A DNA stretch of 64,000 nucleotides from Okibacterium fritillariae (GTDB taxonomy: Bacteria; Actinomycetota; Actinomycetes; Actinomycetales; Microbacteriaceae), in assembly GCF_900167575.1 (NCBI RefSeq), contig NZ_FUZP01000003.1, forward strand, positions 372,001 through 436,000, in the 5' to 3' direction. The notes beneath the pieces were generated by a model that saw only the letters and a list, made by a program, of their open reading frames with translations, did no database searches and was not told the origin of the DNA. Position 1 is the stretch's first letter, and every line of letters begins with the position of its first letter. Shown in pieces: positions 1 to 64,000 of the stretch. The translations under genes and the position numbers were made by a program.

Positions 1-728
1 AGGGTCGCGGCGATCGCCTCGGGGTCGCGCCCGTTCACGAGCGACGCGATCAGGTCTTCCACGTTCTGCAGCTTGCGATCGGTCGACGATTCGATCGTGT
101 AGCGCCGGAAATCGACGGATGCCTCGGGGTCCTCCGGGTAGGCGTCGGGAAAGAGCCGCCGCACGGCCGGGTCGTCCCAGACCGGGTCGAGGTCCCCCTC
201 GGAAACGTCCGCGAAGATGCGGCCGTCATCGTCGCGGAATTCGGCGTCGGGATCGAAGAATGTGCCGGAATCCGAGTCGGCGTCGGAGTCGGAGTCGGAG
301 TCGGAGTCGGAGTCGAAGCCGAATTCCGAGTCGAAGCCCAGTTCGCTCGACGACTCGGAGTCGCTGTTTCGGCTCGAACTGTCAGCCGTTTCGGAGCTTG
401 GCCGCCCGTCATCCAGGCTGCCCCCGTGTTCGCCCGCCGCGAAGCCATCATCGGCTCCACGCGCAGCATCGCCGCCGGCCGCACCATCAGCACCGTCTGA
501 ACCGGCCGCGCCGTTCGGGCCCGCCGATCCAGAACCCCAGCCCCGCGACCCCAGGATGCGCGCGGCCTCGTCTTCGTGAAAACCGTCCGTCGAGTCATCC
601 CGAGCCCGCTCGCTGACGGCCTCGAGCAGCGACCGGAACTGCATGCCCAGATCGGCCAGCAACATGACCTCGCCCGGCGTCAACTCGGCCGCGAGCAGCC
701 CGTCGGCGAGGGCGCTGAAACCCTTCAC
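1..728 (-). CDS. DUF2017 family protein with acidic Ser-Asp tract, 3' end cut by window
   Basis: It starts at GTG 728, which overlaps the clpS stop codon (GTGA), so the two genes are translationally coupled. About 242 codons are visible and the gene runs off the left edge. The N-terminal part (starting MKGFSALADGLL) and the C-terminal part (from about DPVWDDPAVRRLFPDAY) read like the conserved actinobacterial protein encoded just after clpS. Its function is unknown; it is inferred to act with ClpS/ClpP-dependent proteolysis. Between them lies a long low-complexity stretch rich in Gly, Ala, Ser, Asp and Glu. It includes an SD-dipeptide run coded by a TCGGAG hexanucleotide repeat near 276-318. 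That insert makes the protein clearly longer than I would expect for the family (about 200 residues). Confidence 0.8.
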   Translation of the reverse strand, partial: MKGFSALADGLLAAELTPGEVMLLADLGMQFRSLLEAVSERARDDSTDGFHEDEAARILGSRGWGSGSAGPNGAAGSDGADGAAGGDAARGADDGFAAGEHGGSLDDGRPSSETADSSSRNSDSESSSELGFDSEFGFDSDSDSDSDSDADSDSGTFFDPDAEFRDDDGRIFADVSEGDLDPVWDDPAVRRLFPDAYPEDPEASVDFRRYTIESSTDRKLQNVEDLIASLVNGRDPEAIAAT

Positions 729-1021
729 TCCTCGACCCGCGACAGCGTGGCCCACAGGCCGAAGTCGTGCAGCGCCTCGACGTGGCGTTCCATCTCTTCA
801 CGGTTGCCCGTGGCCACGACCGCGCGGCCGTCGTTGTGCACGGCCAGCATGAGGGCCTCGGCCTGTTCGCGGCTGTAGCCGAAATAGCTGCGGAACACGT
901 AGGAGACGTAGGACATCAGGTTGACTGGGTCGTTCCACACCACGACCTGCCACGGCCGCGAGAGCGCCGAGGCCAGGTCGACACCCTGTTCGGTGTCGAG
1001 GTCGGGCGTGGCAAAATCCAT
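725..1021 (-). CDS. clpS: ATP-dependent Clp protease adaptor ClpS
   Basis: A 98-residue protein with the ClpS core: WNDPVNLMSYV, then VF...FGYS, HNDGRAVVATGNREEMERHV and a GLWATL end. ClpS binds the N-terminal domain of a Clp ATPase and delivers N-degron substrates in the cytoplasm. It is coupled by a 4-nt overlap to the DUF2017 gene downstream, the usual actinobacterial arrangement. An AAAGCT hexamer sits 6 nt before the ATG, so the transcript may be leaderless, but the match to a -10 box is weak. Length and motifs fit the family fully. Confidence 0.95.
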   Translation of the reverse strand: MDFATPDLDTEQGVDLASALSRPWQVVVWNDPVNLMSYVSYVFRSYFGYSREQAEALMLAVHNDGRAVVATGNREEMERHVEALHDFGLWATLSRVEE

Positions 1022-1025
1022 GTCT

Positions 1026-2330
1026 TCAGCTTTGCACGGTCGGCGGAACGGCGCGACCGGGTTGATTTCGGGCGCGCGAGCGCGTGACCGTGAACTTAGT
1101 GTTGCGGCCGCGCTGCTCGGTGGGGCCGACGAGGCGTTCGAGGGCCGGGCGGTAGCCGAGGTGGGTGTTCCAGACCGTCCACAGCTCGCCGCCGGGCTTC
1201 AGCACGCGGGATGCGTCGGCGAAGAGTTTGAGCGCGATGCCCGCGTGCACCGTCGAGCCCACGTGGAACGGCGGGTTCAGCACGATCAGGTCGGCCGACG
1301 CGTCGGGTTGGGAGGCGAGGGCGTCGTCGCGCACCACCTCCACGCGGTCGGCGACGCCGTTCAGGCGGGCGGTCTCGCGGGCCGAGCGCACGGCCGCAGC
1401 TGACTGGTCCGTGGCGATCACGCGCAGCTCGGGCCGGGCGCGGGCAAGCGAGGCGGCCAGGATGCCGGTGCCACAACCCAGATCGATGGCGTACCGAGCG
1501 TCGGGCGCCATGTCCGGGAGGAACTCGAGCAGGTAGCGCGTGCCGATATCGACGCGCGTGCCACCGAAAGCGGCGCCGGCGGCGGCGACCCAGAGGTCGA
1601 GGGCGTCGTCGTGGCGGGAGGCGAGGGTGAGAGGGGATCGACCCTTGATGTCCTCGCCTGTGGCCGTCCCGGTCGTGGCCTCGCCCGCCTCTGTACTCAT
1701 GAACCTGATCGCGTCGACATCGGCATCAGCGTCGACATCCGCATCAGCATCGGCATCGGCATCGGCGGAAACCGCGCCTGCAACCCGCGGCTTGCTCGCG
1801 ATCAGCAGGCGCGACTTCTGGCGCGCCCGAGACACCCGCACGTCGCCGAAGTGCTTCGAGAGCACCTCGTTCATGGCCATGCTCATGTGTTTGATGCGTC
1901 CGCCGGCGATGACGACGACGTCGGGGTCGGCCGCGCGCGCAATGAGGGCGGCGAGTTCGTCGAGGGCATCCAGCTGGCGCGGGAGTTGGAGGAGGACGAC
2001 GCGGGCGCCGTCGACGAGGGAGGGTGCGACATCCATGGACCGGAATGCGGTTGACGCGATGCCTTGCGCTTCAGCGTTGCGGCGGAGGGCCACCTCACCC
2101 GAGTAGGCGTCCTGGTGCACACGCACCTCGTGAGCGCCGTGAACGGCGATGGCCCCGAGCGTGAGCGCGCCGTAGCGGTCGTTCGCGACCACGACCGAAC
2201 CGGCGGGCGCGGCCTCGATCAGCTCGGCGGCCTCGTCGAGGATGAAGCGGTCGGTCGGGTCGACGGCAAAGAGGTTGGGCGCCTCCACATCGGGGGCGCG
2301 GCGCAGGGCGTCGAAGTCGAACTCGGGCAC
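1026..2330 (-). CDS. Class I SAM-dependent methyltransferase, RlmG/RsmC-like (rRNA guanine-N2)
   Basis: 434 residues with a two-lobe layout typical of RsmC/RlmG: a degenerate N-terminal methyltransferase lobe (about 1-180) and an active C-terminal lobe. The C-terminal lobe has the SAM motif DLGCGTG (283-289) and the NPPF motif (352-355) typical of guanine-N2 methylation. The lobes are joined by an unusual acidic run of alternating Asp with Ala or Val (about 189-207), coded by a GATGCC/GACGTC hexamer repeat. The predicted role is methylating a guanine in 16S or 23S rRNA; the exact base cannot be read from sequence. The start is GTG 2330, with TAGCCT 5 nt upstream suggesting a short or absent leader. 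It ends 4 bp before clpS starts. Confidence 0.85.
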   Translation of the reverse strand: MPEFDFDALRRAPDVEAPNLFAVDPTDRFILDEAAELIEAAPAGSVVVANDRYGALTLGAIAVHGAHEVRVHQDAYSGEVALRRNAEAQGIASTAFRSMDVAPSLVDGARVVLLQLPRQLDALDELAALIARAADPDVVVIAGGRIKHMSMAMNEVLSKHFGDVRVSRARQKSRLLIASKPRVAGAVSADADADADADVDADADVDAIRFMSTEAGEATTGTATGEDIKGRSPLTLASRHDDALDLWVAAAGAAFGGTRVDIGTRYLLEFLPDMAPDARYAIDLGCGTGILAASLARARPELRVIATDQSAAAVRSARETARLNGVADRVEVVRDDALASQPDASADLIVLNPPFHVGSTVHAGIALKLFADASRVLKPGGELWTVWNTHLGYRPALERLVGPTEQRGRNTKFTVTRSRARNQPGRAVPPTVQS

Positions 2331-2378
2331 ACTCCAGGCTAGCCGCCGCGCGCTCCCGCGCGAGCCGCGGCCGAACGC

Positions 2379-3140
2379 CTACTCGCTCAGAACGCGATCG
2401 ATCGTCGACTTCATCTGCTCGTACGTCCACAGGTTGATGCGTTGGCCGTTGAGGAAGATCGTGGGTGTGCCCTCGACGCCCGAGAGGGTGCCGTCGGCCA
2501 GGTCTTTCTCCACGACGGCGGCCACCTCTGGCGAGGCGAGATCTGCGGCGTATCGCGTCATGTCGAGACCCAGGTCCGCGGCAAATCCGGCGAAGATGGG
2601 CAGCGCCTCGGCTTCGGGCAGGTCCTTCCACGACTGCTGCCCGCTGAACAGCGCCGCATACATCTCGGCGAACTTGCCCTGCCGGCTAGCCGCCTCGGCC
2701 ACGCGCGCGGCCGTCACGGCCTTGTCGTGCATCTCGAGCGGAAAGTTGCGCACCACGATCGTGATGCGGCCGTCGTACTCGTTCGCGATGCGCTCGACGA
2801 AGCCCGAGATCTGGGCGCACGGCGGGCACTGGTAGTCGGCATATTCGACGAGCGTCACGGTGTCGTCATCCGAGGTGGTGAGCGTGTTGTGCGCGTCGCC
2901 TTCGAGCACGGCGCGGTCGACGACGGGCGACGTTGGCGAGGGCACGGTTGTGGGGATGATGGGAGCCACGGGCTTCGCAGCCGCGCATCCGGACACACTG
3001 ATGACGGTGGCGAGGAGAAGAGCCGCCGCCGCGATGACCCGGCGGCGTGCCACGGCCCGGGCGGCGTGAGCCGTGAGGGCGAGCGCGGCGGGGTGCGGGC
3101 CCGGCGAGAACTCGGGGGCGGGCGTGGCGGCGGATGTCAT
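2379..3140 (-). CDS. DsbA/thioredoxin-like disulfide oxidoreductase lipoprotein
   Basis: Starting at ATG 3140 (GGAG 7 nt upstream) gives 253 residues; a longer frame reaches 3176 but has no ribosome site. A cytoplasmic N-terminus rich in Ala and Pro leads to a hydrophobic segment ending in the lipobox VSGC (Cys about 52). This predicts a lipid-anchored extracellular protein. The thioredoxin_4/DsbA fold carries CPPC at about 105-108 and a later GTPTIFLNG with the cis-proline. It is predicted to oxidise or isomerise disulfides in exported proteins. It lies between the methyltransferase and hspR and shows no obvious coupling to either. Confidence 0.85.
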   Translation of the reverse strand: MTSAATPAPEFSPGPHPAALALTAHAARAVARRRVIAAAALLLATVISVSGCAAAKPVAPIIPTTVPSPTSPVVDRAVLEGDAHNTLTTSDDDTVTLVEYADYQCPPCAQISGFVERIANEYDGRITIVVRNFPLEMHDKAVTAARVAEAASRQGKFAEMYAALFSGQQSWKDLPEAEALPIFAGFAADLGLDMTRYAADLASPEVAAVVEKDLADGTLSGVEGTPTIFLNGQRINLWTYEQMKSTIDRVLSE

Positions 3141-3210
3141 GGGCTTCTCCGGTCTCGGTCGGCGCTGCTTTCGCACACGCTAACATTGTGACCTACCGAA
3201 GTTTCACCAC

Positions 3211-3639
3211 TCAGGATGACGTGTGCGAACCTCCGCGCGGTCGCCACACCATGAGTTCGGTGCGTCGCTGGGCGCGGGTTCCGCTGCGCAGCGAGACCAC
3301 GTCGCCCGCGGCTCCGGCGGCGAAGATGCGACGGCCGGGGGTGCGCAGCAGGGCGTCGGCGAGCGCGTGTTCGAGTTCGCTGACGCGGCCGGTGAGCTCG
3401 GTGACCTGGTTCTCGAGCGCGAGAATGCGCGAGATTCCGGTGAGGCTGACACCTTCGGCGCTGAGCCGGGCGATCTCGCGCAGCTGGGCGACGTCGCGCA
3501 TCGAGTAGCGGCGGGATTTGCCGGCCGTGCGCGTGGGCGAGACCAGCCCGAGGCGGTCGTATTGGCGCAGGGTCTGGGGGTGCATCCCGGCCAGTTCAGC
3601 CGCCATCGCGATCGCGAAAACGGGGGAATTCTCGTCCAT
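3211..3639 (-). CDS. hspR: MerR-family heat-shock repressor HspR
   Basis: 142 residues: an N-terminal MerR winged helix with the HspR hallmarks MHPQTLRQYDRLGLVSP and a GKSRRYS...DV wing, then an effector-free coiled segment (LALENQVTELTGRVSELEHAL). It is the last gene of dnaK-grpE-dnaJ-hspR. In actinobacteria HspR with DnaK as co-repressor binds HAIR palindromes ahead of dnaK, giving feedback control of the chaperone operon. Two HAIR sites are present at 7376-7396 and 7438-7458. A 107-bp gap separates it from dnaJ. A GAGAGGA ribosome site precedes ATG 3639. Confidence 0.95.
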   Translation of the reverse strand: MDENSPVFAIAMAAELAGMHPQTLRQYDRLGLVSPTRTAGKSRRYSMRDVAQLREIARLSAEGVSLTGISRILALENQVTELTGRVSELEHALADALLRTPGRRIFAAGAAGDVVSLRSGTRAQRRTELMVWRPRGGSHTSS

Positions 3640-3746
3640 CGGTGTCCTCTCTCAACGGCGTGTCGTGGATGCGCGAGGGGCGGCGCACCCGGGAACGACG
3701 ACTCGTGTCGACATCCTCTGGTGCACCGCCCAACGCAGTGGTGCTT

Positions 3747-4736
3747 CTAGCCCTTGGCCCGCTGCAGCAGATCTTCGCGCGGGTTCTCGGCGGGTTCGGT
3801 GGCGTGGAACTTCTCGAGCGCCTCGCGTGCTTCGGCGCTGAGGTGTGACGGCACGGCCACCTGCACGACGGCCAGCAGGTCGCCGGTGCCCTTGGAGGTG
3901 GTGACGCCGCGGCCCTTGACGCGCAGCACGCGGCCCGACGGTGTGCCCGGTGCGACCCGCAGTTTCACGGGGTCGCCGCCCAGCGTCGGCACCTCGATCG
4001 TGGCGCCGAGGGTGGCCTCGACGAACGTGATCGGAACGGTGACGCGCAGGTTGAGCCCGTCGCGCTCGAATACCGGATGCTTGCGCACCGACACCGTGAG
4101 CACGATGTCGCCCGGCTCGCCGCCATCGGGTGACGGCTGACCTTTGCCGCGCAGCTTGATCTTCTGACCGTCGCTCACGCCGGCCGGAATCTTGACCTTG
4201 ATCGACTTGCCGTCGGCGCCCTGCAGGGTGATGGTGTCGCCCTGCGTGGCGGTGATGAAGTCGATCGTGGTGTGCGCCGTGACGTCGCGGCCACGGCTGG
4301 GCCCGCCGAATCCGCGGTAGCCGCCCGACGGCTGGCCGAAGCCGCCGCCGTTGTTGAACATGCCACCGAGGATGTCTTCGAAGCCGTTCTGTTGGTAGCT
4401 GTACCCCTGACGGGCACCGCCACCGAACATGCCACCGAAGACGTCGTCGAATCCGCCGTTGCCGCCGCCACCCGAGCCGGGGGCGGTGAAGCGTGCCCCC
4501 GAGCCCATGGCGCGGATCTGGTCGTATTCCTTGCGCTGCTCGGGATCGTTGAGAACCGAGTAGGCCTCGCTGATCTCTTTGAAGCGCGACTCCGACTTGG
4601 TGTCTCCCGGGTTGGAGTCAGGATGGTACTGCCGGGCCAGCTTGCGATATGTCTTCTTCAGTTCCGCCGGCGTGACGTCTTTCTTCACGCCGAGGACCTT
4701 GTAGAAGTCCTTGTCGAACCAGTCTTGACTTGCCAT
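3747..4736 (-). CDS. dnaJ: Chaperone DnaJ, zinc-finger-less type
   Basis: 329 residues. The J domain has HPD at 38-40, followed by a Gly/Phe-rich linker (about 75-150) and the CTDI/CTDII substrate-binding domains. No CXXCXGXG zinc-finger repeats are present, so this is a class B (CbpA-like) J protein, although it sits in the canonical dnaK operon where many actinobacteria encode a zinc-finger DnaJ. It stimulates DnaK ATPase and delivers unfolded clients. It starts 5 nt after the grpE stop, consistent with polycistronic expression. Confidence 0.93.
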   Translation of the reverse strand: MASQDWFDKDFYKVLGVKKDVTPAELKKTYRKLARQYHPDSNPGDTKSESRFKEISEAYSVLNDPEQRKEYDQIRAMGSGARFTAPGSGGGGNGGFDDVFGGMFGGGARQGYSYQQNGFEDILGGMFNNGGGFGQPSGGYRGFGGPSRGRDVTAHTTIDFITATQGDTITLQGADGKSIKVKIPAGVSDGQKIKLRGKGQPSPDGGEPGDIVLTVSVRKHPVFERDGLNLRVTVPITFVEATLGATIEVPTLGGDPVKLRVAPGTPSGRVLRVKGRGVTTSKGTGDLLAVVQVAVPSHLSAEAREALEKFHATEPAENPREDLLQRAKG

Positions 4737-4741
4737 CGCGC

Positions 4742-5446
4742 CTACCCAGCAGGAACGGCGACGACCACTTTGGCCGCGCGCAACAGGGTGGAGCCGACGT
4801 AGTAGCCGGTCTCGACGACATCGGCGATCTGCTCGCTCGTGACGTCGGGGCTCGGCTGCTGGAAGATCGCCTCGTGGATGGTGGGGTCGAAGGCCTCACC
4901 GGCGGCACCGAAGGGGGTCACACCCAGGCGCTCGACGGCCGCGCGCAGTTTCTGCGCGATGGTCGTGAACGGGCCGCCCTCTTCGAGGTCGCCGTGCTTC
5001 TGCGCCCGGTCGAGGTCGTCGAGCACCGGAAGCAGCGCCTTGACGGTGTCGCCGACGGAGCGCTCGCGCTCCACCTCGCGGTTCGCCTCGGTGCGCTTGC
5101 GGTAGTTCGCGTATTCGGCCGTGACCCGCTGCAGGTCGACGAGGCGCTCGTTGGCGAGATCTTCTGCGCTCGACTGACCCGACAGGAAGTCGAGGTCGGC
5201 GTCGCTCAGGGAGGTCTCGACGTCGGGGCCTTCGGCCTCGATGAGCTCTTCGGCCTCGATGTCGGGGCCGGGCACATCGGCGACGGCCTGGTCGTCCTGG
5301 GCGCCGGGCGTGGTGCCCGACGCCCCGCCAACCTGACCCTCGCCCGGTTCGCGAACCGCCCCGGTCTCGGGGTCGATCTTGCGCTTGTCGTTGACGACGG
5401 GGTCGTCAGACCCCTCGTTTTCGGGGGTGGGGTTCTGGTCGGTCAT
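4742..5446 (-). CDS. grpE: Nucleotide exchange factor GrpE
   Basis: 234 residues. A long acidic, disordered N-terminus (about 1-80) precedes the coiled coil (LVDLQRVTAEYANYRKRTEANREV) and the beta-rich wing with FDPTIHEAIFQQPS and a GYYVGSTLLRAAKVVVA C-terminus. These are standard GrpE signatures. GrpE releases ADP from DnaK and can act as a thermosensor. It begins 3 nt after the dnaK stop and ends 5 nt before dnaJ, all in the heat-shock operon. Confidence 0.95.
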   Translation of the reverse strand: MTDQNPTPENEGSDDPVVNDKRKIDPETGAVREPGEGQVGGASGTTPGAQDDQAVADVPGPDIEAEELIEAEGPDVETSLSDADLDFLSGQSSAEDLANERLVDLQRVTAEYANYRKRTEANREVERERSVGDTVKALLPVLDDLDRAQKHGDLEEGGPFTTIAQKLRAAVERLGVTPFGAAGEAFDPTIHEAIFQQPSPDVTSEQIADVVETGYYVGSTLLRAAKVVVAVPAG

Positions 5447-5449
5447 TGC

Positions 5450-7324
5450 TTACTTCTTCTCGTTCTTGTCGTCCTCGTCGTCGACCACTTCGGCGTCAAC
5501 GACGTCTTCGTCAGAGGAGGTCTCCTGCTCGGTGGGCGCCGACTCGTCGGCGGCCGGAGCGGACTCGTCGGCCTGGGCCTGCGCGTAGATGGCTTCGCCG
5601 AGCTTGACCTGCGACTCGTTGAGCTTGTCGTAGGCGGTCTTCACGGCATCTTCATCGTCGCCGGCGAGGGCGGACTTGAGCGCGTCGACATCACCCTGCA
5701 CGTCGTTCTTGACGTCGGCGGGGAGCTTGTCTTCGTTCTCCTTGATGAGCTTGTCGATCGAGTAGGCGAGCTGCTCGGCCGTGTTGCGCGTCTCGGCCTG
5801 CTCGCGGCGCTTCTTGTCTTCGGCCGCGTTCTCTTCGCCTTCGCGAACCATGCGCTCGATGTCTTCCTTCGCGAGCGACGAGCCGCCCGTGATGGTCATC
5901 GACTGCTCCTTGCCGGTGCCCTTGTCCTTGGCGGACACGTGCACGATGCCGTTGGCGTCGATGTCGAACGTGACCTCGACCTGCGGAACGCCGCGGGGCG
6001 CCGGAGCGATACCCGTGAGCTCGAAGGTGCCGAGGTTCTTGTTGTCGCGCGTGAACTCGCGCTCACCCTGGAAGACCTGGATGGCTACGGACGGCTGGTT
6101 GTCGTCGGCCGTCGTGAAGGTCTCGCTGCGCTTGGTCGGGATGGCCGTGTTGCGCTCGATGAGCTTCGTCATGATGCCACCCTTGGTCTCGATGCCGAGG
6201 GACAGCGGGGTGACGTCGATGAGCAGAACGTCTTTGCGCTCGCCCTTCAGCACGCCGGCCTGCAGGGCGGCACCGACGGCGACGACCTCATCCGGGTTGA
6301 CACCCTTGTTGGGCTCCTGGCCGCCGGTGAGCTTCTTGACGAGCTCGGAGACGGCGGGCATGCGGGTCGATCCACCGACGAGCACGACGTGCGCGATGTC
6401 CTGGACCTTCACGCCGGCCTCTTTGATGACGTCTTCGAACGGCTTCTTGGTGCGGTCGAGCAGGTCGGAGGTCATCTGCTCGAACTGCGCACGCGTGAGC
6501 GTCTCGTCGAGGTTGGCGGGGCCGTTCTCGGTGAGCGACAGGTAGGGCAGCTGGATGCTCGTGCTGGTCGAGGAGGAGAGTTCCTTCTTGGCCTGCTCGG
6601 CGGCTTCCTTGAGGCGCTGCTTCGCGATCTTGTCGTTCGAGACGTCGACACCGGTCGACTCCTTGAAGCGCTTGATCAGGTGGTCGACGACGCGCTGGTC
6701 CCAGTCGTCTCCACCGAGGCGGTTGTCACCGGAGGTGGAGCGCACCTGGATGGTGCTGAAGTCTTCGTCCTTGCCGACTTCGAGCAGCGAGACGTCGAAT
6801 GTTCCACCACCGAGGTCGAAGACGAGGATGAGCTCGTCTTCCTTGCCCTTGTCGAGGCCGTAGGCCAGGGCGGCGGCGGTGGGCTCGTTGATGATGCGGA
6901 GCACGTTAAGGCCCGCGATCTCGCCGGCTTCCTTCGTGGCCTGACGCTCGGCGTCGTTGAAGTAGGCGGGAACCGTGATGACGGCGTCGGTGACCGTGTC
7001 ACCGAGGTACTGCTCGGCGTCGCGCTTCAGCTTGGCCAGGATGCGGGCCGAGATCTCCTGCGGCGTGTACTTCTTGTCGTCGACCGCGAAGGTCCAGTTG
7101 GTGCCCATGTGGCGCTTGACCGACGCGATGGTGCGGTCGACGTTGGTGACGGCCTGACGCTTGGCGGTCTCGCCGACGAGGGTCTCGCCATCCTTCGTGT
7201 AAGCGACGACCGAGGGGGTGGTGCGCAGACCCTCGGCGTTGGCGATGACGGTGGGTTCTCCACCTTCGAGGACGGCCACCACAGAGTTGGTGGTTCCGAG
7301 GTCGATTCCTACTGCTCGAGCCAT
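5450..7324 (-). CDS. dnaK: Hsp70 chaperone DnaK
   Basis: 624 residues starting [18 protein letters not shown]. All Hsp70 signatures are visible: the IDLGTTNS phosphate loop, [15 protein letters not shown], and [13 protein letters not shown] substrate-binding domain, helical lid and acidic tail ([12 protein letters not shown]) follow. It is the first gene of the heat-shock operon and has a strong AAGGAG ribosome site about 10 nt before ATG 7324. Two HAIR operators lie 52 to 134 bp upstream, so HspR repression is expected. Opposite-strand long open frames through this gene are codon-bias shadows. Confidence 0.97.
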
Positions 7325-7375
7325 GTGTGTTTATCTCCTTAGGGGGTGGAACAAAGTTTCTCCGGCTGCTCAGTA

Positions 7376-7396
7376 GTTGAGCGCCGATGACTCAAG
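7376..7396. promoter_or_regulatory. HAIR operator 1 (HspR binding site)
   Basis: Inverted repeat GTTGAGC-N7-ACTCAAG, one mismatch per left arm end from the published HAIR consensus CTTGAGT-N7-ACTCAAG. It is the operator proximal to dnaK. Confidence 0.9.
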
Positions 7397-7437
7397 TTTA
7401 CTCGGATGCCTCGGAGCGTCAAGTTCTCACGGCGAAT

Positions 7438-7458
7438 CTTGAGCCTTGCCGACTCAAC
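7438..7458. promoter_or_regulatory. HAIR operator 2 (HspR binding site)
   Basis: Inverted repeat CTTGAGC-N7-ACTCAAC, 62 bp from the first HAIR (about six helical turns), which would allow cooperative HspR binding across the dnaK promoter. Confidence 0.9.
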
Positions 7459-7516
7459 TTCGGGGCGACATCCGATTGTGGGGGTAATCATCCGCCTCGG
7501 CGTTACGGCGTCTCGC

Positions 7517-7522
7517 TAGGAT
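7517..7522 (+). promoter_or_regulatory. -10 box of a leaderless promoter
   Basis: TAGGAT followed by 6 nt and then ATG 7529. No ribosome site is present, so the transcript should begin at or next to the start codon. Confidence 0.6.
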
Positions 7523-7528
7523 GACCGC

Positions 7529-8116
7529 ATGAGCGACAACAACCAGACCCCGCAGCACGACCCCGAGGGTGCGAACGGCGCCGGTCAGCAGCCGCCCTTC
7601 GGTGAGCACGGGGGCGAGCAGCAGGGCTACGGCCAGCAGCCGCCCGCCGGCGACCAGAACCCGGGTTCAACCGGCTACGGCGCCCCCACCTACCCGCAGC
7701 AGCCCGAGCAGGGTTATGGATATCCCCCGCAGGGTTACCCGCAGCAGCCCGATCAACAGGGTTACGGCTACCCCCAGCAGGGCCCGGGGCCGCAGGGCTA
7801 CCCGCAGGACCCGAATCAGCAGGGTTATGGCTACCCGCAGCAGCAGCCGTACGGTCAGCCCGCCTACCCGCCGCCCTACTATGACCCCGAGGCCAAGAGC
7901 CGCCTGGTCGCGGGCCTGCTCGGCATTCTGCTCGGCAGCTTGGGCATCCACCGCTTCTACCTCGGCTATGTGGGCATCGGCATCGCCCAGATTCTGGTGA
8001 CCATCTTCACCTTCGGTTTCGGCGCCCTCTGGGGCTTCATCGAGGGCATCATGATTCTCGTGAAGGCGCAGTCGTTCGCCACGGATGCATCGGGTCGCCC
8101 CCTGCGCGACAACTAA
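7529..8116 (+). CDS. TM2 domain membrane protein with Gln-Pro-Gly-Tyr-rich N-terminus
   Basis: 195 residues. The first 125 or so are low complexity, with repeated [12 protein letters not shown]-type units rich in Gln, Gly, Pro and Tyr. The C-terminal part is a TM2 domain: a charged DPEAKSR lead-in, helix [21 protein letters not shown] with the conserved DRF-like HRFYLG turn, then a second helix and a short tail. The function of TM2 proteins is unknown. The Tyr/Gln repeats resemble sticky cytoplasmic tails of actinobacterial membrane proteins. A strong terminator follows. Confidence 0.88.
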
Positions 8117-8132
8117 TCTTTTCGCACCAATT

Positions 8133-8168
8133 CGGCCGCAGTTCGACCCCTCGAACTGCGGCCGTTTT
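8133..8168 (+). terminator. Rho-independent terminator after TM2 gene
   Basis: Perfect 14-bp stem (CGGCCGCAGTTCGA / TCGAACTGCGGCCG) with a CCCC loop, followed directly by TTTT. It lies 17 bp after the TM2 stop codon. Confidence 0.93.
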
Positions 8169-8200
8169 GCTGCCCTAACGTGGAACATGGCACCCGCCGA

Positions 8201-8347
8201 GGGCCGCGCACCGGGTGGGGACGCCACGTGCGCGGCCCAATCTGTGCCAGGGCTCTTGAAAAAGCTGGCACTGCCTCAGCTCTTAAAGAATTAGGCCCCG
8301 GGGGGTTTCCCTAGCCGTAGCTGGTACGCCGTCAATCCCGGGGCTCT
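8201..8347. other. Structured intergenic segment, candidate small RNA or leader
   Basis: In the 280-bp gap before the MFS gene three hairpins follow one another. They are 8201-8211 with 8228-8238 (GGGCCGCGCAC / GTGCGCGGCCC), 8244-8250 with 8265-8271 (GTGCCAG / CTGGCAC), and 8295-8302 with 8337-8344 (GCCCCGGG / CCCGGGGC). Base composition between them is more A/T-rich than the neighbours (CTCTTAAAGAATTAG). I see no convincing ORF. I could not match it to tmRNA, SRP RNA, RNase P, 6S or a known riboswitch. The strand is undecided. A promoter for the MFS gene sits further right, at 8436-8441. Confidence 0.4.
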
Positions 8348-8435
8348 CACGCCCATCTTAGAACAGACGCCTTTGTCGCGGCGAAATGTCGACGAAAGTT
8401 CGGGTGGGGGTCGCCGTGGCGAAACCCGCGCGCAG

Positions 8436-8441
8436 TAGCCT
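8436..8441 (+). promoter_or_regulatory. -10 box of a leaderless promoter
   Basis: TAGCCT with a 6-nt gap to ATG 8448. It favours this ATG over the GTG at 8442. Confidence 0.55.
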
Positions 8442-8447
8442 GTGCTC

Positions 8448-9782
8448 ATGAGCGAACTCGCGGGCAGCGGTGCCCCCACCCTCGTGCCGGCCCTGGCCGA
8501 AGCACCGGCCGCTGTGCCGAAACGAATCGTGCTGGCGTGGGGCCTGTGGGACTGGGGTTCCGCCTCGTTCAACGCCGTCGTCACCACGTTCGTGTTCACC
8601 GTCTACCTCACCACCGCCGAGGGGTTCGGCGGCGAGACCGTCGTGTCGGCGCAGCTCGGTTGGGCGCTCGCGGGCGCCGGCCTGCTGATCGCCCTGCTCG
8701 CGCCCGTCACCGGGCAACGCTCCGACAGTTCGGGCCGCCGCAAATTCTGGCTCGGCGTCAACACCTACATCGTCGTCGCCATCACGGCCGCCCTCTTCTT
8801 CGTGCAACCCGAGCAGAACTACCTCTGGCTCGGCCTGCTGCTCGTCGCCGCCGGCAACGTGTTCTTCGAGTTCGCGGGCGTCAACTACAACGCCATGCTC
8901 GCCCAGATCTCCACACCCAAGACCCTCGGCCGCGTCTCGGGCTTCGGCTGGGGCATGGGCTACATCGGCGGCATCGTGCTGCTGCTCGTCGTCTACTTCG
9001 GCTTCATCAGCCCCGACGTCGGCCTCTTCGGGGTCACGGGCGACGACGGCATGGATGTCCGCGTCTCCATGCTCATCGCCGCCGCCTGGTTCGGCATCTT
9101 CGCGCTGCCGGTGCTCTTCGCTGTCCCCGAATACAAGGGCGTCGGCGCACGGCGGGAGAAAGTGGGCTTCTTCGCCTCCTACGGACGACTGGCCGGAGAC
9201 ATCCGCCACCTCTGGAGAGACAGCCGCACCACCGTCTACTTCCTCTTCGCGAGCGCCGTCTTCCGAGATGGCCTGGCCGGCGTCTTCACGTTCGGCGGCG
9301 TTCTGGCGGCCGGGTCGTTCGGGTTCAGCCCCGGCGAGGTCATCATCTTCGCCATCGCCGCCAACGTGGTCGCCGGCATCTCGACCATCACGGTCGGGTT
9401 GCTCGACGACAAGGTCGGGCCGAAACCCGTCATCATCGTGGCCCTCATCGGCATCGTCATCGCCGGCCTCGCCGTGTTCTTCCTGCACGACGGCGGGCAG
9501 ACCGTGTTCTGGATCTTCGGCCTCGCGCTGTGCCTGTTCGTCGGGCCCGCGCAGTCGGCGTCCCGCTCCTACCTCGCGCGCGTCATCCCCGCCGGCCGCG
9601 AAGGCGAAGTGTTCGGCCTCTACGCCACCACCGGGCGCGCGGTCTCATTCCTCGCCCCCACAGCGTTCGCCATCTGCGTGACGATCGGCGGCGCCCAGTA
9701 CTGGGGAATCCTCGGCATCATCATCGTCGTCCTCATCGGCCTCGCGCTCCTCATCCCCGTCGGCCGCCGCCTCAAGCACTGA
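8448..9782 (+). CDS. MFS transporter, UMF1/Atg22-like family
   Basis: 444 residues with about 12 hydrophobic segments. Signatures are GLWDWGSASFNAVVTTFVFTVYL near the N-terminus, QRSDSSGRRKFWL in the first cytoplasmic loop and NYNAMLAQISTPKTLGRVSGFGWGMGYIGG. These match the Atg22/UMF1-type (vacuole-effluxer-like) MFS branch, whose bacterial substrates are largely unknown. ATG 8448 is chosen because a TAGCCT -10 box lies exactly 6 nt upstream. It ends against a hairpin shared with the convergent sugar-catabolic operon. Confidence 0.88.
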   Translation: MSELAGSGAPTLVPALAEAPAAVPKRIVLAWGLWDWGSASFNAVVTTFVFTVYLTTAEGFGGETVVSAQLGWALAGAGLLIALLAPVTGQRSDSSGRRKFWLGVNTYIVVAITAALFFVQPEQNYLWLGLLLVAAGNVFFEFAGVNYNAMLAQISTPKTLGRVSGFGWGMGYIGGIVLLLVVYFGFISPDVGLFGVTGDDGMDVRVSMLIAAAWFGIFALPVLFAVPEYKGVGARREKVGFFASYGRLAGDIRHLWRDSRTTVYFLFASAVFRDGLAGVFTFGGVLAAGSFGFSPGEVIIFAIAANVVAGISTITVGLLDDKVGPKPVIIVALIGIVIAGLAVFFLHDGGQTVFWIFGLALCLFVGPAQSASRSYLARVIPAGREGEVFGLYATTGRAVSFLAPTAFAICVTIGGAQYWGILGIIIVVLIGLALLIPVGRRLKH

Positions 9783-9799
9783 CGCCGGGCGCGCGAAAA

Positions 9800-9829
9800 G
9801 GCGGTCGGCCTCCAGCTAGACCGACCGCC
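9800..9829. terminator. Bidirectional hairpin between convergent MFS and SDR genes
   Basis: 9-bp stem GGCGGTCGG / CCGACCGCC with a 12-nt loop, placed between two convergent genes. There is no long T-run, so efficiency is uncertain. Confidence 0.7.
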
Positions 9830-9861
9830 GCACCCGGCACCCCTGCCGGGAGCAACCGCTG

Positions 9862-10635
9862 CTACCGAGGTCGCACGCGGAGGTGGGTGACGCCGCCGTC
9901 GACGTCGAGCGCCGTTCCGGTGGTGGATGCCGCAGCCGGCGACGCGAGATAGGCGATCGCGTGGGCGACCTCCTCGGGCGACACCATGCGGCCGATGGCC
10001 TGGCGCTCGTCGAGGGCTTTGCGCTCGGCCACGGGATCGGCGAAGTTCTGCAGCATGCGGTCCACGAACGGCGTCGCCACCGTGCCCGGGCTGACGCAGT
10101 TGACGCGCACGCCCTCGCGCACATGGTCGGTGGCCATCGCAAAAGTGAGAGCCAGCACGCCCCCCTTGGTCGCACCGTAGAGTGCGCGCTGCGGCATGCC
10201 GTTCAGCGCCGCGATCGAGCAGACGTTGACGATGGCCGCGTGCGACGAGGCGCGCAGGAGCGGCAGCGCCGCGGCCGAGACCCGCGCCATGCCGACGACG
10301 TTGACGTTGAGCACGCGAGCCCACTCGTCGTCGTCGTTGTCCTCGACCGTGCCGATGGCCGAGATGCCGGCGTTGTTGACGACGATGTCGAGGGCTCCGA
10401 AACGCGACTCGATCTCGCGGATGGCGTCGGTGACCGAGGCCCGGTCGCCCACGTTGCACGCAATGCCGACGAGCGGGGCGGGGGCATCCTGCGGGTTGAG
10501 GTCGAGCACGACGACCTGGGCGCCGCGCGAGGCCAGCAACTGCGCCGTGGCCAGGCCGATGCCCGAGGCGCCGCCCGTGACCGCGGCGACGAGGCCGCTC
10601 AGCTCGCCGGCCGGGGTGGATTCGGTGGTGCTCAT
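9862..10635 (-). CDS. SDR dehydrogenase, predicted 2-keto-3-deoxy-L-fuconate dehydrogenase
   Basis: 257 residues with the classical SDR layout: TGGASGIG cofactor loop, NNAG, catalytic Ser (VCSIAAL) and YGATKGG. By context it oxidises 2-keto-3-deoxy-L-fuconate to the 2,4-diketo acid, the step between the dehydratase (18766-20094) and the FAH-family hydrolase. It overlaps that hydrolase gene by ATGA (10632-10635), so the two consecutive steps are translationally coupled. The substrate is inferred from the cluster, not from residues. Longer upstream frames have no start support. Confidence 0.85.
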   Translation of the reverse strand: MSTTESTPAGELSGLVAAVTGGASGIGLATAQLLASRGAQVVVLDLNPQDAPAPLVGIACNVGDRASVTDAIREIESRFGALDIVVNNAGISAIGTVEDNDDDEWARVLNVNVVGMARVSAAALPLLRASSHAAIVNVCSIAALNGMPQRALYGATKGGVLALTFAMATDHVREGVRVNCVSPGTVATPFVDRMLQNFADPVAERKALDERQAIGRMVSPEEVAHAIAYLASPAAASTTGTALDVDGGVTHLRVRPR

Positions 10636-11549
10636 CGTGCGGCTCCTTCGAGAGTGGTGGGGGAGGCGGGGGCTGAGGCCGGGCTCGTGGCCGAGGCATC
10701 CGCAAATTTGTTGGTCATCTCGCCGAGGCCGTCGATCGAGAGCTCGACCACATCGCCCGCGCGCAGGTAGGGCGTGCCCTCGATCCCGAGCGCGACACCC
10801 GCGGGCGTGCCCGTGTTGATCAGGTCGCCGGGGCGCAGCACCATGAATTGCGACAGGTACCAGACGATGTGTCGGATGCCGAAGATCATGTCCGCGGTCG
10901 AGCCATCCTGGCGCTCCACGCCGTTGACGCTCAAGCGCAGGCGGAGGTTCTGGGGGTCGCCGACCTCGTCGCGCGTGACGAGCACGGGACCGAGCGGATT
11001 GAAGGTCTCGCAGCTCTTGCCCTTGTCCCACTGGCCGCCGCGCTCGAGCTGGAACTCGCGCTCGGACACGTCGTGCGACACCACGTAGCCCGCGATCACG
11101 GCATCGGCGTCGTCGGGCGAGGCGAGGTAGCGGGCGGTCTGGCCGATGACGACGCCGAGCTCGATCTCCCAGTCGGTCTTCGTGGAATTCAGGGGGATAA
11201 GCACCTCGTCGTCTGGACCGACGATGGTCGAGGGGTCCTTCATGAAGACGACGGGTTCGGTGGGCACGGCCAGATTGGATTCGGCGGCATGGTCGGAGTA
11301 GTTCACGCCGATGCAGACGATCTTGCCGGGCCGGTCGAGCGGGGCGCCGCGCCGCTGACCCGACGCGTCGAAGGCGGGCAGCGTGCCCTCGGCGAGCGCG
11401 GCGCGCACGGCGGCGAAGTCGTCGGCCGCGTGCGTGGCGAAGAAGGCCGGGTCGATCGTCGGGGTCACCGACGACAGGTCGAAGTGGCGCCCCTCCGATT
11501 CGACGACGGGGGTTTCGCTTCCGGGCACTCCGAAACGGGCAAATCTCAT
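10632..11549 (-). CDS. Fumarylacetoacetate hydrolase family protein, predicted 2,4-diketo-3-deoxy-L-fuconate hydrolase
   Basis: 305 residues. The small N-terminal domain (MRFARFGVPG...) is followed by the FAH fold with KIVCIGVNYSDHAAE, FMKDPSTIVGPDDEV and the metal-binding acidic pair in DWEIELGVVIG. The C-terminal INTGTPAGVALG loop is intact. In the oxidative L-fucose route this enzyme splits the diketo acid to pyruvate and L-lactate. It is coupled to both neighbours by ATGA overlaps (11546-11549 and 10632-10635). Alternatives in the same family act on other acylpyruvates; the cluster argues for the sugar-acid substrate. Confidence 0.87.
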   Translation of the reverse strand: MRFARFGVPGSETPVVESEGRHFDLSSVTPTIDPAFFATHAADDFAAVRAALAEGTLPAFDASGQRRGAPLDRPGKIVCIGVNYSDHAAESNLAVPTEPVVFMKDPSTIVGPDDEVLIPLNSTKTDWEIELGVVIGQTARYLASPDDADAVIAGYVVSHDVSEREFQLERGGQWDKGKSCETFNPLGPVLVTRDEVGDPQNLRLRLSVNGVERQDGSTADMIFGIRHIVWYLSQFMVLRPGDLINTGTPAGVALGIEGTPYLRAGDVVELSIDGLGEMTNKFADASATSPASAPASPTTLEGAAR

Positions 11550-12808
11550 ATTCTTTCTTCCTCTTCTACGTTCGGGTCTGCGGTCGCTTCGGCCCCGCTC
11601 TGCGGCTCCCCCGCGAGATACGGCGGGCGAATTCCGCCCGCGGCCGACGACTCGTACGCCGCCTCGACGATGGCCATGGTGTCGAACACGTCGTCGACGC
11701 TCGTGGGCAGCTCGGAGACATCGCCGCCGGCGAAACGCTGCACGGCGCCCATCGAGCCGATGAAGGCATCCGGAAACCAACTGCCCTCGAACGGGATCGG
11801 CTGCCAACCCGCGGCGTGATCGTCGTCGTACTGCACCTCGAGGCGGTCCTCGCCGCCCGTCGGGTAGTCGAGCAGCAGGCCCATCTGCGCACGGATGGCC
11901 CCGCGGGTGCCCTCCCACTTGATGTAGCTCTCCTCGTATTTCTCGCCGTAGTCGTGGTCGTGGTTGGTCGAGATGACCACGCGGATCTGCCGGCCGGGGT
12001 AGTACAGGATGATGTCGCTGCGCGAGTTGGCGTGCGCCTTGGCGGGATGCTTCACCGTCACCGCCGCGACCGACGCGGGGTTGCCGAGGAACGACCGCAC
12101 GAGGTCGATGTAGTGCACGCTATGCATGTTGATCTCAAGTCGGTCGAGCGTGAGCACGTGCGGGAACATCTGCCACGGCGTGTTCACCTGCACGCGGATC
12201 TCGAGGTCGTAGAGCTCGCCGATGTCGCCGCGCGCGATGCGTTCGCGGGCCGCCGCCACATAGGGCGCGAACCGCAGCTGCGTGTTGACCGCCGCGACCA
12301 GGTTCTTGCGGCGGCACAGCTCCAGAATGGCGCGCCCGTCGGCCAGGTGGTTGCCGAGCGGCTTCTGAATGAGCACGGGCGCGCCGTCGGGCAGCTGCTC
12401 GAGCACCTCGAGATACTGCTCGGGCATGAGGGCGATGTCATAGACCGCATCGGATGGCGCGGCCGCCACGGCCTCGGCCACCGACCCGAACACGCGCTCC
12501 ACGCCGAACTCCGCGGCCAACGCCTCGGCGCGTGCGACCGTGCGGTTGTAGATACCGAACACCGGGTAGCCGGCCTTGCGGTAGGCCGGAAGGTGAGCAT
12601 CCCGCACGATCCCGCCCGCACCCAGGATGACGATGGGTCGCGGGTTCGAGGGCAGAGCGAGCGTGTAAGCGGCGGCCGGGTGGAACTCGGCGCGATCGGG
12701 GGCTGGCACGAACTCGGGTGCGGAGGCGTCCCCGGGGCCCGGCACGCCCTCGGCCGAGGCGGTGGGCGCAGGCGCGGGCGCGCCGACGGGATCGGTATGT
12801 GCAGACAT
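11546..12808 (-). CDS. Gfo/Idh/MocA family oxidoreductase
   Basis: 420 residues. An extra N-terminal Ala/Pro-rich segment (about 55 residues) precedes the Rossmann core ILGAGGIVRDAHLPAY. The usual EKP motif reads QKP here (VLIQKPLGNHL), keeping the catalytic-type Lys but losing the Glu. The C-terminal domain has NMHSVHYIDLVR. These enzymes use NAD(P) on sugars, inositols or their oxidised forms. Its step in the L-fucose pathway is not obvious because the route is complete without it. It may admit a related sugar such as L-galactose or an oxidised or methylated derivative. It sits between the permease genes and the FAH gene in one operon. Confidence 0.8.
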   Translation of the reverse strand: MSAHTDPVGAPAPAPTASAEGVPGPGDASAPEFVPAPDRAEFHPAAAYTLALPSNPRPIVILGAGGIVRDAHLPAYRKAGYPVFGIYNRTVARAEALAAEFGVERVFGSVAEAVAAAPSDAVYDIALMPEQYLEVLEQLPDGAPVLIQKPLGNHLADGRAILELCRRKNLVAAVNTQLRFAPYVAAARERIARGDIGELYDLEIRVQVNTPWQMFPHVLTLDRLEINMHSVHYIDLVRSFLGNPASVAAVTVKHPAKAHANSRSDIILYYPGRQIRVVISTNHDHDYGEKYEESYIKWEGTRGAIRAQMGLLLDYPTGGEDRLEVQYDDDHAAGWQPIPFEGSWFPDAFIGSMGAVQRFAGGDVSELPTSVDDVFDTMAIVEAAYESSAAGGIRPPYLAGEPQSGAEATADPNVEEEERI

Positions 12809-12811
12809 CCG

Positions 12812-13786
12812 CTAGCCCTTCACCGCGCCGACGGTCTGGCCGCGCATCAGGAACCGCTGCGCACCGATGAACACGATGAGCAACGGGATCATGCTGAGGA
12901 ACGTGGCGAGCGCCAGCTGCGGCATGTAGAGCTTGACGTTGAGGCCGGCCGCGACCGTCGGGTTGAACAGCGGCGACGCCCCGATGAGCTCTTGCAGGCC
13001 GATCGAGATAGTCTTGTTGCCCTGCACCGAGCTGAGCAGCGCGAGCGGCAGGAAGTAGTTCGTCCAGTTGGCGACGAAGGCGAAGAACGTGACGAGCGCC
13101 ACGGCCTGCTTCGAGATGGGCGTGGCCACCTGGAAGAAGATGCCGATCTCGCTGAGCCCGTCGATGCGCGCGGCCTCGACGAGTTCCTGAGGCATCGTCG
13201 TCATGAAGTGGATGTAGGCGAGGTACACGCCGAACGGGAAGAAGCCCATGATGACGGCGACGGGCCACAGCTCGCCCGAAGCGCCGATGGCGTTGACCTC
13301 GAGGAACAGCGGGATGACGAGCACCGTGTTGGGCATGACCATGGCGAGCAGCGTGACGAAGAGCACGGTGCGGCGAAAACGGAACCGCAGACGGGCGAGC
13401 GCATAACCGGCGGGGATGGCGGCGACGACCGCGAGGATCGCTCCGATCACGGCGACGAACAGCGAGTTGCCCACCCACTGCAGGAAGAGGCCGCCCTCGC
13501 CCGGGCCGAAGCCGTTGACCTGCGACCAGCTGTAGACGACGTTGTCCCACGAGACACCGCCGAGCCCGAGGATGCCGCCCTCGCCCGCCGCGACCTCGTC
13601 CTGGTCGCGGAACGCCATGGCGACGAAGCCGATGATGGGCACGATGAAGATGGCGGCGACGAAGAGCATGGTCGCGACGCGGGCGACCCGGCCCACGCTC
13701 ATCTGGTTGCTGCCGACGGGGCCGGCGAGCGCCTCCTGGTGGGCGGTCTTGGCGCGCTTCTGCGGTTTGGCCTTGACGAGTGACAT
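12812..13786 (-). CDS. Carbohydrate ABC transporter permease (MalG type)
   Basis: 324 residues with six predicted membrane helices. The EAA loop motif reads MPQELVEAARIDGLSEIGIFFQVATPISK. The last residues ([14 protein letters not shown]) are typical of MalG-like permeases of CUT1 importers. It overlaps its MalF-type partner by one base (TAATG) and has a GAGGAG ribosome site inside that gene. No ATPase gene is present in the cluster; CUT1 systems often borrow a shared MsiK-like ATPase encoded elsewhere. L-fucose or L-fucosides are the likely cargo from context. Confidence 0.92.
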   Translation of the reverse strand: MSLVKAKPQKRAKTAHQEALAGPVGSNQMSVGRVARVATMLFVAAIFIVPIIGFVAMAFRDQDEVAAGEGGILGLGGVSWDNVVYSWSQVNGFGPGEGGLFLQWVGNSLFVAVIGAILAVVAAIPAGYALARLRFRFRRTVLFVTLLAMVMPNTVLVIPLFLEVNAIGASGELWPVAVIMGFFPFGVYLAYIHFMTTMPQELVEAARIDGLSEIGIFFQVATPISKQAVALVTFFAFVANWTNYFLPLALLSSVQGNKTISIGLQELIGASPLFNPTVAAGLNVKLYMPQLALATFLSMIPLLIVFIGAQRFLMRGQTVGAVKG

Positions 13787-14778
13787 TATTTCTCCTCCTC
13801 GCCGAACAGGCCGCTGCGGAACACGATGAGCAGGCCGATTCCGAGGGTGATGACGAGCAGGATGAGGGACATCGCCGCTGCGGCCGGGAAGTTGTAGTTC
13901 GAGAACGCGAAGGCGTAGCCGAGCTGGGTGGGGGTCGTCTGGTCGGGCAGGGCGTTCGACGACACCTGGTCGAGCAGCTGCGGTTCGAGGAACAGCTGGA
14001 ACCCGTAAGCCAGGTTCATGAGCGCCGCATACCCGATCCAGGGCCGGATGATGGGCAGCTTGACGTGCCAGGCGGTGTGCCACGCGTTGGCGCCGTCGAT
14101 CGAGGCGGCCTCGAGCACCTCATCCGGAATGCCGTTGAGGCCGCCGTTGACGACCACGATCCACGTGCCGATGCCCTGGAAGAAGAGCATGCCGGCCAGG
14201 ATGAAGGGGAGGTTGCCGTCGGTCGCGACGACGGCCTTGATGGTGTCGAGGCCCATGACGTTCCAGAGGCCGGCGATGGGCGACTGCGCGGGGTTCAGCA
14301 GGTAGACCCACAGCACGAGGTTCGCGATGCCCGCGAGCGCACCGGGGATGTAGTAGAGGAACCGCATGGTGTTGCCGAAACGGCCGGGGCTGGCGTGCAC
14401 GAGCAACGCGAGGCCCACGATGCCGAGCATCATGATGGGCAGCCAGACGATCAGAACGCTGAAGATGTTGCCGAAGGTCTGCCAGAAGCGGAAGTCGGAG
14501 AAGACCGTGACGAAGCTCGAGATGCCGCCGAAGCCGCCCTCGGGTTGCACGGGCGTGGCCGGTCGCTGCAGCGCGGTGTACACCGCATAGAAGATGGGGA
14601 TGATTCCGCCGATGAGCAGCAGCACCATGTAGGGGCTCAGCAGGGTCCAGGCCCCGCGCACCTCCCGCTGGTGCAGCTTGCGGCGACCGGCCGCGCTCTG
14701 GCGTTTGGTGCGCAGGCCGCGGCCGGGTGGCTGCGACTGGGCCTCCGCCTGGGGCGGGGCGATGGTGCCTTGGCTCAT
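13786..14778 (-). CDS. Carbohydrate ABC transporter permease (MalF type)
   Basis: 330 residues. A cytoplasmic basic N-terminus (to about 40) is followed by six helices and the EAA motif IPDEVLEAASIDGANAWHTAWHVKLPIIRPW. It forms the inner-membrane channel with the next gene. The start is ATG 14778 with GAGGAAG about 6 nt upstream; the open frame continues upstream without support. It is separated from the binding-protein gene by 152 bp containing a 16-bp hairpin, which probably lowers permease expression relative to the binding protein. Confidence 0.92.
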   Translation of the reverse strand: MSQGTIAPPQAEAQSQPPGRGLRTKRQSAAGRRKLHQREVRGAWTLLSPYMVLLLIGGIIPIFYAVYTALQRPATPVQPEGGFGGISSFVTVFSDFRFWQTFGNIFSVLIVWLPIMMLGIVGLALLVHASPGRFGNTMRFLYYIPGALAGIANLVLWVYLLNPAQSPIAGLWNVMGLDTIKAVVATDGNLPFILAGMLFFQGIGTWIVVVNGGLNGIPDEVLEAASIDGANAWHTAWHVKLPIIRPWIGYAALMNLAYGFQLFLEPQLLDQVSSNALPDQTTPTQLGYAFAFSNYNFPAAAAMSLILLVITLGIGLLIVFRSGLFGEEEK

Positions 14779-14884
14779 GACATCTTCCTCGATGTGTCGC
14801 TGGAACAGCGGGCTGGAGCAGTGGGGTGTGGGTCGTGCGGCGGTGCGGGTAGTGCGGCGGTGCGGTGATGCGGGGAGAGCCGCA

Positions 14885-14925
14885 GCGCCGAGGCATCCGG
14901 TCGGGGGAGCCGGATGCCTCGGCGC
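14885..14925 (-). terminator. Intra-operon hairpin after binding-protein gene
   Basis: 16-bp perfect stem (GCGCCGAGGCATCCGG / CCGGATGCCTCGGCGC) around a 9-nt loop, just after the binding-protein stop codon. It has no T-run and probably works as an attenuator or 3' stabilising hairpin. Confidence 0.75.
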
Positions 14926-14930
14926 GCGTC

Positions 14931-16277
14931 TTACTTCTCGGTGATCGTGTAACCGAACGTCTTCGCCTGGTTGACGAGTTCGTCGCTGAACTTCTTCCAC
15001 GCGTCGTCGAACGAGTTGCCCGAGACGAGCGACGGTGCCATGGTCTCGGTCCAGATGCCGCCCGTGTTGTAGAGCATGTAGGAGTGGTCACCCGGCACGG
15101 CCGAGGCCGCTTCCTTGAAGGCTGCGAAGGTGGTGTCGTTGTCGGCGAAGTAGTTGGCCGACTTCTGCTTCTCGATCCAGGCATCCTGCACCGGGCCGTA
15201 GCCGGGAAGACCGGTCGACAGGTCGACCTGCCAGGCCGGGTCGGTGGCGACGAACTTCATGAAGATCTTCGCGTTCTCGAGCTGCTTGCCCTTGATGTGG
15301 CTCGACATGCCCCACAGGCCGCCGCCCTCGTTGCCGGCGGAGGGCTTGGAGTCGCCGTCGAACGCGAGGGGCGCGACGGCCGACATCTCGCCCGCCGGGA
15401 TCTTCCAGGTCTGGTTGAACAGGTAGTCGCCCCACCAGAGGGCGCCGGGGCTCATGACCATGTCGGGGCCGACGGTCGCGGCATCCGCATCGAAGATGCC
15501 GAGCGTGGAGAGTGCCTTGCCGTCGTACATCGTGGCGAGGAGGTCTTGGGCCCGCGTGCACTTCTCGTCGCTGAGGTTGATGTGCACCTCGGTCTCGGAT
15601 TTACGGTCGTTGGTGGGGCAGCCGCTGGCCCACAGGTAGCGGTCGGGGGCGTAGGCGTCGCCCGTGAAGCCCGAGATCTTGCCGGGGTGCTCGGCGGCGA
15701 TCTTCACGGCCAGCTCGGAGTACTCCTCCCACGTGGTGGGGACGGTGTAGCCGTTCTCGTCGAAGAACTTCTTGTTGTACCAGAACACGTCCGGGGCGGC
15801 GTCGTTGCGCAGGCATCGGATCTTGTCGTCGAAGTTGCACATGGAGAGCACGGCGGGGTCGTAGCCCTCGATGGTGTCGGCCATGATGTCGGTGAGGTCG
15901 GCGGCGTAGTTCGACTGCGAGCTCGTGGCCCACGCGATGTCGTCGTTCGAGGGGAAGAAGATGGCGTCGGGCCAGCCCTTGCCGGCCTGGTCGAACTGCG
16001 CGAATTGCTGCTGCACGCTCTTGCCGCCGACGGTGCCGTCGATCTGGTTGACGGTGACGTCGATCTCGGGGTGCGCCTTCTTGAAGGCGTCGGCCGCGGG
16101 CACGCGGGGCGGGTCGACCCAGACGGTGATGGCGCCGCCCGAGTCGGTCTGCGCATCGGCGCCGCCGCCCGTCGATCCGCCGCCGCTGCACGCGGTGACG
16201 GCCAGCATGGTGAGGGCGACGCCGATTCCGGCAGCGCCTTTCAGAACCCGGCGGTGCCGGGGGGTCGAGGTCTTCAT
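14931..16277 (-). CDS. Sugar ABC transporter substrate-binding lipoprotein (family 1)
   Basis: 448 residues. A basic start and hydrophobic stretch end in the lipobox VTAC (Cys about 30), followed by a Gly/Ser linker. The mature domain shows a family 1 sugar-binding fold (AITVWVDPP..., FWYNKKFFDENGYTVPTTWEEY). It captures the sugar outside the membrane for the two permeases downstream. The promoter region carries two copies of a LacI-like palindrome and one copy of the putative GntR element. The predicted substrate is L-fucose or a fucose-containing saccharide; the binding specificity cannot be read from sequence. Confidence 0.92.
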   Translation of the reverse strand: MKTSTPRHRRVLKGAAGIGVALTMLAVTACSGGGSTGGGADAQTDSGGAITVWVDPPRVPAADAFKKAHPEIDVTVNQIDGTVGGKSVQQQFAQFDQAGKGWPDAIFFPSNDDIAWATSSQSNYAADLTDIMADTIEGYDPAVLSMCNFDDKIRCLRNDAAPDVFWYNKKFFDENGYTVPTTWEEYSELAVKIAAEHPGKISGFTGDAYAPDRYLWASGCPTNDRKSETEVHINLSDEKCTRAQDLLATMYDGKALSTLGIFDADAATVGPDMVMSPGALWWGDYLFNQTWKIPAGEMSAVAPLAFDGDSKPSAGNEGGGLWGMSSHIKGKQLENAKIFMKFVATDPAWQVDLSTGLPGYGPVQDAWIEKQKSANYFADNDTTFAAFKEAASAVPGDHSYMLYNTGGIWTETMAPSLVSGNSFDDAWKKFSDELVNQAKTFGYTITEK

Positions 16278-16350
16278 TGACGCTCCTTCAGTGTGAACGG
16301 GACCGCGGGCACTGCTTCGTGCGCACGGGGTGAGGGCCGATCTGTGTGCG

Positions 16351-16368
16351 TGATCAAACGTTATATCA
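16351..16368. promoter_or_regulatory. LacI-like operator, copy 1
   Basis: TGATCAAACGTTATATCA: identical over the first 12 bases to the palindrome at 29121-29138 (TGATCAAACGTTTGTTCA). It lies 74 bp before the binding-protein start codon. Confidence 0.6.
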
Positions 16369-16380
16369 GCGGGATGCGCG

Positions 16381-16398
16381 TGGTCAATCGTTTGTTCA
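16381..16398. promoter_or_regulatory. LacI-like operator, copy 2
   Basis: TGGTCAATCGTTTGTTCA matches 16 of 18 bases of the 29121-29138 palindrome. It is 30 bp (about three turns) from copy 1, so both lie on the same DNA face. Confidence 0.62.
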
Positions 16399-16437
16399 CA
16401 TCGGGTGAGGGGCGGAGATCGCGTCCTCGCTGCGAGC

Positions 16438-16452
16438 ATACATCAGATGAAT
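16438..16452. promoter_or_regulatory. Putative GntR/FCD operator, importer promoter
   Basis: ATACATC-A-GATGAAT, an interrupted palindrome with the TC-N-GA core known from FadR-type operators. Related copies occur at 17899-17913 and 21140-21154. Confidence 0.5.
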
Positions 16453-16532
16453 CGGGCGGCAAAGGGTTGTCTGGCGTTTCGTGCGGGCCAATTTGAGGCT
16501 TTTTCACCGCTCGCCTCACGTCAGACATTCGA

Positions 16533-17420
16533 CTAATCGGCGGATGCAGCCTCCGCGCGCTCGAGCAACCCCGCGTCGATGCGATAGAACTCGGCGGCCG
16601 TGCCCCCGAAGATGCGGTCGCGATCGGCGGCGCCGAGGCCCGAAGTGACCTCACGCAGCCCCTCCCACACGCGCTCGTAGTCGCCCGCGAGCACCGAGAT
16701 GGGCCAGTCGCCGCCATACATGAGGCGGTCGGGCCCGAAGAGTTCGAGCGCACGGTCGAAGAAGGGGCGGATGTCGTCGGGCGTCCAGTCGGCCATGCGC
16801 CCGGGCACGGCCGAGTAGAGCCCCGAGACCTTCGCGTGCACGAGCGGGTTCTCGGCGGCGCGTTCGATGAGCGACCACCAGGGCTCGCGATCATCCGCGC
16901 CGAGGCCGATCGGCGGCTTCGAGAGGTGGTCGATCACGATCCTGAGATTCGGATGCCGCTCCCCCAGCGTCGGCAGCAACTCCAGGTGCTGCGGCAGCAC
17001 CGAAACGAGGTCGAACGTGACATCCGCTCGTTCGAGAACCGAGAGCCCCTCATCTACGTCCGGACGGAGCAGCCACTCGGGGTCGGGCAGGTCGTGGATG
17101 AGGTTGCGCACACCCACGACGTGCGGGTTGCGGCGCACCTCGTCGAGGCGGGCGGCCGCGCGGCGCGGATGCTCGAGCGGAACCGACACGACGACGGCCG
17201 CGACCTCGCGGTTTCTCGCCGCGACATCCAGCATGTAGTCGGTGTCGGCGTCGTTGTCGGCGGATTGCACGAGCACCGTGGCGTCGACACCCGCCGCGCG
17301 CAGGTGCGGGCGCAGCTCGTCGAACTCGATCGTGCGGTTGATGGGCCCGTGCTCCGGCCCGAGCCACGGGTAGCTCGCGCGGTCGAGGTTCCAGACGTGC
17401 TGGTGGGCGTCGATGATCAC
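16533..17420 (-). CDS. Amidohydrolase, predicted L-fuconolactonase
   Basis: 295 residues from GTG 17420, chosen because GGGAG lies 7 nt upstream and the protein then starts with the metal-binding strand IIDAHQHVW. Amidohydrolase_2 features follow: the NLIHDL region, LRIVIDHLSKP and MYGGDWPISV near the end with the metal or catalytic Asp. Members of this family hydrolyse L-fucono- and L-rhamnono-lactones. In this cluster the product would be L-fuconate, substrate of the dehydratase at 18766-20094. It is coupled to the mutarotase gene by a GTGA overlap. Confidence 0.85.
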   Translation of the reverse strand: MIIDAHQHVWNLDRASYPWLGPEHGPINRTIEFDELRPHLRAAGVDATVLVQSADNDADTDYMLDVAARNREVAAVVVSVPLEHPRRAAARLDEVRRNPHVVGVRNLIHDLPDPEWLLRPDVDEGLSVLERADVTFDLVSVLPQHLELLPTLGERHPNLRIVIDHLSKPPIGLGADDREPWWSLIERAAENPLVHAKVSGLYSAVPGRMADWTPDDIRPFFDRALELFGPDRLMYGGDWPISVLAGDYERVWEGLREVTSGLGAADRDRIFGGTAAEFYRIDAGLLERAEAASAD

Positions 17421-17809
17421 CGGGCGCTCCCGTCGGCGGGCGCAGCGGGCACGACAGGCGCAGCGGACGCGGCGTGCGCAGCGGGTTCGACCGGCTCGGC
17501 CGGCAGCTGCCACACCTGCGGAATGCCGCTGTCGCCACCCGAATAATCGTCGGGCACGTCGAGCAACTCCCCCATGCGCGCCTGCCACGGCACGTTAGCC
17601 GGATGCTCGCGCAAGAACGCCCGCATGGCCGCATAGTCCTCGCAGTCCACCACGTGGAAGAGGTCGAGCCCCGAGCGCCAGATCCGCCAGTCGAGCACGC
17701 CGGCCTCGCGCAGGGCGACGTCCAGTTCGGGCGGAATGACGGCGTGGATGCGGTCGTAGTCCGCCTCCTTGCCGGGGGCGAGTCGGGTGTGCAGGGCGAT
17801 CGTTTCCAC
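17417..17809 (-). CDS. L-rhamnose/L-fucose mutarotase family protein (RhaM-like)
   Basis: 130 residues from GTG 17809, which has AAGGAG 6 nt upstream (a TTG at 17815 would add two residues). The core LHTRLAPGKEADYDRIHAVIPPEL, a WRIWRSGLDLFHVVDCEDY strand and the WQARMGELLDV end match the dimeric alpha/beta-barrel mutarotases that interconvert anomers of 6-deoxy sugars. A 25-residue Ala/Pro-rich tail is unusual. It would supply the anomer used by the aldose dehydrogenase. It is first in a two-gene unit with the lactonase, divergent from the gntR gene. Confidence 0.88.
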   Translation of the reverse strand: METIALHTRLAPGKEADYDRIHAVIPPELDVALREAGVLDWRIWRSGLDLFHVVDCEDYAAMRAFLREHPANVPWQARMGELLDVPDDYSGGDSGIPQVWQLPAEPVEPAAHAASAAPVVPAAPADGSAR

Positions 17810-17898
17810 GGGCAACTCCTTCGTTGGGCCGGGCGGCGGGGTAAAGCGGCTGGCTGGGGGCGCAGGGTGGCGGGCGGGGCCGGGAGGGACCGGCTGCG

Positions 17899-17913
17899 AA
17901 ACATCTGACGTTC
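17899..17913. promoter_or_regulatory. Putative GntR/FCD operator, mutarotase-gntR promoter
   Basis: AAACATC-T-GACGTTC with the TC-N-GA core. A full palindrome CATCCGGATG follows at 17918-17927. Both lie between the divergent mutarotase and gntR genes. Confidence 0.5.
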
Positions 17914-17989
17914 ACGCCATCCGGATGTCTAATCTAGCCACAGAGCGGGCCGACCGCGGAGGTTTTCTGGCAACCCGACGCTCCCTGGC

Positions 17990-17995
17990 TAGAAT
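17990..17995 (+). promoter_or_regulatory. -10 box of the leaderless gntR promoter
   Basis: TAGAAT, then 6 nt, then ATG 18002; no ribosome site is present. An 8-bp inverted repeat (TCTAGCCA 17933-17940 / TGGCTAGA 17986-17993) overlaps it. Confidence 0.6.
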
Positions 17996-18001
17996 GATCG
18001 G

Positions 18002-18814
18002 ATGACAGCACAGGCCGGCTCGGCGGCGCAAGGCGCGACAGCGGCACCGGACGGCACGGCGCAGGCCGGCCCCGCGGCGACGGGTCGCTCGCAGACCGAC
18101 GTCGTGTTGCACGGCATCAAGAAGATGATCACCGACGGCACGCTGCGGGCCGGATCGCGGCTGCCGGTCGAGAAGGATCTCGCCGCCGAGCTCGGCATCT
18201 CGCGCGGGTCGCTGCGCGAGGGCGTGCGCGCGCTCTGCATCATGGGCGTGCTCGAGACCCGCCAGGGCGACGGCACCTACGTGACCTCGCTCGACTCGAG
18301 CCTGCTGCTCGCGCCCATGAGCTTCATGGTCGACCTGCAGACGCCGGATGGCGCCGAACACCTGCAATCGGTGCGACGCGTCCTCGAATCCGAGGCCGCC
18401 GCCCGCGCCGCGCTGCACGCTCAGCCCGAAGCCCTGGCCGAGGCCGAGACCGTGCTCGCGGGCATCGAGGACATGTCGCTCGGCGACGAACCCGTCGACC
18501 ACCGCCGCGTGCTCGACGCCGACCTGGCATTCCACAGCATCATCGCGCGCGCGAGCTCGAACCCCGCGCTGGCGGCCCTCATCGAGGCGCTGTCGTCACG
18601 CACCATCCGCGGCCGCATGTGGCGGGCGATCAGCGAGCAGGGCGCCATCCGCGAGACACACCGCGAGCACCGAGCCATCCTCGCCGCCCTCGTGGCCGGA
18701 GACCCCGACCGCGCGCGCCTGGCGATGGGATCGCACCTGCTCGCGGTCGAGGACTTCATGCACACTCACCCGGCCGAGACGAGCGACGCCGCGGCCGACC
18801 TCCCCGCCCAGTAG
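18002..18814 (+). CDS. GntR family (FCD) transcriptional regulator of the sugar cluster
   Basis: 270 residues. A 30-residue Ala/Gly-rich leader precedes the GntR winged helix ([40 protein letters not shown]...GDGTYVTSL) and an FCD domain (about 110-250) with the [23 protein letters not shown] and SHLL helices that hold metal or sugar-acid ligands. It sits centrally in the L-fucose cluster and is its likely regulator. Sugar-acid intermediates are usual effectors for this group. Its 3' end overlaps the convergent dehydratase gene by 49 bp. Confidence 0.9.
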
Positions 18815-20094
18815 CTGCCGGCCGGGAACGCGAACTCGGCGAGGGAGGCCTCGTGCATCTCGGCGCTGTAGCCGGGCAGCGTGGGCAGACGGTAGGCGCC
18901 GTTCTCGACGATGCACGGGTCCACGAAATGCTCGTGCAGGTGGTCGACGTATTCGGTGACGCGACCCTCGAGCGAACCCGAGACGGCCACGTAGTCGAAG
19001 ATCGACAGGTGCTGCACGAGCTCGCAGAGGCCCACTCCGCCGGCGTGCGGGCACACCGGCACGCCGAACTTCTTGGCCATGAGGTAGACCGACAGGATCT
19101 CGTTGATGCTCGCGAGCCGGGCCGAGTCGAGCTGGCAGAAGTCGATGGCCTCGGCCTGGAACATCTGCTTGAAGAGCACGCGGTTCATGCCGTGCTCGCC
19201 CGTGGCCACACCGATGGGGGCGACGGCGCGGCGCACGGCAGCATGGCCCAGGATGTCGTCGGGGCTCGTCGGCTCCTCGATCCACAGCGGCTTGAACTCG
19301 GCGAGGGCCTTCACCCATTCGATGGCCTCGGGCACATCCCACACCTGGTTGGCGTCGATCATGAGGTTCGCGTCGTCGCCCAATACCTCGCGCGCGATGC
19401 GGCAACGGCGGATGTCGTCGTCGAGGTTCGCGCCCACCTTCAACTTCACGTGGCGATAGCCGGCGTCGACGGCCTCCTGGCAGAGGCGGCGCAGTTTCTC
19501 GTCGGAGTAGCCCAGCCATCCGGCGCTCGTCGTGTAGCAGGGGTAACCCGTGGCCTCGAGTTCGGCGATGCGGGCCTCGCGTGTGGGCTGCAGCTCGGTG
19601 AGCATGGCGATGGCCTCGGAGCGCGTGAGTGCATCGGAGAGGTATTGCAGGTCGGCCACGTCGACGAGTTCTTCGGGCGTCATATCGGCGAGAAGGCGCC
19701 AGAGCGGTTTGCCGGCCACGCGCGCGGCGAGATCCCAGACGGCGTTCATGACGGCCGCCATGGCGAGGTGCTCGACACCCTTCTCGGGCCCGAGCCAGCG
19801 CAATTGTGAGTCGGATTTGAGCGAGCGGTAGATGCCGCCGAGGTCACCCACGACATCCTCGACCCGGAGGCCGATGAGCGGCAGCGCGCGCTGTTCGGCG
19901 GCGAGCACGCAGATGTCGTTGCCGCGGCCGATCGTGAACGTGAAGCCGAAGCCCGACAGCTCGGGATCGTCGGTGCGCAGGATGACGTAGGCCGCCGAGT
20001 AGTCGCCGTCCTTGTTCATGGCGTCGGAGCCGTCGGCGGTCAGCGAGGTGGGAAAGCGCACGTCGACGACCTCGGCGGCGGTGATGGTTGTCAT
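18766..20094 (-). CDS. L-fuconate dehydratase (enolase superfamily)
   Basis: 442 residues, the usual length for L-fuconate dehydratase. Diagnostic stretches are the N-terminal [39 protein letters not shown], the base-bearing KLKVG, the metal ligands in MIDANQVWD and EEPTSPDD, and GEHGMN. It removes water from L-fuconate to give 2-keto-3-deoxy-L-fuconate. It follows the aldo-keto reductase gene by 8 nt and shares its promoter. This is the strongest single indicator of the pathway; relatives acting on other 6-deoxy sugar acids remain possible. Confidence 0.92.
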
Positions 20095-20102
20095 AGGGTT
20101 TC

Positions 20103-21092
20103 TCAGTTCTGTGGGGTGGTTTCGTCGGGAGGCAGCAGGCCCTCGTCGGTGAGGTCCTGCCAGAGGTCTTCGGGCACAGGCGCGTCGTAGCGCTCGACGT
20201 TGCTCGCCACCTGCCGGGCCGTGCGCGCGCCGATGGGCACCGACACGACGGCCGGGTGGCGCAACACGAACGCGATGGCGGCCTGAGGCAAGGTCACGCC
20301 GTGCCGCTCGGTGACGGCCGCGATGGCGTTGGCCCGTTCGATGAGGGATGCCGGCGCCTCGGTGTAGTCGAAGGTGGCGCCCGGTTGCGGATGCTCGGTC
20401 GCGAGCAGCCCCGAGTTGTAGACGCCCGCGAGCACGATGCCCACGCCACGTTCGAGCGCGGCCGGCAGCAGATCGGCGGCGGCGCCCTGGTCGAGCAGCG
20501 TGTAGCGGCCGGCCAGCATGATGAGGTCGATGTCGGTGCGCCGCACGAACTCGGTGGGCAGGGCCGACTGGTTCATGCCCGCGCCGACCGCGCCGATGAC
20601 GCCCTCGTCGCGCAGCTTCACGAGCGCCGGGATGGCCTCGTCGATCGCCTGTTGGCCGTGGTCGTCGGGGTCGTGCAGGTAGACGATGTCGATGCGGTCG
20701 AGGCCCAGGCGCTCGAGGCTGTCGTCGATCGAGCGGCGCACACCGTCGGCGCTGAAGTCCCAGCGGCGGCGCGTGGCGGCGTTCACCTCGAAGATGTCGT
20801 CGTCGCGGTGGTGCTCGCCGCCCGGGTTCGGCTCCAATAATCGTCCGACCTTCGTCGAGAGAACGTACTCGTCGCGGGGATGCTTGCGCAGGGCCTCGCC
20901 GAGCCGGCGCTCCGAGAGACCGAGGCCGTAGTGGGGTGCGGTATCGAAGTAGCGGATGCCGCGGGCCCAGGCCTCTTCGACCGCTCCTGCCGCCTCAGCA
21001 TCGGTCGTTTCGCGGTAGAGGTTGCCGAACTGGGCCGTGCCGAGGCCGATCTCGCTGAGCCGGAGCCCGCCGCGCGTGGTGCGTTGCTTCAC
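20103..21092 (-). CDS. Aldo/keto reductase, predicted L-fucose (D-threo-aldose) dehydrogenase
   Basis: 329 residues from GTG 21092, chosen for the AAGGAG site 8 nt upstream; the frame extends further but without support. It is an AKR barrel with catalytic Asp and Tyr in [18 protein letters not shown], Lys in LSTKVG and His in YLHDPDDH. This branch includes D-threo-aldose 1-dehydrogenases that oxidise L-fucose, L-galactose and D-arabinose to lactones with NAD(P). It is the first gene of a two-gene unit with the dehydratase. An ATTCATC-G-GATGTTT element lies 48 bp upstream. Confidence 0.88.
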
Positions 21093-21139
21093 CTCGTGTC
21101 TCCTTCGTCTCGGGGTGAGTGCTTCTCCTACAGTACGGG

Positions 21140-21154
21140 ATTCATCGGATGTTT
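21140..21154. promoter_or_regulatory. Putative GntR/FCD operator, AKR-dehydratase promoter
   Basis: ATTCATC-G-GATGTTT, the best-centred copy of the element shared with 16438-16452 and 17899-17913. Confidence 0.52.
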
Positions 21155-21330
21155 CGCAGCAATCACCGCGTCGAGTTCTCGGCGCGCCGACACCGCGCGC
21201 CACCGAGGGCGCGCCGGGGACAGCCCGAAGGGGCAACCGAACGGATCACCGCCGGAGGACGCGAGCTCGCCGAGAAGAGGAGTGAGGCGCCCAGAGCAGG
21301 CGAGAAGGCGCCGCGGGAGGGGAAAGACGC

Positions 21331-21450
21331 GCGGTGCGAAGCGCGAGGGGCGAGACGCGCGGTGTGCGAAGCGCGAGGGGCGAGTCGCGCGGTGTGCGAA
21401 GCGCGAGGGGCGAGACGCGCGGTGTGCGAAGCGCGAGGGGCGAGACGCGC
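21331..21450. repeat. Four tandem copies of a 30-bp unit in a gene-free gap
   Basis: Units begin at 21331, 21361, 21391 and 21421. The core is GTGCGAAGCGCGAGGGGCGA followed by GACGCGC or GTCGCGC. Copies 2-4 differ at only one base; copy 1 differs at its first bases. The whole 402-bp gap 21093-21494 holds no convincing gene. Frames are open on both strands because the unit length is a multiple of three and the DNA is G/A-skewed, but the products are Arg/Ala/Ser low complexity. The gap otherwise contains the AKR promoter at its left end. Confidence 0.85.
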
Positions 21451-21494
21451 GCGAAGCGCCCGAGAAGGCGCGGCCACCCCTTGTGCGTGTGTCG

Positions 21495-21782
21495 CTAAGA
21501 CGCGCGCTCGTAGCCGGGCAGGTCGGCGACGGTCTCGACACGGGTATCGACCGCGGCCCACAGGTCGTCGAGCGAGAGGTGAAGCACGCTCGCGATCGCC
21601 GCGATCGTCGAGAACGAGGGAGTGGCAATGCGGCCGGTCTCGATCTTGCGCAGGGTCTCGGGCGAGATGCCCGCGGCAGTGGCGATGCCCACCATCGTGC
21701 GCTCGCCCCGGGCCGCGCGCAGAATAGAGCCGACCTCCCGGCCGCGCGCGAGCTCTTCGGGACCCAACGGAATTCGAACCAT
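21495..21782 (-). CDS. XRE family helix-turn-helix regulator
   Basis: 95 residues from ATG 21782, supported by TAGAAT 7 nt upstream (leaderless); an ATG at 21800 would add six residues. The HTH_3 domain spans about 15-72: VGSILRAARGERTMVGIATAAGISPETLRKIETGRIATPSFSTIAAIASVL. It lacks a sensor domain. It is divergent from map with only 63 bp between, so it may regulate itself and map. A TACCGGTA palindrome at 21811-21818 in that gap is a candidate operator. Confidence 0.87.
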   Translation of the reverse strand: MVRIPLGPEELARGREVGSILRAARGERTMVGIATAAGISPETLRKIETGRIATPSFSTIAAIASVLHLSLDDLWAAVDTRVETVADLPGYERAS

Positions 21783-21810
21783 ACCCACGATTCTAATCAC
21801 GGGATAGTAT

Positions 21811-21818
21811 TACCGGTA
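21811..21818. promoter_or_regulatory. Palindrome between XRE regulator and map
   Basis: TACCGGTA flanked by an A/T-rich imperfect extension. It is a plausible operator for the adjacent HTH protein, on position alone. Confidence 0.35.
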
Positions 21819-21845
21819 TTGTTATTCGAAACGTGAGGATGCCTA

Positions 21846-22616
21846 GTGATTGAACTGTTCGACAAGACCGACCTCGTGCGCGCCGAGGCCAGCGGCCACT
21901 TCGTCGGCAAGGTGCTCAGCACCCTGCGCGATCGCGCGACCGTCGGCATGAACCTGCTCGAGATTGACCGTCTCGCCGCGCAGATGATCGCGAAGGCCGG
22001 CGCCACCTCCTGCTACGTCGACTACGCGCCCTCCTTCGGCAGCGGGCCCTTCGGCCACTCCATCTGCACCTCGGTCAACGACGCCGTGCTGCACGGCAAA
22101 CCGCACGACTACCGCCTCGCCGACGGCGACCTCGTCACGCTCGACTTCGCCGCCTCGCTCGGGGGCATCGTCACCGACGCGGCCGTGTCGTTCATCGTGG
22201 GCGGCACCAAGCGGCCCGAGGACGAGAAGCTGATCGCCGCGACATCCGACGCCCTGCAGGCCGCCATCGACATCGCCGGCCCGGGCACGCGCATGGGCGA
22301 CATCTCGCACACCATCGGCGGCGTGCTCGAAGCCGCCGGCTACCGCGTCAACACCGAATTCGGCGGCCACGGCGTCGGCAGCACCATGCACCAGGACCCG
22401 TCCGTGCCCAACAACGGCCGGCCCGGGCGAGGCTTCACACTCCGCCCCGGCATGCTGCTCGCCATCGAACCCTGGGTCATGGCCGACACCGACCGCCTCA
22501 TCACCGACACGGATGGCTGGACCCTGAAGAGCGCCACCGGCTGCCGCACGGCACACACCGAGCACACCATCGCGATCACCGACGACGGCGCGCAGGTCCT
22601 CACGGTGCCGGCGTAA
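21846..22616 (+). CDS. map: Type I methionine aminopeptidase
   Basis: 256 residues from GTG 21846 with GAGG 8 nt upstream. All five metal ligands are visible in order: the two Asp in LDFAASLGGIVTDAAVSF, His in GGHGVG, Glu in AIEPWV and Glu in TEHTIAI. It also has the FGHSICTSVNDAVLHG loop. It removes the initiator Met from nascent proteins. As it pairs with a dedicated HTH gene and lies away from ribosomal genes, it is probably a second, accessory MetAP rather than the housekeeping copy; that is an inference. Confidence 0.93.
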   Translation: MIELFDKTDLVRAEASGHFVGKVLSTLRDRATVGMNLLEIDRLAAQMIAKAGATSCYVDYAPSFGSGPFGHSICTSVNDAVLHGKPHDYRLADGDLVTLDFAASLGGIVTDAAVSFIVGGTKRPEDEKLIAATSDALQAAIDIAGPGTRMGDISHTIGGVLEAAGYRVNTEFGGHGVGSTMHQDPSVPNNGRPGRGFTLRPGMLLAIEPWVMADTDRLITDTDGWTLKSATGCRTAHTEHTIAITDDGAQVLTVPA

Positions 22617-22732
22617 AACCGTCGGCAGCGGCCTCGGACGGCTACCTCGTGCGCTTCCAGTCCCCCATCGGGCCGCGCTGATCGGAAGCTATCGGGTTGC
22701 GGCGGCCCGGCCCGCAGCCGGCCGACCCGGAC

Positions 22733-23740
22733 TCAGAGAGACGCCGTCGACTCCCGCTCGATGAGCTCGGGGGCCGCATCGGCGACCGTCACGTCCGAGA
22801 CGGCTCCCCCCGACATCCGGGCGAAGACGGCCTCGGCCGCACGGCGACCCAGCTCGTAGAGCGGCAGGCGCACGGTGGTGAGCGGCGGCCACGTGTTCTC
22901 GGCGGTCCAGGCGTCGTGCAGGGCGACGACCGAGACGTCGTCGGGCACTGAGATTCCCAGGGAGCGCGCCTCGGCGAGCGCCCCGATGGCCGCGTTGACG
23001 TTGGCGACGAGGATGGCGGTGGGCGCGTCATCCGTCGTCATGAGTGCGCGGAAGGCCTCGCGGCCGGCGCGCGGCTCATAGCCCAGCCGCGTGATGAGCG
23101 CCTCGTCGATGTCGACCGATGCCGCGGCCATCGCCTGGCGAAAACCGTCGGCACGCCGTTGCCCGCTGAACGATTCGGGCACACCCGTGATGAGGCCGAT
23201 GCGACGATGCCCGAGCGCCAGCAGGTGTTCGACGCCGAGGCGCGCGGCCCGTTCGTCGTCGAGCACGACCGACCCCGGATGCCCCGCCTCGACCGAGTTG
23301 ATGAGCACGACGGGCGCGCGGCCCGCCATGAGCCGGTCGACGTCGGCCGAGGTGACATCCTCGGCGAGTTGCACGAGCATGCCATCCACGCGCCCCTCGC
23401 CGATCAGGCGCTCGATCATGGCGCCGCCCGGCTGCATGTCTTCGGCGCGGCCGAGCAACACCATGTAGTCGCGCGCGATGGCCGCGTCCTCGACCCCGCG
23501 CATGAGCTCGGTGAAGATGGCGTTCGTCAGGTCGGGCACGACCAGCGCGATCACCTGCGAGCGGGACGTCTTGAGCGCACGCCCGGCGAAATTGGGCCGG
23601 TAGTCGAGGGTTTTCGCCGCCGCGTGGATGCGTTCACGGGTGTCGTCGCTCACGCGCGTGGCCGGGGCGTTCGAGAGCACGCGCGAGACCGCCGACACCG
23701 AGACTCCGGCGAGCGCCGCCACGTCACTCAGTGTTGCCAT
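22733..23740 (-). CDS. LacI family transcriptional regulator
   Basis: 335 residues: an HTH with hinge (MATLSDVAALAGVSVSAVSRVLSN...RPNFAGRALKTSRS) and a periplasmic-binding-like effector domain. The start is fixed by CAAACT 6 nt upstream (leaderless). It stands alone, with no sugar gene beside it. It is a candidate for binding the LacI-like palindromes at 16351-16398 and 29121-29138, since it is the only LacI protein between those sites and no other regulator is paired with them. That link is untested inference. Confidence 0.93.
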   Translation of the reverse strand: MATLSDVAALAGVSVSAVSRVLSNAPATRVSDDTRERIHAAAKTLDYRPNFAGRALKTSRSQVIALVVPDLTNAIFTELMRGVEDAAIARDYMVLLGRAEDMQPGGAMIERLIGEGRVDGMLVQLAEDVTSADVDRLMAGRAPVVLINSVEAGHPGSVVLDDERAARLGVEHLLALGHRRIGLITGVPESFSGQRRADGFRQAMAAASVDIDEALITRLGYEPRAGREAFRALMTTDDAPTAILVANVNAAIGALAEARSLGISVPDDVSVVALHDAWTAENTWPPLTTVRLPLYELGRRAAEAVFARMSGGAVSDVTVADAAPELIERESTASL

Positions 23741-23754
23741 GTGGTCAGTTTGGC

Positions 23755-24252
23755 TCAGCGCGAGCGGTTACGCCAGGCGCGCCACGCGCCCGTGCACCAC
23801 AACGCCCACAGCACCAGCACGGGCTGGAAGATGAGGCGCAGACCGCGGGCCGCGTCGCTGTTCAGGCCGAACGCGTCGGTGCGGGTGACCAGCTGCGAGA
23901 TGTTGCCGGGGAAGATGACGACGAAGAACGCCGCGACGATCCATCCCACGTGCACGCGTTTGCCCGGCAGGGCGAGCAGCGCACCGCCCAGGGTGATCTC
24001 GACGATGCCGGATGCCACCACGACCGTGTCCTTGTCGATAGGCAGCCATTCGGGCACCTGGGCGCGGAATTCCTCGCGCACGAACGTGAGGTGGCCGATG
24101 CCGGCGAACAGCAGGAAGGACCCCAGCACGATGCGGCCGAGCAGGCGCGGAACGGTGCGCGGAGGATTGGCGGTCGCGGCCTTCACCGTGGCGCCCAACG
24201 AACGGGTCGATTCGCGCGCGGCGACGGCCGCTTTCTTCGAGGTACGTGACAT
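23755..24252 (-). CDS. DoxX-like membrane protein
   Basis: 165 residues from ATG 24252. A 35-residue basic N-terminus is followed by four hydrophobic segments: LLGRIVLGSFLLFAGIGHL, a VVASGIVEITLGGALLAL segment, GWIVAAFFVVIFPGNIS and a C-terminal LVLWALWC helix. The layout and the GHL/FPGNI motifs match DoxX/DUF-type four-helix membrane proteins, whose role is poorly defined (redox or transport accessory). It lies immediately upstream of the LacI gene promoter on the same strand. Confidence 0.75.
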   Translation of the reverse strand: MSRTSKKAAVAARESTRSLGATVKAATANPPRTVPRLLGRIVLGSFLLFAGIGHLTFVREEFRAQVPEWLPIDKDTVVVASGIVEITLGGALLALPGKRVHVGWIVAAFFVVIFPGNISQLVTRTDAFGLNSDAARGLRLIFQPVLVLWALWCTGAWRAWRNRSR

Positions 24253-24310
24253 TCCTTCAGTCTCACACCGCGAAGCGTCTGGCGCGCGAGAAACTGGTGG
24301 AGTGGAACAT

Positions 24311-25231
24311 ATGCGCAACATCCTGATCACCGCCCCCGAACTCGCCGCCGCCCTCGACGCGGGGCACCTCGACGGCGCGCCCGTGCGCGTTCTCGACGTG
24401 CGCTGGCGGCTCGACCGGCCCGACGGGCGTCCCGCGTTCGCGGCGGGGCACATTCCGGGTGCCGTCTATGTCGACCTCGAGAACCAGTTGGCCGCACATG
24501 TGCCCGCGGGCCGGGCACCCGTCGCCGGTCGGCATCCGCTGCCGTCTCTCGAGGCGCTGCAGGCATCGGCGCGCGCCTGGGGTGTGGATGACGGGGACGC
24601 GATCGTCGTCTATGACGACCTGAAGAACATGTCGTCGGCGCGGGCGTGGTGGTTGCTGCGCTGGGCGGGGGTCGCCGATGTGCGGCTGCTCGACGGGGCG
24701 CTGGAGGCGTGGACGGCGGCGGGGCTTCCGCTCGAGACCGGCCCCGGGACCGACGTGGGCCACGACGCGGATGCTGGGCACCCGGCCGCATCGCACCGGC
24801 AGGCTTCGCGGCACGGCTCCGTGACGCTCTCCCCGGGGCATCTGCCCACGATCGACATCGAGGAGGCTTCCCGCTGGCCGTCATCGGGCGCGCTGCTCGA
24901 CGCGCGCGCCGCCGAGCGGTATCGCGGCGATGTCGAACCCATCGACCCCCGCGCCGGGCACATCCCCGGGGCCGTCAGCACGCCCACGGCAGCCAACGTC
25001 GATGCCGAAGGCCGCTTCCTGTCGCCCGACGCGCTGCGCGAACGCTTTGCCGCCGCCGGCATCGCCGAAGACACACCCGTGGCCACCTACTGCGGTTCGG
25101 GCGTCACCGCGGCGCACAATGCGGTCGCGCTCACGCTCGCGGGCTTCGACCCCGCGCTCTACCCCGGCTCGTGGAGCGAGTGGTCCACTCATCCGGACCG
25201 CCCCGCCGCCACGGGCGACGCCCCCCGCTGA
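24311..25231 (+). CDS. Sulfurtransferase with two rhodanese domains
   Basis: 306 residues from ATG 24311 (GGTGGAG 8 nt upstream). A catalytically silent N-terminal rhodanese domain (VRVLDVRWRLD...AGHIPGAVYVDLE) is joined to an active C-terminal one (LLDARAAERYRGDVEP...AGHIPGA). The active domain carries the loop TYCGSGVT, whose Cys takes the sulfane sulfur. The loop type and two-domain form fit thiosulfate or 3-mercaptopyruvate sulfurtransferases (SseA-like). An His/Ala-rich linker of about 35 residues separates the domains. The very long frame upstream of this start is an antisense shadow of the LacI and DoxX genes. Confidence 0.92.
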   Translation: MRNILITAPELAAALDAGHLDGAPVRVLDVRWRLDRPDGRPAFAAGHIPGAVYVDLENQLAAHVPAGRAPVAGRHPLPSLEALQASARAWGVDDGDAIVVYDDLKNMSSARAWWLLRWAGVADVRLLDGALEAWTAAGLPLETGPGTDVGHDADAGHPAASHRQASRHGSVTLSPGHLPTIDIEEASRWPSSGALLDARAAERYRGDVEPIDPRAGHIPGAVSTPTAANVDAEGRFLSPDALRERFAAAGIAEDTPVATYCGSGVTAAHNAVALTLAGFDPALYPGSWSEWSTHPDRPAATGDAPR

Positions 25232-25497
25232 CTCTTCCGAAGCGGTTGTGATCGGACACGCCGCTGCGCGCGACATCCCACGAACTATCTCGGCGGCCCC
25301 GCACGAAGCGTTTATGGGGACATGAATGGCGGCTTTACGGGAGTGATCGAGACGCCAGTGAAATGATCCTCATCGCTGCCGGTTGCGAGAGCTGTGCGGG
25401 CAGAATTCCTGGGCCCGGGAAGCTTCGTGAGCGGGCTACCGTAGCGGTGCACGACAGGCACGGGGCACTGTCGCACGCTATGCATGATGGGGGGCGA

Positions 25498-25833
25498 ATG
25501 ACGACATGGTCAGCAGAGGCACTAGCGACATTCTGGGCGGCGATACTGGCGAGCGTCATCGGGGTCGGTTCGATCACCGCAACCGCTCTGAGCGGCTCTT
25601 CGTCGCGAAAGAGCATCGATCGCCTCGCAACCCGCGAACAGACGTGGACACGCTGGTCGTGGACGATCGAAAAGGCCCTCAGTGAAAACGCCGCCGAGCG
25701 AGAAATGGGCCTGGCGATGATGGATGCCTTGGTGGACATGCCCTGGCTGTCCGACGAGGATAGACGGATAGCTCTCGCCATTGCGAACGCCGTCATCGCC
25801 CGCAACGAACACGAAGGAGAAGTCGATGAGTAA
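25498..25833 (+). CDS. Small membrane protein of unknown function
   Basis: 111 residues from ATG 25498 (GGGGGCGA ahead). One N-terminal hydrophobic helix (LATFWAAILASVIGVGSITATALS) is followed by a charged helical part (SSSRKSIDRLATREQTWTRWSWTIEKALSE...EREMGLAMMDALVDMPWLSDEDRRIALAIANAVI). I do not recognise a family. The composition is less GC-skewed than its neighbours and it sits in a 750-bp stretch between metabolic genes. It overlaps the next small ORF by 8 nt, so the two are co-translated. This could be a small recently acquired unit. Confidence 0.6.
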   Translation: MTTWSAEALATFWAAILASVIGVGSITATALSGSSSRKSIDRLATREQTWTRWSWTIEKALSENAAEREMGLAMMDALVDMPWLSDEDRRIALAIANAVIARNEHEGEVDE

Positions 25834-26008
25834 AGACACAGAAGTGGCTCTGCAGCACGCTCGATCGATTCAGGCCAAGGTGTTGAGAAGCCTCGGCGGG
25901 TCGACGAACACGCGTTCCGGCCGTTTCCTGAACGCGCCCGGCGAGCCGCGCCATGCGAGATCGGCGCGCATGCACAGCGAACGCTACGAGTTGGCTTCCG
26001 CACGCTAG
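25826..26008 (+). CDS. Small basic protein of unknown function
   Basis: 60 residues starting MSKDTEVALQHARSIQAKVL. It has an AAGGAGA ribosome site inside the preceding ORF and overlaps its end by 8 nt. It is Arg/Ser/Ala-rich and soluble, with no recognisable domain. Coupling to the small membrane protein is the only hint to function. It ends 14 bp before the 3' end of the convergent MaoC gene. Confidence 0.5.
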   Translation: MSKDTEVALQHARSIQAKVLRSLGGSTNTRSGRFLNAPGEPRHARSARMHSERYELASAR

Positions 26009-26021
26009 CGCCTGCCGCTCC

Positions 26022-26486
26022 TCACGAGGTCGCCGAGAGCGCGCGCTTGTTGCTGAGGTAGAGGTGCGTGAGCACGAGCACGGTGTCGCCCGTCTGGTTC
26101 ACGACGCTCACCTTCTCGTGCACATAGCCGAGGGTGTCGGGGCGTTTGGTGTGGTCGGTCTTCTCGGTGATCTCGGCCGTCACCGTGATGGTGTCGCCGA
26201 TGAAGACGGGGCGGATGAATCGCACCCGGTCATAGCCATAGCTCATCGCCTGCGGGTTGATGTCCCCGGCGGTCATGCCCACGGCGACCGACATGATCAG
26301 CGTTCCGTGGGCGATGCGCTGCCCGAACGGCTGCGTGGCCGTCCACTCGGCGTCCATGTGGTGGGGGAAGAAGTCTCCCGTCTGGCCGGCGTGCAGCACG
26401 ATGTCGGTCTCGGTGATCGTGCGCCCCACCGAGGTGCGCGTCTCGCCGATCTCGTAGTCCTCGAAGTAGCGGTCGACGGTATTCAT
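26022..26486 (-). CDS. MaoC-like dehydratase
   Basis: 154 residues, hot-dog fold: [24 protein letters not shown], then the hydratase site pattern [31 protein letters not shown] with the active Asp/His, and [12 protein letters not shown]. It is predicted to hydrate an enoyl-CoA (or the reverse). It is the last gene of a three-gene operon, coupled by an ATGA overlap to the SBP-like gene. With a CoA-transferase in the same unit it suggests breakdown of a particular carboxylic acid after CoA activation; the acid is unknown. Confidence 0.9.
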
Positions 26487-27784
26487 CGGGATGCCTCCAG
26501 GGGCAGGTCGGGATGTTCGGGCAGGCCGGGCTGATCGGGCCGGCTTGGCGAGGCCGCGGCGACGTCGAGCAGTTCGGCCGCGGCCTCGTTGAGGCGACGG
26601 GCGAGGGTGGCTTCCGGCATCCGACCGGCGACCGCCTCGGTGACCCACGGCGAGACCCGGTCTTGGAACTCGATATAGCCCGGTGTGCGCGGGCGCACGT
26701 AGGCGGCTTCGAGCGTGCGGCGCGTGCCGCGGAAGAAGTCGAGGGTTTCGCGGTTGAGGCGGTCGTCATCCCAGGCGGCGGCGTTGCCCGGTTGCCCGCC
26801 GCCGTCGAAGTAGACCGAGCGTTGGGCGTGGGCCGAGGCCACCCAGAACGCGTAGCGACGGGCCTCATCGGGATGCGAGGTGTGCGCCGAGACGGCAAGG
26901 CCCGCGCCGCCGAGGAGCGACCCGGCCAATGAACGATGTGCAGCAGGGTGCCCCGACCCGGCCGTGCCCTCCAAGCTCTGCCCCCCGCCGGCGCCGCTGG
27001 CGCTCGAGGAATCCGGCGCGACCGTCGGGATGTCGCCGTATTGCAAGCGGTGCGGCCGGAAGGTGACGCGCGAGTAGTTCGAGTAGCCGAACAGCAGCGG
27101 AGAATACGCCGACGGGTCGTCGGACGCCAGCATCTCGGCAACCTCGATCGGGTTCTGCCCGAGGTTCACGGCGGGCACGAGTTCGGCGAGCCGCCGCATA
27201 TCGGCGAGCGCCGCGAGCGTGTCCTCCTCGGCCAAGAAATGACCGGGCCGGGATGTCGGCGCCTCCCCGTGCCCGGTCGACGCCCGGTTGCCGGCGATCG
27301 TGATGAGGCTCGAATACGCGTCGATCGGTTTGAGGGGCCAGACGACACGGCCGTCGGCGGCCAGCTCGAGCACCTCATCCCAGGTCGTCGGCGGTGTGGC
27401 GAGCAGGTCGGGGCGGTGGGCCGAGACCTGGGCGGCGGCATCCGAGGCCAGGCCGTATTGGTGCCCGTCATGCGCATAGCTCTCGTGCGAGCGACCCACG
27501 CTCTGGCTGGCGAGCGCGGCCAGCTCGTCGTCGAACCCCGCCCCGTCGAGGCGGGCGAAGGCACCGGCCGCGGCGGCGAGCGGGATGTGCGGATGGTCGA
27601 TCACCAGCAGGTCGTAGCGTTCGGCGAGATCTTCGATGGGCGCGTCGGCGAAGGCCTGCAGCGAGCGATACTCCCAGCGCACGACGATGTCGGGGTGCAG
27701 CAGCCCGAAAGCCGTCGAGCAGGCGACCTGGCAGTCGTAGCCGCGCGGATGTTCCCACGTGATGCCGCGCAGGATGACGGTCAT
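26483..27784 (-). CDS. Solute-binding-protein-like protein without signal peptide
   Basis: 433 residues from ATG 27784. It starts directly with a binding-protein first strand ([17 protein letters not shown]) and has no hydrophobic leader or lipobox, so it should stay in the cytoplasm. The body keeps the family 1 binding-protein order: [21 protein letters not shown], a [14 protein letters not shown] region, [12 protein letters not shown] and [13 protein letters not shown]. It is sandwiched and ATGA-coupled between a class III CoA-transferase and a MaoC hydratase; no permease or ATPase is nearby. I recall proteins of this type beside CoA-transferases in other bacteria, with no established role. 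It could be a cytoplasmic ligand carrier, sensor or enzyme subunit. Confidence 0.8.
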
Positions 27785-29079
27785 CGCGCGGCCCCGGCCG
27801 GCTGCGGGGCGATGGCGCCCGGGGCTCCCTCGGAGGCGGCGGTGGCGGCAGCGGCAGCAGAAGCGGCCGGTGAAGCCTGGTTCGCCGAGTCGCTGGCCGC
27901 GCCCGCCCCGAACTCGGCGCGCACGGCGTCGTTGTGCTGTCCGAGCTTGGGGGCCGGCGTCTCGCTCGTCAGGATTCGCCCGTCGATGCGGATGGGGCTG
28001 CGCGTCGTGGTGAGCGTGAGGTCCGCGCCCGAGGCGGTGTGCGCGGCATCCCGCACCACGTTCTGCGTCATGCGCACAGCCGCGAACCCGTCGTGCTCGA
28101 CGAGCTCGTCGAGGGTCAGCACGGGCGCGCACCAGACATCCGCCCGGTCGAGGATGTCTAGCCAATGCTCGGTCGTGTGCGTCGCGAAATGGGCCGCCAG
28201 CAGGGCTTCGATCTCCTTCTGCTGCGACCACCACGCGTCGGGGTCGGTCAGGGCCACGAGCTCGTCGATGCCGAGGAGTTCCCCGATCACGGGGATCGGG
28301 TTCATGGCCAGCGCGAGGTAACCGTCGGCCGTGGGGTAGGTGCCGTAGGGCGCCGAGAGGAACGCGTGGGCCGAGTGCGCGCCGCCCCGCGTGACGGTGA
28401 CGGTCGGGTCGTTGAGCCGCGTCGACAGCAGCTCGAATTGCAGGTCGAGCATGGCCTCGAGCAGGCTCGTCTGGGCGTGGCCGCCGCGGCCCGTGCGCTC
28501 GCGGCGGAATAGCAGCGCCGTCACACCCTGCGCGATGTGGCAGCTGGTGAGGTGGTCGGCGATCGAGAGGCCCACGGGCACGGGTCCGTCGTCGGCTGAA
28601 CCGGAGAGCCACGGCAGGCCCGACACCGATTGGGCGAGCAGGTCCTGGCCGGGGCGGTCCTTCCAGGGGCCGTCGTCGCCGTAGCCGCTGGCCGAGCCAT
28701 AGACGATGCGCGGGTTGATGGCGGCGACCGAGTCGTAGTCGAGGCCGATGCGTTCCATCACGCCGGGGCGGAAGTTCTGGATGATGACGTCGGCCTGCGC
28801 TACCAGTTCTTTCACGCGCGCCAGGTCGTCGGGGTTCTTCAGGTCGGCAGTGATGCCCTCTTTGTTGCGGTTCATGGCGTGGAACGAGATCGTGTCGCCG
28901 TCGACCGTGCGACCGGCGAAGGCGAGGGTTCGTCCGATGTCGCCCCCCTTCGGCCGCTCGATCTTGATGACGCGCGCGCCCAGGTCGGCGAGGCGCATGG
29001 CGGCGACCGGCCCGGCCAAGAACTGGCTGAAGTCGAGCACGAGCACGCCCTCGAGCGGTTTGACGAAATCGTCGGACAT
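27781..29079 (-). CDS. Class III (CaiB/BaiF) CoA-transferase
   Basis: 432 residues from ATG 29079; a frame to 29139 runs through the operator and is not used. Motifs are GVLVLDFSQFLAGPVAAMRLADLGARVIKIERP, LKNPDD, IIQNFRPGVMERIGLDYD and GQDLLAQSVSGL with the catalytic Asp. The C-terminal domain (DRADVWCAPVLTLDEL) is present, followed by an Ala-rich tail of about 40 residues. It moves CoA between organic acids via an aspartyl-CoA thioester. It leads an operon with the SBP-like and MaoC genes, under an 18-bp palindromic operator. Confidence 0.92.
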   Translation of the reverse strand: MSDDFVKPLEGVLVLDFSQFLAGPVAAMRLADLGARVIKIERPKGGDIGRTLAFAGRTVDGDTISFHAMNRNKEGITADLKNPDDLARVKELVAQADVIIQNFRPGVMERIGLDYDSVAAINPRIVYGSASGYGDDGPWKDRPGQDLLAQSVSGLPWLSGSADDGPVPVGLSIADHLTSCHIAQGVTALLFRRERTGRGGHAQTSLLEAMLDLQFELLSTRLNDPTVTVTRGGAHSAHAFLSAPYGTYPTADGYLALAMNPIPVIGELLGIDELVALTDPDAWWSQQKEIEALLAAHFATHTTEHWLDILDRADVWCAPVLTLDELVEHDGFAAVRMTQNVVRDAAHTASGADLTLTTTRSPIRIDGRILTSETPAPKLGQHNDAVRAEFGAGAASDSANQASPAASAAAAATAASEGAPGAIAPQPAGAAR

Positions 29080-29120
29080 GTTCTCTCTTTTCTCGCGACG
29101 CTGCGAGCGGTGGATGGCGG

Positions 29121-29138
29121 TGATCAAACGTTTGTTCA
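29121..29138. promoter_or_regulatory. LacI-like palindromic operator of the CoA-transferase operon
   Basis: TGATCAAACGTTTGTTCA: near-perfect 18-bp palindrome with the central CG typical of LacI-family sites, 42 bp before the start codon. Close copies occur twice in the L-fucose importer promoter. Confidence 0.7.
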
Positions 29139-29308
29139 CACAGTAGCGCGCGCCCCGGCCCGGCGCAATCGGTCGCCGCCCGGGTCGCGCGGTGCCGGCC
29201 GCTCCGCCGCCAGAAGCGATGGACTTCTAAGCTGGAGTCGGGCGGGAGCCGCTCGCACTCCGGTCGCGCTCGAGACCGATCCTCGCGCGCATCCCTTCGC
29301 CCCGCACG

Positions 29309-29352
<44 letters not shown>

Positions 29353-29360
29353 AGGAAGAC

Positions 29361-29768
29361 ATGACCAGCATCGTCTCGCTCATCCATACCGATCGCCTGT
29401 CCGACGTGGCCGAATACGCCTACGCGTCGACGATTCCCGCGGATGCCCGGCTGATCTTCCTCGCGGGCTCGTGCCCGCTCGACGCCGCGGGTGCCACGGT
29501 CGCGCCCGGCGACTACGCGGCACAGGCGGGCCGGGCCTTCGAGAACCTCGTCGTCGCGCTCGAAGCGGCCGGCGCGACCCCGGCGGATGTCGTCAGCACG
29601 CGCGTGCTCGTCGCCTCGTCCCAGCAGGCCGACCTCGTGACCGCGTGGCAGGTCGTGCGCGACGCCTTCGCGCCACACCAGCCGCCGAGCACACTCATGG
29701 GCGTCACCGTTCTGGGCTACGACGACCAACTGGTCGAGATCGAGGCGACGGCGGCGGTGGCGCGCTAG
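29361..29768 (+). CDS. RidA family protein (YjgF/YER057c/UK114)
   Basis: 135 residues. RidA-type features are LIFLAGSCPLDAAGATVAPGDYAAQAGRAFENLVVALEAAGATPADVVSTRVLVAS and a final VEIEATAAVAR strand. The usual catalytic Arg sits in the STRVLV strand. RidA enzymes hydrolyse reactive enamines and imines made by PLP enzymes, but many paralogues have other substrates. ATG 29361 has GAGGAAG 4-5 nt ahead. It is separate from the divergent CoA-transferase operon and is preceded by a hexanucleotide repeat. Confidence 0.88.
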   Translation: MTSIVSLIHTDRLSDVAEYAYASTIPADARLIFLAGSCPLDAAGATVAPGDYAAQAGRAFENLVVALEAAGATPADVVSTRVLVASSQQADLVTAWQVVRDAFAPHQPPSTLMGVTVLGYDDQLVEIEATAAVAR

Positions 29769-29893
29769 GCCTCGCATCCCTGCAGTCGCGTCGCGCGTGA
29801 GGCACTCGGCATTGGGCATGCGGCGTCGCCGTCACGGCGTGTCGCATCGGGCCGCGCGAGCGCGCAAGACCCCTCGTCGTGTTTGATGTAGCC

Positions 29894-30583
29894 ATGAACG
29901 CCCACCCGTCCCCCGCCGCGGCCCGCCGCCTGCACCTGCGCTCGCGCTGGCAGAACGCGGCGCGCTGGCCGCTCGTCGCGCTCGGCCTCGCGTTCGTCAT
30001 CGGCTATTCGGTGTACGTGCTCGCCGAGGATCTCCCGCCCGAAACGCACGGCGCGATCTTCGCAATCCTCGCGCTCGCCTGGATCTGCTTCCTCGTCGAC
30101 TACGTCGTGCGCCTCGCCCTCACACCGCTCGGCCACAAATGGATGTTCGTCCGCCACAACGTCGTCGACCTGCTGTCGGTCCTGCTGCCCGTGTTCCGTG
30201 CGTTGCGCGTGCTCGACCTGTTGCGCGACATCCCCTATCTGCAGCGCCGCAGCGGGGCCGCCGTGCGCACGCGGATCATCATCGTCGCCGCGGCCTACGC
30301 CGTGTTCTACGTGTACTTCCTGTCGTTGTCGACGCTGCAGGCCGAACGAAACGCGCCGGGAGCCCGCATCCAGGACTTCGGCGACGCGGTCTGGTGGGCC
30401 TGCGAAACCCTGTCGACCGTCGGCTACGGCGACATGTACCCGGTGACGACGGCCGGCCGGTTCAGCGCCGTGCTGCTCATGATCGGCGGCATCATCATCG
30501 TCGGCGTCGTGTCGGGCACCGTCGTGTCCTACCTGTCCGACCGCATCCGCCACGTGCCCGAGACATCCAACGAGGATGACTGA
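29894..30583 (+). CDS. Voltage-gated-type ion channel (predicted K+ channel)
   Basis: 229 residues from ATG 29894. TTTGAT lies 6 nt upstream; a GTG at 29879 would add five residues. A basic N-terminus is followed by S1-S4-like helices (S4: FRALRVLDLLRDIPYLQRRSG). The pore region has AVWWACETLSTVGYGDMYPVT, whose TVGYGD is the K+ selectivity filter, and a last inner helix. There is no cytoplasmic RCK domain. It probably mediates regulated K+ flux. It stands alone between RidA and the GT39 gene. Confidence 0.88.
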   Translation: MNAHPSPAAARRLHLRSRWQNAARWPLVALGLAFVIGYSVYVLAEDLPPETHGAIFAILALAWICFLVDYVVRLALTPLGHKWMFVRHNVVDLLSVLLPVFRALRVLDLLRDIPYLQRRSGAAVRTRIIIVAAAYAVFYVYFLSLSTLQAERNAPGARIQDFGDAVWWACETLSTVGYGDMYPVTTAGRFSAVLLMIGGIIIVGVVSGTVVSYLSDRIRHVPETSNEDD

Positions 30584-30588
30584 GCGTC

Positions 30589-30604
30589 GCTCCTTTCGAG
30601 GAGC
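30589..30604 (+). terminator. Small hairpin after ion-channel gene
   Basis: GCTCCT-TTCG-AGGAGC: a 6-bp stem with a stable TTCG tetraloop, 5 bp after the channel stop codon. There is no T-run, so it may stabilise the 3' end rather than terminate. Confidence 0.45.
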
Positions 30605-30653
30605 GGGCCGCTGTTCCGGCACGGAGATGCCGGCTCGGCTCGGCAGAATCCGG

Positions 30654-32282
30654 TCAGGGCAGCTCGGGCGGCGTGCGCACCATGCGGTAGATCACGCTGC
30701 GGTTGACCTGGATCATCTGCTGCGGGTAGAAGCCGAGGCGCTGCAGCTCGGCGATGTCCTCCAGTGAGCGGCCCTCGCGTTCGACGGCCCAGACGGTGTT
30801 GTGCTCGAGCAACGCCGGGGCGGCCTCGGGCAGGGGGCGCACGACATCCCACAGCTGATCGCGCGCGGTGAACGGCGTCACGAGGGCCACATCGGTCAAC
30901 CCCGCGAAACGGTCGGGGTAGAGGTCGATCGACAGGCGCGGCTTCTGCGACGGTTTGATGTCCTCGGCGAAAACGACCGCGTCACCCGGGGATGCATTGC
31001 GCTCGATCGCGTCGGCCACCTGCCGCAGATCGCTGCCGCCGTCCTTGCCATACGGCCCGCGCTGGGCCAGGTAGACAGGGGCCGCGAGCGAGGCGACGGT
31101 CAGGATGGCGAGGGCGGGAAGCATCCAGCCGGTTGCGCCGCCCTCACGTCGCCGCCGACGCACGAGGGCTGCGAGCGCCGTGACACCGAACCCCATGAGC
31201 AGCGCCACGGCGGGGGTGCAGAAGGCCACGTAACGCAGGTTGTACATGGGCGTGACGAGGGCATTGCCGAGGAACAGCAGCGCGGTCGGCGCGATCACCC
31301 ACACCCCGAGCACGAGCGCCGCCCGCCAACCCGACCGGACGGCCGCCACGAGACCGACGACGATGAGGGCCCACGCCGCGACGGCGAAGAAGGCGGAGCC
31401 GAACCACTGGCCGACGAGAGCGGACTCGAGCGTGGCGTAGTTGCGGCGGGCGAGGAAGCCGATCTGTCCGCGCTGCGCCAGGCCGAAGACGACGACGGGG
31501 GCGGCGAGCACCGCGGCGAGAACCAGCGAACGAGCCCAGGCCCGCCACATCCGCGCACCCGGTTTGAAGGCCACGAACACCGCGACATGCACGAGGGCGA
31601 GGAGCGCCAGGTAGAGGAACAGGTAGAGGCAGGCGGCGACGGCCACCCCGAAGAGTGCCCAGGTGCGCGGGCTGAGGTCGCGGCGGCGCACGAGGGCGAC
31701 GAGCCAGTTGGTCAGCCAGACGGCGGCGGCCATGCCGAAGGCGTAGGAGCGCGCCTCCTGACCCATCATGGTGACCTGCGGGATGACGGCGAAGAGCAGC
31801 CCGGCCACGATCGCCGCCCGGCCGCCGAGCAGTTGTCGGCCGAGCATGACGGTTCCCGCCGCCGCGACACCCACGGCCACGGCACTCGGCAGGCGCACGG
31901 CGAATTCGCCCGTGCCCACGAGACCGGTCCAGAAGTGCAGGAACAGGTAGTAACTGCCGTGCACGGCATCGATGTTGCCGAGCAGGGCGAAGAGGTTGGG
32001 GATGCTGCGCTCGGCGGACATGACGCTCGCGGCCTCGTCGCCCCAATACGACGCGTTGCCCGATCCGGCGGCCGAGACGAGGGCGGCGAGGAGCCCGATC
32101 GCCCAGGGGATCAGGGTGTGCCGGGTGCGCGCGGTGCGGAGCCGGGCGGGCAGGCGAGGGCCGCGGAGGCCGGGGCGCGCTGAATCGCGAGCGGCGAGAG
32201 TCACATCCGCCGCGTCAGCAGAGCGAGCCGGGCTGGCGGCGCGGACCGTCGGAGTGGGTTCGGTGAGAGGCGACGTGCTCAC
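30654..32282 (-). CDS. GT39-like membrane glycosyltransferase (mannosyltransferase family)
   Basis: 542 residues from GTG 32282. A 55-residue Ala/Arg-rich cytoplasmic start leads into about ten or more membrane helices. The first extracytoplasmic loop has the acidic catalytic pair in SYWGDEAASVMSAERS, and the second a VHGSYYLFLHFW motif. This is the dolichyl/polyprenyl-phosphate-mannose-dependent transferase layout (PMT_2/GT39). A C-terminal soluble part (about 440-542) follows. It probably transfers mannose from a lipid carrier to a cell-surface acceptor; donor and acceptor are not readable. Confidence 0.83.
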   Translation of the reverse strand: MSTSPLTEPTPTVRAASPARSADAADVTLAARDSARPGLRGPRLPARLRTARTRHTLIPWAIGLLAALVSAAGSGNASYWGDEAASVMSAERSIPNLFALLGNIDAVHGSYYLFLHFWTGLVGTGEFAVRLPSAVAVGVAAAGTVMLGRQLLGGRAAIVAGLLFAVIPQVTMMGQEARSYAFGMAAAVWLTNWLVALVRRRDLSPRTWALFGVAVAACLYLFLYLALLALVHVAVFVAFKPGARMWRAWARSLVLAAVLAAPVVVFGLAQRGQIGFLARRNYATLESALVGQWFGSAFFAVAAWALIVVGLVAAVRSGWRAALVLGVWVIAPTALLFLGNALVTPMYNLRYVAFCTPAVALLMGFGVTALAALVRRRRREGGATGWMLPALAILTVASLAAPVYLAQRGPYGKDGGSDLRQVADAIERNASPGDAVVFAEDIKPSQKPRLSIDLYPDRFAGLTDVALVTPFTARDQLWDVVRPLPEAAPALLEHNTVWAVEREGRSLEDIAELQRLGFYPQQMIQVNRSVIYRMVRTPPELP

Positions 32283-32394
32283 GACAAACTCCTCCCGACG
32301 TTCCCACTGTGCCGCAGCCGGATGAATCGGCCCGACGTCCGAGGCAACCGCTCGGCGGATTGCCGGTGAACGTTCGGGGAACGGGCCGGGAGCC

Positions 32395-32838
32395 CTACCG
32401 CTTCAGGCTCATCGGGATGTGCGGGATGCCGTCCTCGTCGTACGGTTCTCCGTCGAGCGCGAACCCGAACCGGCCGTACCAGTCCTCGAGGTGCGATTGC
32501 GCGCCCAGCAGCACGGTTTCCGCGTCGGCCGTGAGCTCGAGGCCGCGGCGCATCAGCACGGCCGCGAGACCCTGGCCCCGAGCATCCGCCGCCGTCGCCA
32601 CGCGCCCGATGCGTTGCACGGGCGCACCCAGCCCGAGCACGCGAATGGTCGCCATCACATGGCCGTGCTCGTCTTCGGCCCAGACGAGCAACGTGTCGGA
32701 TGCCGCATCCAGCCCGTCGAGGTCGGGGTAGGCGCTCTGCTGCTCGACGATGAACACGTCGACCCGCAGTTTCAGGATGGCGTAGAGGGTGGGGGAATCG
32801 ATGTCGGCGAGCGCCGCTTCCTTCACGATGACGGTCAT
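32395..32838 (-). CDS. GNAT family acetyltransferase, ElaA-like
   Basis: 147 residues. ElaA-type features are LYAILKLRVDVFIVEQQSAYPDLDGLD, then IRVL, and the acetyl-CoA loop RVATAADARGQGLAAVLMRRGLE, ending HLEDWYGRFGF..GE.YDEDGIPHIPMSL. The substrate is unknown. The start is fixed by TACGAT exactly 6 nt upstream (leaderless). It is divergent from the gene at 32880 with 41 bp between the two start codons. Confidence 0.9.
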   Translation of the reverse strand: MTVIVKEAALADIDSPTLYAILKLRVDVFIVEQQSAYPDLDGLDAASDTLLVWAEDEHGHVMATIRVLGLGAPVQRIGRVATAADARGQGLAAVLMRRGLELTADAETVLLGAQSHLEDWYGRFGFALDGEPYDEDGIPHIPMSLKR

Positions 32839-32844
32839 CCCTCG

Positions 32845-32850
32845 ATCGTA
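32845..32850 (-). promoter_or_regulatory. -10 box of leaderless GNAT promoter
   Basis: TACGAT on the minus strand, 6 nt, then ATG 32838. Confidence 0.58.
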
Positions 32851-32867
32851 GGTGCCCGGTGCGCGCC

Positions 32868-32873
32868 TAAACT
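32868..32873 (+). promoter_or_regulatory. -10 box of leaderless promoter
   Basis: TAAACT, 6 nt, then GTG 32880. It is back-to-back with the GNAT promoter. Confidence 0.58.
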
Positions 32874-32879
32874 TCGAGG

Positions 32880-33431
32880 GTGACCGAGCATGACGACGAG
32901 AGGGCCCTCGACGAAACCGCCATCGGCGAGCTGCGGGCGACGATCGCGGCCGCAGCTCAGCGTCTGAGCGCCGCCGACGCCCGCACCGAGGCGCTCGCGC
33001 AGTATGTGCCCGAGCACCGCACCCTGCTGATCAAGCGCAACGCGGTGATGACGCCCATCGGGCGCGTGTGGCGGCTGGGCGTCTTCCTGCTGGGCGAGGA
33101 CGGCACGCTCTATCGCACGGGGTCGCTGACGCGCGCCGTCGAACCGGGCCGGCCTGCCTACCAGTCGCTGTCGGCCGAGACGCGGCGCGAATACCGGGCG
33201 GCCGCCTCGCGCGGCAAGTTCACCGAGGGCGAGAGCGTGAACTACGACGCCGAGGTGGTCGAACTCACGCCCGAGGCCCTGCGCGACGCCGATGGGCCGC
33301 TGTTCCTGCACGACGGGGCGGCGCTCGTGCGCTGGAATCCGCGCGCCACCGCCGACACCGCCACCCCGTTTTCGGCCTACCTCGCCGACCGCGTCGAGTT
33401 GGCGGTCAATCCGCCGGCCGGCGCCAACTGA
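32880..33431 (+). CDS. Conserved-looking protein of unknown function
   Basis: 183 residues from GTG 32880, supported by a -10 box 6 nt upstream. It is soluble. An N-terminal helix (LRATIAAAAQRLSAADARTEALAQYV) is followed by a mixed alpha/beta part with LLIKRNAVMTPIGRVWRLGVFLLGEDGTLYRTGSLTRAVEP, and acidic turns towards the C-terminus. I do not recognise a named domain. The DGTLYRTG pattern suggests a small beta-sandwich. Its neighbours (GNAT and a lipid enzyme) give no clear functional hint. Confidence 0.78.
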   Translation: MTEHDDERALDETAIGELRATIAAAAQRLSAADARTEALAQYVPEHRTLLIKRNAVMTPIGRVWRLGVFLLGEDGTLYRTGSLTRAVEPGRPAYQSLSAETRREYRAAASRGKFTEGESVNYDAEVVELTPEALRDADGPLFLHDGAALVRWNPRATADTATPFSAYLADRVELAVNPPAGAN

Positions 33432-33563
33432 GCCGTCCCGGGCAGGCCTCGGACGCGTCTCGAGCGGGCGCGGGCTCGGGCACGTCGCGGCCACACCTCG
33501 CCCAAGCCTCCAGCAGGCCTCCGCTCTCTCCGCAACCCTCAGCGTGATCGAGGCCGCGCGTCT

Positions 33564-33569
33564 TACCCT
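33564..33569 (+). promoter_or_regulatory. -10 box of leaderless promoter
   Basis: TACCCT, 6 nt, then ATG 33576. Confidence 0.52.
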
Positions 33570-33575
33570 GGATGG

Positions 33576-35168
33576 ATGCTTCTGCCGCGCGTCCTCCGTC
33601 CCCTCCACGCCCAGCGCCGCGCCCGGGTGTTGCCCGGCTGGCTGCTGAGCCTCGACCGCACCATCGGATCGCGTATCAACACGCACGCCACCCCCGCCGC
33701 GGTCGACACGGCCCTCTCCCGCCTCTCGCGCGCGGCCGACCACAGCAAGCTCTGGTTCGCCATCGGTGGCGTCCTGTTCCTCGTCGGCGGGCGTTCCCGC
33801 AGCGGCGCCGTGCGCGGCCTCGCAGGTCTCGCGGCGGCGAGCGCCGTGAGCAACCTCGTCGGCAAGAGCCTCTTCGGCGGCGACCGTCCCCTCCTCTCCG
33901 ATGTGCCGGTCGGTCGACGCCTGCGCCGCACGCCCACATCCCCGTCGTTCCCCTCGGGCCACTCAGCCAGTGCAGCCGCCTTCGCCACGGGGGTCGCCCT
34001 CGAGTCCCCCGCCGCCGGGGCCGTCGTCGCGCCCCTCACGGCCGCCGTCGCCTATTCGCGCATCCACACGGGCGCCCACTGGGTCTCGGATGTCGTGGGC
34101 GGCCTCGCCATCGGCGTCGGGGTCGCCCTGGTCGGCCGCGCCCTCGTGCCGACGCGTCATCAGCTGCGCCGCCGCGACCCGGGCCCGCGCGTCTCGTTGC
34201 CCGTGCTCGATGAGGGCGCCGGCCTCTTCGTCGTCGTCAACCCGTCGTCCGGTTCCGGCCGCGCGTCGGCGGCCCTCGGGCCCGACCCCGAGCAGCAGAT
34301 CCGGCAGGCACTCCCCCACGCCGACATCCACGTGCTCGCGTCGGGCGACGATCTGGCGGGCCTCTTCCGCGACGCGGCCGAGCGGCACGGTGTGCTCGCC
34401 CTCGGCATGTCGGGCGGCGATGGCTCCGTCGCGGTGGCGGCCCACGCCGCGCGCACGGCCGACCTCCCGCTCGTCGTCTTCCCGGGCGGAACCCTCAACC
34501 ATTTCGCGGGCGCCGCGGGCATCGACAGCTTCGCCGACACCATCGAGGCCGTGCAGCGCGGCGAGGGTACGACGGTCGATGTCGCCGAGGCGCGCATCGA
34601 TGGCGACGAGCCCATCACGGTGCTCAACACGGCGTCGATCGGCGTCTATCCCGAGCTGGTCGAGGAGCGAGAGAAGCTCGAGGACAAGATCGGCAAATGG
34701 CCCGCAGCACTCGTGGCCGGGCACAAGGTTCTGCGGCGCAGCGAGCCGGTCGAGTTCCGGCGCCAGGACGGGCCCGTCCGGTCGTGGATGCTGTTCGTGG
34801 GCGTCAACCGCTACCACCCGCGCAACATCATCCCGCTGTCGCGGCGGTCGCTCTCCGACAACCTGCTCGACATCCGGTCGATTCGGGCGGATGTCTCGGC
34901 CTCCCGCCTGCGCGTCTTCGCCAACCTCGCACTCGGCAGCTACCTCTCGTCGTGGCTGCGCTCGGTGCCCGGCGTGGGAACGCTGCTCGCCGTGCACACC
35001 GAGACGCGCACGACCATGGATTTCCGGGTGGACGCGTCGGTGGCGTTCGCGCACGACGGCGAGGTGCGCGAGGCCGCGCCCGCCGGTTTCCCGGTGTCGA
35101 TCGTCACGGTGCCGGGCGAGCTGCGCATCTACCGCAGCGACCGCAAACGCCGCCGCACCGTCAAGTGA
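33576..35168 (+). CDS. Bifunctional PAP2 phosphatase / diacylglycerol-kinase-family protein
   Basis: 530 residues in two domains. Residues about 20-195 form a membrane PAP2 phosphatase with TSPSFPSGHSASAAAFATG and SRIHTGAHWVSDVVGG, the KX6RP-type site being present as KSLFGGDRP. Residues about 215-525 are a lipid kinase domain (DAGK_cat) with VVNPSSGSGRAS, GMSGGDGSVAVAA and FPGGTLNHFAGAAG. The pairing suggests lipid phosphate turnover at the membrane, for example phosphatidate and diacylglycerol or polyprenyl phosphates. Its role is not further defined. The start has a leaderless -10 box. Confidence 0.92.
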   Translation: MLLPRVLRPLHAQRRARVLPGWLLSLDRTIGSRINTHATPAAVDTALSRLSRAADHSKLWFAIGGVLFLVGGRSRSGAVRGLAGLAAASAVSNLVGKSLFGGDRPLLSDVPVGRRLRRTPTSPSFPSGHSASAAAFATGVALESPAAGAVVAPLTAAVAYSRIHTGAHWVSDVVGGLAIGVGVALVGRALVPTRHQLRRRDPGPRVSLPVLDEGAGLFVVVNPSSGSGRASAALGPDPEQQIRQALPHADIHVLASGDDLAGLFRDAAERHGVLALGMSGGDGSVAVAAHAARTADLPLVVFPGGTLNHFAGAAGIDSFADTIEAVQRGEGTTVDVAEARIDGDEPITVLNTASIGVYPELVEEREKLEDKIGKWPAALVAGHKVLRRSEPVEFRRQDGPVRSWMLFVGVNRYHPRNIIPLSRRSLSDNLLDIRSIRADVSASRLRVFANLALGSYLSSWLRSVPGVGTLLAVHTETRTTMDFRVDASVAFAHDGEVREAAPAGFPVSIVTVPGELRIYRSDRKRRRTVK

Positions 35169-35248
35169 GGGTGCAGCGGCGTCAGGAGTGAGGCTGGGCG
35201 AAAAGGTGCGGGCACCGGTTGCCGGCCCGCCCCAGACGATCGGCCGGG

Positions 35249-36319
35249 CTAAACGGCCGACCAGCCGCCATCCGAGGGCAGGATCACGCCGTTCAGGTTC
35301 ACGGCGTCGTCGCTCAGCAGGAACGTGATCGACGCGGCCAGGGCGTCGGGCTCCACGGCATCCGGCATCGCGGCCATGGCCAGGCGCACGCGTTCGGCGC
35401 CGAGCTCCGACCCGAAACGCGCCTCGATGTTCGTGATGGTGGGCCCGGGGGCCACGGCATTCACGCGGATGCCGGTGCCCGTGTACATGAAGGCGCTCGA
35501 CTTCGTGAGTCCCGCCACCGCGTGCTTCGAGGCCGTGTAGGCGGCACCGGCGGCGGACCCGCGCAGAGCGGCCTCGGACGCGACGTTGACGATCGAACCC
35601 GTGCCGCGCGGCAGCATGACGGGCACGACGGCGCGCATGAGCTTCATGGTGCCGGTCACGTTGATCGCGAAGACCCGGTTCCAGATCTCGTCCGAGATCT
35701 CGTGCACGGGCGTCATATCGTCCATGATTCCGGCGACGTTGGCGAGCGCGTCGATGCGGTCACCCGCGGCCTCGACGATCGCGGCGACGGAGGCGTCGTC
35801 GGTGATGTCGCCGGCCACCGACACGATGTCCGCGTCGGGCAGGCTCGCGGCGAAGTCATCCAGGCGCTCGGTCGAGATGTCGACGGCGACCACGCGGCCG
35901 CCTTCGCGTGCAACCCGCGAGGCCACGGCGCGGCCGATGCCCGAGCCGGCGCCCGTCACGACGACGGTCTTGCCCGTGAAGCGCCCCTCGGTCACCTTCT
36001 CGACCCACTCGACGCGGGGTGCGCGGGCACGCGCGGGCTGCGCGGGCACGGGTGCGGCGGATGCGGCCCCCTCGGTGCTCGGCAGGTCGCCGGCCGCGGC
36101 GCGGGCCACGAGCACGTCGACCATCTCCTGCGGAAAAGCGCCCTGGCTCATGGCCACGAGGCGCCCGAGCGTGAGGTTGCGCACGGGGCGCAGCGAGTCG
36201 GGCGTCTGGCCGCCCTGCGCGAGCAGCTCGGCGAAGAGGGCGCCGCCGATCGGGTCGTCGAGCCAGTCGGCGATGGTGGTCTCGGCGGTGAGGTGGGGGG
36301 CGTTCTGGGTCACGATCAT
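35249..36319 (-). CDS. SDR oxidoreductase with extra N-terminal helical domain
   Basis: 356 residues. An N-terminal module (about 1-75: TTIADWLDDPIGGALFAELL...LTLGRLVAMSQGAFPQEMV) and an Ala/Pro linker precede a full SDR domain (from about 110). The SDR domain has TGAGSGIG, an NVAG in place of NNAG, catalytic Ser in VASEAAL and YTASKHA. The N-terminal module resembles short helical modules appended to other hydrolases and oxidoreductases; I cannot name it. The ribosome site is GAAGGA. Divergent from a TetR gene across a palindromic operator, so it is probably a TetR-controlled detoxifying or catabolic dehydrogenase. Confidence 0.87.
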   Translation of the reverse strand: MIVTQNAPHLTAETTIADWLDDPIGGALFAELLAQGGQTPDSLRPVRNLTLGRLVAMSQGAFPQEMVDVLVARAAAGDLPSTEGAASAAPVPAQPARARAPRVEWVEKVTEGRFTGKTVVVTGAGSGIGRAVASRVAREGGRVVAVDISTERLDDFAASLPDADIVSVAGDITDDASVAAIVEAAGDRIDALANVAGIMDDMTPVHEISDEIWNRVFAINVTGTMKLMRAVVPVMLPRGTGSIVNVASEAALRGSAAGAAYTASKHAVAGLTKSSAFMYTGTGIRVNAVAPGPTITNIEARFGSELGAERVRLAMAAMPDAVEPDALAASITFLLSDDAVNLNGVILPSDGGWSAV

Positions 36320-36345
36320 TCCTTCGTCTCGGTGGAGCGAGCCAT

Positions 36346-36365
36346 ACCGGACAACACTGTCCGGT
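36346..36365. promoter_or_regulatory. Palindromic operator between SDR and tetR
   Basis: ACCGGACA-N4-TGTCCGGT, perfect 8-bp arms, centred in the 61-bp gap between divergent start codons and just upstream of the tetR -10 box. The likely ligand is the adjacent TetR protein. Confidence 0.8.
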
Positions 36366-36368
36366 TGT

Positions 36369-36374
36369 TATGCT
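36369..36374 (+). promoter_or_regulatory. -10 box of leaderless tetR promoter
   Basis: TATGCT, 6 nt, then ATG 36381. It adjoins the operator, so TetR binding should block it. Confidence 0.6.
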
Positions 36375-36380
36375 ACACCG

Positions 36381-36941
36381 ATGCCCTCCACACCGAAAGC
36401 GAATCGCGGCCCCAGCGCGGGCCCCGAAAATCGCCGAGCGCTCATCGCCGCGGCGCGCGAGGTGTTCGCCGAATCGGGCTTCGCGGCGCCCCTCTCGGCC
36501 ATCGCGCGCCGGGCGGGCGTCGGGCAGGGCAGCCTCTACCGACACTTCCCCGACCGCCTGTCCCTCGCGGTGGCCGTCTTCGACGACAACATCGCCGAAC
36601 TCGAGGTGCTCGTGGCCGACGACGATGCCACCGTCAGCACGCTCTTCGACGCCCTGACCGAGCAGGCCCTCGCGTCGACAGCACTCGTCGAGGTCATGAC
36701 GACGCATCGCCACGACCCGCTCGCCGAGCCCCTGCGCACGCGCGCCACGGCCATCGTCGAGGCACTCCTCGTGCGCGACCAGGCGGCGGGCCGCATCGGC
36801 GATCACGTCGAGACCGAGGATGTCCTCCTGGCCATCGCCATGCTCGCCATCCTCCTCTCGCGCACCGACGAGCGCGATCGCCCCGAGGTCGCCACCCGCG
36901 GCCGTCGCCTGTTCCGCGCCGCATTCGCCCTCCCCGGCTGA
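36381..36941 (+). CDS. TetR family transcriptional regulator
   Basis: 186 residues. The N-terminal HTH reads NRRALIAAAREVFAESGFAAPLSAIARRAGVGQGSLYRHFPDRLSLAVAVF, followed by an all-helical ligand domain. It sits divergently from the SDR gene with one strong palindrome between, the standard TetR-target layout. The start is set by the leaderless -10 box. The effector is unknown but should be the substrate of the SDR or a related compound. Confidence 0.93.
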   Translation: MPSTPKANRGPSAGPENRRALIAAAREVFAESGFAAPLSAIARRAGVGQGSLYRHFPDRLSLAVAVFDDNIAELEVLVADDDATVSTLFDALTEQALASTALVEVMTTHRHDPLAEPLRTRATAIVEALLVRDQAAGRIGDHVETEDVLLAIAMLAILLSRTDERDRPEVATRGRRLFRAAFALPG

Positions 36942-36964
36942 GCGCGCTCCGCACGCGGACACGA

Positions 36965-36999
36965 CGAAGCCCCCTGCCGGAGAACCGGAGGGGGCTTCG
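36965..36999. terminator. Bidirectional terminator between tetR and membrane hydrolase
   Basis: 11-bp stem CGAAGCCCCCT / AGGGGGCTTCG with an inner CCGG/CCGG pairing, 24 bp after the tetR stop and between convergent genes. Confidence 0.82.
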
Positions 37000-37024
37000 C
37001 GTCAGCGCCGAGGCGAGCGGACGA

Positions 37025-37052
37025 GCTCGCTAGCTCGCTAGCTCGCTAGCTC
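37025..37052. repeat. 8-bp tandem repeat overlapping a stop codon
   Basis: GCTCGCTA repeated 3.5 times. The TAG stop codon (37046-37048 complement) of the membrane hydrolase lies inside the repeat. Change of copy number would leave the stop in place because the first unit met already contains it. Confidence 0.85.
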
Positions 37053-38977
37053 ACGACCGTCAGCGTGTTGGTCACCGAGATGACCGTCACGACCGAGGCG
37101 ATGATGAAACCACCGAGGTAGGGGTTGTTCGTCGCGCGGTAGATCTTGCGTGAGATCACGGCCGCGGCGGCCAGAATCACGATCACCGGGAACAGCCAGA
37201 TGCCGAAGATGCCGGCGAATCCGGGGATCAGGTCGCCCGTCACGAAGAACGTCCAGTACTGCGCGATGACGAGCACGAGCACGGGAAGCGCGTTGAACAG
37301 CGCCAGGATCGCCGTGTTCACCCACTCCTTCTTGCGGATGGTGAAGCGGTTGAAGCTGTTGATGGCCACCGAGTTCGCCACGTAGTAGACGAGGAACAGG
37401 GGCAGGTAGAGCACCGCGATCCACACCTTGTCGGGCGTGAACGCCTTCACCGCGAGCACCCAGATGCGGAAGTCCGTCTTGAAGAAGTAGTCCACGAGGA
37501 ACACGATGCCGAAGGCGGCGACGACCACGACGAGGCCGAGGCCGATCGACTGCAGGATGGCCTTCCAGCCGGGCAGGATGCCGACCTCGCGCAGATTCTG
37601 CCCGTTCTTGCGGCCGAACAGCAGGTAGGAGACGACCATGACGACGATGCTGAACACACCGTTGATGGCGGCCCACAGACCGATGAAGAACGGCGCGCCC
37701 TGCACGATGAAGGTCGGTGCCGAGTTGTAGATGATGGGCGCGAGTGCCGTCGACTGGCTGAGGGCGATGTAGCTCCAGCCGGAGAACAGCGCCGAGACCA
37801 CGAGAGCGCCCCAGAACCAGTAGAGGCCCTTGCGGGTGGACGGGTTGAGCTGGAACGGTTCGGTGCGGCGCAGGCCGGCGAAGGCCCGCGTGCCGAGCAG
37901 GGCCTTGGTGAAGGCCACGAGGAACATGCCGAAGCCGATCAGGCCGATGGCGTTGAAGAACGCCTTGATCTGCCAGGTCTGCGAGTCAGCGGCCAGCGGG
38001 CCGGGGGCACCGAGGGTCTTCTCGAAGAAGTCGATCGTGTACTCGGTGGTCTGCTTCGAGAACGGGCCCCACGGGTGGGTCTGCGCGGGCGTGTAAAGCA
38101 CGCGCACGGCGTCCTCGCCGTCGACGGACTGCTCGTAGTACTCGCCGGCCGTGCGCTTGTCGGTGCTGTCGCCCTCACCGAAGTGCAGGAACGACTGCGC
38201 GTTGGGGGTTCCGACGAATTCGCGCGGGGTGGTGAGGGCGGCGCCGTCGGCGTCGTAGCTGCGGAAGAAGAACTCGTCGTACTGGTCGGCGACGAGCCCG
38301 ACATCCCGGGCACCATAGTTGTTCACGTAGGTGGTGGGGTCTTCGAGGTCGGTGTAGAACGCCTCGTTATCGACGAGCAGCACGGCCGAGATGAGGGGCG
38401 TCTCGGCCTGGTTGTCGGCGATGACCGAGTAGTTGGCGGCGCGGGCGCCGTTGGAGTGGCCCTCGATACCGATCTTGGCGGGGTCGATGTAGGGCAGCTG
38501 GGCCGCGAGCTTCACCGCGTCGTACATGCCCGTGCCGTTCTCGGATTCGCCGCCGAGGGGCAGCGGGTCGGAGTTGCCGTGACCGTACATGTCGATCGAG
38601 ATGACGACGTAGCCGCGCTTGGCGAGCTCGACGTAGTTGGCGTCCTGCATCTCACGCGAGTTCCACCAGCCGTGGCTCACGACGATGACGGGTGCTTTAT
38701 TCTCGGCGGTCGCGGTGTCGGGTTTGAACAGCAGGGCGCTGAGTTCGCGGCCCGAGCTGGTCTCCCAGCGCATGTCCTTGACGGCCACGGTGGCACCGTT
38801 GGTCTGCACGAAGAACGCGCCGACGGCCGAGACCAGGCAGAGCAGCAGCGAGAGCGCGAGCCAGAAGCTGTTGCGGCGAATGAATGGGAGCGGCGAGGCC
38901 GGGCCGGAGTCCGTGGTGCGGGCTTCGGTGTGACGACGCGAGGGGGTGGCCGATCGGCCGGTGGATGAGGTGTCCAT
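37046..38977 (-). CDS. Alpha/beta hydrolase fused to a multi-pass membrane domain
   Basis: 643 residues from ATG 38977 (AAAGGAG 14 nt ahead; an ATG at 39016 would add 13 residues but places that site inside the gene). One N-terminal membrane helix (about 35-55) is followed by an extracytoplasmic hydrolase domain: APVIVVSHGWWNSREM, GHGNSDP, and the nucleophile elbow IEGHSNGARAA. It ends with an acid/His region (TPAQTHPWGPFSK). From about 330 onward eight or so helices form a membrane domain with no family I can name. It is probably a surface esterase or peptidase with a membrane partner domain. Confidence 0.82.
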   Translation of the reverse strand: MDTSSTGRSATPSRRHTEARTTDSGPASPLPFIRRNSFWLALSLLLCLVSAVGAFFVQTNGATVAVKDMRWETSSGRELSALLFKPDTATAENKAPVIVVSHGWWNSREMQDANYVELAKRGYVVISIDMYGHGNSDPLPLGGESENGTGMYDAVKLAAQLPYIDPAKIGIEGHSNGARAANYSVIADNQAETPLISAVLLVDNEAFYTDLEDPTTYVNNYGARDVGLVADQYDEFFFRSYDADGAALTTPREFVGTPNAQSFLHFGEGDSTDKRTAGEYYEQSVDGEDAVRVLYTPAQTHPWGPFSKQTTEYTIDFFEKTLGAPGPLAADSQTWQIKAFFNAIGLIGFGMFLVAFTKALLGTRAFAGLRRTEPFQLNPSTRKGLYWFWGALVVSALFSGWSYIALSQSTALAPIIYNSAPTFIVQGAPFFIGLWAAINGVFSIVVMVVSYLLFGRKNGQNLREVGILPGWKAILQSIGLGLVVVVAAFGIVFLVDYFFKTDFRIWVLAVKAFTPDKVWIAVLYLPLFLVYYVANSVAINSFNRFTIRKKEWVNTAILALFNALPVLVLVIAQYWTFFVTGDLIPGFAGIFGIWLFPVIVILAAAAVISRKIYRATNNPYLGGFIIASVVTVISVTNTLTVVS

Positions 38978-39179
38978 GAACTGCTGTGCATCTCCTTTGA
39001 TTACGAGCGCGCCCATGTTTCTGGCGCCTTGTCGATGCTAGCCGCCGGAAAACCGCGGAATGGCCGCGAGAACTGCACGGTTGTGCGTTTCTCACGGCCC
39101 GCATCGTCGGAAGCTCCACTCGAGCAAACTTCAGATGCACGGATGCTTCAACGCGCCGCTGTGCACCCCCTCACGCGCC

Positions 39180-40073
39180 TCAGAGCCTGATGTTCGCGGC
39201 GGTAAGCGCTTCCGCAACGCTTCTCATCCCGTCGGCATCGAGCGAGCGCACGGGACGCGGCAGGTGCATGCGCGGCACCAGCCCCAACTGCTCGGTCAGG
39301 GCGGCGACCACGCGGTAGGTGCCGTAGCGCGCGAAGAGCTGCCAGATCGGCTGCAGGCGGGCGGAGGTCGCCGCCGCGTCGTCGGCGGCCCCGCGCTGGG
39401 CGGCGCGCACGAGCGCGAGGCACTCGATCGGAAGGGTGCCGCCGAGCACGCTGAACCAGAGGTCGCATCCGGCCGACAGGCCCGCGGCGGCCGCATCGTC
39501 TCCGCTCACGCCGATGGCCACGGTGGCGGGCACGAGCGCGCGCAGACGGGTCACGCGTGCCGCCAGGGCCTCCACGCCGACGGCCGGCAGCGGCAGCTTG
39601 ATAGCGGCGACGGGCCGCAGCTGCGCGACCCGGCTGTGCAACTCGTCGCTGAACGTGACGCGGGTGGCCACGGGGTTGTCATAGATCGCGAGCGGCACGG
39701 ACAGGTTGGCGCAGACCTCCTCGTAGAGCGCAAACACCTCGTCGTCCGACAGTGCCTCATAGGTCATGGGCGCGAGGATGACGGCCGATGCGCCGGCCTC
39801 CTGCGCGTCTTCGACGTGGTGCAGGATGTCGCGCATCCGCAGCGCGCCCACCCCCGCGATCACGGGCACCTCGCCGGCGTGCCGCACCGCTACCGCCACG
39901 GCTCGCGCGCGTTCGGCGCGGTCGAGGTAAGCGTAGCTGCCCGTCGAGCCGAGCGCGCCGATCGAGTCGACACCCGCCCGGGCGAGGCGGGCAATCAGGC
40001 GACCATACGCCGGTTCGTCGACTGCCGCTTCGGCGAGCGGGGTGGGGGCAAAAGCACTGAGTCCGGTGAACAT
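39180..40073 (-). CDS. DHDPS/N-acetylneuraminate lyase family aldolase
   Basis: 297 residues. A TIM barrel starts [12 protein letters not shown], with the phosphate-like loop [12 protein letters not shown] (the usual GTTGE is altered to GSTGS). Then come IAGVGALRM, the tyrosine motif AIYDNP, and the Schiff-base Lys in [10 protein letters not shown]. It is not a canonical DapA because of the altered loop; it probably cleaves or makes a 2-keto-3-deoxy sugar acid or similar pyruvate-derived compound. It is divergent from the glycoamylase-like gene with 149 bp between. Confidence 0.87.
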
Positions 40074-40222
40074 TGCAGCTCCTTCGATCGATTGGTGATC
40101 TTGTGATATGCATATTCTGGTGCTCGAGCATGTTAGCTGGTACGGTCTGTTCATCGGCGGGTGCGCTAGGGTTCACCACCCTCTCGGGCACCGCCGCCTG
40201 TCGGCCAGCCGAAGGAGATGCC

Positions 40223-42748
<2,526 letters not shown>

Positions 42749-42812
42749 CCTCCGCCGCACCGCTGGCGAGGAACCCTCGCGGCACCGCCGGTGAGACATC
42801 CGATCGCCCGCA

Positions 42813-42862
42813 CACACGCAGAAGCGGCCGCATCCGAGTGGATGCGGCCGCCGACGCGTGTG
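42813..42862. terminator. Bidirectional terminator between glycoamylase-like and GH1 genes
   Basis: 12-bp perfect stem GCGGCCGCATCC-GAGT-GGATGCGGCCGC (42824-42851), extended by an outer CACACGC / GCGTGTG pairing. It lies between convergent genes. Confidence 0.88.
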
Positions 42863-42886
42863 AGGCCGGGCCTCAGTCGAACGCGA

Positions 42887-44059
42887 TCAGGCGAGACCGC
42901 CGCGCTTCGCGACATCCCCGAGCCACGCGAGGCTGGGCTTCGGCGTGCGCACGAACGTCTCGCGGTCGACCGCGATGAGGCCGAACGTGGGGCGGAAACC
43001 CGACGCCCACTCATAGTTGTCGAGCGCCGACCAGTGCTGGTAGCCGAGCACCTCGACGCCGTCCTCCATGGCCGCGTGCAGGCCGGAGAGGGCACCCTCG
43101 GTGTAGGCGATGCGACGCGTGTCGTCGGCCGTGGCGATACCGTTCTCGGTCACGATGACGGGCGTGTGGTCGCTCTTCTCCCACGCGCTACGCACCCCCA
43201 TCTGCAGGGCGTCCGGGAAGAATTCCCAGCCCGTGAGCGTGGTCTCGACCTCGTCCGACACGGGCAGGGGGCCTTCGGGCCCGATGAACGTGCGCGTGTA
43301 GGCCTGCACGCCGACGAAGTCGTCGCCGGCGGACTGCTCGAGGTACCAATCGTCGCGCGGATAGCCGTATTCGTGCAGCTTCTCGTCGGCGCCGGGCTCA
43401 CCCGTCGAGTGGAACGCCTGCGTGGCTACCGTCCACCCGCTCTTCACGTGCGACAGCTGCGAGAGCACCTCGCGCGAGCGGTGGTGCGATTCGAGCAGCG
43501 TGTCGGCCACGCCGAGGTCGGGGTTCGGCAGGCCGAAGGCGACGAGGTTCGAAGCATCCTCGCCACCGGCCAGCATGGCGGCGATGTTGGGCTCGTTGAT
43601 GGTGCACACGTAGGTGACGTCGTCGAGGATGGGCAGCACGGCCTCGGTGTAGCGCGCGAACAGGTCGGCGGCGTCATCCGCTCGCCAGAAGCCGTCGTCG
43701 AACATCCAGCGCGGCACGGTGAAGTGCATGAGCGTGACGGTGGGGTCGAGGCCCAGGTCGCGCGCGGTGTCGACCATGCGGCGGTAGTGGTCGAGCTCGG
43801 CGCGCGAGAAGAAGCCACGCTCGGGTTCGATGCGCGCCCACTCGATGCTGAAGCGGTAGGAGTTGAGCCCGGCTTGTGCCAAGAGCTTCATGTCTTCGGG
43901 GTAGCGGTGGTAGCTGTCCATGGCGTCACCCGAGGGTTCGACCATGTTCGAGTTCTCGGCGTGCTCCATCACCCACCAGTTGCTGTTGATGTTGTTGCCT
44001 TCGATCTGGTGCGCGGCGGTCGCCGCACCCCAGAGGAATCCGTTCGGGAAGCTCTTCAC
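42887..44059 (-). CDS. GH1 family beta-glucosidase-like enzyme
   Basis: 390 residues from GTG 44059 (AAGGAG 5 nt ahead), about 50-60 shorter than common GH1 enzymes. Key sites are complete: GFLWGAATAAHQIEGN, RFSIEWARIEPERG, the acid/base Glu in CTINEPN, the nucleophile Glu in VIVTENGIAT, and SALDNYEWASGFRPTFGL in the aglycone region. It has no signal peptide, so it cleaves imported beta-linked saccharides in the cytoplasm. It is last in the same-strand run LacI, ABC importer, hydrolase, GH1. The exact linkage is unknown. Confidence 0.92.
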   Translation of the reverse strand: MKSFPNGFLWGAATAAHQIEGNNINSNWWVMEHAENSNMVEPSGDAMDSYHRYPEDMKLLAQAGLNSYRFSIEWARIEPERGFFSRAELDHYRRMVDTARDLGLDPTVTLMHFTVPRWMFDDGFWRADDAADLFARYTEAVLPILDDVTYVCTINEPNIAAMLAGGEDASNLVAFGLPNPDLGVADTLLESHHRSREVLSQLSHVKSGWTVATQAFHSTGEPGADEKLHEYGYPRDDWYLEQSAGDDFVGVQAYTRTFIGPEGPLPVSDEVETTLTGWEFFPDALQMGVRSAWEKSDHTPVIVTENGIATADDTRRIAYTEGALSGLHAAMEDGVEVLGYQHWSALDNYEWASGFRPTFGLIAVDRETFVRTPKPSLAWLGDVAKRGGLA

Positions 44060-44098
44060 GATTCTCCTTGAGCTGATGGTTGGGGACGGGAGGGGGCG

Positions 44099-44965
44099 TC
44101 ACGCCGCAACGTGCGCGCCCCAGAAATCTGCGAGGGCGTTGGCCGTGGCCTCTGGCGCCTCGACCTGCGGCGAGTGCGCGCCGCGGGGAATGACGGCATA
44201 ACGGGCACCCAGCCGTTCGGCCATGTCGCGCTGCCAGTCGATGGGCCACTTGTCGTCGTGCTCGCCGTGGGCCACGAGCGTCGGGATGCGGGCCTGCCGC
44301 AACTCCTCGGTCGTGTCGGGGTCGTTGCGCAAGATGTCGGCAGCCGCGAGCAGGTTGTCGCTCGACGTGCGTTCGGCGCGCAGCCGCAGGAACGCCAGCT
44401 CGGGGTCGAGGTGCGCGTCGGAGACCCCGTGCGTGTCGGGGTTGTCGCGGTACCAGAGCCCGATGCTGCCACCCGCCGCGACGGCGTCGGTCGTGTCCTG
44501 GTGTCGGCCCGGCCATCCGTTCGGGCCCGAGCACAGCAGCGTCAGGCTGCGGAACACCGCGGGCTGGGCGATGGCCGCCGCGCGCGCCACGCATCCGCCG
44601 AAGCTGTGGCCGAGCAGGTGCACGGGCTGCCCGTCACCGACGAGCCCGGCCACCTCGATGGCGTCCCGGGCGAAGTCGGCGAGCGCATAGTTCTCGACAC
44701 CCGAGGGCGCCGCCGAATCGGCCTGACCGCGCTGGCTATAGGCATAGACCTCGAAGCCGCGTTCGGCCAGCAGGGGCACGAAGGTGCGGAAGTCCTCTTT
44801 CGACCCGGTGAACCCGGGCACGATCAGCACTGTCCCGCGCGCCAGGCCCGAGGGTTTCACGTGGAACGCCGTCAGCTCGCCCACCGCGGCCGGCAGCGCG
44901 ACGACCGAGACGCCGTCGCCGACCGGGAGCGCCCCGAAGGGAGCGATCTGCCGAAACTCCGCCAC
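44099..44965 (-). CDS. Alpha/beta fold hydrolase
   Basis: 288 residues from GTG 44965, overlapping the ATPase stop by one base (TAGTG). Features are GTVLIVPGFTGSKEDF, the nucleophile elbow LLGHSFGGCVARA, Asp in VAHGEHDDKWP and His in PRGAHSPQVEAPE, a complete Ser-Asp-His triad. It is cytoplasmic, with no signal. As it is coupled to an importer it may deacylate the incoming compound, for example an acylated glycoside, before GH1 action; this is inference from order. It is followed 39 bp later by the GH1 gene. Confidence 0.88.
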   Translation of the reverse strand: MAEFRQIAPFGALPVGDGVSVVALPAAVGELTAFHVKPSGLARGTVLIVPGFTGSKEDFRTFVPLLAERGFEVYAYSQRGQADSAAPSGVENYALADFARDAIEVAGLVGDGQPVHLLGHSFGGCVARAAAIAQPAVFRSLTLLCSGPNGWPGRHQDTTDAVAAGGSIGLWYRDNPDTHGVSDAHLDPELAFLRLRAERTSSDNLLAAADILRNDPDTTEELRQARIPTLVAHGEHDDKWPIDWQRDMAERLGARYAVIPRGAHSPQVEAPEATANALADFWGAHVAA

Positions 44966-46710
44966 TACGCAGCACCCCGCTTCGCCCGCGCCGGGTTCGG
45001 CACGGCATCGAGCAACTCGATCGTGTAGGGGTCGGTCGGATGCCGCAGCACATCGGCCGTGGCCCCGCGCTCCACCACGCGGCCCTGGTTCAGCACCATG
45101 ATGTTGTCGGTCACGAGCCGCGCGCTCAGCAGGTCGTGCGTGATGTAGAGCATCGAGACACCCCACTGCTCGCGCAGGTCCTCGAGCAGCGCCAGCACGC
45201 CGGCGCGCAGCGAGACGTCGAGCATCGACACGGGTTCGTCGGCGATCAGCACCTGAGGGTCGCTCGCGAGTGCGCGGGCGATGACCACGCGCTGCCGCTG
45301 CCCGCCCGAGAGCTGGTGCGGCAGCTTGGCGGCGAACTGCTCGACGGGCGAGAGCCCCACCGTCTCGAGCAACTCGAGCACGCGCGCGCGGGCGGCGTCG
45401 CCGCGCAGGTCGGTGAAGTTGAGCACGGGTCGCGTGAGCGTGTATTCGACCGTGTGCAGCGGGTTGAGCGCGGCATACGGGTCTTGGAACACCATCTGCA
45501 CGTTCGAGTGCAGCGACCGCAGCTGGCGGCGCCCCAACTTGTCGATCTGCAGGTCGCCGAAGCGCACGGCCCCGGACGTCGGCTTCTCGACGCCCGTGAT
45601 GAGCTTGGCGATGGTCGACTTGCCCGAGCCCGAGGCGCCGACGAGGGCGAGCGACTGCCCGGGTTCGAGCGTGAAGGACACGTTGTCGACGGCGGTCACG
45701 GGCTTCTCGCCCCGGCGCGGTGGCGGGTACACCTTCGACACGGCGTCGACCACGATGGGCGAGTCGGCCGAGCGGGCCCCGCGCGTGCGCACCGAGGCGG
45801 GCGAGCTGGCCACGTCGGCGCGCGTCGCTCCGCGGGCCTTGCGCGTGGCCAGGTCGATGAAGCCGGGCAGCTCGACGACCTCGGCGCGCGGGTCGGCGTA
45901 GTGGCTCAGCAGCATGCGCGTGTAGTCATCCTGGGGGCGTTCGAGGATGTCGATCGACGACGCGTCTTCGACGATGCGACCCTCGTGCATGACGAGCACG
46001 CGGTCGGTGGCCTCGAGCACGATGCCCAGGTCGTGGCTGATGAGCACGGCCGTGAAGTTCTCGCTCTTCTGCAGCGACATGATGGTGTCCATCACGGCGT
46101 GCTGCACGAGCACGTCGAGCGCCGTGGTCGGCTCGTCGAACACCATCAACTGGGGTTCGAGCGAGAGCGCGAGGGCGATCGACACGCGCTGCCGCATGCC
46201 GCCCGACAGCTCGCCGGGGTAGCGGTCGAGCACCTCGGGCTTGAGCCCCACCTTGGTCACCAATTCGACCTCGCGCGTGGCCCAGCGGGCGCGCTGGACG
46301 TGCCCGTGCGCCTTGAAGATGTCCACGAAGTGGTTGCGGATCGTGCGCACCGGGTTGAGCGCGTTCATGCCCGATTGCAGCACCATCGCGAAGCCACCCT
46401 GGCGCTGTTCGCGCAGCTGTTCGGCACCCAATTCGCGGATGTCGACGCCGCCGAACAAGATCTGCCCACCGTTGGTGCGTGCCGGAGGTTTCTGCAGTCG
46501 CGTGAGCGCGAAGCCCAGCGTGGACTTGCCCGAACCCGACTCCCCCACGAGCCCGATGAACTCGCCGCGCTTCAGCTGGAAGGAGACGTGGTCGACGGCC
46601 TGTACGGGCTCGGAGTCGTGCGACTCGTAGACGACCGAGAGGTCGCGCACCTCGAGCAGCGGCTCGGAGGCTGAGGGGGCGGGGGTGGTCACGGCATCCG
46701 TGTTCGTCAT
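44965..46710 (-). CDS. Dual-ATPase subunit of a Dpp/Opp-type ABC importer
   Basis: 581 residues comprising two fused ABC ATPases (DppD-DppF fusion). The first has GLVGESGSGKST, LSGGMRQRV and VFDEPTTALD. The second (from about 320) has ALVGASGSGKST, LSGGQRQRV and LIADEPVSMLD (Ser replaces the usual Thr after Val). The signature helices and a C-terminal peptide-importer motif region (RPQDDYTRMLLS, HPTDPYTIELL) are present. It energises uptake by the two permeases. ATGA overlap with the upstream permease. Confidence 0.95.
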   Translation of the reverse strand: MTNTDAVTTPAPSASEPLLEVRDLSVVYESHDSEPVQAVDHVSFQLKRGEFIGLVGESGSGKSTLGFALTRLQKPPARTNGGQILFGGVDIRELGAEQLREQRQGGFAMVLQSGMNALNPVRTIRNHFVDIFKAHGHVQRARWATREVELVTKVGLKPEVLDRYPGELSGGMRQRVSIALALSLEPQLMVFDEPTTALDVLVQHAVMDTIMSLQKSENFTAVLISHDLGIVLEATDRVLVMHEGRIVEDASSIDILERPQDDYTRMLLSHYADPRAEVVELPGFIDLATRKARGATRADVASSPASVRTRGARSADSPIVVDAVSKVYPPPRRGEKPVTAVDNVSFTLEPGQSLALVGASGSGKSTIAKLITGVEKPTSGAVRFGDLQIDKLGRRQLRSLHSNVQMVFQDPYAALNPLHTVEYTLTRPVLNFTDLRGDAARARVLELLETVGLSPVEQFAAKLPHQLSGGQRQRVVIARALASDPQVLIADEPVSMLDVSLRAGVLALLEDLREQWGVSMLYITHDLLSARLVTDNIMVLNQGRVVERGATADVLRHPTDPYTIELLDAVPNPARAKRGAA

Positions 46711-47621
46711 TTGGAACCCTCTCGTAGGCGCGGGTTCGAGATCCCGTCGACGCCGAAGTTGATCAAGGTGAGGCTCGTCGCGAGCAGGGCGATGCAGAGG
46801 CCGGGCGCGAAGAGCAGCACCCACTGGCCGGTCAGCAGCGCGTTGGAGTTCTGCGCCCAGAAGAGCATGGTGCCCCACGAGACGGTGGTCGAGTCGCCGA
46901 GCCCCAGGAATTCGAGGCCGGCCTCGGCGAGGATGGCGGCCGTCGCGGCCCCGAAGAAGCTGCCCACGATGAGCGACGTCATGTTGGGCAGGATCTCGCG
47001 GAACACGATGCGGAACGCGCTCTCGCCCGAGAACCGAGCGGCCGTCACGAAGTCGCGCGACCGCAGCGACTGCGTCTGGCTGCGCAGCACGCGAGCGCCC
47101 CACGCCCATCCCGTGATCACGATGACCGCGATGATCATCGCGATGCCGCCGTTCTGCAGGTAGGCCGCGATGACGATCATGAGCGGCAGGCCCGGAATGA
47201 CGAGGAACAGGTTGACGATGAAGTTGATGACGTCCGCAATGAAGCCGCGCACATAACCCCAGCTCAAGCCGATCAGCACGGCGACGACGGTGGAGAAGAA
47301 GCCGGCGACGAAACCGACGAACACGCTCACACGGGTTCCGTAGATCAGCTGCGAGAGCACGTCTTCGCCGGCCGCCGTGGTGCCCAGCCAGTGGGCGGCC
47401 GAGGCGTCCGACGATCGCTCGAAGCCGTCCTGCGAGCCCCCGTAGGGCGCGATCAGCGGCGCGAAGATAGCCACCAGGATGAAGAGGCCCAGGATGATGA
47501 GGCCGAGGCGCGACTTCCAGTTCGACCACAGGGTCGATCCGATGCGGGCCACGGTCTTCCAGCGACTCGGGCGCCCGACCGGCGCATCCGACACGGTCTT
47601 GATCTGCTCTGTGGTGGTCAT
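46707..47621 (-). CDS. Dpp/Opp-type ABC permease (DppC-like)
   Basis: 304 residues. A long N-terminal cytoplasmic part with the OppC_N helix (RLGLIILGLFILVAIFAPLIAPYG) precedes five further helices and the EAA motif SESAFRIVFREILPNMTSLIVGSFF. ATGA overlaps with both neighbours, so channel and ATPase are made together. It belongs to the peptide/opine/nickel group, which in several bacteria imports oligosaccharides; the GH1 gene in this operon favours a saccharide or glycoside. Confidence 0.93.
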   Translation of the reverse strand: MTTTEQIKTVSDAPVGRPSRWKTVARIGSTLWSNWKSRLGLIILGLFILVAIFAPLIAPYGGSQDGFERSSDASAAHWLGTTAAGEDVLSQLIYGTRVSVFVGFVAGFFSTVVAVLIGLSWGYVRGFIADVINFIVNLFLVIPGLPLMIVIAAYLQNGGIAMIIAVIVITGWAWGARVLRSQTQSLRSRDFVTAARFSGESAFRIVFREILPNMTSLIVGSFFGAATAAILAEAGLEFLGLGDSTTVSWGTMLFWAQNSNALLTGQWVLLFAPGLCIALLATSLTLINFGVDGISNPRLREGSK

Positions 47622-48598
47622 CGGCGGGTCCTAGGGTCGAGAACGCCGTACAAGATGTCGACGAGGAAGTTGGCGATGAGCACGCTCACGGTGATCATCA
47701 GGAAGAGGGCCTGCATGAGCGGGTAGTCCTGGTTGACCACCGAGTTGTACAGCAGGTAGCCGATGCCCGGGTAGTTGAACACGCGCTCGACCAGGATGGA
47801 GCCGCCCACCACACCGCCGAGCGCCAGGCCGAAGCCCGTAAGGTTCGGCAGGATGGCGTTGCGGGCCGCGTAGCGCAGGGCGACCGTGCGACTCTTCAGA
47901 CCGTTGGCTTCGGCGAACGTCACGTAGTCGTCGCCCAGGGTGTTGATCATGGCGTTGCGCATGCCGAGGATCCAGCCGCCCAGCGAGGTGACGAGAATCG
48001 TGAGCGCCGGCAGGGCCGCGTGATAGAGCGCGTCGCTGATGAAGGCCCAGTCGAACGCGGGCGTGGCCGTTGGCCCATAGGCGCCCGAGGTGGGGAACCA
48101 GTGGAACACGTAGCCGGCGAAGAAGAGCAGCAGCAGGGCGGTCCAGAAGTAGGGGAACGCGCTGGCGAAGGTGCCCGTCAGGGTGGGCAGGGCGTCGAGC
48201 CAGGTGCCACGCTTCCAGGCCGCGAGCACACCGGTCAGGGTGCCGAGCACGAAGGCCACGATGGTCACGGTGCCGACGAGGATGATCGTGTAGGGCAGCG
48301 CCTGCGTGACGAGCTCCGAGACGGGCTGCGGGTAGAACGTGAACGAGGTGCCGAAGTCGAGGGTGACGACCTGGCGCAGGTAGTCCACGTACTGCTGCCA
48401 CAGGTTGCCCGTCGGCAGGCCCAGCTGGGCCTCGATGGCCGCGCGCGTGGCCTCTGAGACGGGGCCGTTCTGCGACAGCTTGGCGATCGCGGCGTCGGCC
48501 GGGGTGCCCGGCATCAGTCGCGGCAGGAGGAAGTTCAGGGTGACGGCTGCCCACAGGGTGAGCAGCAGCAGCCCGACTTTACGGAGTGCGTAGGCCAC
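47618..48598 (-). CDS. Dpp/Opp-type ABC permease (DppB-like)
   Basis: 326 residues from GTG 48598. DppB features are the first helix with LNFLLPRLMPGTPAD, a periplasmic loop, and five later helices. The EAA motif KSRTVALRYAARNAILPNLTGFGLALGG and the VFNYPGIGYLLYNSVVNQDYPLMQALF signature are also present. It begins 3 nt after the binding-protein stop and overlaps the next permease by ATGA. Confidence 0.94.
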   Translation of the reverse strand: MAYALRKVGLLLLTLWAAVTLNFLLPRLMPGTPADAAIAKLSQNGPVSEATRAAIEAQLGLPTGNLWQQYVDYLRQVVTLDFGTSFTFYPQPVSELVTQALPYTIILVGTVTIVAFVLGTLTGVLAAWKRGTWLDALPTLTGTFASAFPYFWTALLLLFFAGYVFHWFPTSGAYGPTATPAFDWAFISDALYHAALPALTILVTSLGGWILGMRNAMINTLGDDYVTFAEANGLKSRTVALRYAARNAILPNLTGFGLALGGVVGGSILVERVFNYPGIGYLLYNSVVNQDYPLMQALFLMITVSVLIANFLVDILYGVLDPRTRR

Positions 48599-48601
48599 GG
48601 A

Positions 48602-50323
48602 TCACTCACCGTCTTTCTGGGTTTTCTTCAGCGACGTGAAGATGAGCAAGGGAGTGGATTCGTAGGTCATGAGCGACGCGTAGGGGTTCTCGGCGGTCGG
48701 CCATCCGGTGAATTTGGTCGTGTTGTAGAGGCCCCACGAGCCGCCGTAGTACACGCCGATGGCGGGCACCTGGTCGTACATGACCTTCTGTAGTTGGTAG
48801 CCGTAGTCGAGCTGGTCCTTCTCGTCGATGGCCACGCGGAACTTCGCCAGGATGTCGTCGACGGCCGGGTCGGAGAAGCGCTCGAAGTTGTTCGTCGCCT
48901 CCTCGCCCGCCGGCACGACGAACTCGCTCGACAGCAGACCGTTGAAGTCGCGGTAGACGTCACCCGTTCCGCCGATCGCGCCGATGGTCATGTCGTATTC
49001 GCCGTTGCGCATGGCGAGCTGGTAGGCGGCGGGCTGGGGCTGCACGACCTTCACGGTGATGCCGATGTCGCCGAGCTGCTTCTGGATCTGCTGCACCGCG
49101 CGCAGCCAGTCGGTGTACCCGTTGGCCGTCATGAGCGAGAACTCGAGCGGCTTGCCGGCGGCGTCGACGAGTTTGCCGTCGCGCGGCGTGTAGCCGGCCT
49201 TCGCGAAGTACTCGAGCGCGAGGGCCGTGTTCTGCGTCACCTTGCCGTCGTTCGGCAGGTCGGGGCTCAGGAAGTCCTTCTGGTTGGGCAGCAGCAGGTT
49301 GTTCTGGCCGGCGCCCTGCATGTAACCCTCGGTGGCAGCGTCGGCGATCTTGTCGCGGTCGATGGCGTGCGAGAGGCCTTGACGGAAGTTGATGTCGTTG
49401 AACGGAGCCTTCGTCAGGTTCGGCAGCATGGCGATGGTGCCGCCCGGCGGGAACCAGTACTTGTTGTCCTTATTCGCAGCTCCCCACGTGCCCTCGACGT
49501 CGGAGATGTACTGGTAGGCCCAGTCATACCCCTTCGAGACCGTGTCGAGCTGCGTGTTGCTCGCGGGCAGCACGAGGTGTTCGGCGGCGACCTTGTCGGC
49601 CTGCCAGTAGCGCTTGTTCTTGTCGAGCGTGTACTGCTGCGGCGCGAAGTTGCCGAGCGTGTACGGGCCGGTGCCCACCGGCTCCACGTTGCGGAATGTG
49701 CCCGGGTCTTTCACGTCTTTCCAGATGTGCTCGGGCACGATGCGCGTCTGCGCGATCAGGTTGGCCGCCGGCACGTCGGGCTGGCTCAGGTGAATCGTGA
49801 CGGTGTTGCCGGATGTCTCGACCGTGTCGATGTACTGCCACGCGCCGAGCATGTCGAGCGTCGGGTATTTCTTCAGCAGCTGGAAGGTGAAGTCGACATC
49901 CCTGGCCGTGAAGGCCTTGCCGTCGGACCATTTCACGCCTTCGCGCAGGGTGAAAACGATGGTCGAGGCGTCGGGCTGCTCGGTGGATGCCGCGAGCCAC
50001 GGCGTTCCCTTACCGTCGAGGTTGTTGATGACCGTCAGCGGCTCATAGATGTAGAACGCGCCGATGCGCTTGTTCGCGAGGTAGGGGTTGAAGTTCTTCT
50101 CGAACATGGGCGAGCCGTTGTCGGCGCCGATGAGCATGGTGTCGTCGGGGATCGACGGGTCGGGCTGGCTCTCGATCTGAATGCTGCAGCCGGATGCCAC
50201 GAGCGCGACGGCCGTGAGCAGTGCGACGGCCGCGGCACGCGCGCGTCGTCGAGGTCGGCGCGGGCCGGACCGGACTGGGTTGTCGGCGCGGGATTCGCGC
50301 CGGGGTGTGTGCGTCATTGACAC
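48602..50323 (-). CDS. Family 5 extracellular solute-binding lipoprotein
   Basis: 573 residues from GTG 50323 (GAGGA 7 nt ahead; ATG 50317 is an alternative). An Arg-rich start, a hydrophobic core and the lipobox VASGC mark it as a lipoprotein. The family 5 domain has TLREGVKWSDGKAFTARDVDFTFQLL, VEPVGTGPYTL and FRQGLSHAIDRDKIA. It binds the ligand for the DppBC-type permeases. In cluster context a beta-glucoside or oligosaccharide is likelier than a peptide. A candidate LacI operator lies 113 bp upstream. Confidence 0.93.
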   Translation of the reverse strand: MSMTHTPRRESRADNPVRSGPRRPRRRARAAAVALLTAVALVASGCSIQIESQPDPSIPDDTMLIGADNGSPMFEKNFNPYLANKRIGAFYIYEPLTVINNLDGKGTPWLAASTEQPDASTIVFTLREGVKWSDGKAFTARDVDFTFQLLKKYPTLDMLGAWQYIDTVETSGNTVTIHLSQPDVPAANLIAQTRIVPEHIWKDVKDPGTFRNVEPVGTGPYTLGNFAPQQYTLDKNKRYWQADKVAAEHLVLPASNTQLDTVSKGYDWAYQYISDVEGTWGAANKDNKYWFPPGGTIAMLPNLTKAPFNDINFRQGLSHAIDRDKIADAATEGYMQGAGQNNLLLPNQKDFLSPDLPNDGKVTQNTALALEYFAKAGYTPRDGKLVDAAGKPLEFSLMTANGYTDWLRAVQQIQKQLGDIGITVKVVQPQPAAYQLAMRNGEYDMTIGAIGGTGDVYRDFNGLLSSEFVVPAGEEATNNFERFSDPAVDDILAKFRVAIDEKDQLDYGYQLQKVMYDQVPAIGVYYGGSWGLYNTTKFTGWPTAENPYASLMTYESTPLLIFTSLKKTQKDGE

Positions 50324-50435
50324 CGTTTCGTCCTCATGTCTTCTCTGTCACGAGGCAGTCCGTGGGGGCTGCGCTGTTGTGGGGCTCGACGATCTTTTGT
50401 CGACGGACGCTCGGGGGCGCGTCCGCAAAACCGAG

Positions 50436-50449
50436 TGTAAGCGCATACA
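50436..50449. promoter_or_regulatory. Candidate LacI operator of the importer operon
   Basis: TGTAAGCGCATACA, palindromic around CG (12 of 14 bases pair), between the lacI gene and the binding-protein gene. The spacing suits control of the importer promoter. Confidence 0.7.
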
Positions 50450-50569
50450 TTCGTGGAGCGCAAGAGCGGATGTCGAGGCGACCTGCACAGCCACGATGTC
50501 CGCCCGAGTCTGAGGGCAGCTCGCAGCGCCCAGCGAACTGCGGCATCGCTCGGCAACCGTCAACCGGGC

Positions 50570-51679
50570 TCAGCGGCGTTCGGACGACTCGCGCAGCAGC
50601 ACCTTCACGGGCAACCGGATCGACAGCGGTGCCTGCTCGCGATCGTCGAGCCGGCGGGCCATCACCTGGATGGCCGCGCGCCCCAGGTCGTCCATGGGCT
50701 GACGGATCGTGGTGAGTCGCGGCGTGGCGAGCGCACCGGCCTCGATACCGTCGAAACCCGTGACCAGGACGTCTTCGGGCACGCGGATGCCGCGGGCCTG
50801 CAACGCCTCCATGAGCCCCAGCGCGGTCTGGTCGTTCGCGCACACGATGGCTCGCGGCATCCGCTCGCCCGCCGCCAGCTCGGCCGCCGCCCGACGACCC
50901 GCCTCGCGCGTGAAGTCGCCGCGCAGGATCGGCACGGTCGAGGCGTCGACGCCGCGGGCCTCGAGCGCCTGGCAGAAGCCCTCCCACCGCTCGGCGTCGT
51001 CGGGCGAGTCGGCGGGGCCCGAGAGGTAGAGCAGCTCATCGGGTTCGAGCCCCGCGGCGACGTGCTCGGTGAGCGCGCGCATGCCCTCGGTGTTGGCGAC
51101 CGACACGTGGTCGTAGGCGTCCTCGCGGCGCGGGCCGGCCACCACGACGACGGGCACGCGGCGAGACAACTGCGCCATCACGCCGTCGGGAACGCTCTGC
51201 GCCAACATGACGAGCCCGTCGACCCGGCCAGCCATATCGCGCACGGTCTGCTCCGCGTTGTCGCCCCGGCCGATGCCCACCATGAGCACGAACCCGCGGC
51301 GCCACGCCTCGAGCTCGGCGCCGCGCAGCACCTCGTCGAAGTAAAGGTTGAGAGGGCGCACTTCGGCCGCTCCCCCGATATCGTCGACGAGTTCGGCGCC
51401 CGTCGCGTGCGGGGCATCGTCGACGCCCGTGAACACGGCGTCGTCGATCTCGTCCATGGCGTCGAAACCCGGGAAATACAGGCCCAGCACACCCGTGCGC
51501 CGCGCGGCCAGGCCGCGGGCTGCGCCCGACGGAACATAACCGAGCTCGCCCACCGACGCGAGCACCTTCTCGCGCGTCGCCGCGCGCACATCGTCGGGCC
51601 GCGTGAGCACGCGCGATACCGTGGCGATCGACACCCCGGCGTGCGCGGCAACGTCATAGACGGTGGGTGCCTTGGCCAT
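50570..51679 (-). CDS. LacI family regulator of the importer/GH1 operon
   Basis: 369 residues: an HTH and hinge (TVYDVAAHAGVSIATVSRVLTRPDDVRAATREKVLASVGELGYVPSGAARGLAARR) and an effector domain. An insertion of about 40 residues (DEIDDAVFTGVDDAPHATGAELVDDIGGAAEV) in the first subdomain is unusual. The start is fixed by TAGGAT 6 nt upstream (leaderless). It lies directly upstream of the importer genes on the same strand with a palindrome between, so it most likely represses them until a saccharide ligand appears. Confidence 0.93.
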   Translation of the reverse strand: MAKAPTVYDVAAHAGVSIATVSRVLTRPDDVRAATREKVLASVGELGYVPSGAARGLAARRTGVLGLYFPGFDAMDEIDDAVFTGVDDAPHATGAELVDDIGGAAEVRPLNLYFDEVLRGAELEAWRRGFVLMVGIGRGDNAEQTVRDMAGRVDGLVMLAQSVPDGVMAQLSRRVPVVVVAGPRREDAYDHVSVANTEGMRALTEHVAAGLEPDELLYLSGPADSPDDAERWEGFCQALEARGVDASTVPILRGDFTREAGRRAAAELAAGERMPRAIVCANDQTALGLMEALQARGIRVPEDVLVTGFDGIEAGALATPRLTTIRQPMDDLGRAAIQVMARRLDDREQAPLSIRLPVKVLLRESSERR

Positions 51680-51685
51680 CCCGCA

Positions 51686-51691
51686 ATCCTA
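51686..51691 (-). promoter_or_regulatory. -10 box of leaderless lacI promoter
   Basis: TAGGAT on the minus strand, 6 nt, then ATG 51679. Confidence 0.6.
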
Positions 51692-51713
51692 TCGAGCGGC
51701 CTCTTCGCTCGGG

Positions 51714-52616
51714 TCAGCCCCGTCCGCCGACGAACGCGAAGTCGTGGGGCGTGATCAGGAACCAGTACCAGATCATGAGCATCGTCACGAGGAAACCCGT
51801 GAGGTAGTTCAGTGTGAGGAAGCGCCGCCATCCCCGGTTCGCGGTTTCGGCCGTGGCGTCGGTCACGTTCCAGAAGACCGCGGAGTTCGCGGCATAGGGC
51901 AGCACGAGCAGTGCGGCGAGCGGCCCCGGCCACAGCGTCGGCAGCATGAGCACGCCCGCCAGCAGGTAGACGATGACGGACAGGCGCACGGTGGGTCGCG
52001 CCCCGATGACCGTCGCGACCGAGCCGATGCCCGCCTCACGATCGGCCAGGATGTCTTGCACCGCGCCGAACGCGTGGCTCGCGATGCCCCACAGGAAGAA
52101 TCCGGCGAGCAGCGACAGCAACTGCAGGTCACCCAGGTCGGCGCCCGCGAGCGCCAGCGCATAGACGGCCGGGCTGACGAAGTGCGTGCTCGACGTGAGC
52201 GAATCGATGAACGGCCGCTCCTTGAATCGCAGCCCCGGCGCGCTGTAGGCGACGACCGCGAAAACGCTCACCGCGAGCACCAGCCACGACAGCGGCGAAC
52301 CCACGATCACGAGATATACCAGGAACGGTATGTTCGATCCCACGGCGGCCAGCAGCGTCACGCGGTGCAGTCTGCGATCGAGAACCGCGCCCTCGACGCC
52401 GCCCTTGCGCGGATTGCGCATATCGGACTCGTAGTCGAAGACGTCGTTGATGCCATACATCGCGAGGTTGTAGGGGATCAAGAAATAGATCGTGCCCACC
52501 CAGAACGTCACGTCGAGACGCCCGGTCGTCAGCAGATAGGCGGCGGCGAACGGAAAGGCCGTGTTCACCCAGCTGATCGGGCGCGACGACAGCAGCAGCG
52601 TTCTAACGGTTTTCAT
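51714..52616 (-). CDS. crtEb: Lycopene elongase (UbiA prenyltransferase)
   Basis: 300 residues with about eight helices. The two Asp-rich prenyltransferase motifs are NDVFDYESDMRNPRKGG and QDILADREAGIGS. It adds C5 units to both ends of lycopene on the way to C50 carotenoids (flavuxanthin, then decaprenoxanthin-like pigments). The gene overlaps crtYf by 14 nt and is last in the crt operon. Its fold family also includes other UbiA enzymes, but the operon context settles the assignment. Confidence 0.93.
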   Translation of the reverse strand: MKTVRTLLLSSRPISWVNTAFPFAAAYLLTTGRLDVTFWVGTIYFLIPYNLAMYGINDVFDYESDMRNPRKGGVEGAVLDRRLHRVTLLAAVGSNIPFLVYLVIVGSPLSWLVLAVSVFAVVAYSAPGLRFKERPFIDSLTSSTHFVSPAVYALALAGADLGDLQLLSLLAGFFLWGIASHAFGAVQDILADREAGIGSVATVIGARPTVRLSVIVYLLAGVLMLPTLWPGPLAALLVLPYAANSAVFWNVTDATAETANRGWRRFLTLNYLTGFLVTMLMIWYWFLITPHDFAFVGGRG

Positions 52617-52923
52617 TGCGCCTCCCGAGCAGCACCCACAGCGACGGTAGCAGCAGCCCGGCCGCGATCGCGTAGGCGAAGTCCTCGAGCGGGGCCGCTC
52701 CGAGGAACGCGCCGCTGATACGCGCCGGGTCATAGGCCACCAGTCCGATGCTGATCATCACGTTGTCGAACACGGCGGTGAAGGCCAGCAGGATGACGAG
52801 GGCCCCGGCCACGGCGCCCACGAAACGCCCCGCGCCCCCGCGTCGCTGCGACACGACCACGGCGGCCACGAACACGAGCGCCGCCGGCACCAGGAACCAC
52901 AGGTTGAGCAACCAATACGTCAT
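52603..52923 (-). CDS. crtYf: Lycopene cyclase subunit CrtYf
   Basis: 106 residues with three membrane helices: MTYWLLNLWFLVPAALVFVAAVVVS, a second with LLAFTAVFDNVMI, and a third with the conserved PLEDFAYAI. It is one half of the heterodimeric C50 cyclase that closes the epsilon-type ends. ATGA overlap with crtYe ensures equal synthesis. The DNVMI and PLEDF motifs are typical of CarR/CrtYc-Yd/Ye-Yf proteins. Confidence 0.92.
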   Translation of the reverse strand: MTYWLLNLWFLVPAALVFVAAVVVSQRRGGAGRFVGAVAGALVILLAFTAVFDNVMISIGLVAYDPARISGAFLGAAPLEDFAYAIAAGLLLPSLWVLLGRRNENR

Positions 52924-53303
52924 CGCGCCGCACCGCCCCGCCGTGCGGTCACGTCGGCACCCGCGCCGCCCCGCACCCGGCGCCGGTCGGCCGCAGCGGT
53001 CAACGCCAGCCCCACCCCGGCGAACAGGTTCATCGCGAAGTAACACAGCAGGCACAGGAAGAACACTTCCTCGAGCGGCAGCTCGGTCCCCACGAGAACG
53101 CCCGTCATGAAGCTCGTCTCGCCGCGAAAGAAGATGCCCAACGTGATGCCGAAGACATCCCACACCAGGAAAAACACGACCCCCACCACGAGGATCACGG
53201 CTGCGCGCACGGGACCGCGCCAGAAGAAGAGGCGGAACCGCCGGTCGAGCATGACCATGCCCGTGAGCGAGACGGCGAGCGCCGCCAGGTAGATGAGCCC
53301 CAT
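52920..53303 (-). CDS. crtYe: Lycopene cyclase subunit CrtYe
   Basis: 127 residues with three membrane helices (YLAALAVSLTGMVML, AAVILVVGVVFFLVWDVFGITLGIF, VFFLCLLCYFAMNLFAG) and the cyclase motif GTELPLEEVFF. A basic, Arg-rich tail of about 25 residues follows. It is the partner of CrtYf. It begins 5 nt after the crtI stop codon. Confidence 0.92.
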   Translation of the reverse strand: MGLIYLAALAVSLTGMVMLDRRFRLFFWRGPVRAAVILVVGVVFFLVWDVFGITLGIFFRGETSFMTGVLVGTELPLEEVFFLCLLCYFAMNLFAGVGLALTAAADRRRVRGGAGADVTARRGGAAR

Positions 53304-53308
53304 GCGGT

Positions 53309-54889
53309 TCAGCGCTGTCGGCGTCGAATCAACGGCTCGGGCAGCGGCCCCGTCGACGTGTCACCGTGCACGCGCTTGAGCACCAGCTCGGCGCTGATGA
53401 GGCACATGGGCAGCCCGATGCCGGGAATCGACGACCCGCCGGCGTAGTAGAGCCCGGTCACCTTCTTGCTCACGTTGCCGGCGCGGAAGAAGGCGCTCTG
53501 CGACAGGATGTGTGCGGGCCCGAGCACTCCGCCCTTCCACGAGTTCAGGTCCCGCTCGAAGTCGGCCGGTCCCACCTCTTCGCGCACGACGATGCGCTCC
53601 TCGAGGTCGGGGATGCCGGCCCACTCGGCGATCTGTCGGATGGCCGCGTCGCCGATCTGGCGCACCCGGTCGTCTCCGGCGCCGCCGATGCTCGGGTCGG
53701 CCGGGATCGGGATCAGCACGAAGAGGTTCTCGTGCCCCTCGGGCGCGACACTGTCGTCGGTCGCGCTCGGGCGGCAGACGTAGATCGACGCGGGGTCGGG
53801 AACCGAGGTCGGCTCGCCGAAGATGCGGCCGAAGTTGTCGGCCCAGTCCTCGGTGAAGAAGAGCGAGTGGTGCAGCAGCTCGGGCAGTTCGCCGCGCACA
53901 CCGAGGTACAGCAGCACGGCGCCGGGGCCCGAGGTCTTCTTCTGCCAATACTTCTCGGGGTAGGTCTGCAGGTGCGGCGGCAGCAGGTGCGTCTCGGTGT
54001 GGTGCAGGTCCGCGGCCGACACGACGATCTCGGCGTTGAGCGTGCGCGCCTCGCCGTCGGCATCCACATAGGCGACACCGGTTGCGGCCGGGCTCTGACC
54101 GCCCGCGGTGAGGATGGCCGTGACATCCGCGTTCGTGACGATCTCGACGCCCTCCTCGCGGGCCAGGTCGGCGATGGTCTCGATGAGCCGCACGAAGCCG
54201 CCCTGCGGGTAGAGCACGCCGTCTTCGAGGTCGAGGTGGCTCATGAGGTGGTACATGCTGGGCGTCGAATACGGCGACGACCCGAGAAACACGGCGGGGT
54301 AGCCGAGCACCTGGTTCAGCCGCGGGTCTTGCACATAGCGCTTGGTGAACGACGACAGCGGTTCGGCGAGCAGCCGCAGCAGCTTGGGCGTGCGCGAGAG
54401 CACATCGGGCCGCAGCAGCGGCAGGAACGACTGGAAGGTCGTGTAGAGGAAGCGCTTCTTCGCCATCTCGTAGGTGTCGGCCGCCGAGTCGAGGTAGTCG
54501 GCCATGCGCGCGCCCGCCCCCGGCTCGATCTCGTCGAACAGGGCCAGGCTCTTCTCGCGATCCGAGCGGATGTCGAGGGTGTCGCTTCCCCGCCCCTCGA
54601 AGAACACGCGATACCCGGGGTCGAGCGGCGTCAGCTCCAGTTGTTCGGCGCTCGTCGTGCCGAGCAGCTTGTAGAAGTGGTCGAACACCTCCGGCATGAG
54701 GTACCAGCTGGGCCCGGCGTCGAAGCGAAAACCGTCGCGTTCGCGCAGCCCGGCGCGGCCACCGACGTCGTCACCGCGTTCGAGCAGGGTGACGCGTTTG
54801 CCGTCGCGGGCGAGCAGCGCGGCCGTCGCGAGTCCCGTGATGCCGCCCCCGATGACGACGACCCGTTCGTTCTCGGTGATCTCGATCAT
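53309..54889 (-). CDS. crtI: Phytoene desaturase
   Basis: 526 residues. An N-terminal FAD-binding motif (VVVIGGGITGLATAALLARDGKRVTLLERGDDVGGRAG) and a C-terminal FAD loop (YYAGGSSIPGIGLPMCLISAELV) are typical of bacterial CrtI. It carries out successive desaturations of phytoene to lycopene at the membrane. It overlaps crtB by ATGA. A long opposite-strand open frame here is a shadow. Confidence 0.95.
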   Translation of the reverse strand: MIEITENERVVVIGGGITGLATAALLARDGKRVTLLERGDDVGGRAGLRERDGFRFDAGPSWYLMPEVFDHFYKLLGTTSAEQLELTPLDPGYRVFFEGRGSDTLDIRSDREKSLALFDEIEPGAGARMADYLDSAADTYEMAKKRFLYTTFQSFLPLLRPDVLSRTPKLLRLLAEPLSSFTKRYVQDPRLNQVLGYPAVFLGSSPYSTPSMYHLMSHLDLEDGVLYPQGGFVRLIETIADLAREEGVEIVTNADVTAILTAGGQSPAATGVAYVDADGEARTLNAEIVVSAADLHHTETHLLPPHLQTYPEKYWQKKTSGPGAVLLYLGVRGELPELLHHSLFFTEDWADNFGRIFGEPTSVPDPASIYVCRPSATDDSVAPEGHENLFVLIPIPADPSIGGAGDDRVRQIGDAAIRQIAEWAGIPDLEERIVVREEVGPADFERDLNSWKGGVLGPAHILSQSAFFRAGNVSKKVTGLYYAGGSSIPGIGLPMCLISAELVLKRVHGDTSTGPLPEPLIRRRQR

Positions 54890-55785
54890 CGGGGCATCCT
54901 TCCGGCCGCGGCGCGCGCGGCGAGCGCGGCCTTGACGGGGTTGGGCACACGCACGCGCGTGCTGGCGAGGGTGGCGGCGGGGGTCGCGCGAATGCGTTCG
55001 TTCAATTCGGCGAAGAGCGACTGGGCGAGCACGACGGCGCGGCGGCTCGACGCGGGCAGCTTGGGCAGCACGGCCGCCGAGATGGCGAGGTCGGTGTCGA
55101 TATCGGCCACGAGCCGGTTCTTGTCGGCTTCGCCGAAGGCGTCGAGGTGCACACCGGGGAAATAGTTGCGGCCGAGCACATCGAAGTCGGCCGACAGGTC
55201 GCGCAGGAAGTTGACCTTCTGGAACGCGGCACCGAGGTGTTGCGCGCCATCCACGAGCCGGCGTTCCTGCTCAGGCGAGACGCGGTGGCCGTGCAGGAAG
55301 GTCTTGAGGCACATGAGCCCCACCACCTCGGCCGAGCCGTAGACGTAGGCGTCGAAGCTCTCGGGCGTGTGCTCGGTCTCTGAGCAGTCGGCGCGCATCG
55401 ACGCGAAGAAGGGTTCCGTCAGCTCGCGCGTGATGCCCACGCGGCGGGCGGTGAGCGCGAAGGCGTGCACGACCAGGTTGGTGCTGTACCCGCGTTCCAC
55501 GGCCCGGTCGGTCTCGGCCTCGAGCGCGTCGAGTTCGGCCAACACCGCGGCTCCGTCGAGACCGGCATCGGATGCCACACCATCCACGATCTCGTCGGCC
55601 AGACGCACCAGCGCATAGATGTTCTGCACGTGCACGCGCACACTCTTGCCGAGCAACCGCGTGGCCAGCCCGAACGACGTCGAGTAGTGCTTGATCACCA
55701 CGGCGGCCGTCTGCACGGCGACCTCGTCATAGAGGCGGCGGCCCGTCAGCGGTTGGCCCGAGCGCGGGGCCTTCGGCGGCGTCAT
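54886..55785 (-). CDS. crtB: Phytoene synthase
   Basis: 299 residues from ATG 55785. Squalene/phytoene synthase features are YSTSFGLATRLL, a first Asp-rich motif in ALVRLADEIVDG, LCLKTFLHG-type helix G (VGLMCLKTF), and a second Asp-rich region KVNFLRDLSADFDVLGRNYFP. It condenses two geranylgeranyl diphosphates to phytoene. ATGA overlaps with crtE and crtI give strict coupling. Confidence 0.95.
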   Translation of the reverse strand: MTPPKAPRSGQPLTGRRLYDEVAVQTAAVVIKHYSTSFGLATRLLGKSVRVHVQNIYALVRLADEIVDGVASDAGLDGAAVLAELDALEAETDRAVERGYSTNLVVHAFALTARRVGITRELTEPFFASMRADCSETEHTPESFDAYVYGSAEVVGLMCLKTFLHGHRVSPEQERRLVDGAQHLGAAFQKVNFLRDLSADFDVLGRNYFPGVHLDAFGEADKNRLVADIDTDLAISAAVLPKLPASSRRAVVLAQSLFAELNERIRATPAATLASTRVRVPNPVKAALAARAAAGRMPR

Positions 55786-56852
55786 CGCGCGCGCTCCAGC
55801 ACGTTCGCCACGATGGGTCGCAGCTCGTCGCGCGTCGCCACGGGGATCGACGGGGAGGTCAGGGCCTCCCACGCCCGGTTCGCGTAGTCGCGCGCCAGCG
55901 CCTCGGTGTAGGCCCGCGCGCCACACTCCTCGAGCACCGCGCGGATCTTCTCGGCGCCGTCCTCTTCGAGTGCCGGCGATCCGAACAGTTCGCGCACGCG
56001 CATCCATTCTTCGCGGGTCGAGGCGTAGGACACCAGGACGGTGCGCTTGCCCTCGCGCAGGTCACCGATGGTCGACTTGCCGGTCGAGCGCTCGTCGCCG
56101 AACACCCCGAGCACATCGTCGACGATCTGGTAGGCAATGCCGATGAGCCGGCCGAATTCGCCGAGAGCCGTCACGGTCGCGTCGTCGGCGCCGGCGAGAA
56201 CGGCGCCCGATTGCAGGGGCGCCTCGAACGAGTAGACGGCGGTCTTCAGCCGTTCCATGTCGACGACCTCGTCGACGGTCGGGGCTTCGGGCCGCAGCGA
56301 GAAGTCCACGTCAGCCAGCTCGCCGGCCGCCGACGCCGACACCGCGCCGTCGAGCAGTTCCCGCAGACGCAGGCGGGTCACGTCATCCGCGCCGGTGCGA
56401 TCGACGAGACCATAGGCGCCCGACAGGGCGAGGTCGCCCGCGATGACGGCCACCGACATGCCGCGGTGTTCGGCGGCGGGGGTGGCGAAACCGGCGGTCG
56501 TGGCCTGGTCGCGATAACTGCCCGACACGTTCGGGATGCCGCGGCGCACGAAGTCCCGGTCGATCACGTCGTCGTGCACGATCAGGGCGGTGTGCAGCAT
56601 CTCGTAGGCGGCCGCGAGCTGTCCCGCGGCGGGCAGGTCGTCGCCGCCCAGCGACACGTACGCGGTCATCACCATGCGGGGTCGAAAGCGCTTGCCCCCC
56701 GACGTGTTCTGCTCGATGACGTTCCACAGTTTCAGGTAGCCGTCGCCCCACTGTTCCGCGCGGCGTTTCGCGAGCACGAAGTAGCGTTCCAGCGCCTCTT
56801 CCGCGTGCCGCAGTCCGCGAGAGGAGCTCTCGACCAGATCGGGATGGTCCAT
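55782..56852 (-). CDS. crtE: Geranylgeranyl diphosphate synthase
   Basis: 356 residues. A trans-prenyltransferase with GGKRFRPRMV, the first Asp-rich motif LIVHDDVIDRD and the second QIVDDVLGVFGDE. It supplies GGPP to crtB. It is first in the crt operon; TAGCCT lies 7 nt before ATG 56852, so the operon transcript is probably leaderless. The 86-bp gap to divergent idi must hold both promoters. Confidence 0.94.
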   Translation of the reverse strand: MDHPDLVESSSRGLRHAEEALERYFVLAKRRAEQWGDGYLKLWNVIEQNTSGGKRFRPRMVMTAYVSLGGDDLPAAGQLAAAYEMLHTALIVHDDVIDRDFVRRGIPNVSGSYRDQATTAGFATPAAEHRGMSVAVIAGDLALSGAYGLVDRTGADDVTRLRLRELLDGAVSASAAGELADVDFSLRPEAPTVDEVVDMERLKTAVYSFEAPLQSGAVLAGADDATVTALGEFGRLIGIAYQIVDDVLGVFGDERSTGKSTIGDLREGKRTVLVSYASTREEWMRVRELFGSPALEEDGAEKIRAVLEECGARAYTEALARDYANRAWEALTSPSIPVATRDELRPIVANVLERAR

Positions 56853-56926
56853 ACTTTTGAGGCTACTTCATCGTTCTGAGAAATTAGTACGCTGGCTGAC
56901 CATTTGGAGCACCCCTTGCTGTGGCG

Positions 56927-56932
56927 CAGAAT
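56927..56932 (+). promoter_or_regulatory. -10 box of leaderless idi promoter
   Basis: CAGAAT, 6 nt, then ATG 56939. Confidence 0.48.
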
Positions 56933-56938
56933 AGGGGT

Positions 56939-57487
56939 ATGACTTCGTCCGTCGAACAAGTGGTGCTCCTCGCAGAGGATGGCGCCCCGATCGGCGTCGC
57001 CGACAAGGCCACCGTGCACGATCTCGATACCCGCCTTCACCTGGCCTTCTCGTGCCACGTGTTCGACGAGGCCGGCCGCATCCTCGTCACGCGCCGCGCG
57101 CTGTCGAAGCTCACGTGGCCGGGCGTGTGGACGAACTCGTTCTGCGGCCACCCCGGCCCGGGCGAGGACCTCACCGAGGCCGTGCACCGACGCGCCGAAC
57201 AGGAGCTCGGCATCCCCGCGGGTGCCCTGCTCTCGCTTGAAGCCGTTTTGCCCGATTTCCGCTACCGCGCGGTCGATGCCTCGGGCGTCGTCGAGAACGA
57301 AATCTGCCCCGTCTACCGCGCGATCGTCGACGCGAGCGCATTGCAGCCGAGCGCCGACGAGGTCGCCGAGTACTTCTGGGCCGAGCCGCACACGCTGTTG
57401 TCGGCCGTCGAGGCCACGCCTTTCGCGTTCAGCCCCTGGCTCACCCTGCAGCTGCCGGGCGTCATGGCGGCGCTGCACGCGGTCTAG
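56939..57487 (+). CDS. idi: Isopentenyl-diphosphate isomerase, type I
   Basis: 182 residues. It is a Nudix-fold isomerase with [44 protein letters not shown]. The catalytic Cys is in NSFCGHP and the Glu in [10 protein letters not shown]. It interconverts IPP and DMAPP for the divergent carotenoid operon. A frame starting at 56921 adds six residues with no start support. Its 3' end overlaps the convergent dcd gene by 4 bp. Confidence 0.95.
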
Positions 57488-58089
57488 GCTCCCGGCGCTC
57501 CCGCGTCGGTCACGCTCACGTCGGTGCGGTGGAAGTTGAACGACGAGCGGGATGCGGTGGGCCCGCGCTGCCCCTGATACCGCGAGCTGTATTCGGCCGA
57601 ACCATACGGTTTCTCGGTCGGCGACGACAGCTGGAAGAAGCACAGCTGTCCGATCTTCATGCCGGGCCACAGCTTGATGGGCAGGGTCGCCACGTTGCTC
57701 AGTTCGAGCGTGACGTGGCCCGAGAACCCGGGGTCGATGAAGCCGGCGGTCGAGTGCGTCAGCAGTCCGAGTCGGCCGAGCGAGCTCTTGCCCTCCAGCC
57801 GGGCGGCCACGTCATCCGGCAGCGTCACCTGTTCGTAGGTTGCGCCGAGCACGAACTCGCCCGGGTGCAAGATGAAGGGCTCGTCGGGTTTCGTCTCGAT
57901 CAGGCGCGTCAGCTCGGGCTGATCCTCGGCCGGGTCGATGAACGGGTACTTGTGGTTGTCGAAGAGCCGGAAGTACCGGTCGAGGCGCACGTCGACGCTG
58001 GATGGCTGCACCATCGCGTCGTCGGAGGGCGCGAGCCCGATGCGCCCGGAGGCCAGTTGAGTCTTGATGTCCCTGTCGGATAGCAGCAC
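57484..58089 (-). CDS. dcd: dCTP deaminase (probably bifunctional dCTP deaminase/dUTPase)
   Basis: 201 residues from GTG 58089, giving the family-typical start MLLSDRDI. TAAACT lies exactly 6 nt before that GTG, so the GTG at 58095 is excluded. Features are [45 protein letters not shown] and the C-terminal [21 protein letters not shown]. Actinobacterial members convert dCTP to dUMP in one enzyme; that activity is assumed here from relatedness. Confidence 0.94.
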
Positions 58090-58095
58090 GCGCAC

Positions 58096-58101
58096 AGTTT
58101 A
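58096..58101 (-). promoter_or_regulatory. -10 box of leaderless dcd promoter
   Basis: TAAACT on the minus strand, 6 nt, then GTG 58089. Confidence 0.6.
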
Positions 58102-58197
58102 TCGACGGCCGGGCCGCCCCCGCTGACACACTTGCTAGGATGTCGGAAGCGCCCACCCCTGCGGCGAGCGCCACCCCGGGCCCCGGCCCGACACTTC

Positions 58198-58268
58198 GCG
58201 GATGTAGTTCAATGGTAGAACTTCAGCTTCCCAAGCTGATAGCGCGGGTTCGATTCCCGTCATCCGCT
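58198..58268 (+). tRNA. tRNA-Gly (CCC anticodon)
   Basis: Cloverleaf: acceptor GCGGATG / CATCCGC, D arm GTTC-AATGGTA-GAAC, anticodon arm TCAGC-TTCCCAA-GCTGA (anticodon CCC), and T arm with GGGTTCGATTCCC. The discriminator base is T and no CCA is encoded. It reads GGG glycine codons. Confidence 0.96.
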
Positions 58269-58293
58269 CACTTTCTTCGCCAGCGCGATCCTC

Positions 58294-58812
58294 TCAGCGC
58301 GTCACGTCCCACAGGTGATGCACCGGGTCGTGCACGAAGTAGCGCGCCAGCGTGTCCACGGTGAACCGCGAGCCGTCGCTCCGCAGCCCCTCGCGTCCGC
58401 GCAACTCCGCGGGCACGCGTTCGAAGTCGGCCGCCACCCGCTCGGCCGCCGCGACGAGTTCCCGCGCCACCACGTCGGGGTCCTGCGCGGCGTAGTTCTC
58501 CTCCACGGCCGTGCGGTCCTGATCCCAGTCCTCGAACTCGGGCGCATCTTCTTCGAGCATGAGCGCCAACCGCGTGTCGAACCGGCGGAACACGTCGCGC
58601 ACGTGCGCCGCATACTCGAGCGCCGACCAGGTGGCGTCATCCGGCCGCTCGGCCACATCCGCTCGCTGCAGCACGGCGGGCCACGCCCGAGCGTTCTCGC
58701 GCACGAGGCCGGGCACCTCCTCATAGGGCGTCGCCGACGAGTCGAAGCCGCACTCGTCGCACCGCCGCTCCAACACCCAGGTCCAGTTCTTCGTATCAGG
58801 CTCGATCGTCAT
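58294..58812 (-). CDS. DinB-like (DUF664-type) helical-bundle protein
   Basis: 172 residues from ATG 58812; TAGGGT 6 nt upstream supports this start over GTG 58818. A short lead with two Cys (ERRCDECGFD) precedes a four-helix bundle: WSALEYAAHVRDVFRRFDTRLALMLEE, VARELVAAAERVAADFERV, and the end VDTLARYFVHDPVHHLWDV. Spaced His residues suggest the metal-binding site of DinB/YfiT-like proteins, some of which are mycothiol- or bacillithiol-dependent transferases. The function here is unknown. Confidence 0.85.
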   Translation of the reverse strand: MTIEPDTKNWTWVLERRCDECGFDSSATPYEEVPGLVRENARAWPAVLQRADVAERPDDATWSALEYAAHVRDVFRRFDTRLALMLEEDAPEFEDWDQDRTAVEENYAAQDPDVVARELVAAAERVAADFERVPAELRGREGLRSDGSRFTVDTLARYFVHDPVHHLWDVTR

Positions 58813-58818
58813 GCCCAC

Positions 58819-58824
58819 ACCCTA
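58819..58824 (-). promoter_or_regulatory. -10 box of leaderless promoter
   Basis: TAGGGT on the minus strand, 6 nt, then ATG 58812. Confidence 0.52.
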
Positions 58825-58901
58825 TGAATGGATGCCGCGCCACCGCCGCCCCACAACCGCCACCCTCCCCCGACATCCCGCCACGGGCTAACATCGCACC
58901 C

Positions 58902-59204
58902 ATGACCTTCTCCTTCGAGCCCGCGATCGTCGACGCCGTCCTGAAGCACATGAACGAGGACCACCCGGAAGACAACCTGCTCATCGCACGCGCCTTCGCC
59001 ACCGAGACGGCGGACGGCGCCACGATGACAGGCCTCGACGGCGACGGCGGCCTCTGGCAGGTGCGCTCCGGCACCGCCACGGCCGACGTGCGCGTGCCCT
59101 GGTCGAGCGCTATCACGGAACGCTCGGAAATTCGTCGAGAGATCGTCGTCCTTTACGACCGCGCGTGCGAGAAGCTCGGCGTGACGCCCCGCCCGCACGA
59201 CTGA
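58902..59204 (+). CDS. DUF2470 domain protein
   Basis: 100 residues from ATG 58902 (TAACAT 7 nt upstream). It consists of a single DUF2470 domain: IVDAVLKHMNEDHPEDNLLIARAF, MTGLDGDGGLW and RREIVVLYDRACEKLG. This domain forms the C-terminal half of HugZ-type heme-degrading proteins and also occurs alone in actinobacteria. The canonical heme oxygenase gene lies 1.4 kb downstream, so a role in heme or iron handling is plausible but not shown. Confidence 0.88.
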   Translation: MTFSFEPAIVDAVLKHMNEDHPEDNLLIARAFATETADGATMTGLDGDGGLWQVRSGTATADVRVPWSSAITERSEIRREIVVLYDRACEKLGVTPRPHD

Positions 59205-59385
59205 GCACCGGGCTCGGTGATTCCGCCCGAATTATCCTCTGACCAGGCTTTAGATATTCACCTACCACACGCCTACTCGCGCACGCCAGGCCCCCCACGA
59301 ATTGGCACCAAACCTATTCTGTGAGTCCTCCGAATGAATAACATGTGCAAACAACCGTTGCACTCAGTTATTTGGAGGAACTCAA

Positions 59386-59796
59386 ATGCGCACATCACCT
59401 AACCGCCTCGTGGCATCCGTCTTCGGTGCCGTCTACCTGCTCGTCGGTCTGCTCGGCTTCGTCGTCGCCGGCGGCGTCGGCTTCATCGCCACCGAGGGTG
59501 GCCTGCTGCTCGGCATCTTCGAGGTCAACCCGCTGCACAACATCGCCCACCTGCTTATCGGTGCCGCCCTGTTGATCGCCGGTCTGTCCAACACGGCCGC
59601 CGCCAAGTCGGTCAACGTCACCATCGGTGCCGTCTACCTGCTGCTCGGTATCGTCGGGTTCTTCCTCGTCGGCACCAGCCTCAACATCCTCGCCCTGAAC
59701 ACGGCCGACCACTTCCTGCACCTCGCCAGCGCCATCGTGCTGCTGGGTGTCGGTCTCGCCGCCGACAAGGCCACGCCCCGCTCGGTTGCCGTCTAA
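59386..59796 (+). CDS. DUF4383 membrane protein
   Basis: 136 residues with four hydrophobic segments. DUF4383 markers are VFGAVYLLVGLLGFVV, LLGIFEVNPLHNIAHLLIGAALLIAG, VNVTIGAVYLLLGIVGFFL and LNTADHFLHLASAIVLLGVGL. The sequence shows an internal duplication: the two halves each have AVYLL.G..GF followed by N...H..HL. It has a TTGGAGG ribosome site 7 nt before ATG 59386. The role is unknown. The gene at 59848 follows 51 bp later, so the two are probably co-transcribed. Confidence 0.9.
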   Translation: MRTSPNRLVASVFGAVYLLVGLLGFVVAGGVGFIATEGGLLLGIFEVNPLHNIAHLLIGAALLIAGLSNTAAAKSVNVTIGAVYLLLGIVGFFLVGTSLNILALNTADHFLHLASAIVLLGVGLAADKATPRSVAV

Positions 59797-59847
59797 CCGA
59801 TACACACCACCACGATTCGGCCAGGAATAACGGAGAGAGGAGTCACC

Positions 59848-60423
59848 GTGTCTCACACGACGCGCATCTGGATGGCATTGGCCAGCTTGGGGGCTGGTCT
59901 CGTGCACCTCGCCATCGGCGCGGGCTCCCCTCTCCCCCTGGCGATCTTCCTCATCGGTTTCGGTGTGGCCGAGATCGTGTGGGGCCTGTTGGTCATGGCT
60001 CGCGCGCACACTGTGTTGCCGCGCACCGTCATGGTGGCCTCGCTCATCCCGGTCGCGCTCTGGGCGCTGCTTCTCACGGTTTCGATCGTGGCGGGCAGTT
60101 CATCCCTGGCTTCCACCGTTCCCCTCCTCCCGATGGCAGTCGGGTCCCTGTTGAATCTCTATGTGTCGGGGTCGCTCGCCGTGGCCCGCCGACGTTTCGA
60201 TCGCGAGTCGGATGCTGCGGCATCCGTGTCGTCGACGACGTGGGCAGATGCGGCGGCGGGTCAGCCCCAAGCGGGCCGCTATGTTCTCGGCCTGGTGTTC
60301 GGCGCCCTGCTCGTTTCGGGCATGGTCACGCCGGCGCTGGCCGCCACGAACGCGGGTCAGTATGCCGTTCCCCACGGCTCGCACGGATTCGACGTGACCG
60401 ATGGGGGTCACAGTAACCACTGA
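59848..60423 (+). CDS. Small multi-pass membrane protein of unknown function
   Basis: 191 residues from GTG 59848 (GAGAGGAG ahead). Helices are at about 5-25, 28-48, 60-80 and 85-105, then a soluble loop and one last helix (YVLGLVFGALLVSGMVTPALAATNAG) ending in a His/Gly-rich tail (HGSHGFDVTDGGHSNH). The last helix ends like a signal-peptidase site (ALAAT). The His-rich tail could bind metal. It probably belongs with the upstream DUF4383 gene; I do not recognise the family. A terminator follows. Confidence 0.75.
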   Translation: MSHTTRIWMALASLGAGLVHLAIGAGSPLPLAIFLIGFGVAEIVWGLLVMARAHTVLPRTVMVASLIPVALWALLLTVSIVAGSSSLASTVPLLPMAVGSLLNLYVSGSLAVARRRFDRESDAAASVSSTTWADAAAGQPQAGRYVLGLVFGALLVSGMVTPALAATNAGQYAVPHGSHGFDVTDGGHSNH

Positions 60424-60459
60424 GGCATCCGCGGTTCGCGCCGCACGGTGTCCGATCGA

Positions 60460-60506
60460 GCGGGCGTCATCCAGACTTCGAGTCGGGATGACGCCCGCTT
60501 CGTTTT
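60460..60506 (+). terminator. Rho-independent terminator
   Basis: 13-bp stem GCGGGCGTCATCC / GGATGACGCCCGC, then TTCGTTTT. It ends the DUF4383 unit. Confidence 0.9.
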
Positions 60507-60543
60507 CGCCCCGAGGAGTGGACAACCGCGGTTCCCCTCCCAC

Positions 60544-60562
60544 TAAACTAAGCCTTACCTAA
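60544..60562. promoter_or_regulatory. DtxR/IdeR iron box of heme oxygenase gene
   Basis: TAAACTAAGCCTTACCTAA; its complement TTAGGTAAGGCTTAGTTTA fits the DtxR consensus TTAGGTTAGGCTAACCTAA at 14 of 19 positions, including the whole left arm except one base. It lies 25 bp before the start codon. Confidence 0.82.
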
Positions 60563-60587
60563 CTTCGCCTTGTCTCTGGGAGCCGCC

Positions 60588-61265
60588 ATGACACCCGTAA
60601 TCCCCTTCTCCGCCGCCCTGCGCGAGCGCACCCGCACGGGTCACTCCTCGAGCGAGGGCGCCGACTTCATGGGCGATCTCATGAGCGGCAAGGGCACGCG
60701 CGACGACTACGTCTCCCTGGTGGCTCAGCACTACTTCATTTACGAGGCCATCGAGCGTTCGGCCGAGCAGATGAAGAACGACCCCGTGGCCGCACCCTTC
60801 ATCTCCTCCAAGCTCACGCGCCTGCCCGCCATCGAAGAAGACCTGCGCTTCCTCATCGGCGACGACTGGCTCGAGCGCATCGAGCCGCTCGCCACCACGC
60901 GCGCCTATGTCGCCCGCATCAACGCGGTCGGCGCCACCTGGGCTGGTGGCTTCGTGGCGCACCACTACACGCGCTACCTCGGCGACCTGTCGGGCGGCCA
61001 GATCATCCGCACCCTCATGCAGCGCCAGTTCGGCTTCGACACTAACGGCGTCGGCTTCTACCTCTTCGGCGACATCGCCAAGCCGCGCGAGTTCAAAGAC
61101 GTCTACCGCGCACAGCTCGACGCCGTGCCGTGGGATGATGCCGAGCGCGATCGCGTCATCGACGAAGTCCTGCTCGCCTACCGCTTCAACACCGAGCTCT
61201 TCATCGACCTGGCCGACCAGAAGGCCGTCCGCGAGGGCACGTCCACCGAGGCCGTCGTCGCCTAG
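60588..61265 (+). CDS. Heme oxygenase (biliverdin-producing, HmuO-like)
   Basis: 225 residues from ATG 60588 (GGGAG ahead; a TTG at 60570 adds six residues). The proximal His lies in RTGHSSSEGADFM, the distal helix is YLGDLSGGQI, and the YLFGDI and FNTELFIDL helices are present. It opens heme to biliverdin, CO and Fe2+, giving iron from host or environmental heme. The DtxR-type box just upstream predicts induction under iron limitation. No heme importer or reductase is adjacent. Confidence 0.94.
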   Translation: MTPVIPFSAALRERTRTGHSSSEGADFMGDLMSGKGTRDDYVSLVAQHYFIYEAIERSAEQMKNDPVAAPFISSKLTRLPAIEEDLRFLIGDDWLERIEPLATTRAYVARINAVGATWAGGFVAHHYTRYLGDLSGGQIIRTLMQRQFGFDTNGVGFYLFGDIAKPREFKDVYRAQLDAVPWDDAERDRVIDEVLLAYRFNTELFIDLADQKAVREGTSTEAVVA

Positions 61266-61491
61266 CCACCACGGCCGCGGCCCGCTGGGACGTGGTGCGC
61301 AGATCGGCGCGGCGCGAGGAAACGCCGCCGTTTCCCGCTTCATCGTCGTGGGCCCGCTGAAGCACGCGTGCCGGTACGCCCGCCGCTCGACACTTCCGGA
61401 TCATTGAGCCAGCGATCGACTCGGCGACCGCGTCCGCGCCTACGCTTGCGCAACAGCTCACGATTGCGGCCGAGCGCGCCGATCGCGTTTC

Positions 61492-62778
61492 CTAGCGCTC
61501 GATGCCCCGCATGAACCGCTCGACGTCCTTGTCGACGATCACATCGGACGGCCTCAGCGGTCGCGTCAGATACAGCCCCTCGAGCGCGGTCAACCGGCTC
61601 AGCGCCACATAGGTCTGCCCGGGACTGAACGCGCGCGCCCCGAGGTCGACGATCGCGCTGTCATACGTCTTGCCCTGCGACTTGTGGATGGTCACGGCCC
61701 ACGCCAGGCGCAGCGGGAACTGCGTGAACTCCGCGACGATCTCCTTGCGCAGCTGCTTGGTCGCGGCCGAGTACGTGTAGCGGTACTTCTCCCACACGAC
61801 GGGTTCGACCTCGAACTCGTGCCCCTCGACATCCACCCAGACGTTGGCGTCTATCTTGGTGACTTGCCCGATGGTGCCGTTCACCCAGCGCTGCCCGTCG
61901 CCCCCGCCGCCCGCATCGTTGCGCAGGAACATGACCTGGGCGCCGACCTTCAGCTCGAGCGCCTCGTCGGCCGGGTAGGCACCTTTGCCGAAGTCGCCCG
62001 ACACCTCGGCTTTGGCGGTCAGCGCGCGGCCCGGCAGCTTGGCGAGCGAGGCGTGGTTGATGCGGTTGACGGCGTCGTTGCGGCTCGCCAGCGTGATGGT
62101 GCCGTCGTCGGGCGGGGTGCGCGCGCCCGTGCTGTTGAGCACGCCGGCGATCTCGGCCGTCACCTGCCCGTGCCGCACGGCGTTCAGCATGTATTTGAAG
62201 TGGTCGTCGGATTGCCGGTGGATCTGCCCCAGCTCGATCACGTTGAGCGGCGTCTCCTGCCACACCTTCGCGTCGAAGAACCAGAACGAGCGGTAGTTGT
62301 CGTTGATGTATTCGAGCTCATCGCCGCGTCCGGGCACGGGTGCCAGCTGGTAGGGATCGCCGAAGAGCACCACCTGCACGCCGCCGAAGGGTTCGAGGCG
62401 GCGCTGCCGGGCCTGGCGCAGGCTGCGGTCGATGCCGTCCATCAGGTCGGCGTTCACCATCGACACTTCGTCGATCACGAGCGTGTCGATGCTGTTCAGC
62501 AGTTTGCGCACGTTGTCGGGCTGGTCGAGGTCGTGGTCGGCGATCAATCCGATGGGCAACCGAAACAGCGAATGGATGGTCTGGCCACCCACATTGAGCG
62601 CTGCAACCCCGGTCGGCGCGCAGATGACGATCTGCTTCTCGGTGTTCCACGACAGGTGGTTGAGGAGCGTCGATTTTCCCGTGCCGGCGCGGCCCGTGAT
62701 GAACAGATTCTCGCGCGTCTCCTCGATCCGCTCGAACACCGCCTGCTGTTCGGCGGAGAGGGTGATCTTGTTCTTCAC
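61492..62778 (-). CDS. PIF1-like DNA helicase (AAA, superfamily 1B)
   Basis: 428 residues from GTG 62778; the much longer upstream frame is an antisense shadow of the next gene. Motifs in order: Walker A LFITGRAGTGKSTLL, CAPTGVAALNVGGQTIHSLF, Walker B TLVIDEVSMV, VQVVLFGDPYQLAPV, IHRQSDDHF, and C-terminal VTIHKSQGKTYDSAIVDLG and TYVALSRLTALEGLYLTRPL. It is a 5'-3' DNA helicase type, compact and without accessory domains. The cellular role in bacteria is poorly known. Confidence 0.92.
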   Translation of the reverse strand: MKNKITLSAEQQAVFERIEETRENLFITGRAGTGKSTLLNHLSWNTEKQIVICAPTGVAALNVGGQTIHSLFRLPIGLIADHDLDQPDNVRKLLNSIDTLVIDEVSMVNADLMDGIDRSLRQARQRRLEPFGGVQVVLFGDPYQLAPVPGRGDELEYINDNYRSFWFFDAKVWQETPLNVIELGQIHRQSDDHFKYMLNAVRHGQVTAEIAGVLNSTGARTPPDDGTITLASRNDAVNRINHASLAKLPGRALTAKAEVSGDFGKGAYPADEALELKVGAQVMFLRNDAGGGGDGQRWVNGTIGQVTKIDANVWVDVEGHEFEVEPVVWEKYRYTYSAATKQLRKEIVAEFTQFPLRLAWAVTIHKSQGKTYDSAIVDLGARAFSPGQTYVALSRLTALEGLYLTRPLRPSDVIVDKDVERFMRGIER

Positions 62779-62811
62779 GGCTGCCTTCGTAGTGCGGCGA
62801 TCGGGCTCCTT

Positions 62812-62817
62812 TATGAT
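62812..62817 (+). promoter_or_regulatory. -10 box of leaderless promoter
   Basis: TATGAT, 6 nt, then GTG 62824. Confidence 0.62.
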
Positions 62818-62823
62818 AGCCGG

Positions 62824-64000
62824 GTGAGCAACGACCGCCCGACTGACCCCGCCTCCGCCGCGCCGACGCCGGCCCCGGGTGCGCCAGCGGGCCCGTACGC
62901 CGCCGGCACGCCCGTCCCGCCCCGCCCGGCCATGCCCCCCGCGGGCGTCCCGCAGCCGCCCTACGGCTCCGCGCCAGCAACCCCCCAGCAGCAGCCCGCG
63001 CCGCGCACGCCCGCTTCGCGCCGCCGCTCGGTGATCGCGCTCATCGTCGTCGCCGCCCTGCTCCTCGGTGCCGTGGGCGCCACGATCGGTGCCCTCAACC
63101 GCGACGTCTACTCGGCCGCCGGTTTCGTGCGCACCTACCTCGGCCATCTCGCCGCGCGGGATGCCGCAGCCGCCCTCGCCGTGCCGGGGGTCGCCGTCTC
63201 GGCCAAACAGCTCGCCGCTGACGATCTTCCCGCCGACGCCTCCGACGCCCTCCTCCGCCGCGCCGCCCTTGGCACCCTCACCGACATCGAGCTGGTCTCC
63301 GACACCGATCGCGGCAACGGCCGCCACGAGGTGCGCTACTCCTACAACGCGGGCGGCGTGTTCGGCGAGTCGACCTTCGACGTCGAATCGGCTGGGACCC
63401 GGTTCCCGCTCATCCCCGCCTGGCGCTTTCACACGAGCCCGCTGTCGGTCGTGAACCTCACGGTCGAGCATTCGACGTCGTTCCGCGCCAACGGTTTCGC
63501 GGTCGACACGCGGCAAGTAGCGCCCGAGGGCGAGAAGCCGGCCTTCAACAACGTCGTCAACCTGCAGGTCTTCACCCCGGGCCGCTACACCTTCGACCAC
63601 GAGTCCGATCTCCTGACCGCCTCCCCCGACAAGCTCCTGGTCGAGAAGCCCGCCGCCGTCGATGAGGCCACGGTCACGACGGCGCCCACCGACGCTTTCG
63701 TCGACGCCGTTCAGAAGGCCGTCGACGACCAGCTCGACGCCTGCGCCGAGCAGACGGTCCTGCTGCCGACCGGCTGCCCCTTCGGCACCACGATCGACGA
63801 CCGCGTGCAGGGTGATGCGGCCTGGTCCATGACCGAATACCCCGAGATCGAGATCGAAGCCGGTGAGGATGCCTGGAGCATCCCGTCGACGCCCGGCACC
63901 GCGCAGATCGAGGTCACCGTGCAGTCCCTCTTCGACGGCTCGGTCAAGCAGCTCGACGACGACGTCGACTTCGACATGGTCGGCTCGGTCTTCGTCACGG
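62824..64000 (+). CDS. Proline-rich single-pass membrane protein, 3' end cut by window
   Basis: It opens at GTG 62824, fixed by TATGAT 6 nt upstream, and stays open to the right edge (392 codons). A cytoplasmic Pro/Ala/Gln-rich part (about 1-65) and an Arg cluster precede one membrane helix (about 69-91). An extracytoplasmic region follows with a helical start (SAAGFVRTYLGHLAARDAAAALAVPG) and a beta-rich repeat-like section. In the second half TVTTAPTDAFVDAVQKAVDDQLDACAEQTVLLPTGCPFG holds a likely disulfide. The layout resembles actinobacterial surface proteins of unknown function. It is divergent from the helicase gene. Confidence 0.82.
   Translation, partial: MSNDRPTDPASAAPTPAPGAPAGPYAAGTPVPPRPAMPPAGVPQPPYGSAPATPQQQPAPRTPASRRRSVIALIVVAALLLGAVGATIGALNRDVYSAAGFVRTYLGHLAARDAAAALAVPGVAVSAKQLAADDLPADASDALLRRAALGTLTDIELVSDTDRGNGRHEVRYSYNAGGVFGESTFDVESAGTRFPLIPAWRFHTSPLSVVNLTVEHSTSFRANGFAVDTRQVAPEGEKPAFNNVVNLQVFTPGRYTFDHESDLLTASPDKLLVEKPAAVDEATVTTAPTDAFVDAVQKAVDDQLDACAEQTVLLPTGCPFGTTIDDRVQGDAAWSMTEYPEIEIEAGEDAWSIPSTPGTAQIEVTVQSLFDGSVKQLDDDVDFDMVGSVFVT

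Follow-up and report, generated by a model that had tools for sequence, protein, structure and literature searches.

A leaderless relative of sugar-binding proteins partnered with class III CoA-transferases in sugar-acid catabolic operons

In the window analyzed here, a 64,000-nucleotide stretch of the genome of Okibacterium fritillariae, a protein with the fold of ABC-type solute-binding proteins (SBPs) and without an export leader is encoded between a class III CoA-transferase of the CaiB/BaiF family and a MaoC-type hydratase. The partnership of this leaderless SBP with CaiB, and the sugar-pathway context of the pair, are well supported. Our explanation of what the module does is held more tentatively, at a little less than an even chance: a carnitine-type CoA cycle would dehydrate a sugar acid, with the leaderless SBP acting as the cytosolic acid-binding partner subunit of CaiB.

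An SBP-fold gene within a CoA-transferase/hydratase operon

The genes of the trio and the sequence preceding them are as follows:

27781-29079, minus strand: class III CoA-transferase (CaiB/BaiF family; P0002), 432 aa, PF02515 (E 2e-98)
26483-27784, minus strand: leaderless SBP-fold protein (P0001), 433 aa, PF13416 (E 5e-11) and PF01547 (E 1.7e-6)
26022-26486, minus strand: MaoC-type hydratase (P0003), PF01575 (E 8e-25)
29122-29137, no strand assigned: operator-like near-palindrome GATCAAACGTTTGTTC, an exact match to GAWCAAACGTTTGWTC, about 43 nt upstream of the CaiB ATG

Both junctions, CaiB/SBP and SBP/MaoC, are ATGA overlaps, and the Pfam matches and coordinates confirm what the earlier note had described, namely three ATGA-coupled genes for a CoA-transferase, an SBP-like protein of 433 residues, and a MaoC protein. 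The right edge of 29138 given there stems from an alternative GTG start of CaiB at 29139; we prefer the ATG at 29079 because several homologs align from that residue and because the operator-like sequence occupies 29122-29137. A sigma-70 promoter scan gave no match. The two Pfam matches of the leaderless SBP exceed the Pfam cut-offs, and no NCBIfam model matched it at E values up to 1. Members of the family are currently annotated as "extracellular" or "ABC transporter" solute-binding proteins, and a CaiB-SBP pair is also present on pSymB of Sinorhizobium meliloti 1021.

Coupling to a class III CoA-transferase

Of 75 loci, 67 have a same-strand CaiB within 3 kb of the leaderless SBP and nine have a permease there, which agrees with the earlier proposal that the family is linked to CoA-transferases rather than to permeases. 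The distance to CaiB is within 200 nt in 53 loci, and the exact 4-nt overlap recurs in 42 of the 67 pairs. Both gene orders occur (51 and 16 of 67), and a fusion of the two genes, sought as proof of contact, was found in none of these pairs. Asp146 of the window CaiB, within the motif PGQDLLAQ, occupies what we take to be the position of the catalytic Asp of class III CoA-transferases; an equivalent Asp is present in 67/67 partner CaiBs, 66 of which carry GxDLLxQ, and PF02515 together with this Asp places the partners in class III.

The two genes also occur together across 299 genomes of the taxonomic family, where 45 have both the leaderless SBP and one CaiB type, 2 the SBP only, 6 the CaiB only, and 246 neither (Fisher value 2.9e-44, which ignores shared ancestry and retains near-copies). 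The motif used for this count, PGQDLLxQ, was derived from SBP-adjacent CaiBs, making the direction "SBP implies motif" partly circular; the opposite direction is not circular, and PGQDLLxQ is rare in genomes without the SBP (6/252). The 47 SBP-bearing genomes are those with a match of E 2.5e-26 or better, and 29 further genomes, whose matches begin at E 2.3e-7, were set aside as containing other SBPs. Five candidates per genome were scored in these family-wide searches, and SBP-rich genomes may hold further members. A phylum profile search with the same five candidates per genome placed the leaderless SBP in at least 3/346 genomes, a count that we distrust because SBP-rich genomes fill the five scored candidates.

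The partner CaiBs cluster in a single region of the CaiB tree, and the branch with all 67 has an SH-aLRT of 94 in what was a quick search with 30 comparison rows, several long branches, and two rows that are copies of partner CaiBs. Pairwise distances of the leaderless SBP correlate with those of CaiB at 0.88 versus 0.55 for the permease; the values for other cluster genes are 0.90 (crotonase), 0.87 (RhaM), 0.84 (FAH), and 0.82 (Gfo), and the CaiB-crotonase correlation (0.98) is above that of CaiB and SBP. In five loci (L158 and L175 to L178), neither strand carries a CaiB within 3 kb: two of their genomes encode a CaiB of the same clade elsewhere, one encodes a CaiB sister to the clade, and no CaiB of the partner type was found in the other two (G806 and G714). 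Conversely, a CaiB-crotonase pair has no leaderless SBP nearby in one locus (L249), and a GH88 protein takes the SBP slot in another (L248).

Hydratases and sugar-catabolic context

Two kinds of hydratase interchange across the 75 loci, MaoC being present in 32 and crotonase in 29, with neither within 4 kb in 14. The window MaoC, whose best solved relative is 4ffu, carries D38-x4-H43. In the 34 loci with a MaoC match, the best-scoring copy has the Asp in 34/34 and the His in 27/34, and a GDxxPHH copy is present in 33; both crotonase Glu residues are kept in 29/29. A CoA-transferase adjoining a hydratase with catalytic-type residues, the arrangement expected of a carnitine-type cycle, is therefore what these operons contain.

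In the loci inspected, the operons are embedded in clusters for the catabolism of sugars and sugar acids, where dehydrogenases, lactonases, and 2-keto-3-deoxy-acid enzymes, as judged by family membership, share the operon or cluster. The window has such a cluster, with its own lipobox SBP, 5-16 kb downstream of the trio, listed here together with a LacI-family regulator:

22733-23740, minus strand: LacI-family regulator, candidate reader of the operator (PF00356/PF13377)
20103-21236, minus strand: aldo/keto reductase, candidate sugar dehydrogenase (PF00248)
18766-20094, minus strand: enolase-superfamily (MR_MLE) sugar-acid dehydratase-like protein (PF13378, E 6e-64)
18002-18814, plus strand: FCD/GntR regulator (PF07729, PF00392)
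16533-17588, minus strand: amidohydrolase 2, sole NCBIfam match L-fucono-1,5-lactonase, below cut-off
16352-16367 and 16382-16397, no strand assigned: two 2-mismatch copies of the operator-like sequence, preceding the start of the ABC sugar SBP (16277)
14931-16277, minus strand: lipobox-bearing sugar SBP that belongs to the ABC importer and is distinct from the leaderless protein (an ordinary SBP; open frame 14931-16439 matches PF01547 at E 1.5e-13)
12812-15000, minus strand: ABC sugar permease region (PF00528 for 12812-13942)
11546-12808, minus strand: Gfo/Idh/MocA oxidoreductase (PF01408)
9862-11031, minus strand: SDR dehydrogenase (PF13561)

The best NCBIfam match of the MR_MLE protein is L-talarate/galactarate dehydratase, below cut-off. 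In the permease region, 14079-15000 has no Pfam match, and tblastn gave matches of 42 and 73 bits to two sugar permeases near the lipobox SBP. The absence of a permease or ATPase from the vicinity, as first reported, stands within about 10 kb; farther downstream, about 10-13 kb away, the same strand carries a sugar ABC operon. The same operator-like sequence precedes both this operon and the trio; it is found upstream of CaiB in 11/75 loci, the window included, and a LacI gene follows MaoC in several relatives.

One operon (L138) runs RhaT, Gfo, a lactonase-like amidohydrolase, RhaM, a DHDPS-family aldolase, the leaderless SBP, two CaiB genes, and then MaoC, and neither an ABC gene nor another dehydratase was found in it. 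Another (L150) encodes ALDH and an FAH protein related to 2-keto-3-deoxy-arabinonate dehydratase, and contains no enolase- or IlvD-type dehydratase. That the trio operons belong to non-phosphorylating sugar-acid catabolism, a context that the earlier note had overlooked, is well supported.

A possible CoA-dependent dehydration of sugar acids

For the preferred explanation, we infer the complex, the ligand, the reaction, and the location. The leaderless SBP would descend from carbohydrate SBPs, bind a sugar acid in the cytosol, and serve a dedicated class III CoA-transferase as its partner subunit. CaiB would transfer CoA to an acid derived from a sugar, which is probably an aldonate. Loss of water at the 3-hydroxyl, catalyzed by MaoC or, in the other operon type, by crotonase, would then yield the 2-keto-3-deoxy acyl form, and the CoA would pass to the following substrate in the manner of the carnitine cycle of CaiB/CaiD. 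The leaderless SBP would supply a polyol-acid pocket and present or hand over the acid. The more specific claim, that CaiB, the SBP-derived subunit, and MaoC or crotonase form a CoA-dependent aldonate dehydratase in oxidative deoxyhexose/pentose catabolism, is possible but doubtful.

Homologs of MR_MLE, an enolase-type dehydratase family, are present in 42/75 loci, a count that leaves out two loci (L145 and L176) in which MR_MLE lies ~9 kb from the leaderless SBP and at the end of the locus, respectively. MR_MLE genes were found elsewhere in 12/12 genomes checked, about 9 kb (G111) and about 12 kb (G026) from the leaderless SBP in two of them. In four relatives, the MR_MLE match has an operator-like site 250-281 nt ahead of it. 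The trio as a general replacement of MR_MLE was rejected on the 42/75 count, and the presence of MR_MLE in the window cluster and behind operator-like sites likewise indicates that the module is no simple replacement of that enzyme. Since the first dehydration may then already be covered, the leaderless SBP and CaiB might cooperate on a different acid, with CaiB activating a downstream C3-C6 hydroxy or keto acid, the hydratase adding water, and the SBP selecting the acid. Nine loci with a second MaoC of a different motif are consistent with this, but in the L138 and L150 operons it is aldonate dehydration that lacks any other visible enzyme, and we consider this alternative rather unlikely, though the most serious competitor.

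Fold and pocket

The AlphaFold2 model of the leaderless SBP (pLDDT 84.9, pTM 0.83) matches sugar SBPs over its full length (Z about 36 over about 363 residues), and its best structural relatives are sugar binders. In LpqY, Asp80, Gly334, and Arg404 contact trehalose (PMC7949145). The equivalent positions D63, G293, and R364 are invariant in 58 proteins of the family; Asn134 of LpqY is not kept, and the LpqY residues given there as essential, Glu241 and Trp259, lie outside the aligned parts. The basic residues H12, R14, H64, H66, R364, and R366 are conserved at 95-100%, which suggests an anionic ligand. With the operons embedded in clusters that break down sugars and sugar acids, and with the sugar ABC importer of the window carrying the same operator-like sequence, a sugar acid is a more likely ligand than an unspecified one of the kind first proposed, "an organic acid or its CoA ester".

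Altogether 44 positions are at least 95% conserved in the 58 proteins, many of them polar (including T9, H12, R14, D63, H64, H66, D115, Y234, Y237, Q331, and R364), as might be expected if the protein were itself an enzyme on the SBP fold that acts next to CaiB, such as an epimerase, a lactonase, or an elimination enzyme. MqnA/MqnD and THI5/NMT1 are enzymes that use this fold. None of the MqnA/THI5 type was among the 50 matches listed in the structural comparison. Because the best structural relatives are sugar binders and three sugar-contact-equivalent positions are kept, we regard an enzymatic role as improbable. SBP-like domains also act as sensors in LacI and LysR proteins, and the tight operon coupling would suit a cytosolic protein that, without handling substrate, serves the CoA-transferase as sensor, buffer, or allosteric regulator; this is quite improbable, as many loci already have LacI, IclR, or FCD/GntR regulators (41, 4, and 23 of 75, respectively) and the AlphaFold2 model has no extra effector domain.

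Predicted cytoplasmic location

The highest 12-residue Kyte-Doolittle mean within the first 40 aa of the window protein is 1.48. For each of 60 loci, among them the window copy and some near-copies, the start codon giving the highest value was chosen from as far as 80 codons upstream, and no locus exceeded 1.57. Each of the other 19 PF01547 proteins in the genome has a hydrophobic N-terminus (1.84-2.72, with every upstream start of the open frame allowed and the best one used), and 0/60 loci reach the lowest of these values. A lipobox-like match was found in 18/19 controls, and permeases within 4 kb of 15/19. The eight lipobox-pattern matches among the leaderless proteins are VVAC/MVAC after the TWxHPRG portion of an N-terminal motif of their own, G[MIL]TWxHPRG, with no leader before them. 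The family has the SBP fold and the Pfam matches of ABC family 1 and lacks an export signal and, usually, a permease of its own; the original observation of neither signal peptide nor lipobox was borne out, and an exported SBP with a missed start was rejected for lack of a leader even from the best upstream start. By sequence, the family is predicted to be cytoplasmic, and proteins annotated as extracellular or ABC transporter SBPs would be cytosolic and metabolic.

The Pfam label (extracellular SBP) and the sugar ABC importer with the same operator-like sites might suggest that the protein is exported after all and serves an ABC importer as its ordinary SBP, its signal having been missed. This is hardly credible and already contradicted at the sequence level, given 0/60 leaders, the importer's own lipobox SBP in the window, and non-ABC transporters elsewhere (a RhaT symporter in L138 and a TRAP transporter in L059).

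Comparison with known systems

If the CoA-cycle explanation is true, sugar acids would be dehydrated via CoA thioesters, chemistry known for carnitine that we did not find described for sugars, and a transport receptor could become an enzyme subunit. We know of no earlier case of an ABC-type sugar-binding protein turned CoA-transferase subunit, and no paper describing a module of CaiB, leaderless SBP, and hydratase was found in the open-licence PMC literature. The CaiB/CaiD carnitine module consists of a class III CoA-transferase and a crotonase. The trio likewise couples a CoA-transferase to an enoyl-CoA hydratase-type enzyme, with a 3-hydroxy acid as proposed substrate, but it has a third, SBP-fold protein, a sugar-catabolic context, and a MaoC possibly replacing the crotonase.

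With the non-phosphorylating L-fucose, L-rhamnose, and pentose pathways, the clusters share mutarotase, dehydrogenase, lactonase, SDR/FAH or aldolase, and ALDH; the published versions described there use enolase- or IlvD-type dehydratases, and the term "CoA" does not occur in their main text (PMC11199699, PMC3870299, PMC6336799). The module would also offer candidate genes for sugar routes that lack a dehydratase in a published reconstruction, including the unidentified L-rhamnose pathway of Rhodobacteraceae, in which a RhaM-bearing locus misses standard genes and has six genes of unclear function (PMC5507952). RhaM is common to both, and the match is a candidate one, as the text of that report leaves the genes unnamed.

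The carbohydrate SBPs of ABC importers (LpqY, SmoF, MalE3, and TTMBP; PF01547/PF13416) have the complete two-lobe fold in common with the leaderless SBP, which differs from them in lacking both a signal peptide and a lipobox, in usually having no permease in its operon, in its CoA-transferase partner, and in an N-terminal motif of its own. A precedent for a hetero-complex is the benzylsuccinate CoA-transferase BbsEF, whose entry 9fn0 contains two different CaiB-type chains, and L138 likewise has tandem CaiB genes; the second subunit of BbsEF is another CaiB, whereas the one proposed for the trio would have the SBP fold.

Association with a CoA-transferase

In the window, the gene for a protein with a solute-binding-protein (SBP) fold lies between genes for a class III CoA-transferase (CaiB) and a MaoC hydratase. 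ATGA overlaps join all three, so the coupling described in the earlier note is confirmed at 26022-29079 on the minus strand.

Genes of the CaiB operon in the window
27781-29079, minus strand: class III CoA-transferase (CaiB), Pfam match
26483-27784, minus strand: leaderless SBP, 433 residues, SBP-like
26022-26486, minus strand: MaoC hydratase, Pfam match

The closest named record to the leaderless SBP comes from Leifsonia sp. ALI-44-B (91% identity over the protein), and the window copy carries a low-complexity insert of ~25 residues (about 257-282) that is absent from 27 aligned homologues. An intergenic CACCGC tandem repeat (29305-29352) separates the operon from an adjoining, divergent RidA-family gene (29361-29768), which is also present in the near relative L113; RidA matches occur in just 5 of the 75 loci compared.

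These 75 loci comprised the window, two plasmid loci (L049 and L062), and 72 chosen genome stretches. On the same strand as the SBP gene, CaiB lay within 200 nt in 53 loci and within 3 kb in 67, whereas a permease lay within 3 kb in 9; the usual neighbor is the CoA-transferase rather than a permease, in keeping with the earlier note. The overlap was exactly 4 nt in 42 of the 67 pairs, with CaiB first in 51 and the SBP first in 16. In L138 (8478-10798), a tandem CaiB pair follows the SBP gene, both of the PGQDLLxQ type found in partner CaiBs, and recalls two-subunit class III CoA-transferases.

Eight loci had no same-strand CaiB within 3 kb (L135, L158, L159, L175-L178, and L179). A contig end truncates L135, CaiB is on the opposite strand in L159 and L179, and a CaiB-crotonase pair lies ~10 kb from the SBP gene in L158. 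No CaiB was near the SBP gene in L175-L178; the L175 genome has a same-clade CaiB elsewhere, adjoining a crotonase and a sugar ABC importer, the L176 genome has a CaiB sister to the partner clade, and no partner-type CaiB was found in the L177 and L178 genomes. Seventeen plasmid regions were opened, and in the 15 with a gene table (all except L049 and L062), the CoA-transferase adjoined the SBP gene in 13; one gene intervenes in L059, and the distance in L056 is ~2.6 kb.

Absence of an export signal

Across 60 loci (the window is one of them, and near-copies, e.g., L007/L036 and L050/L057, are counted), the frame opens shortly before the motif G[MIL]TWxHPRG, of which a few variants exist (e.g., TWSDPRG in L061). 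When every start codon within 80 codons upstream was permitted, the most hydrophobic segment scored no more than 1.57 in these 60 loci, compared with 1.84-2.72 for 19 control PF01547 matches elsewhere in the window organism's genome, which bears out the lack of a signal peptide noted earlier. Among these controls, 18 carried a lipobox-like match, 15 had permeases within 4 kb, and none had a CaiB within 4 kb.

Distribution and co-occurrence

In further samples, the leaderless SBP was found in 14 of 296 genomes from the window organism's class, in 6 of 289 from the class to which an alphaproteobacterial relative belongs, and in 145 plasmid records. Among 299 genomes of one family (by inference, Microbacteriaceae), 47 had the SBP and 51 the PGQDLLxQ CaiB motif, with both in 45 and neither in 246. 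Two genomes had the SBP only: G257, whose CaiB reads PGQDLILQ, and G001, whose CaiB lies on the opposite strand from the SBP. Six had the motif only (L247-L252). L252, on a short contig, has a decayed, deleted SBP copy near 6224, clustered with CaiB and MaoC; real decay or an assembly fault may account for it. L249 is a bare CaiB-crotonase pair, the CaiBs of L247 have dissimilar surroundings, and the motif matches in L250 and L251, where the search found no CaiB, may be chance. In L248 (9509-10600), the place of the SBP, flanked by a PGQDLLxQ-type CaiB and a crotonase, is taken by a GH88-family protein.

In a quick tree, one branch (SH-aLRT 94) holds the partner CaiBs together with L209 and L210, from two genomes of the CaiB-exception loci. 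Distances of the SBP correlated with those of crotonase (0.90), CaiB (0.88), L-rhamnose mutarotase (RhaM; 0.87), FAH (0.84), Gfo (0.82), and MaoC (0.76) more strongly than with those of the sugar permease (0.55); therefore, it is the enzymes, and not the permease, that the SBP tracks.

Sugar-acid setting and shared operator-like sites

Type A operons have MaoC after the SBP, often with a lactonase-like amidohydrolase, RhaM, the enolase-superfamily dehydratase family MR_MLE, Gfo/Idh/MocA, and LacI; type B operons have a crotonase after the SBP, together with an FAH-family protein and, in many cases, an aldehyde dehydrogenase (ALDH). Over the 75 loci, the neighbor families were SDR (50), MR_MLE (42), LacI (41), FAH (37), amidohydrolase (35), Gfo/Idh/MocA (32), ALDH (23), and RhaM (18). 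Within 4 kb, the hydratase was only MaoC in 32 loci, only crotonase in 29, and neither in 14. One slot is filled by either of two unrelated hydratases, an indication that the chemistry there is enoyl-CoA hydration or dehydration. Both crotonase Glu residues are conserved in 29/29, and of the 34 loci with MaoC, 33 have a copy with GDxxPHH; in nine loci (L130-L134, L164, L165, L174, and L179), the cluster also contains another MaoC paralogue whose active-site motif differs.

Transporters vary while the SBP stays: CUT1-type in 42 of the 75 loci, CUT2 in 11, and none detected in 20, in a count whose window slice excludes the window's own importer. Others include TRAP (L059), MFS (L056), and a RhaT symporter (L138).

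Sugar cluster and operator-like sites in the window
5-16 kb downstream of the CaiB operon, same strand except one regulator: aldo/keto reductase, MR_MLE, lactonase-like amidohydrolase, lipobox SBP, permease region, Gfo/Idh/MocA, SDR
29122-29137: near-palindrome ~43 nt before CaiB
16352-16367 and 16382-16397: two 2-mismatch copies, before the importer's SBP

The near-palindrome resembles a LacI operator. Three sites with up to 3 mismatches occur in the window against 0.23 expected (three were reached in 0 of 100 shuffles), and the 3.14 Mb genome has six within 2 mismatches, of which three lie in the window, compared with one for a reversed control pattern. Across the 75 loci, 24 sites fell in 16 (type A, 15/28; type B, 0/25), and 100 shuffled palindromes matched at most 4 loci. 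Sites lie just upstream of CaiB in 11 loci, 250-281 nt before MR_MLE matches in L118, L120, L123, and L125, and 40-50 nt before amidohydrolase matches in L119 and L126. Since such sites are common to both, the CoA module and the sugar importer probably form one regulon.

A possible CoA-based dehydration of sugar acids

Taken together, the SBP-CaiB partnership and its sugar-acid setting appear highly probable. As a mechanism, CaiB would load CoA onto a sugar acid, water would be eliminated by MaoC or crotonase, and the CoA would then be passed on, with the SBP holding the polyol acid. This specific dehydration is proposed tentatively, as somewhat short of an even chance, and the alternative that the set acts on a different substrate has its main argument in the presence of MR_MLE in many loci. 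The CoA-based reading is supported by pathway logic in L138 and L150. The L138 operon comprises a divergent LacI, a RhaT symporter, a Gfo/Idh/MocA dehydrogenase, an amidohydrolase, RhaM, a DHDPS/NAL-type aldolase, the SBP, two CaiBs, and MaoC, with no ABC genes. The gene set looks like a full oxidative route for a 6-deoxysugar, in which only the CaiB/SBP/MaoC set would remain for aldonate dehydration, a step that could also be supplied in trans, since MR_MLE genes lie on other contigs of that genome. The L150 operon (Gfo, AP_endonuc_2, SDR, DUF4432, CaiB, SBP, crotonase, FAH, LacI, and ALDH) contains no enolase- or IlvD-type dehydratase; the nearest MR_MLE in its genome is ~38 kb away, and IlvD-type genes were located elsewhere in 11 genomes checked.

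The type B FAH protein of L150 matches 9kkt, a "fumarylacetoacetate hydrolase family protein", at 425 bits, and the 2-keto-3-deoxy-arabinonate dehydratase 2q18 at 78 bits. The L150 DUF4432 protein (11429-12565), elsewhere annotated as aldose 1-epimerase family, is matched in 14 of the 75 loci, which by their positions are type B operons, and may be the lactonase or epimerase.

Comparison with known systems

Among the papers listed in searches of the open PMC literature, none concerned the CaiB-SBP-hydratase module, and passages and term counts from PMC9007349, PMC10444878, PMC6336799, PMC11199699, and PMC3870299 contained no mention of it. PMC5507952 describes as unidentified a Rhodobacteraceae rhamnose pathway in which RhaM is accompanied by six genes whose function is unclear, as well as the lactonase and dehydratase of a Halomonas xylose operon.

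The AlphaFold2 model of the leaderless SBP (14 sequences; pLDDT 84.9, pTM 0.83) ranked sugar SBPs first in Foldseek and VIA-align comparisons (MalE3, SmoF, TTMBP, and LpqY; Z about 35-36, ~360 residues, rmsd ~2.8 A), and 44 positions are kept in at least 95% of 58 proteins. The trehalose contacts reported for LpqY, the SBP of an ABC importer, are Asp80, Arg404, and the Gly334 backbone, with binding abolished in Arg404Ala (PMC7949145). An HMMER alignment to LpqY, read via motifs, places D63, G293, and R364 opposite Asp80, Gly334, and Arg404, respectively. Asn134 is not kept (A117), and Glu241 and Trp259, likewise reported as essential (PMC7949145), are in stretches that the alignment does not cover. 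In the model, the N-terminal motif sits where beta1 meets alpha1, the position of Asn25 and Glu26 in LpqY, and the conserved basic residues suggest an anionic ligand.
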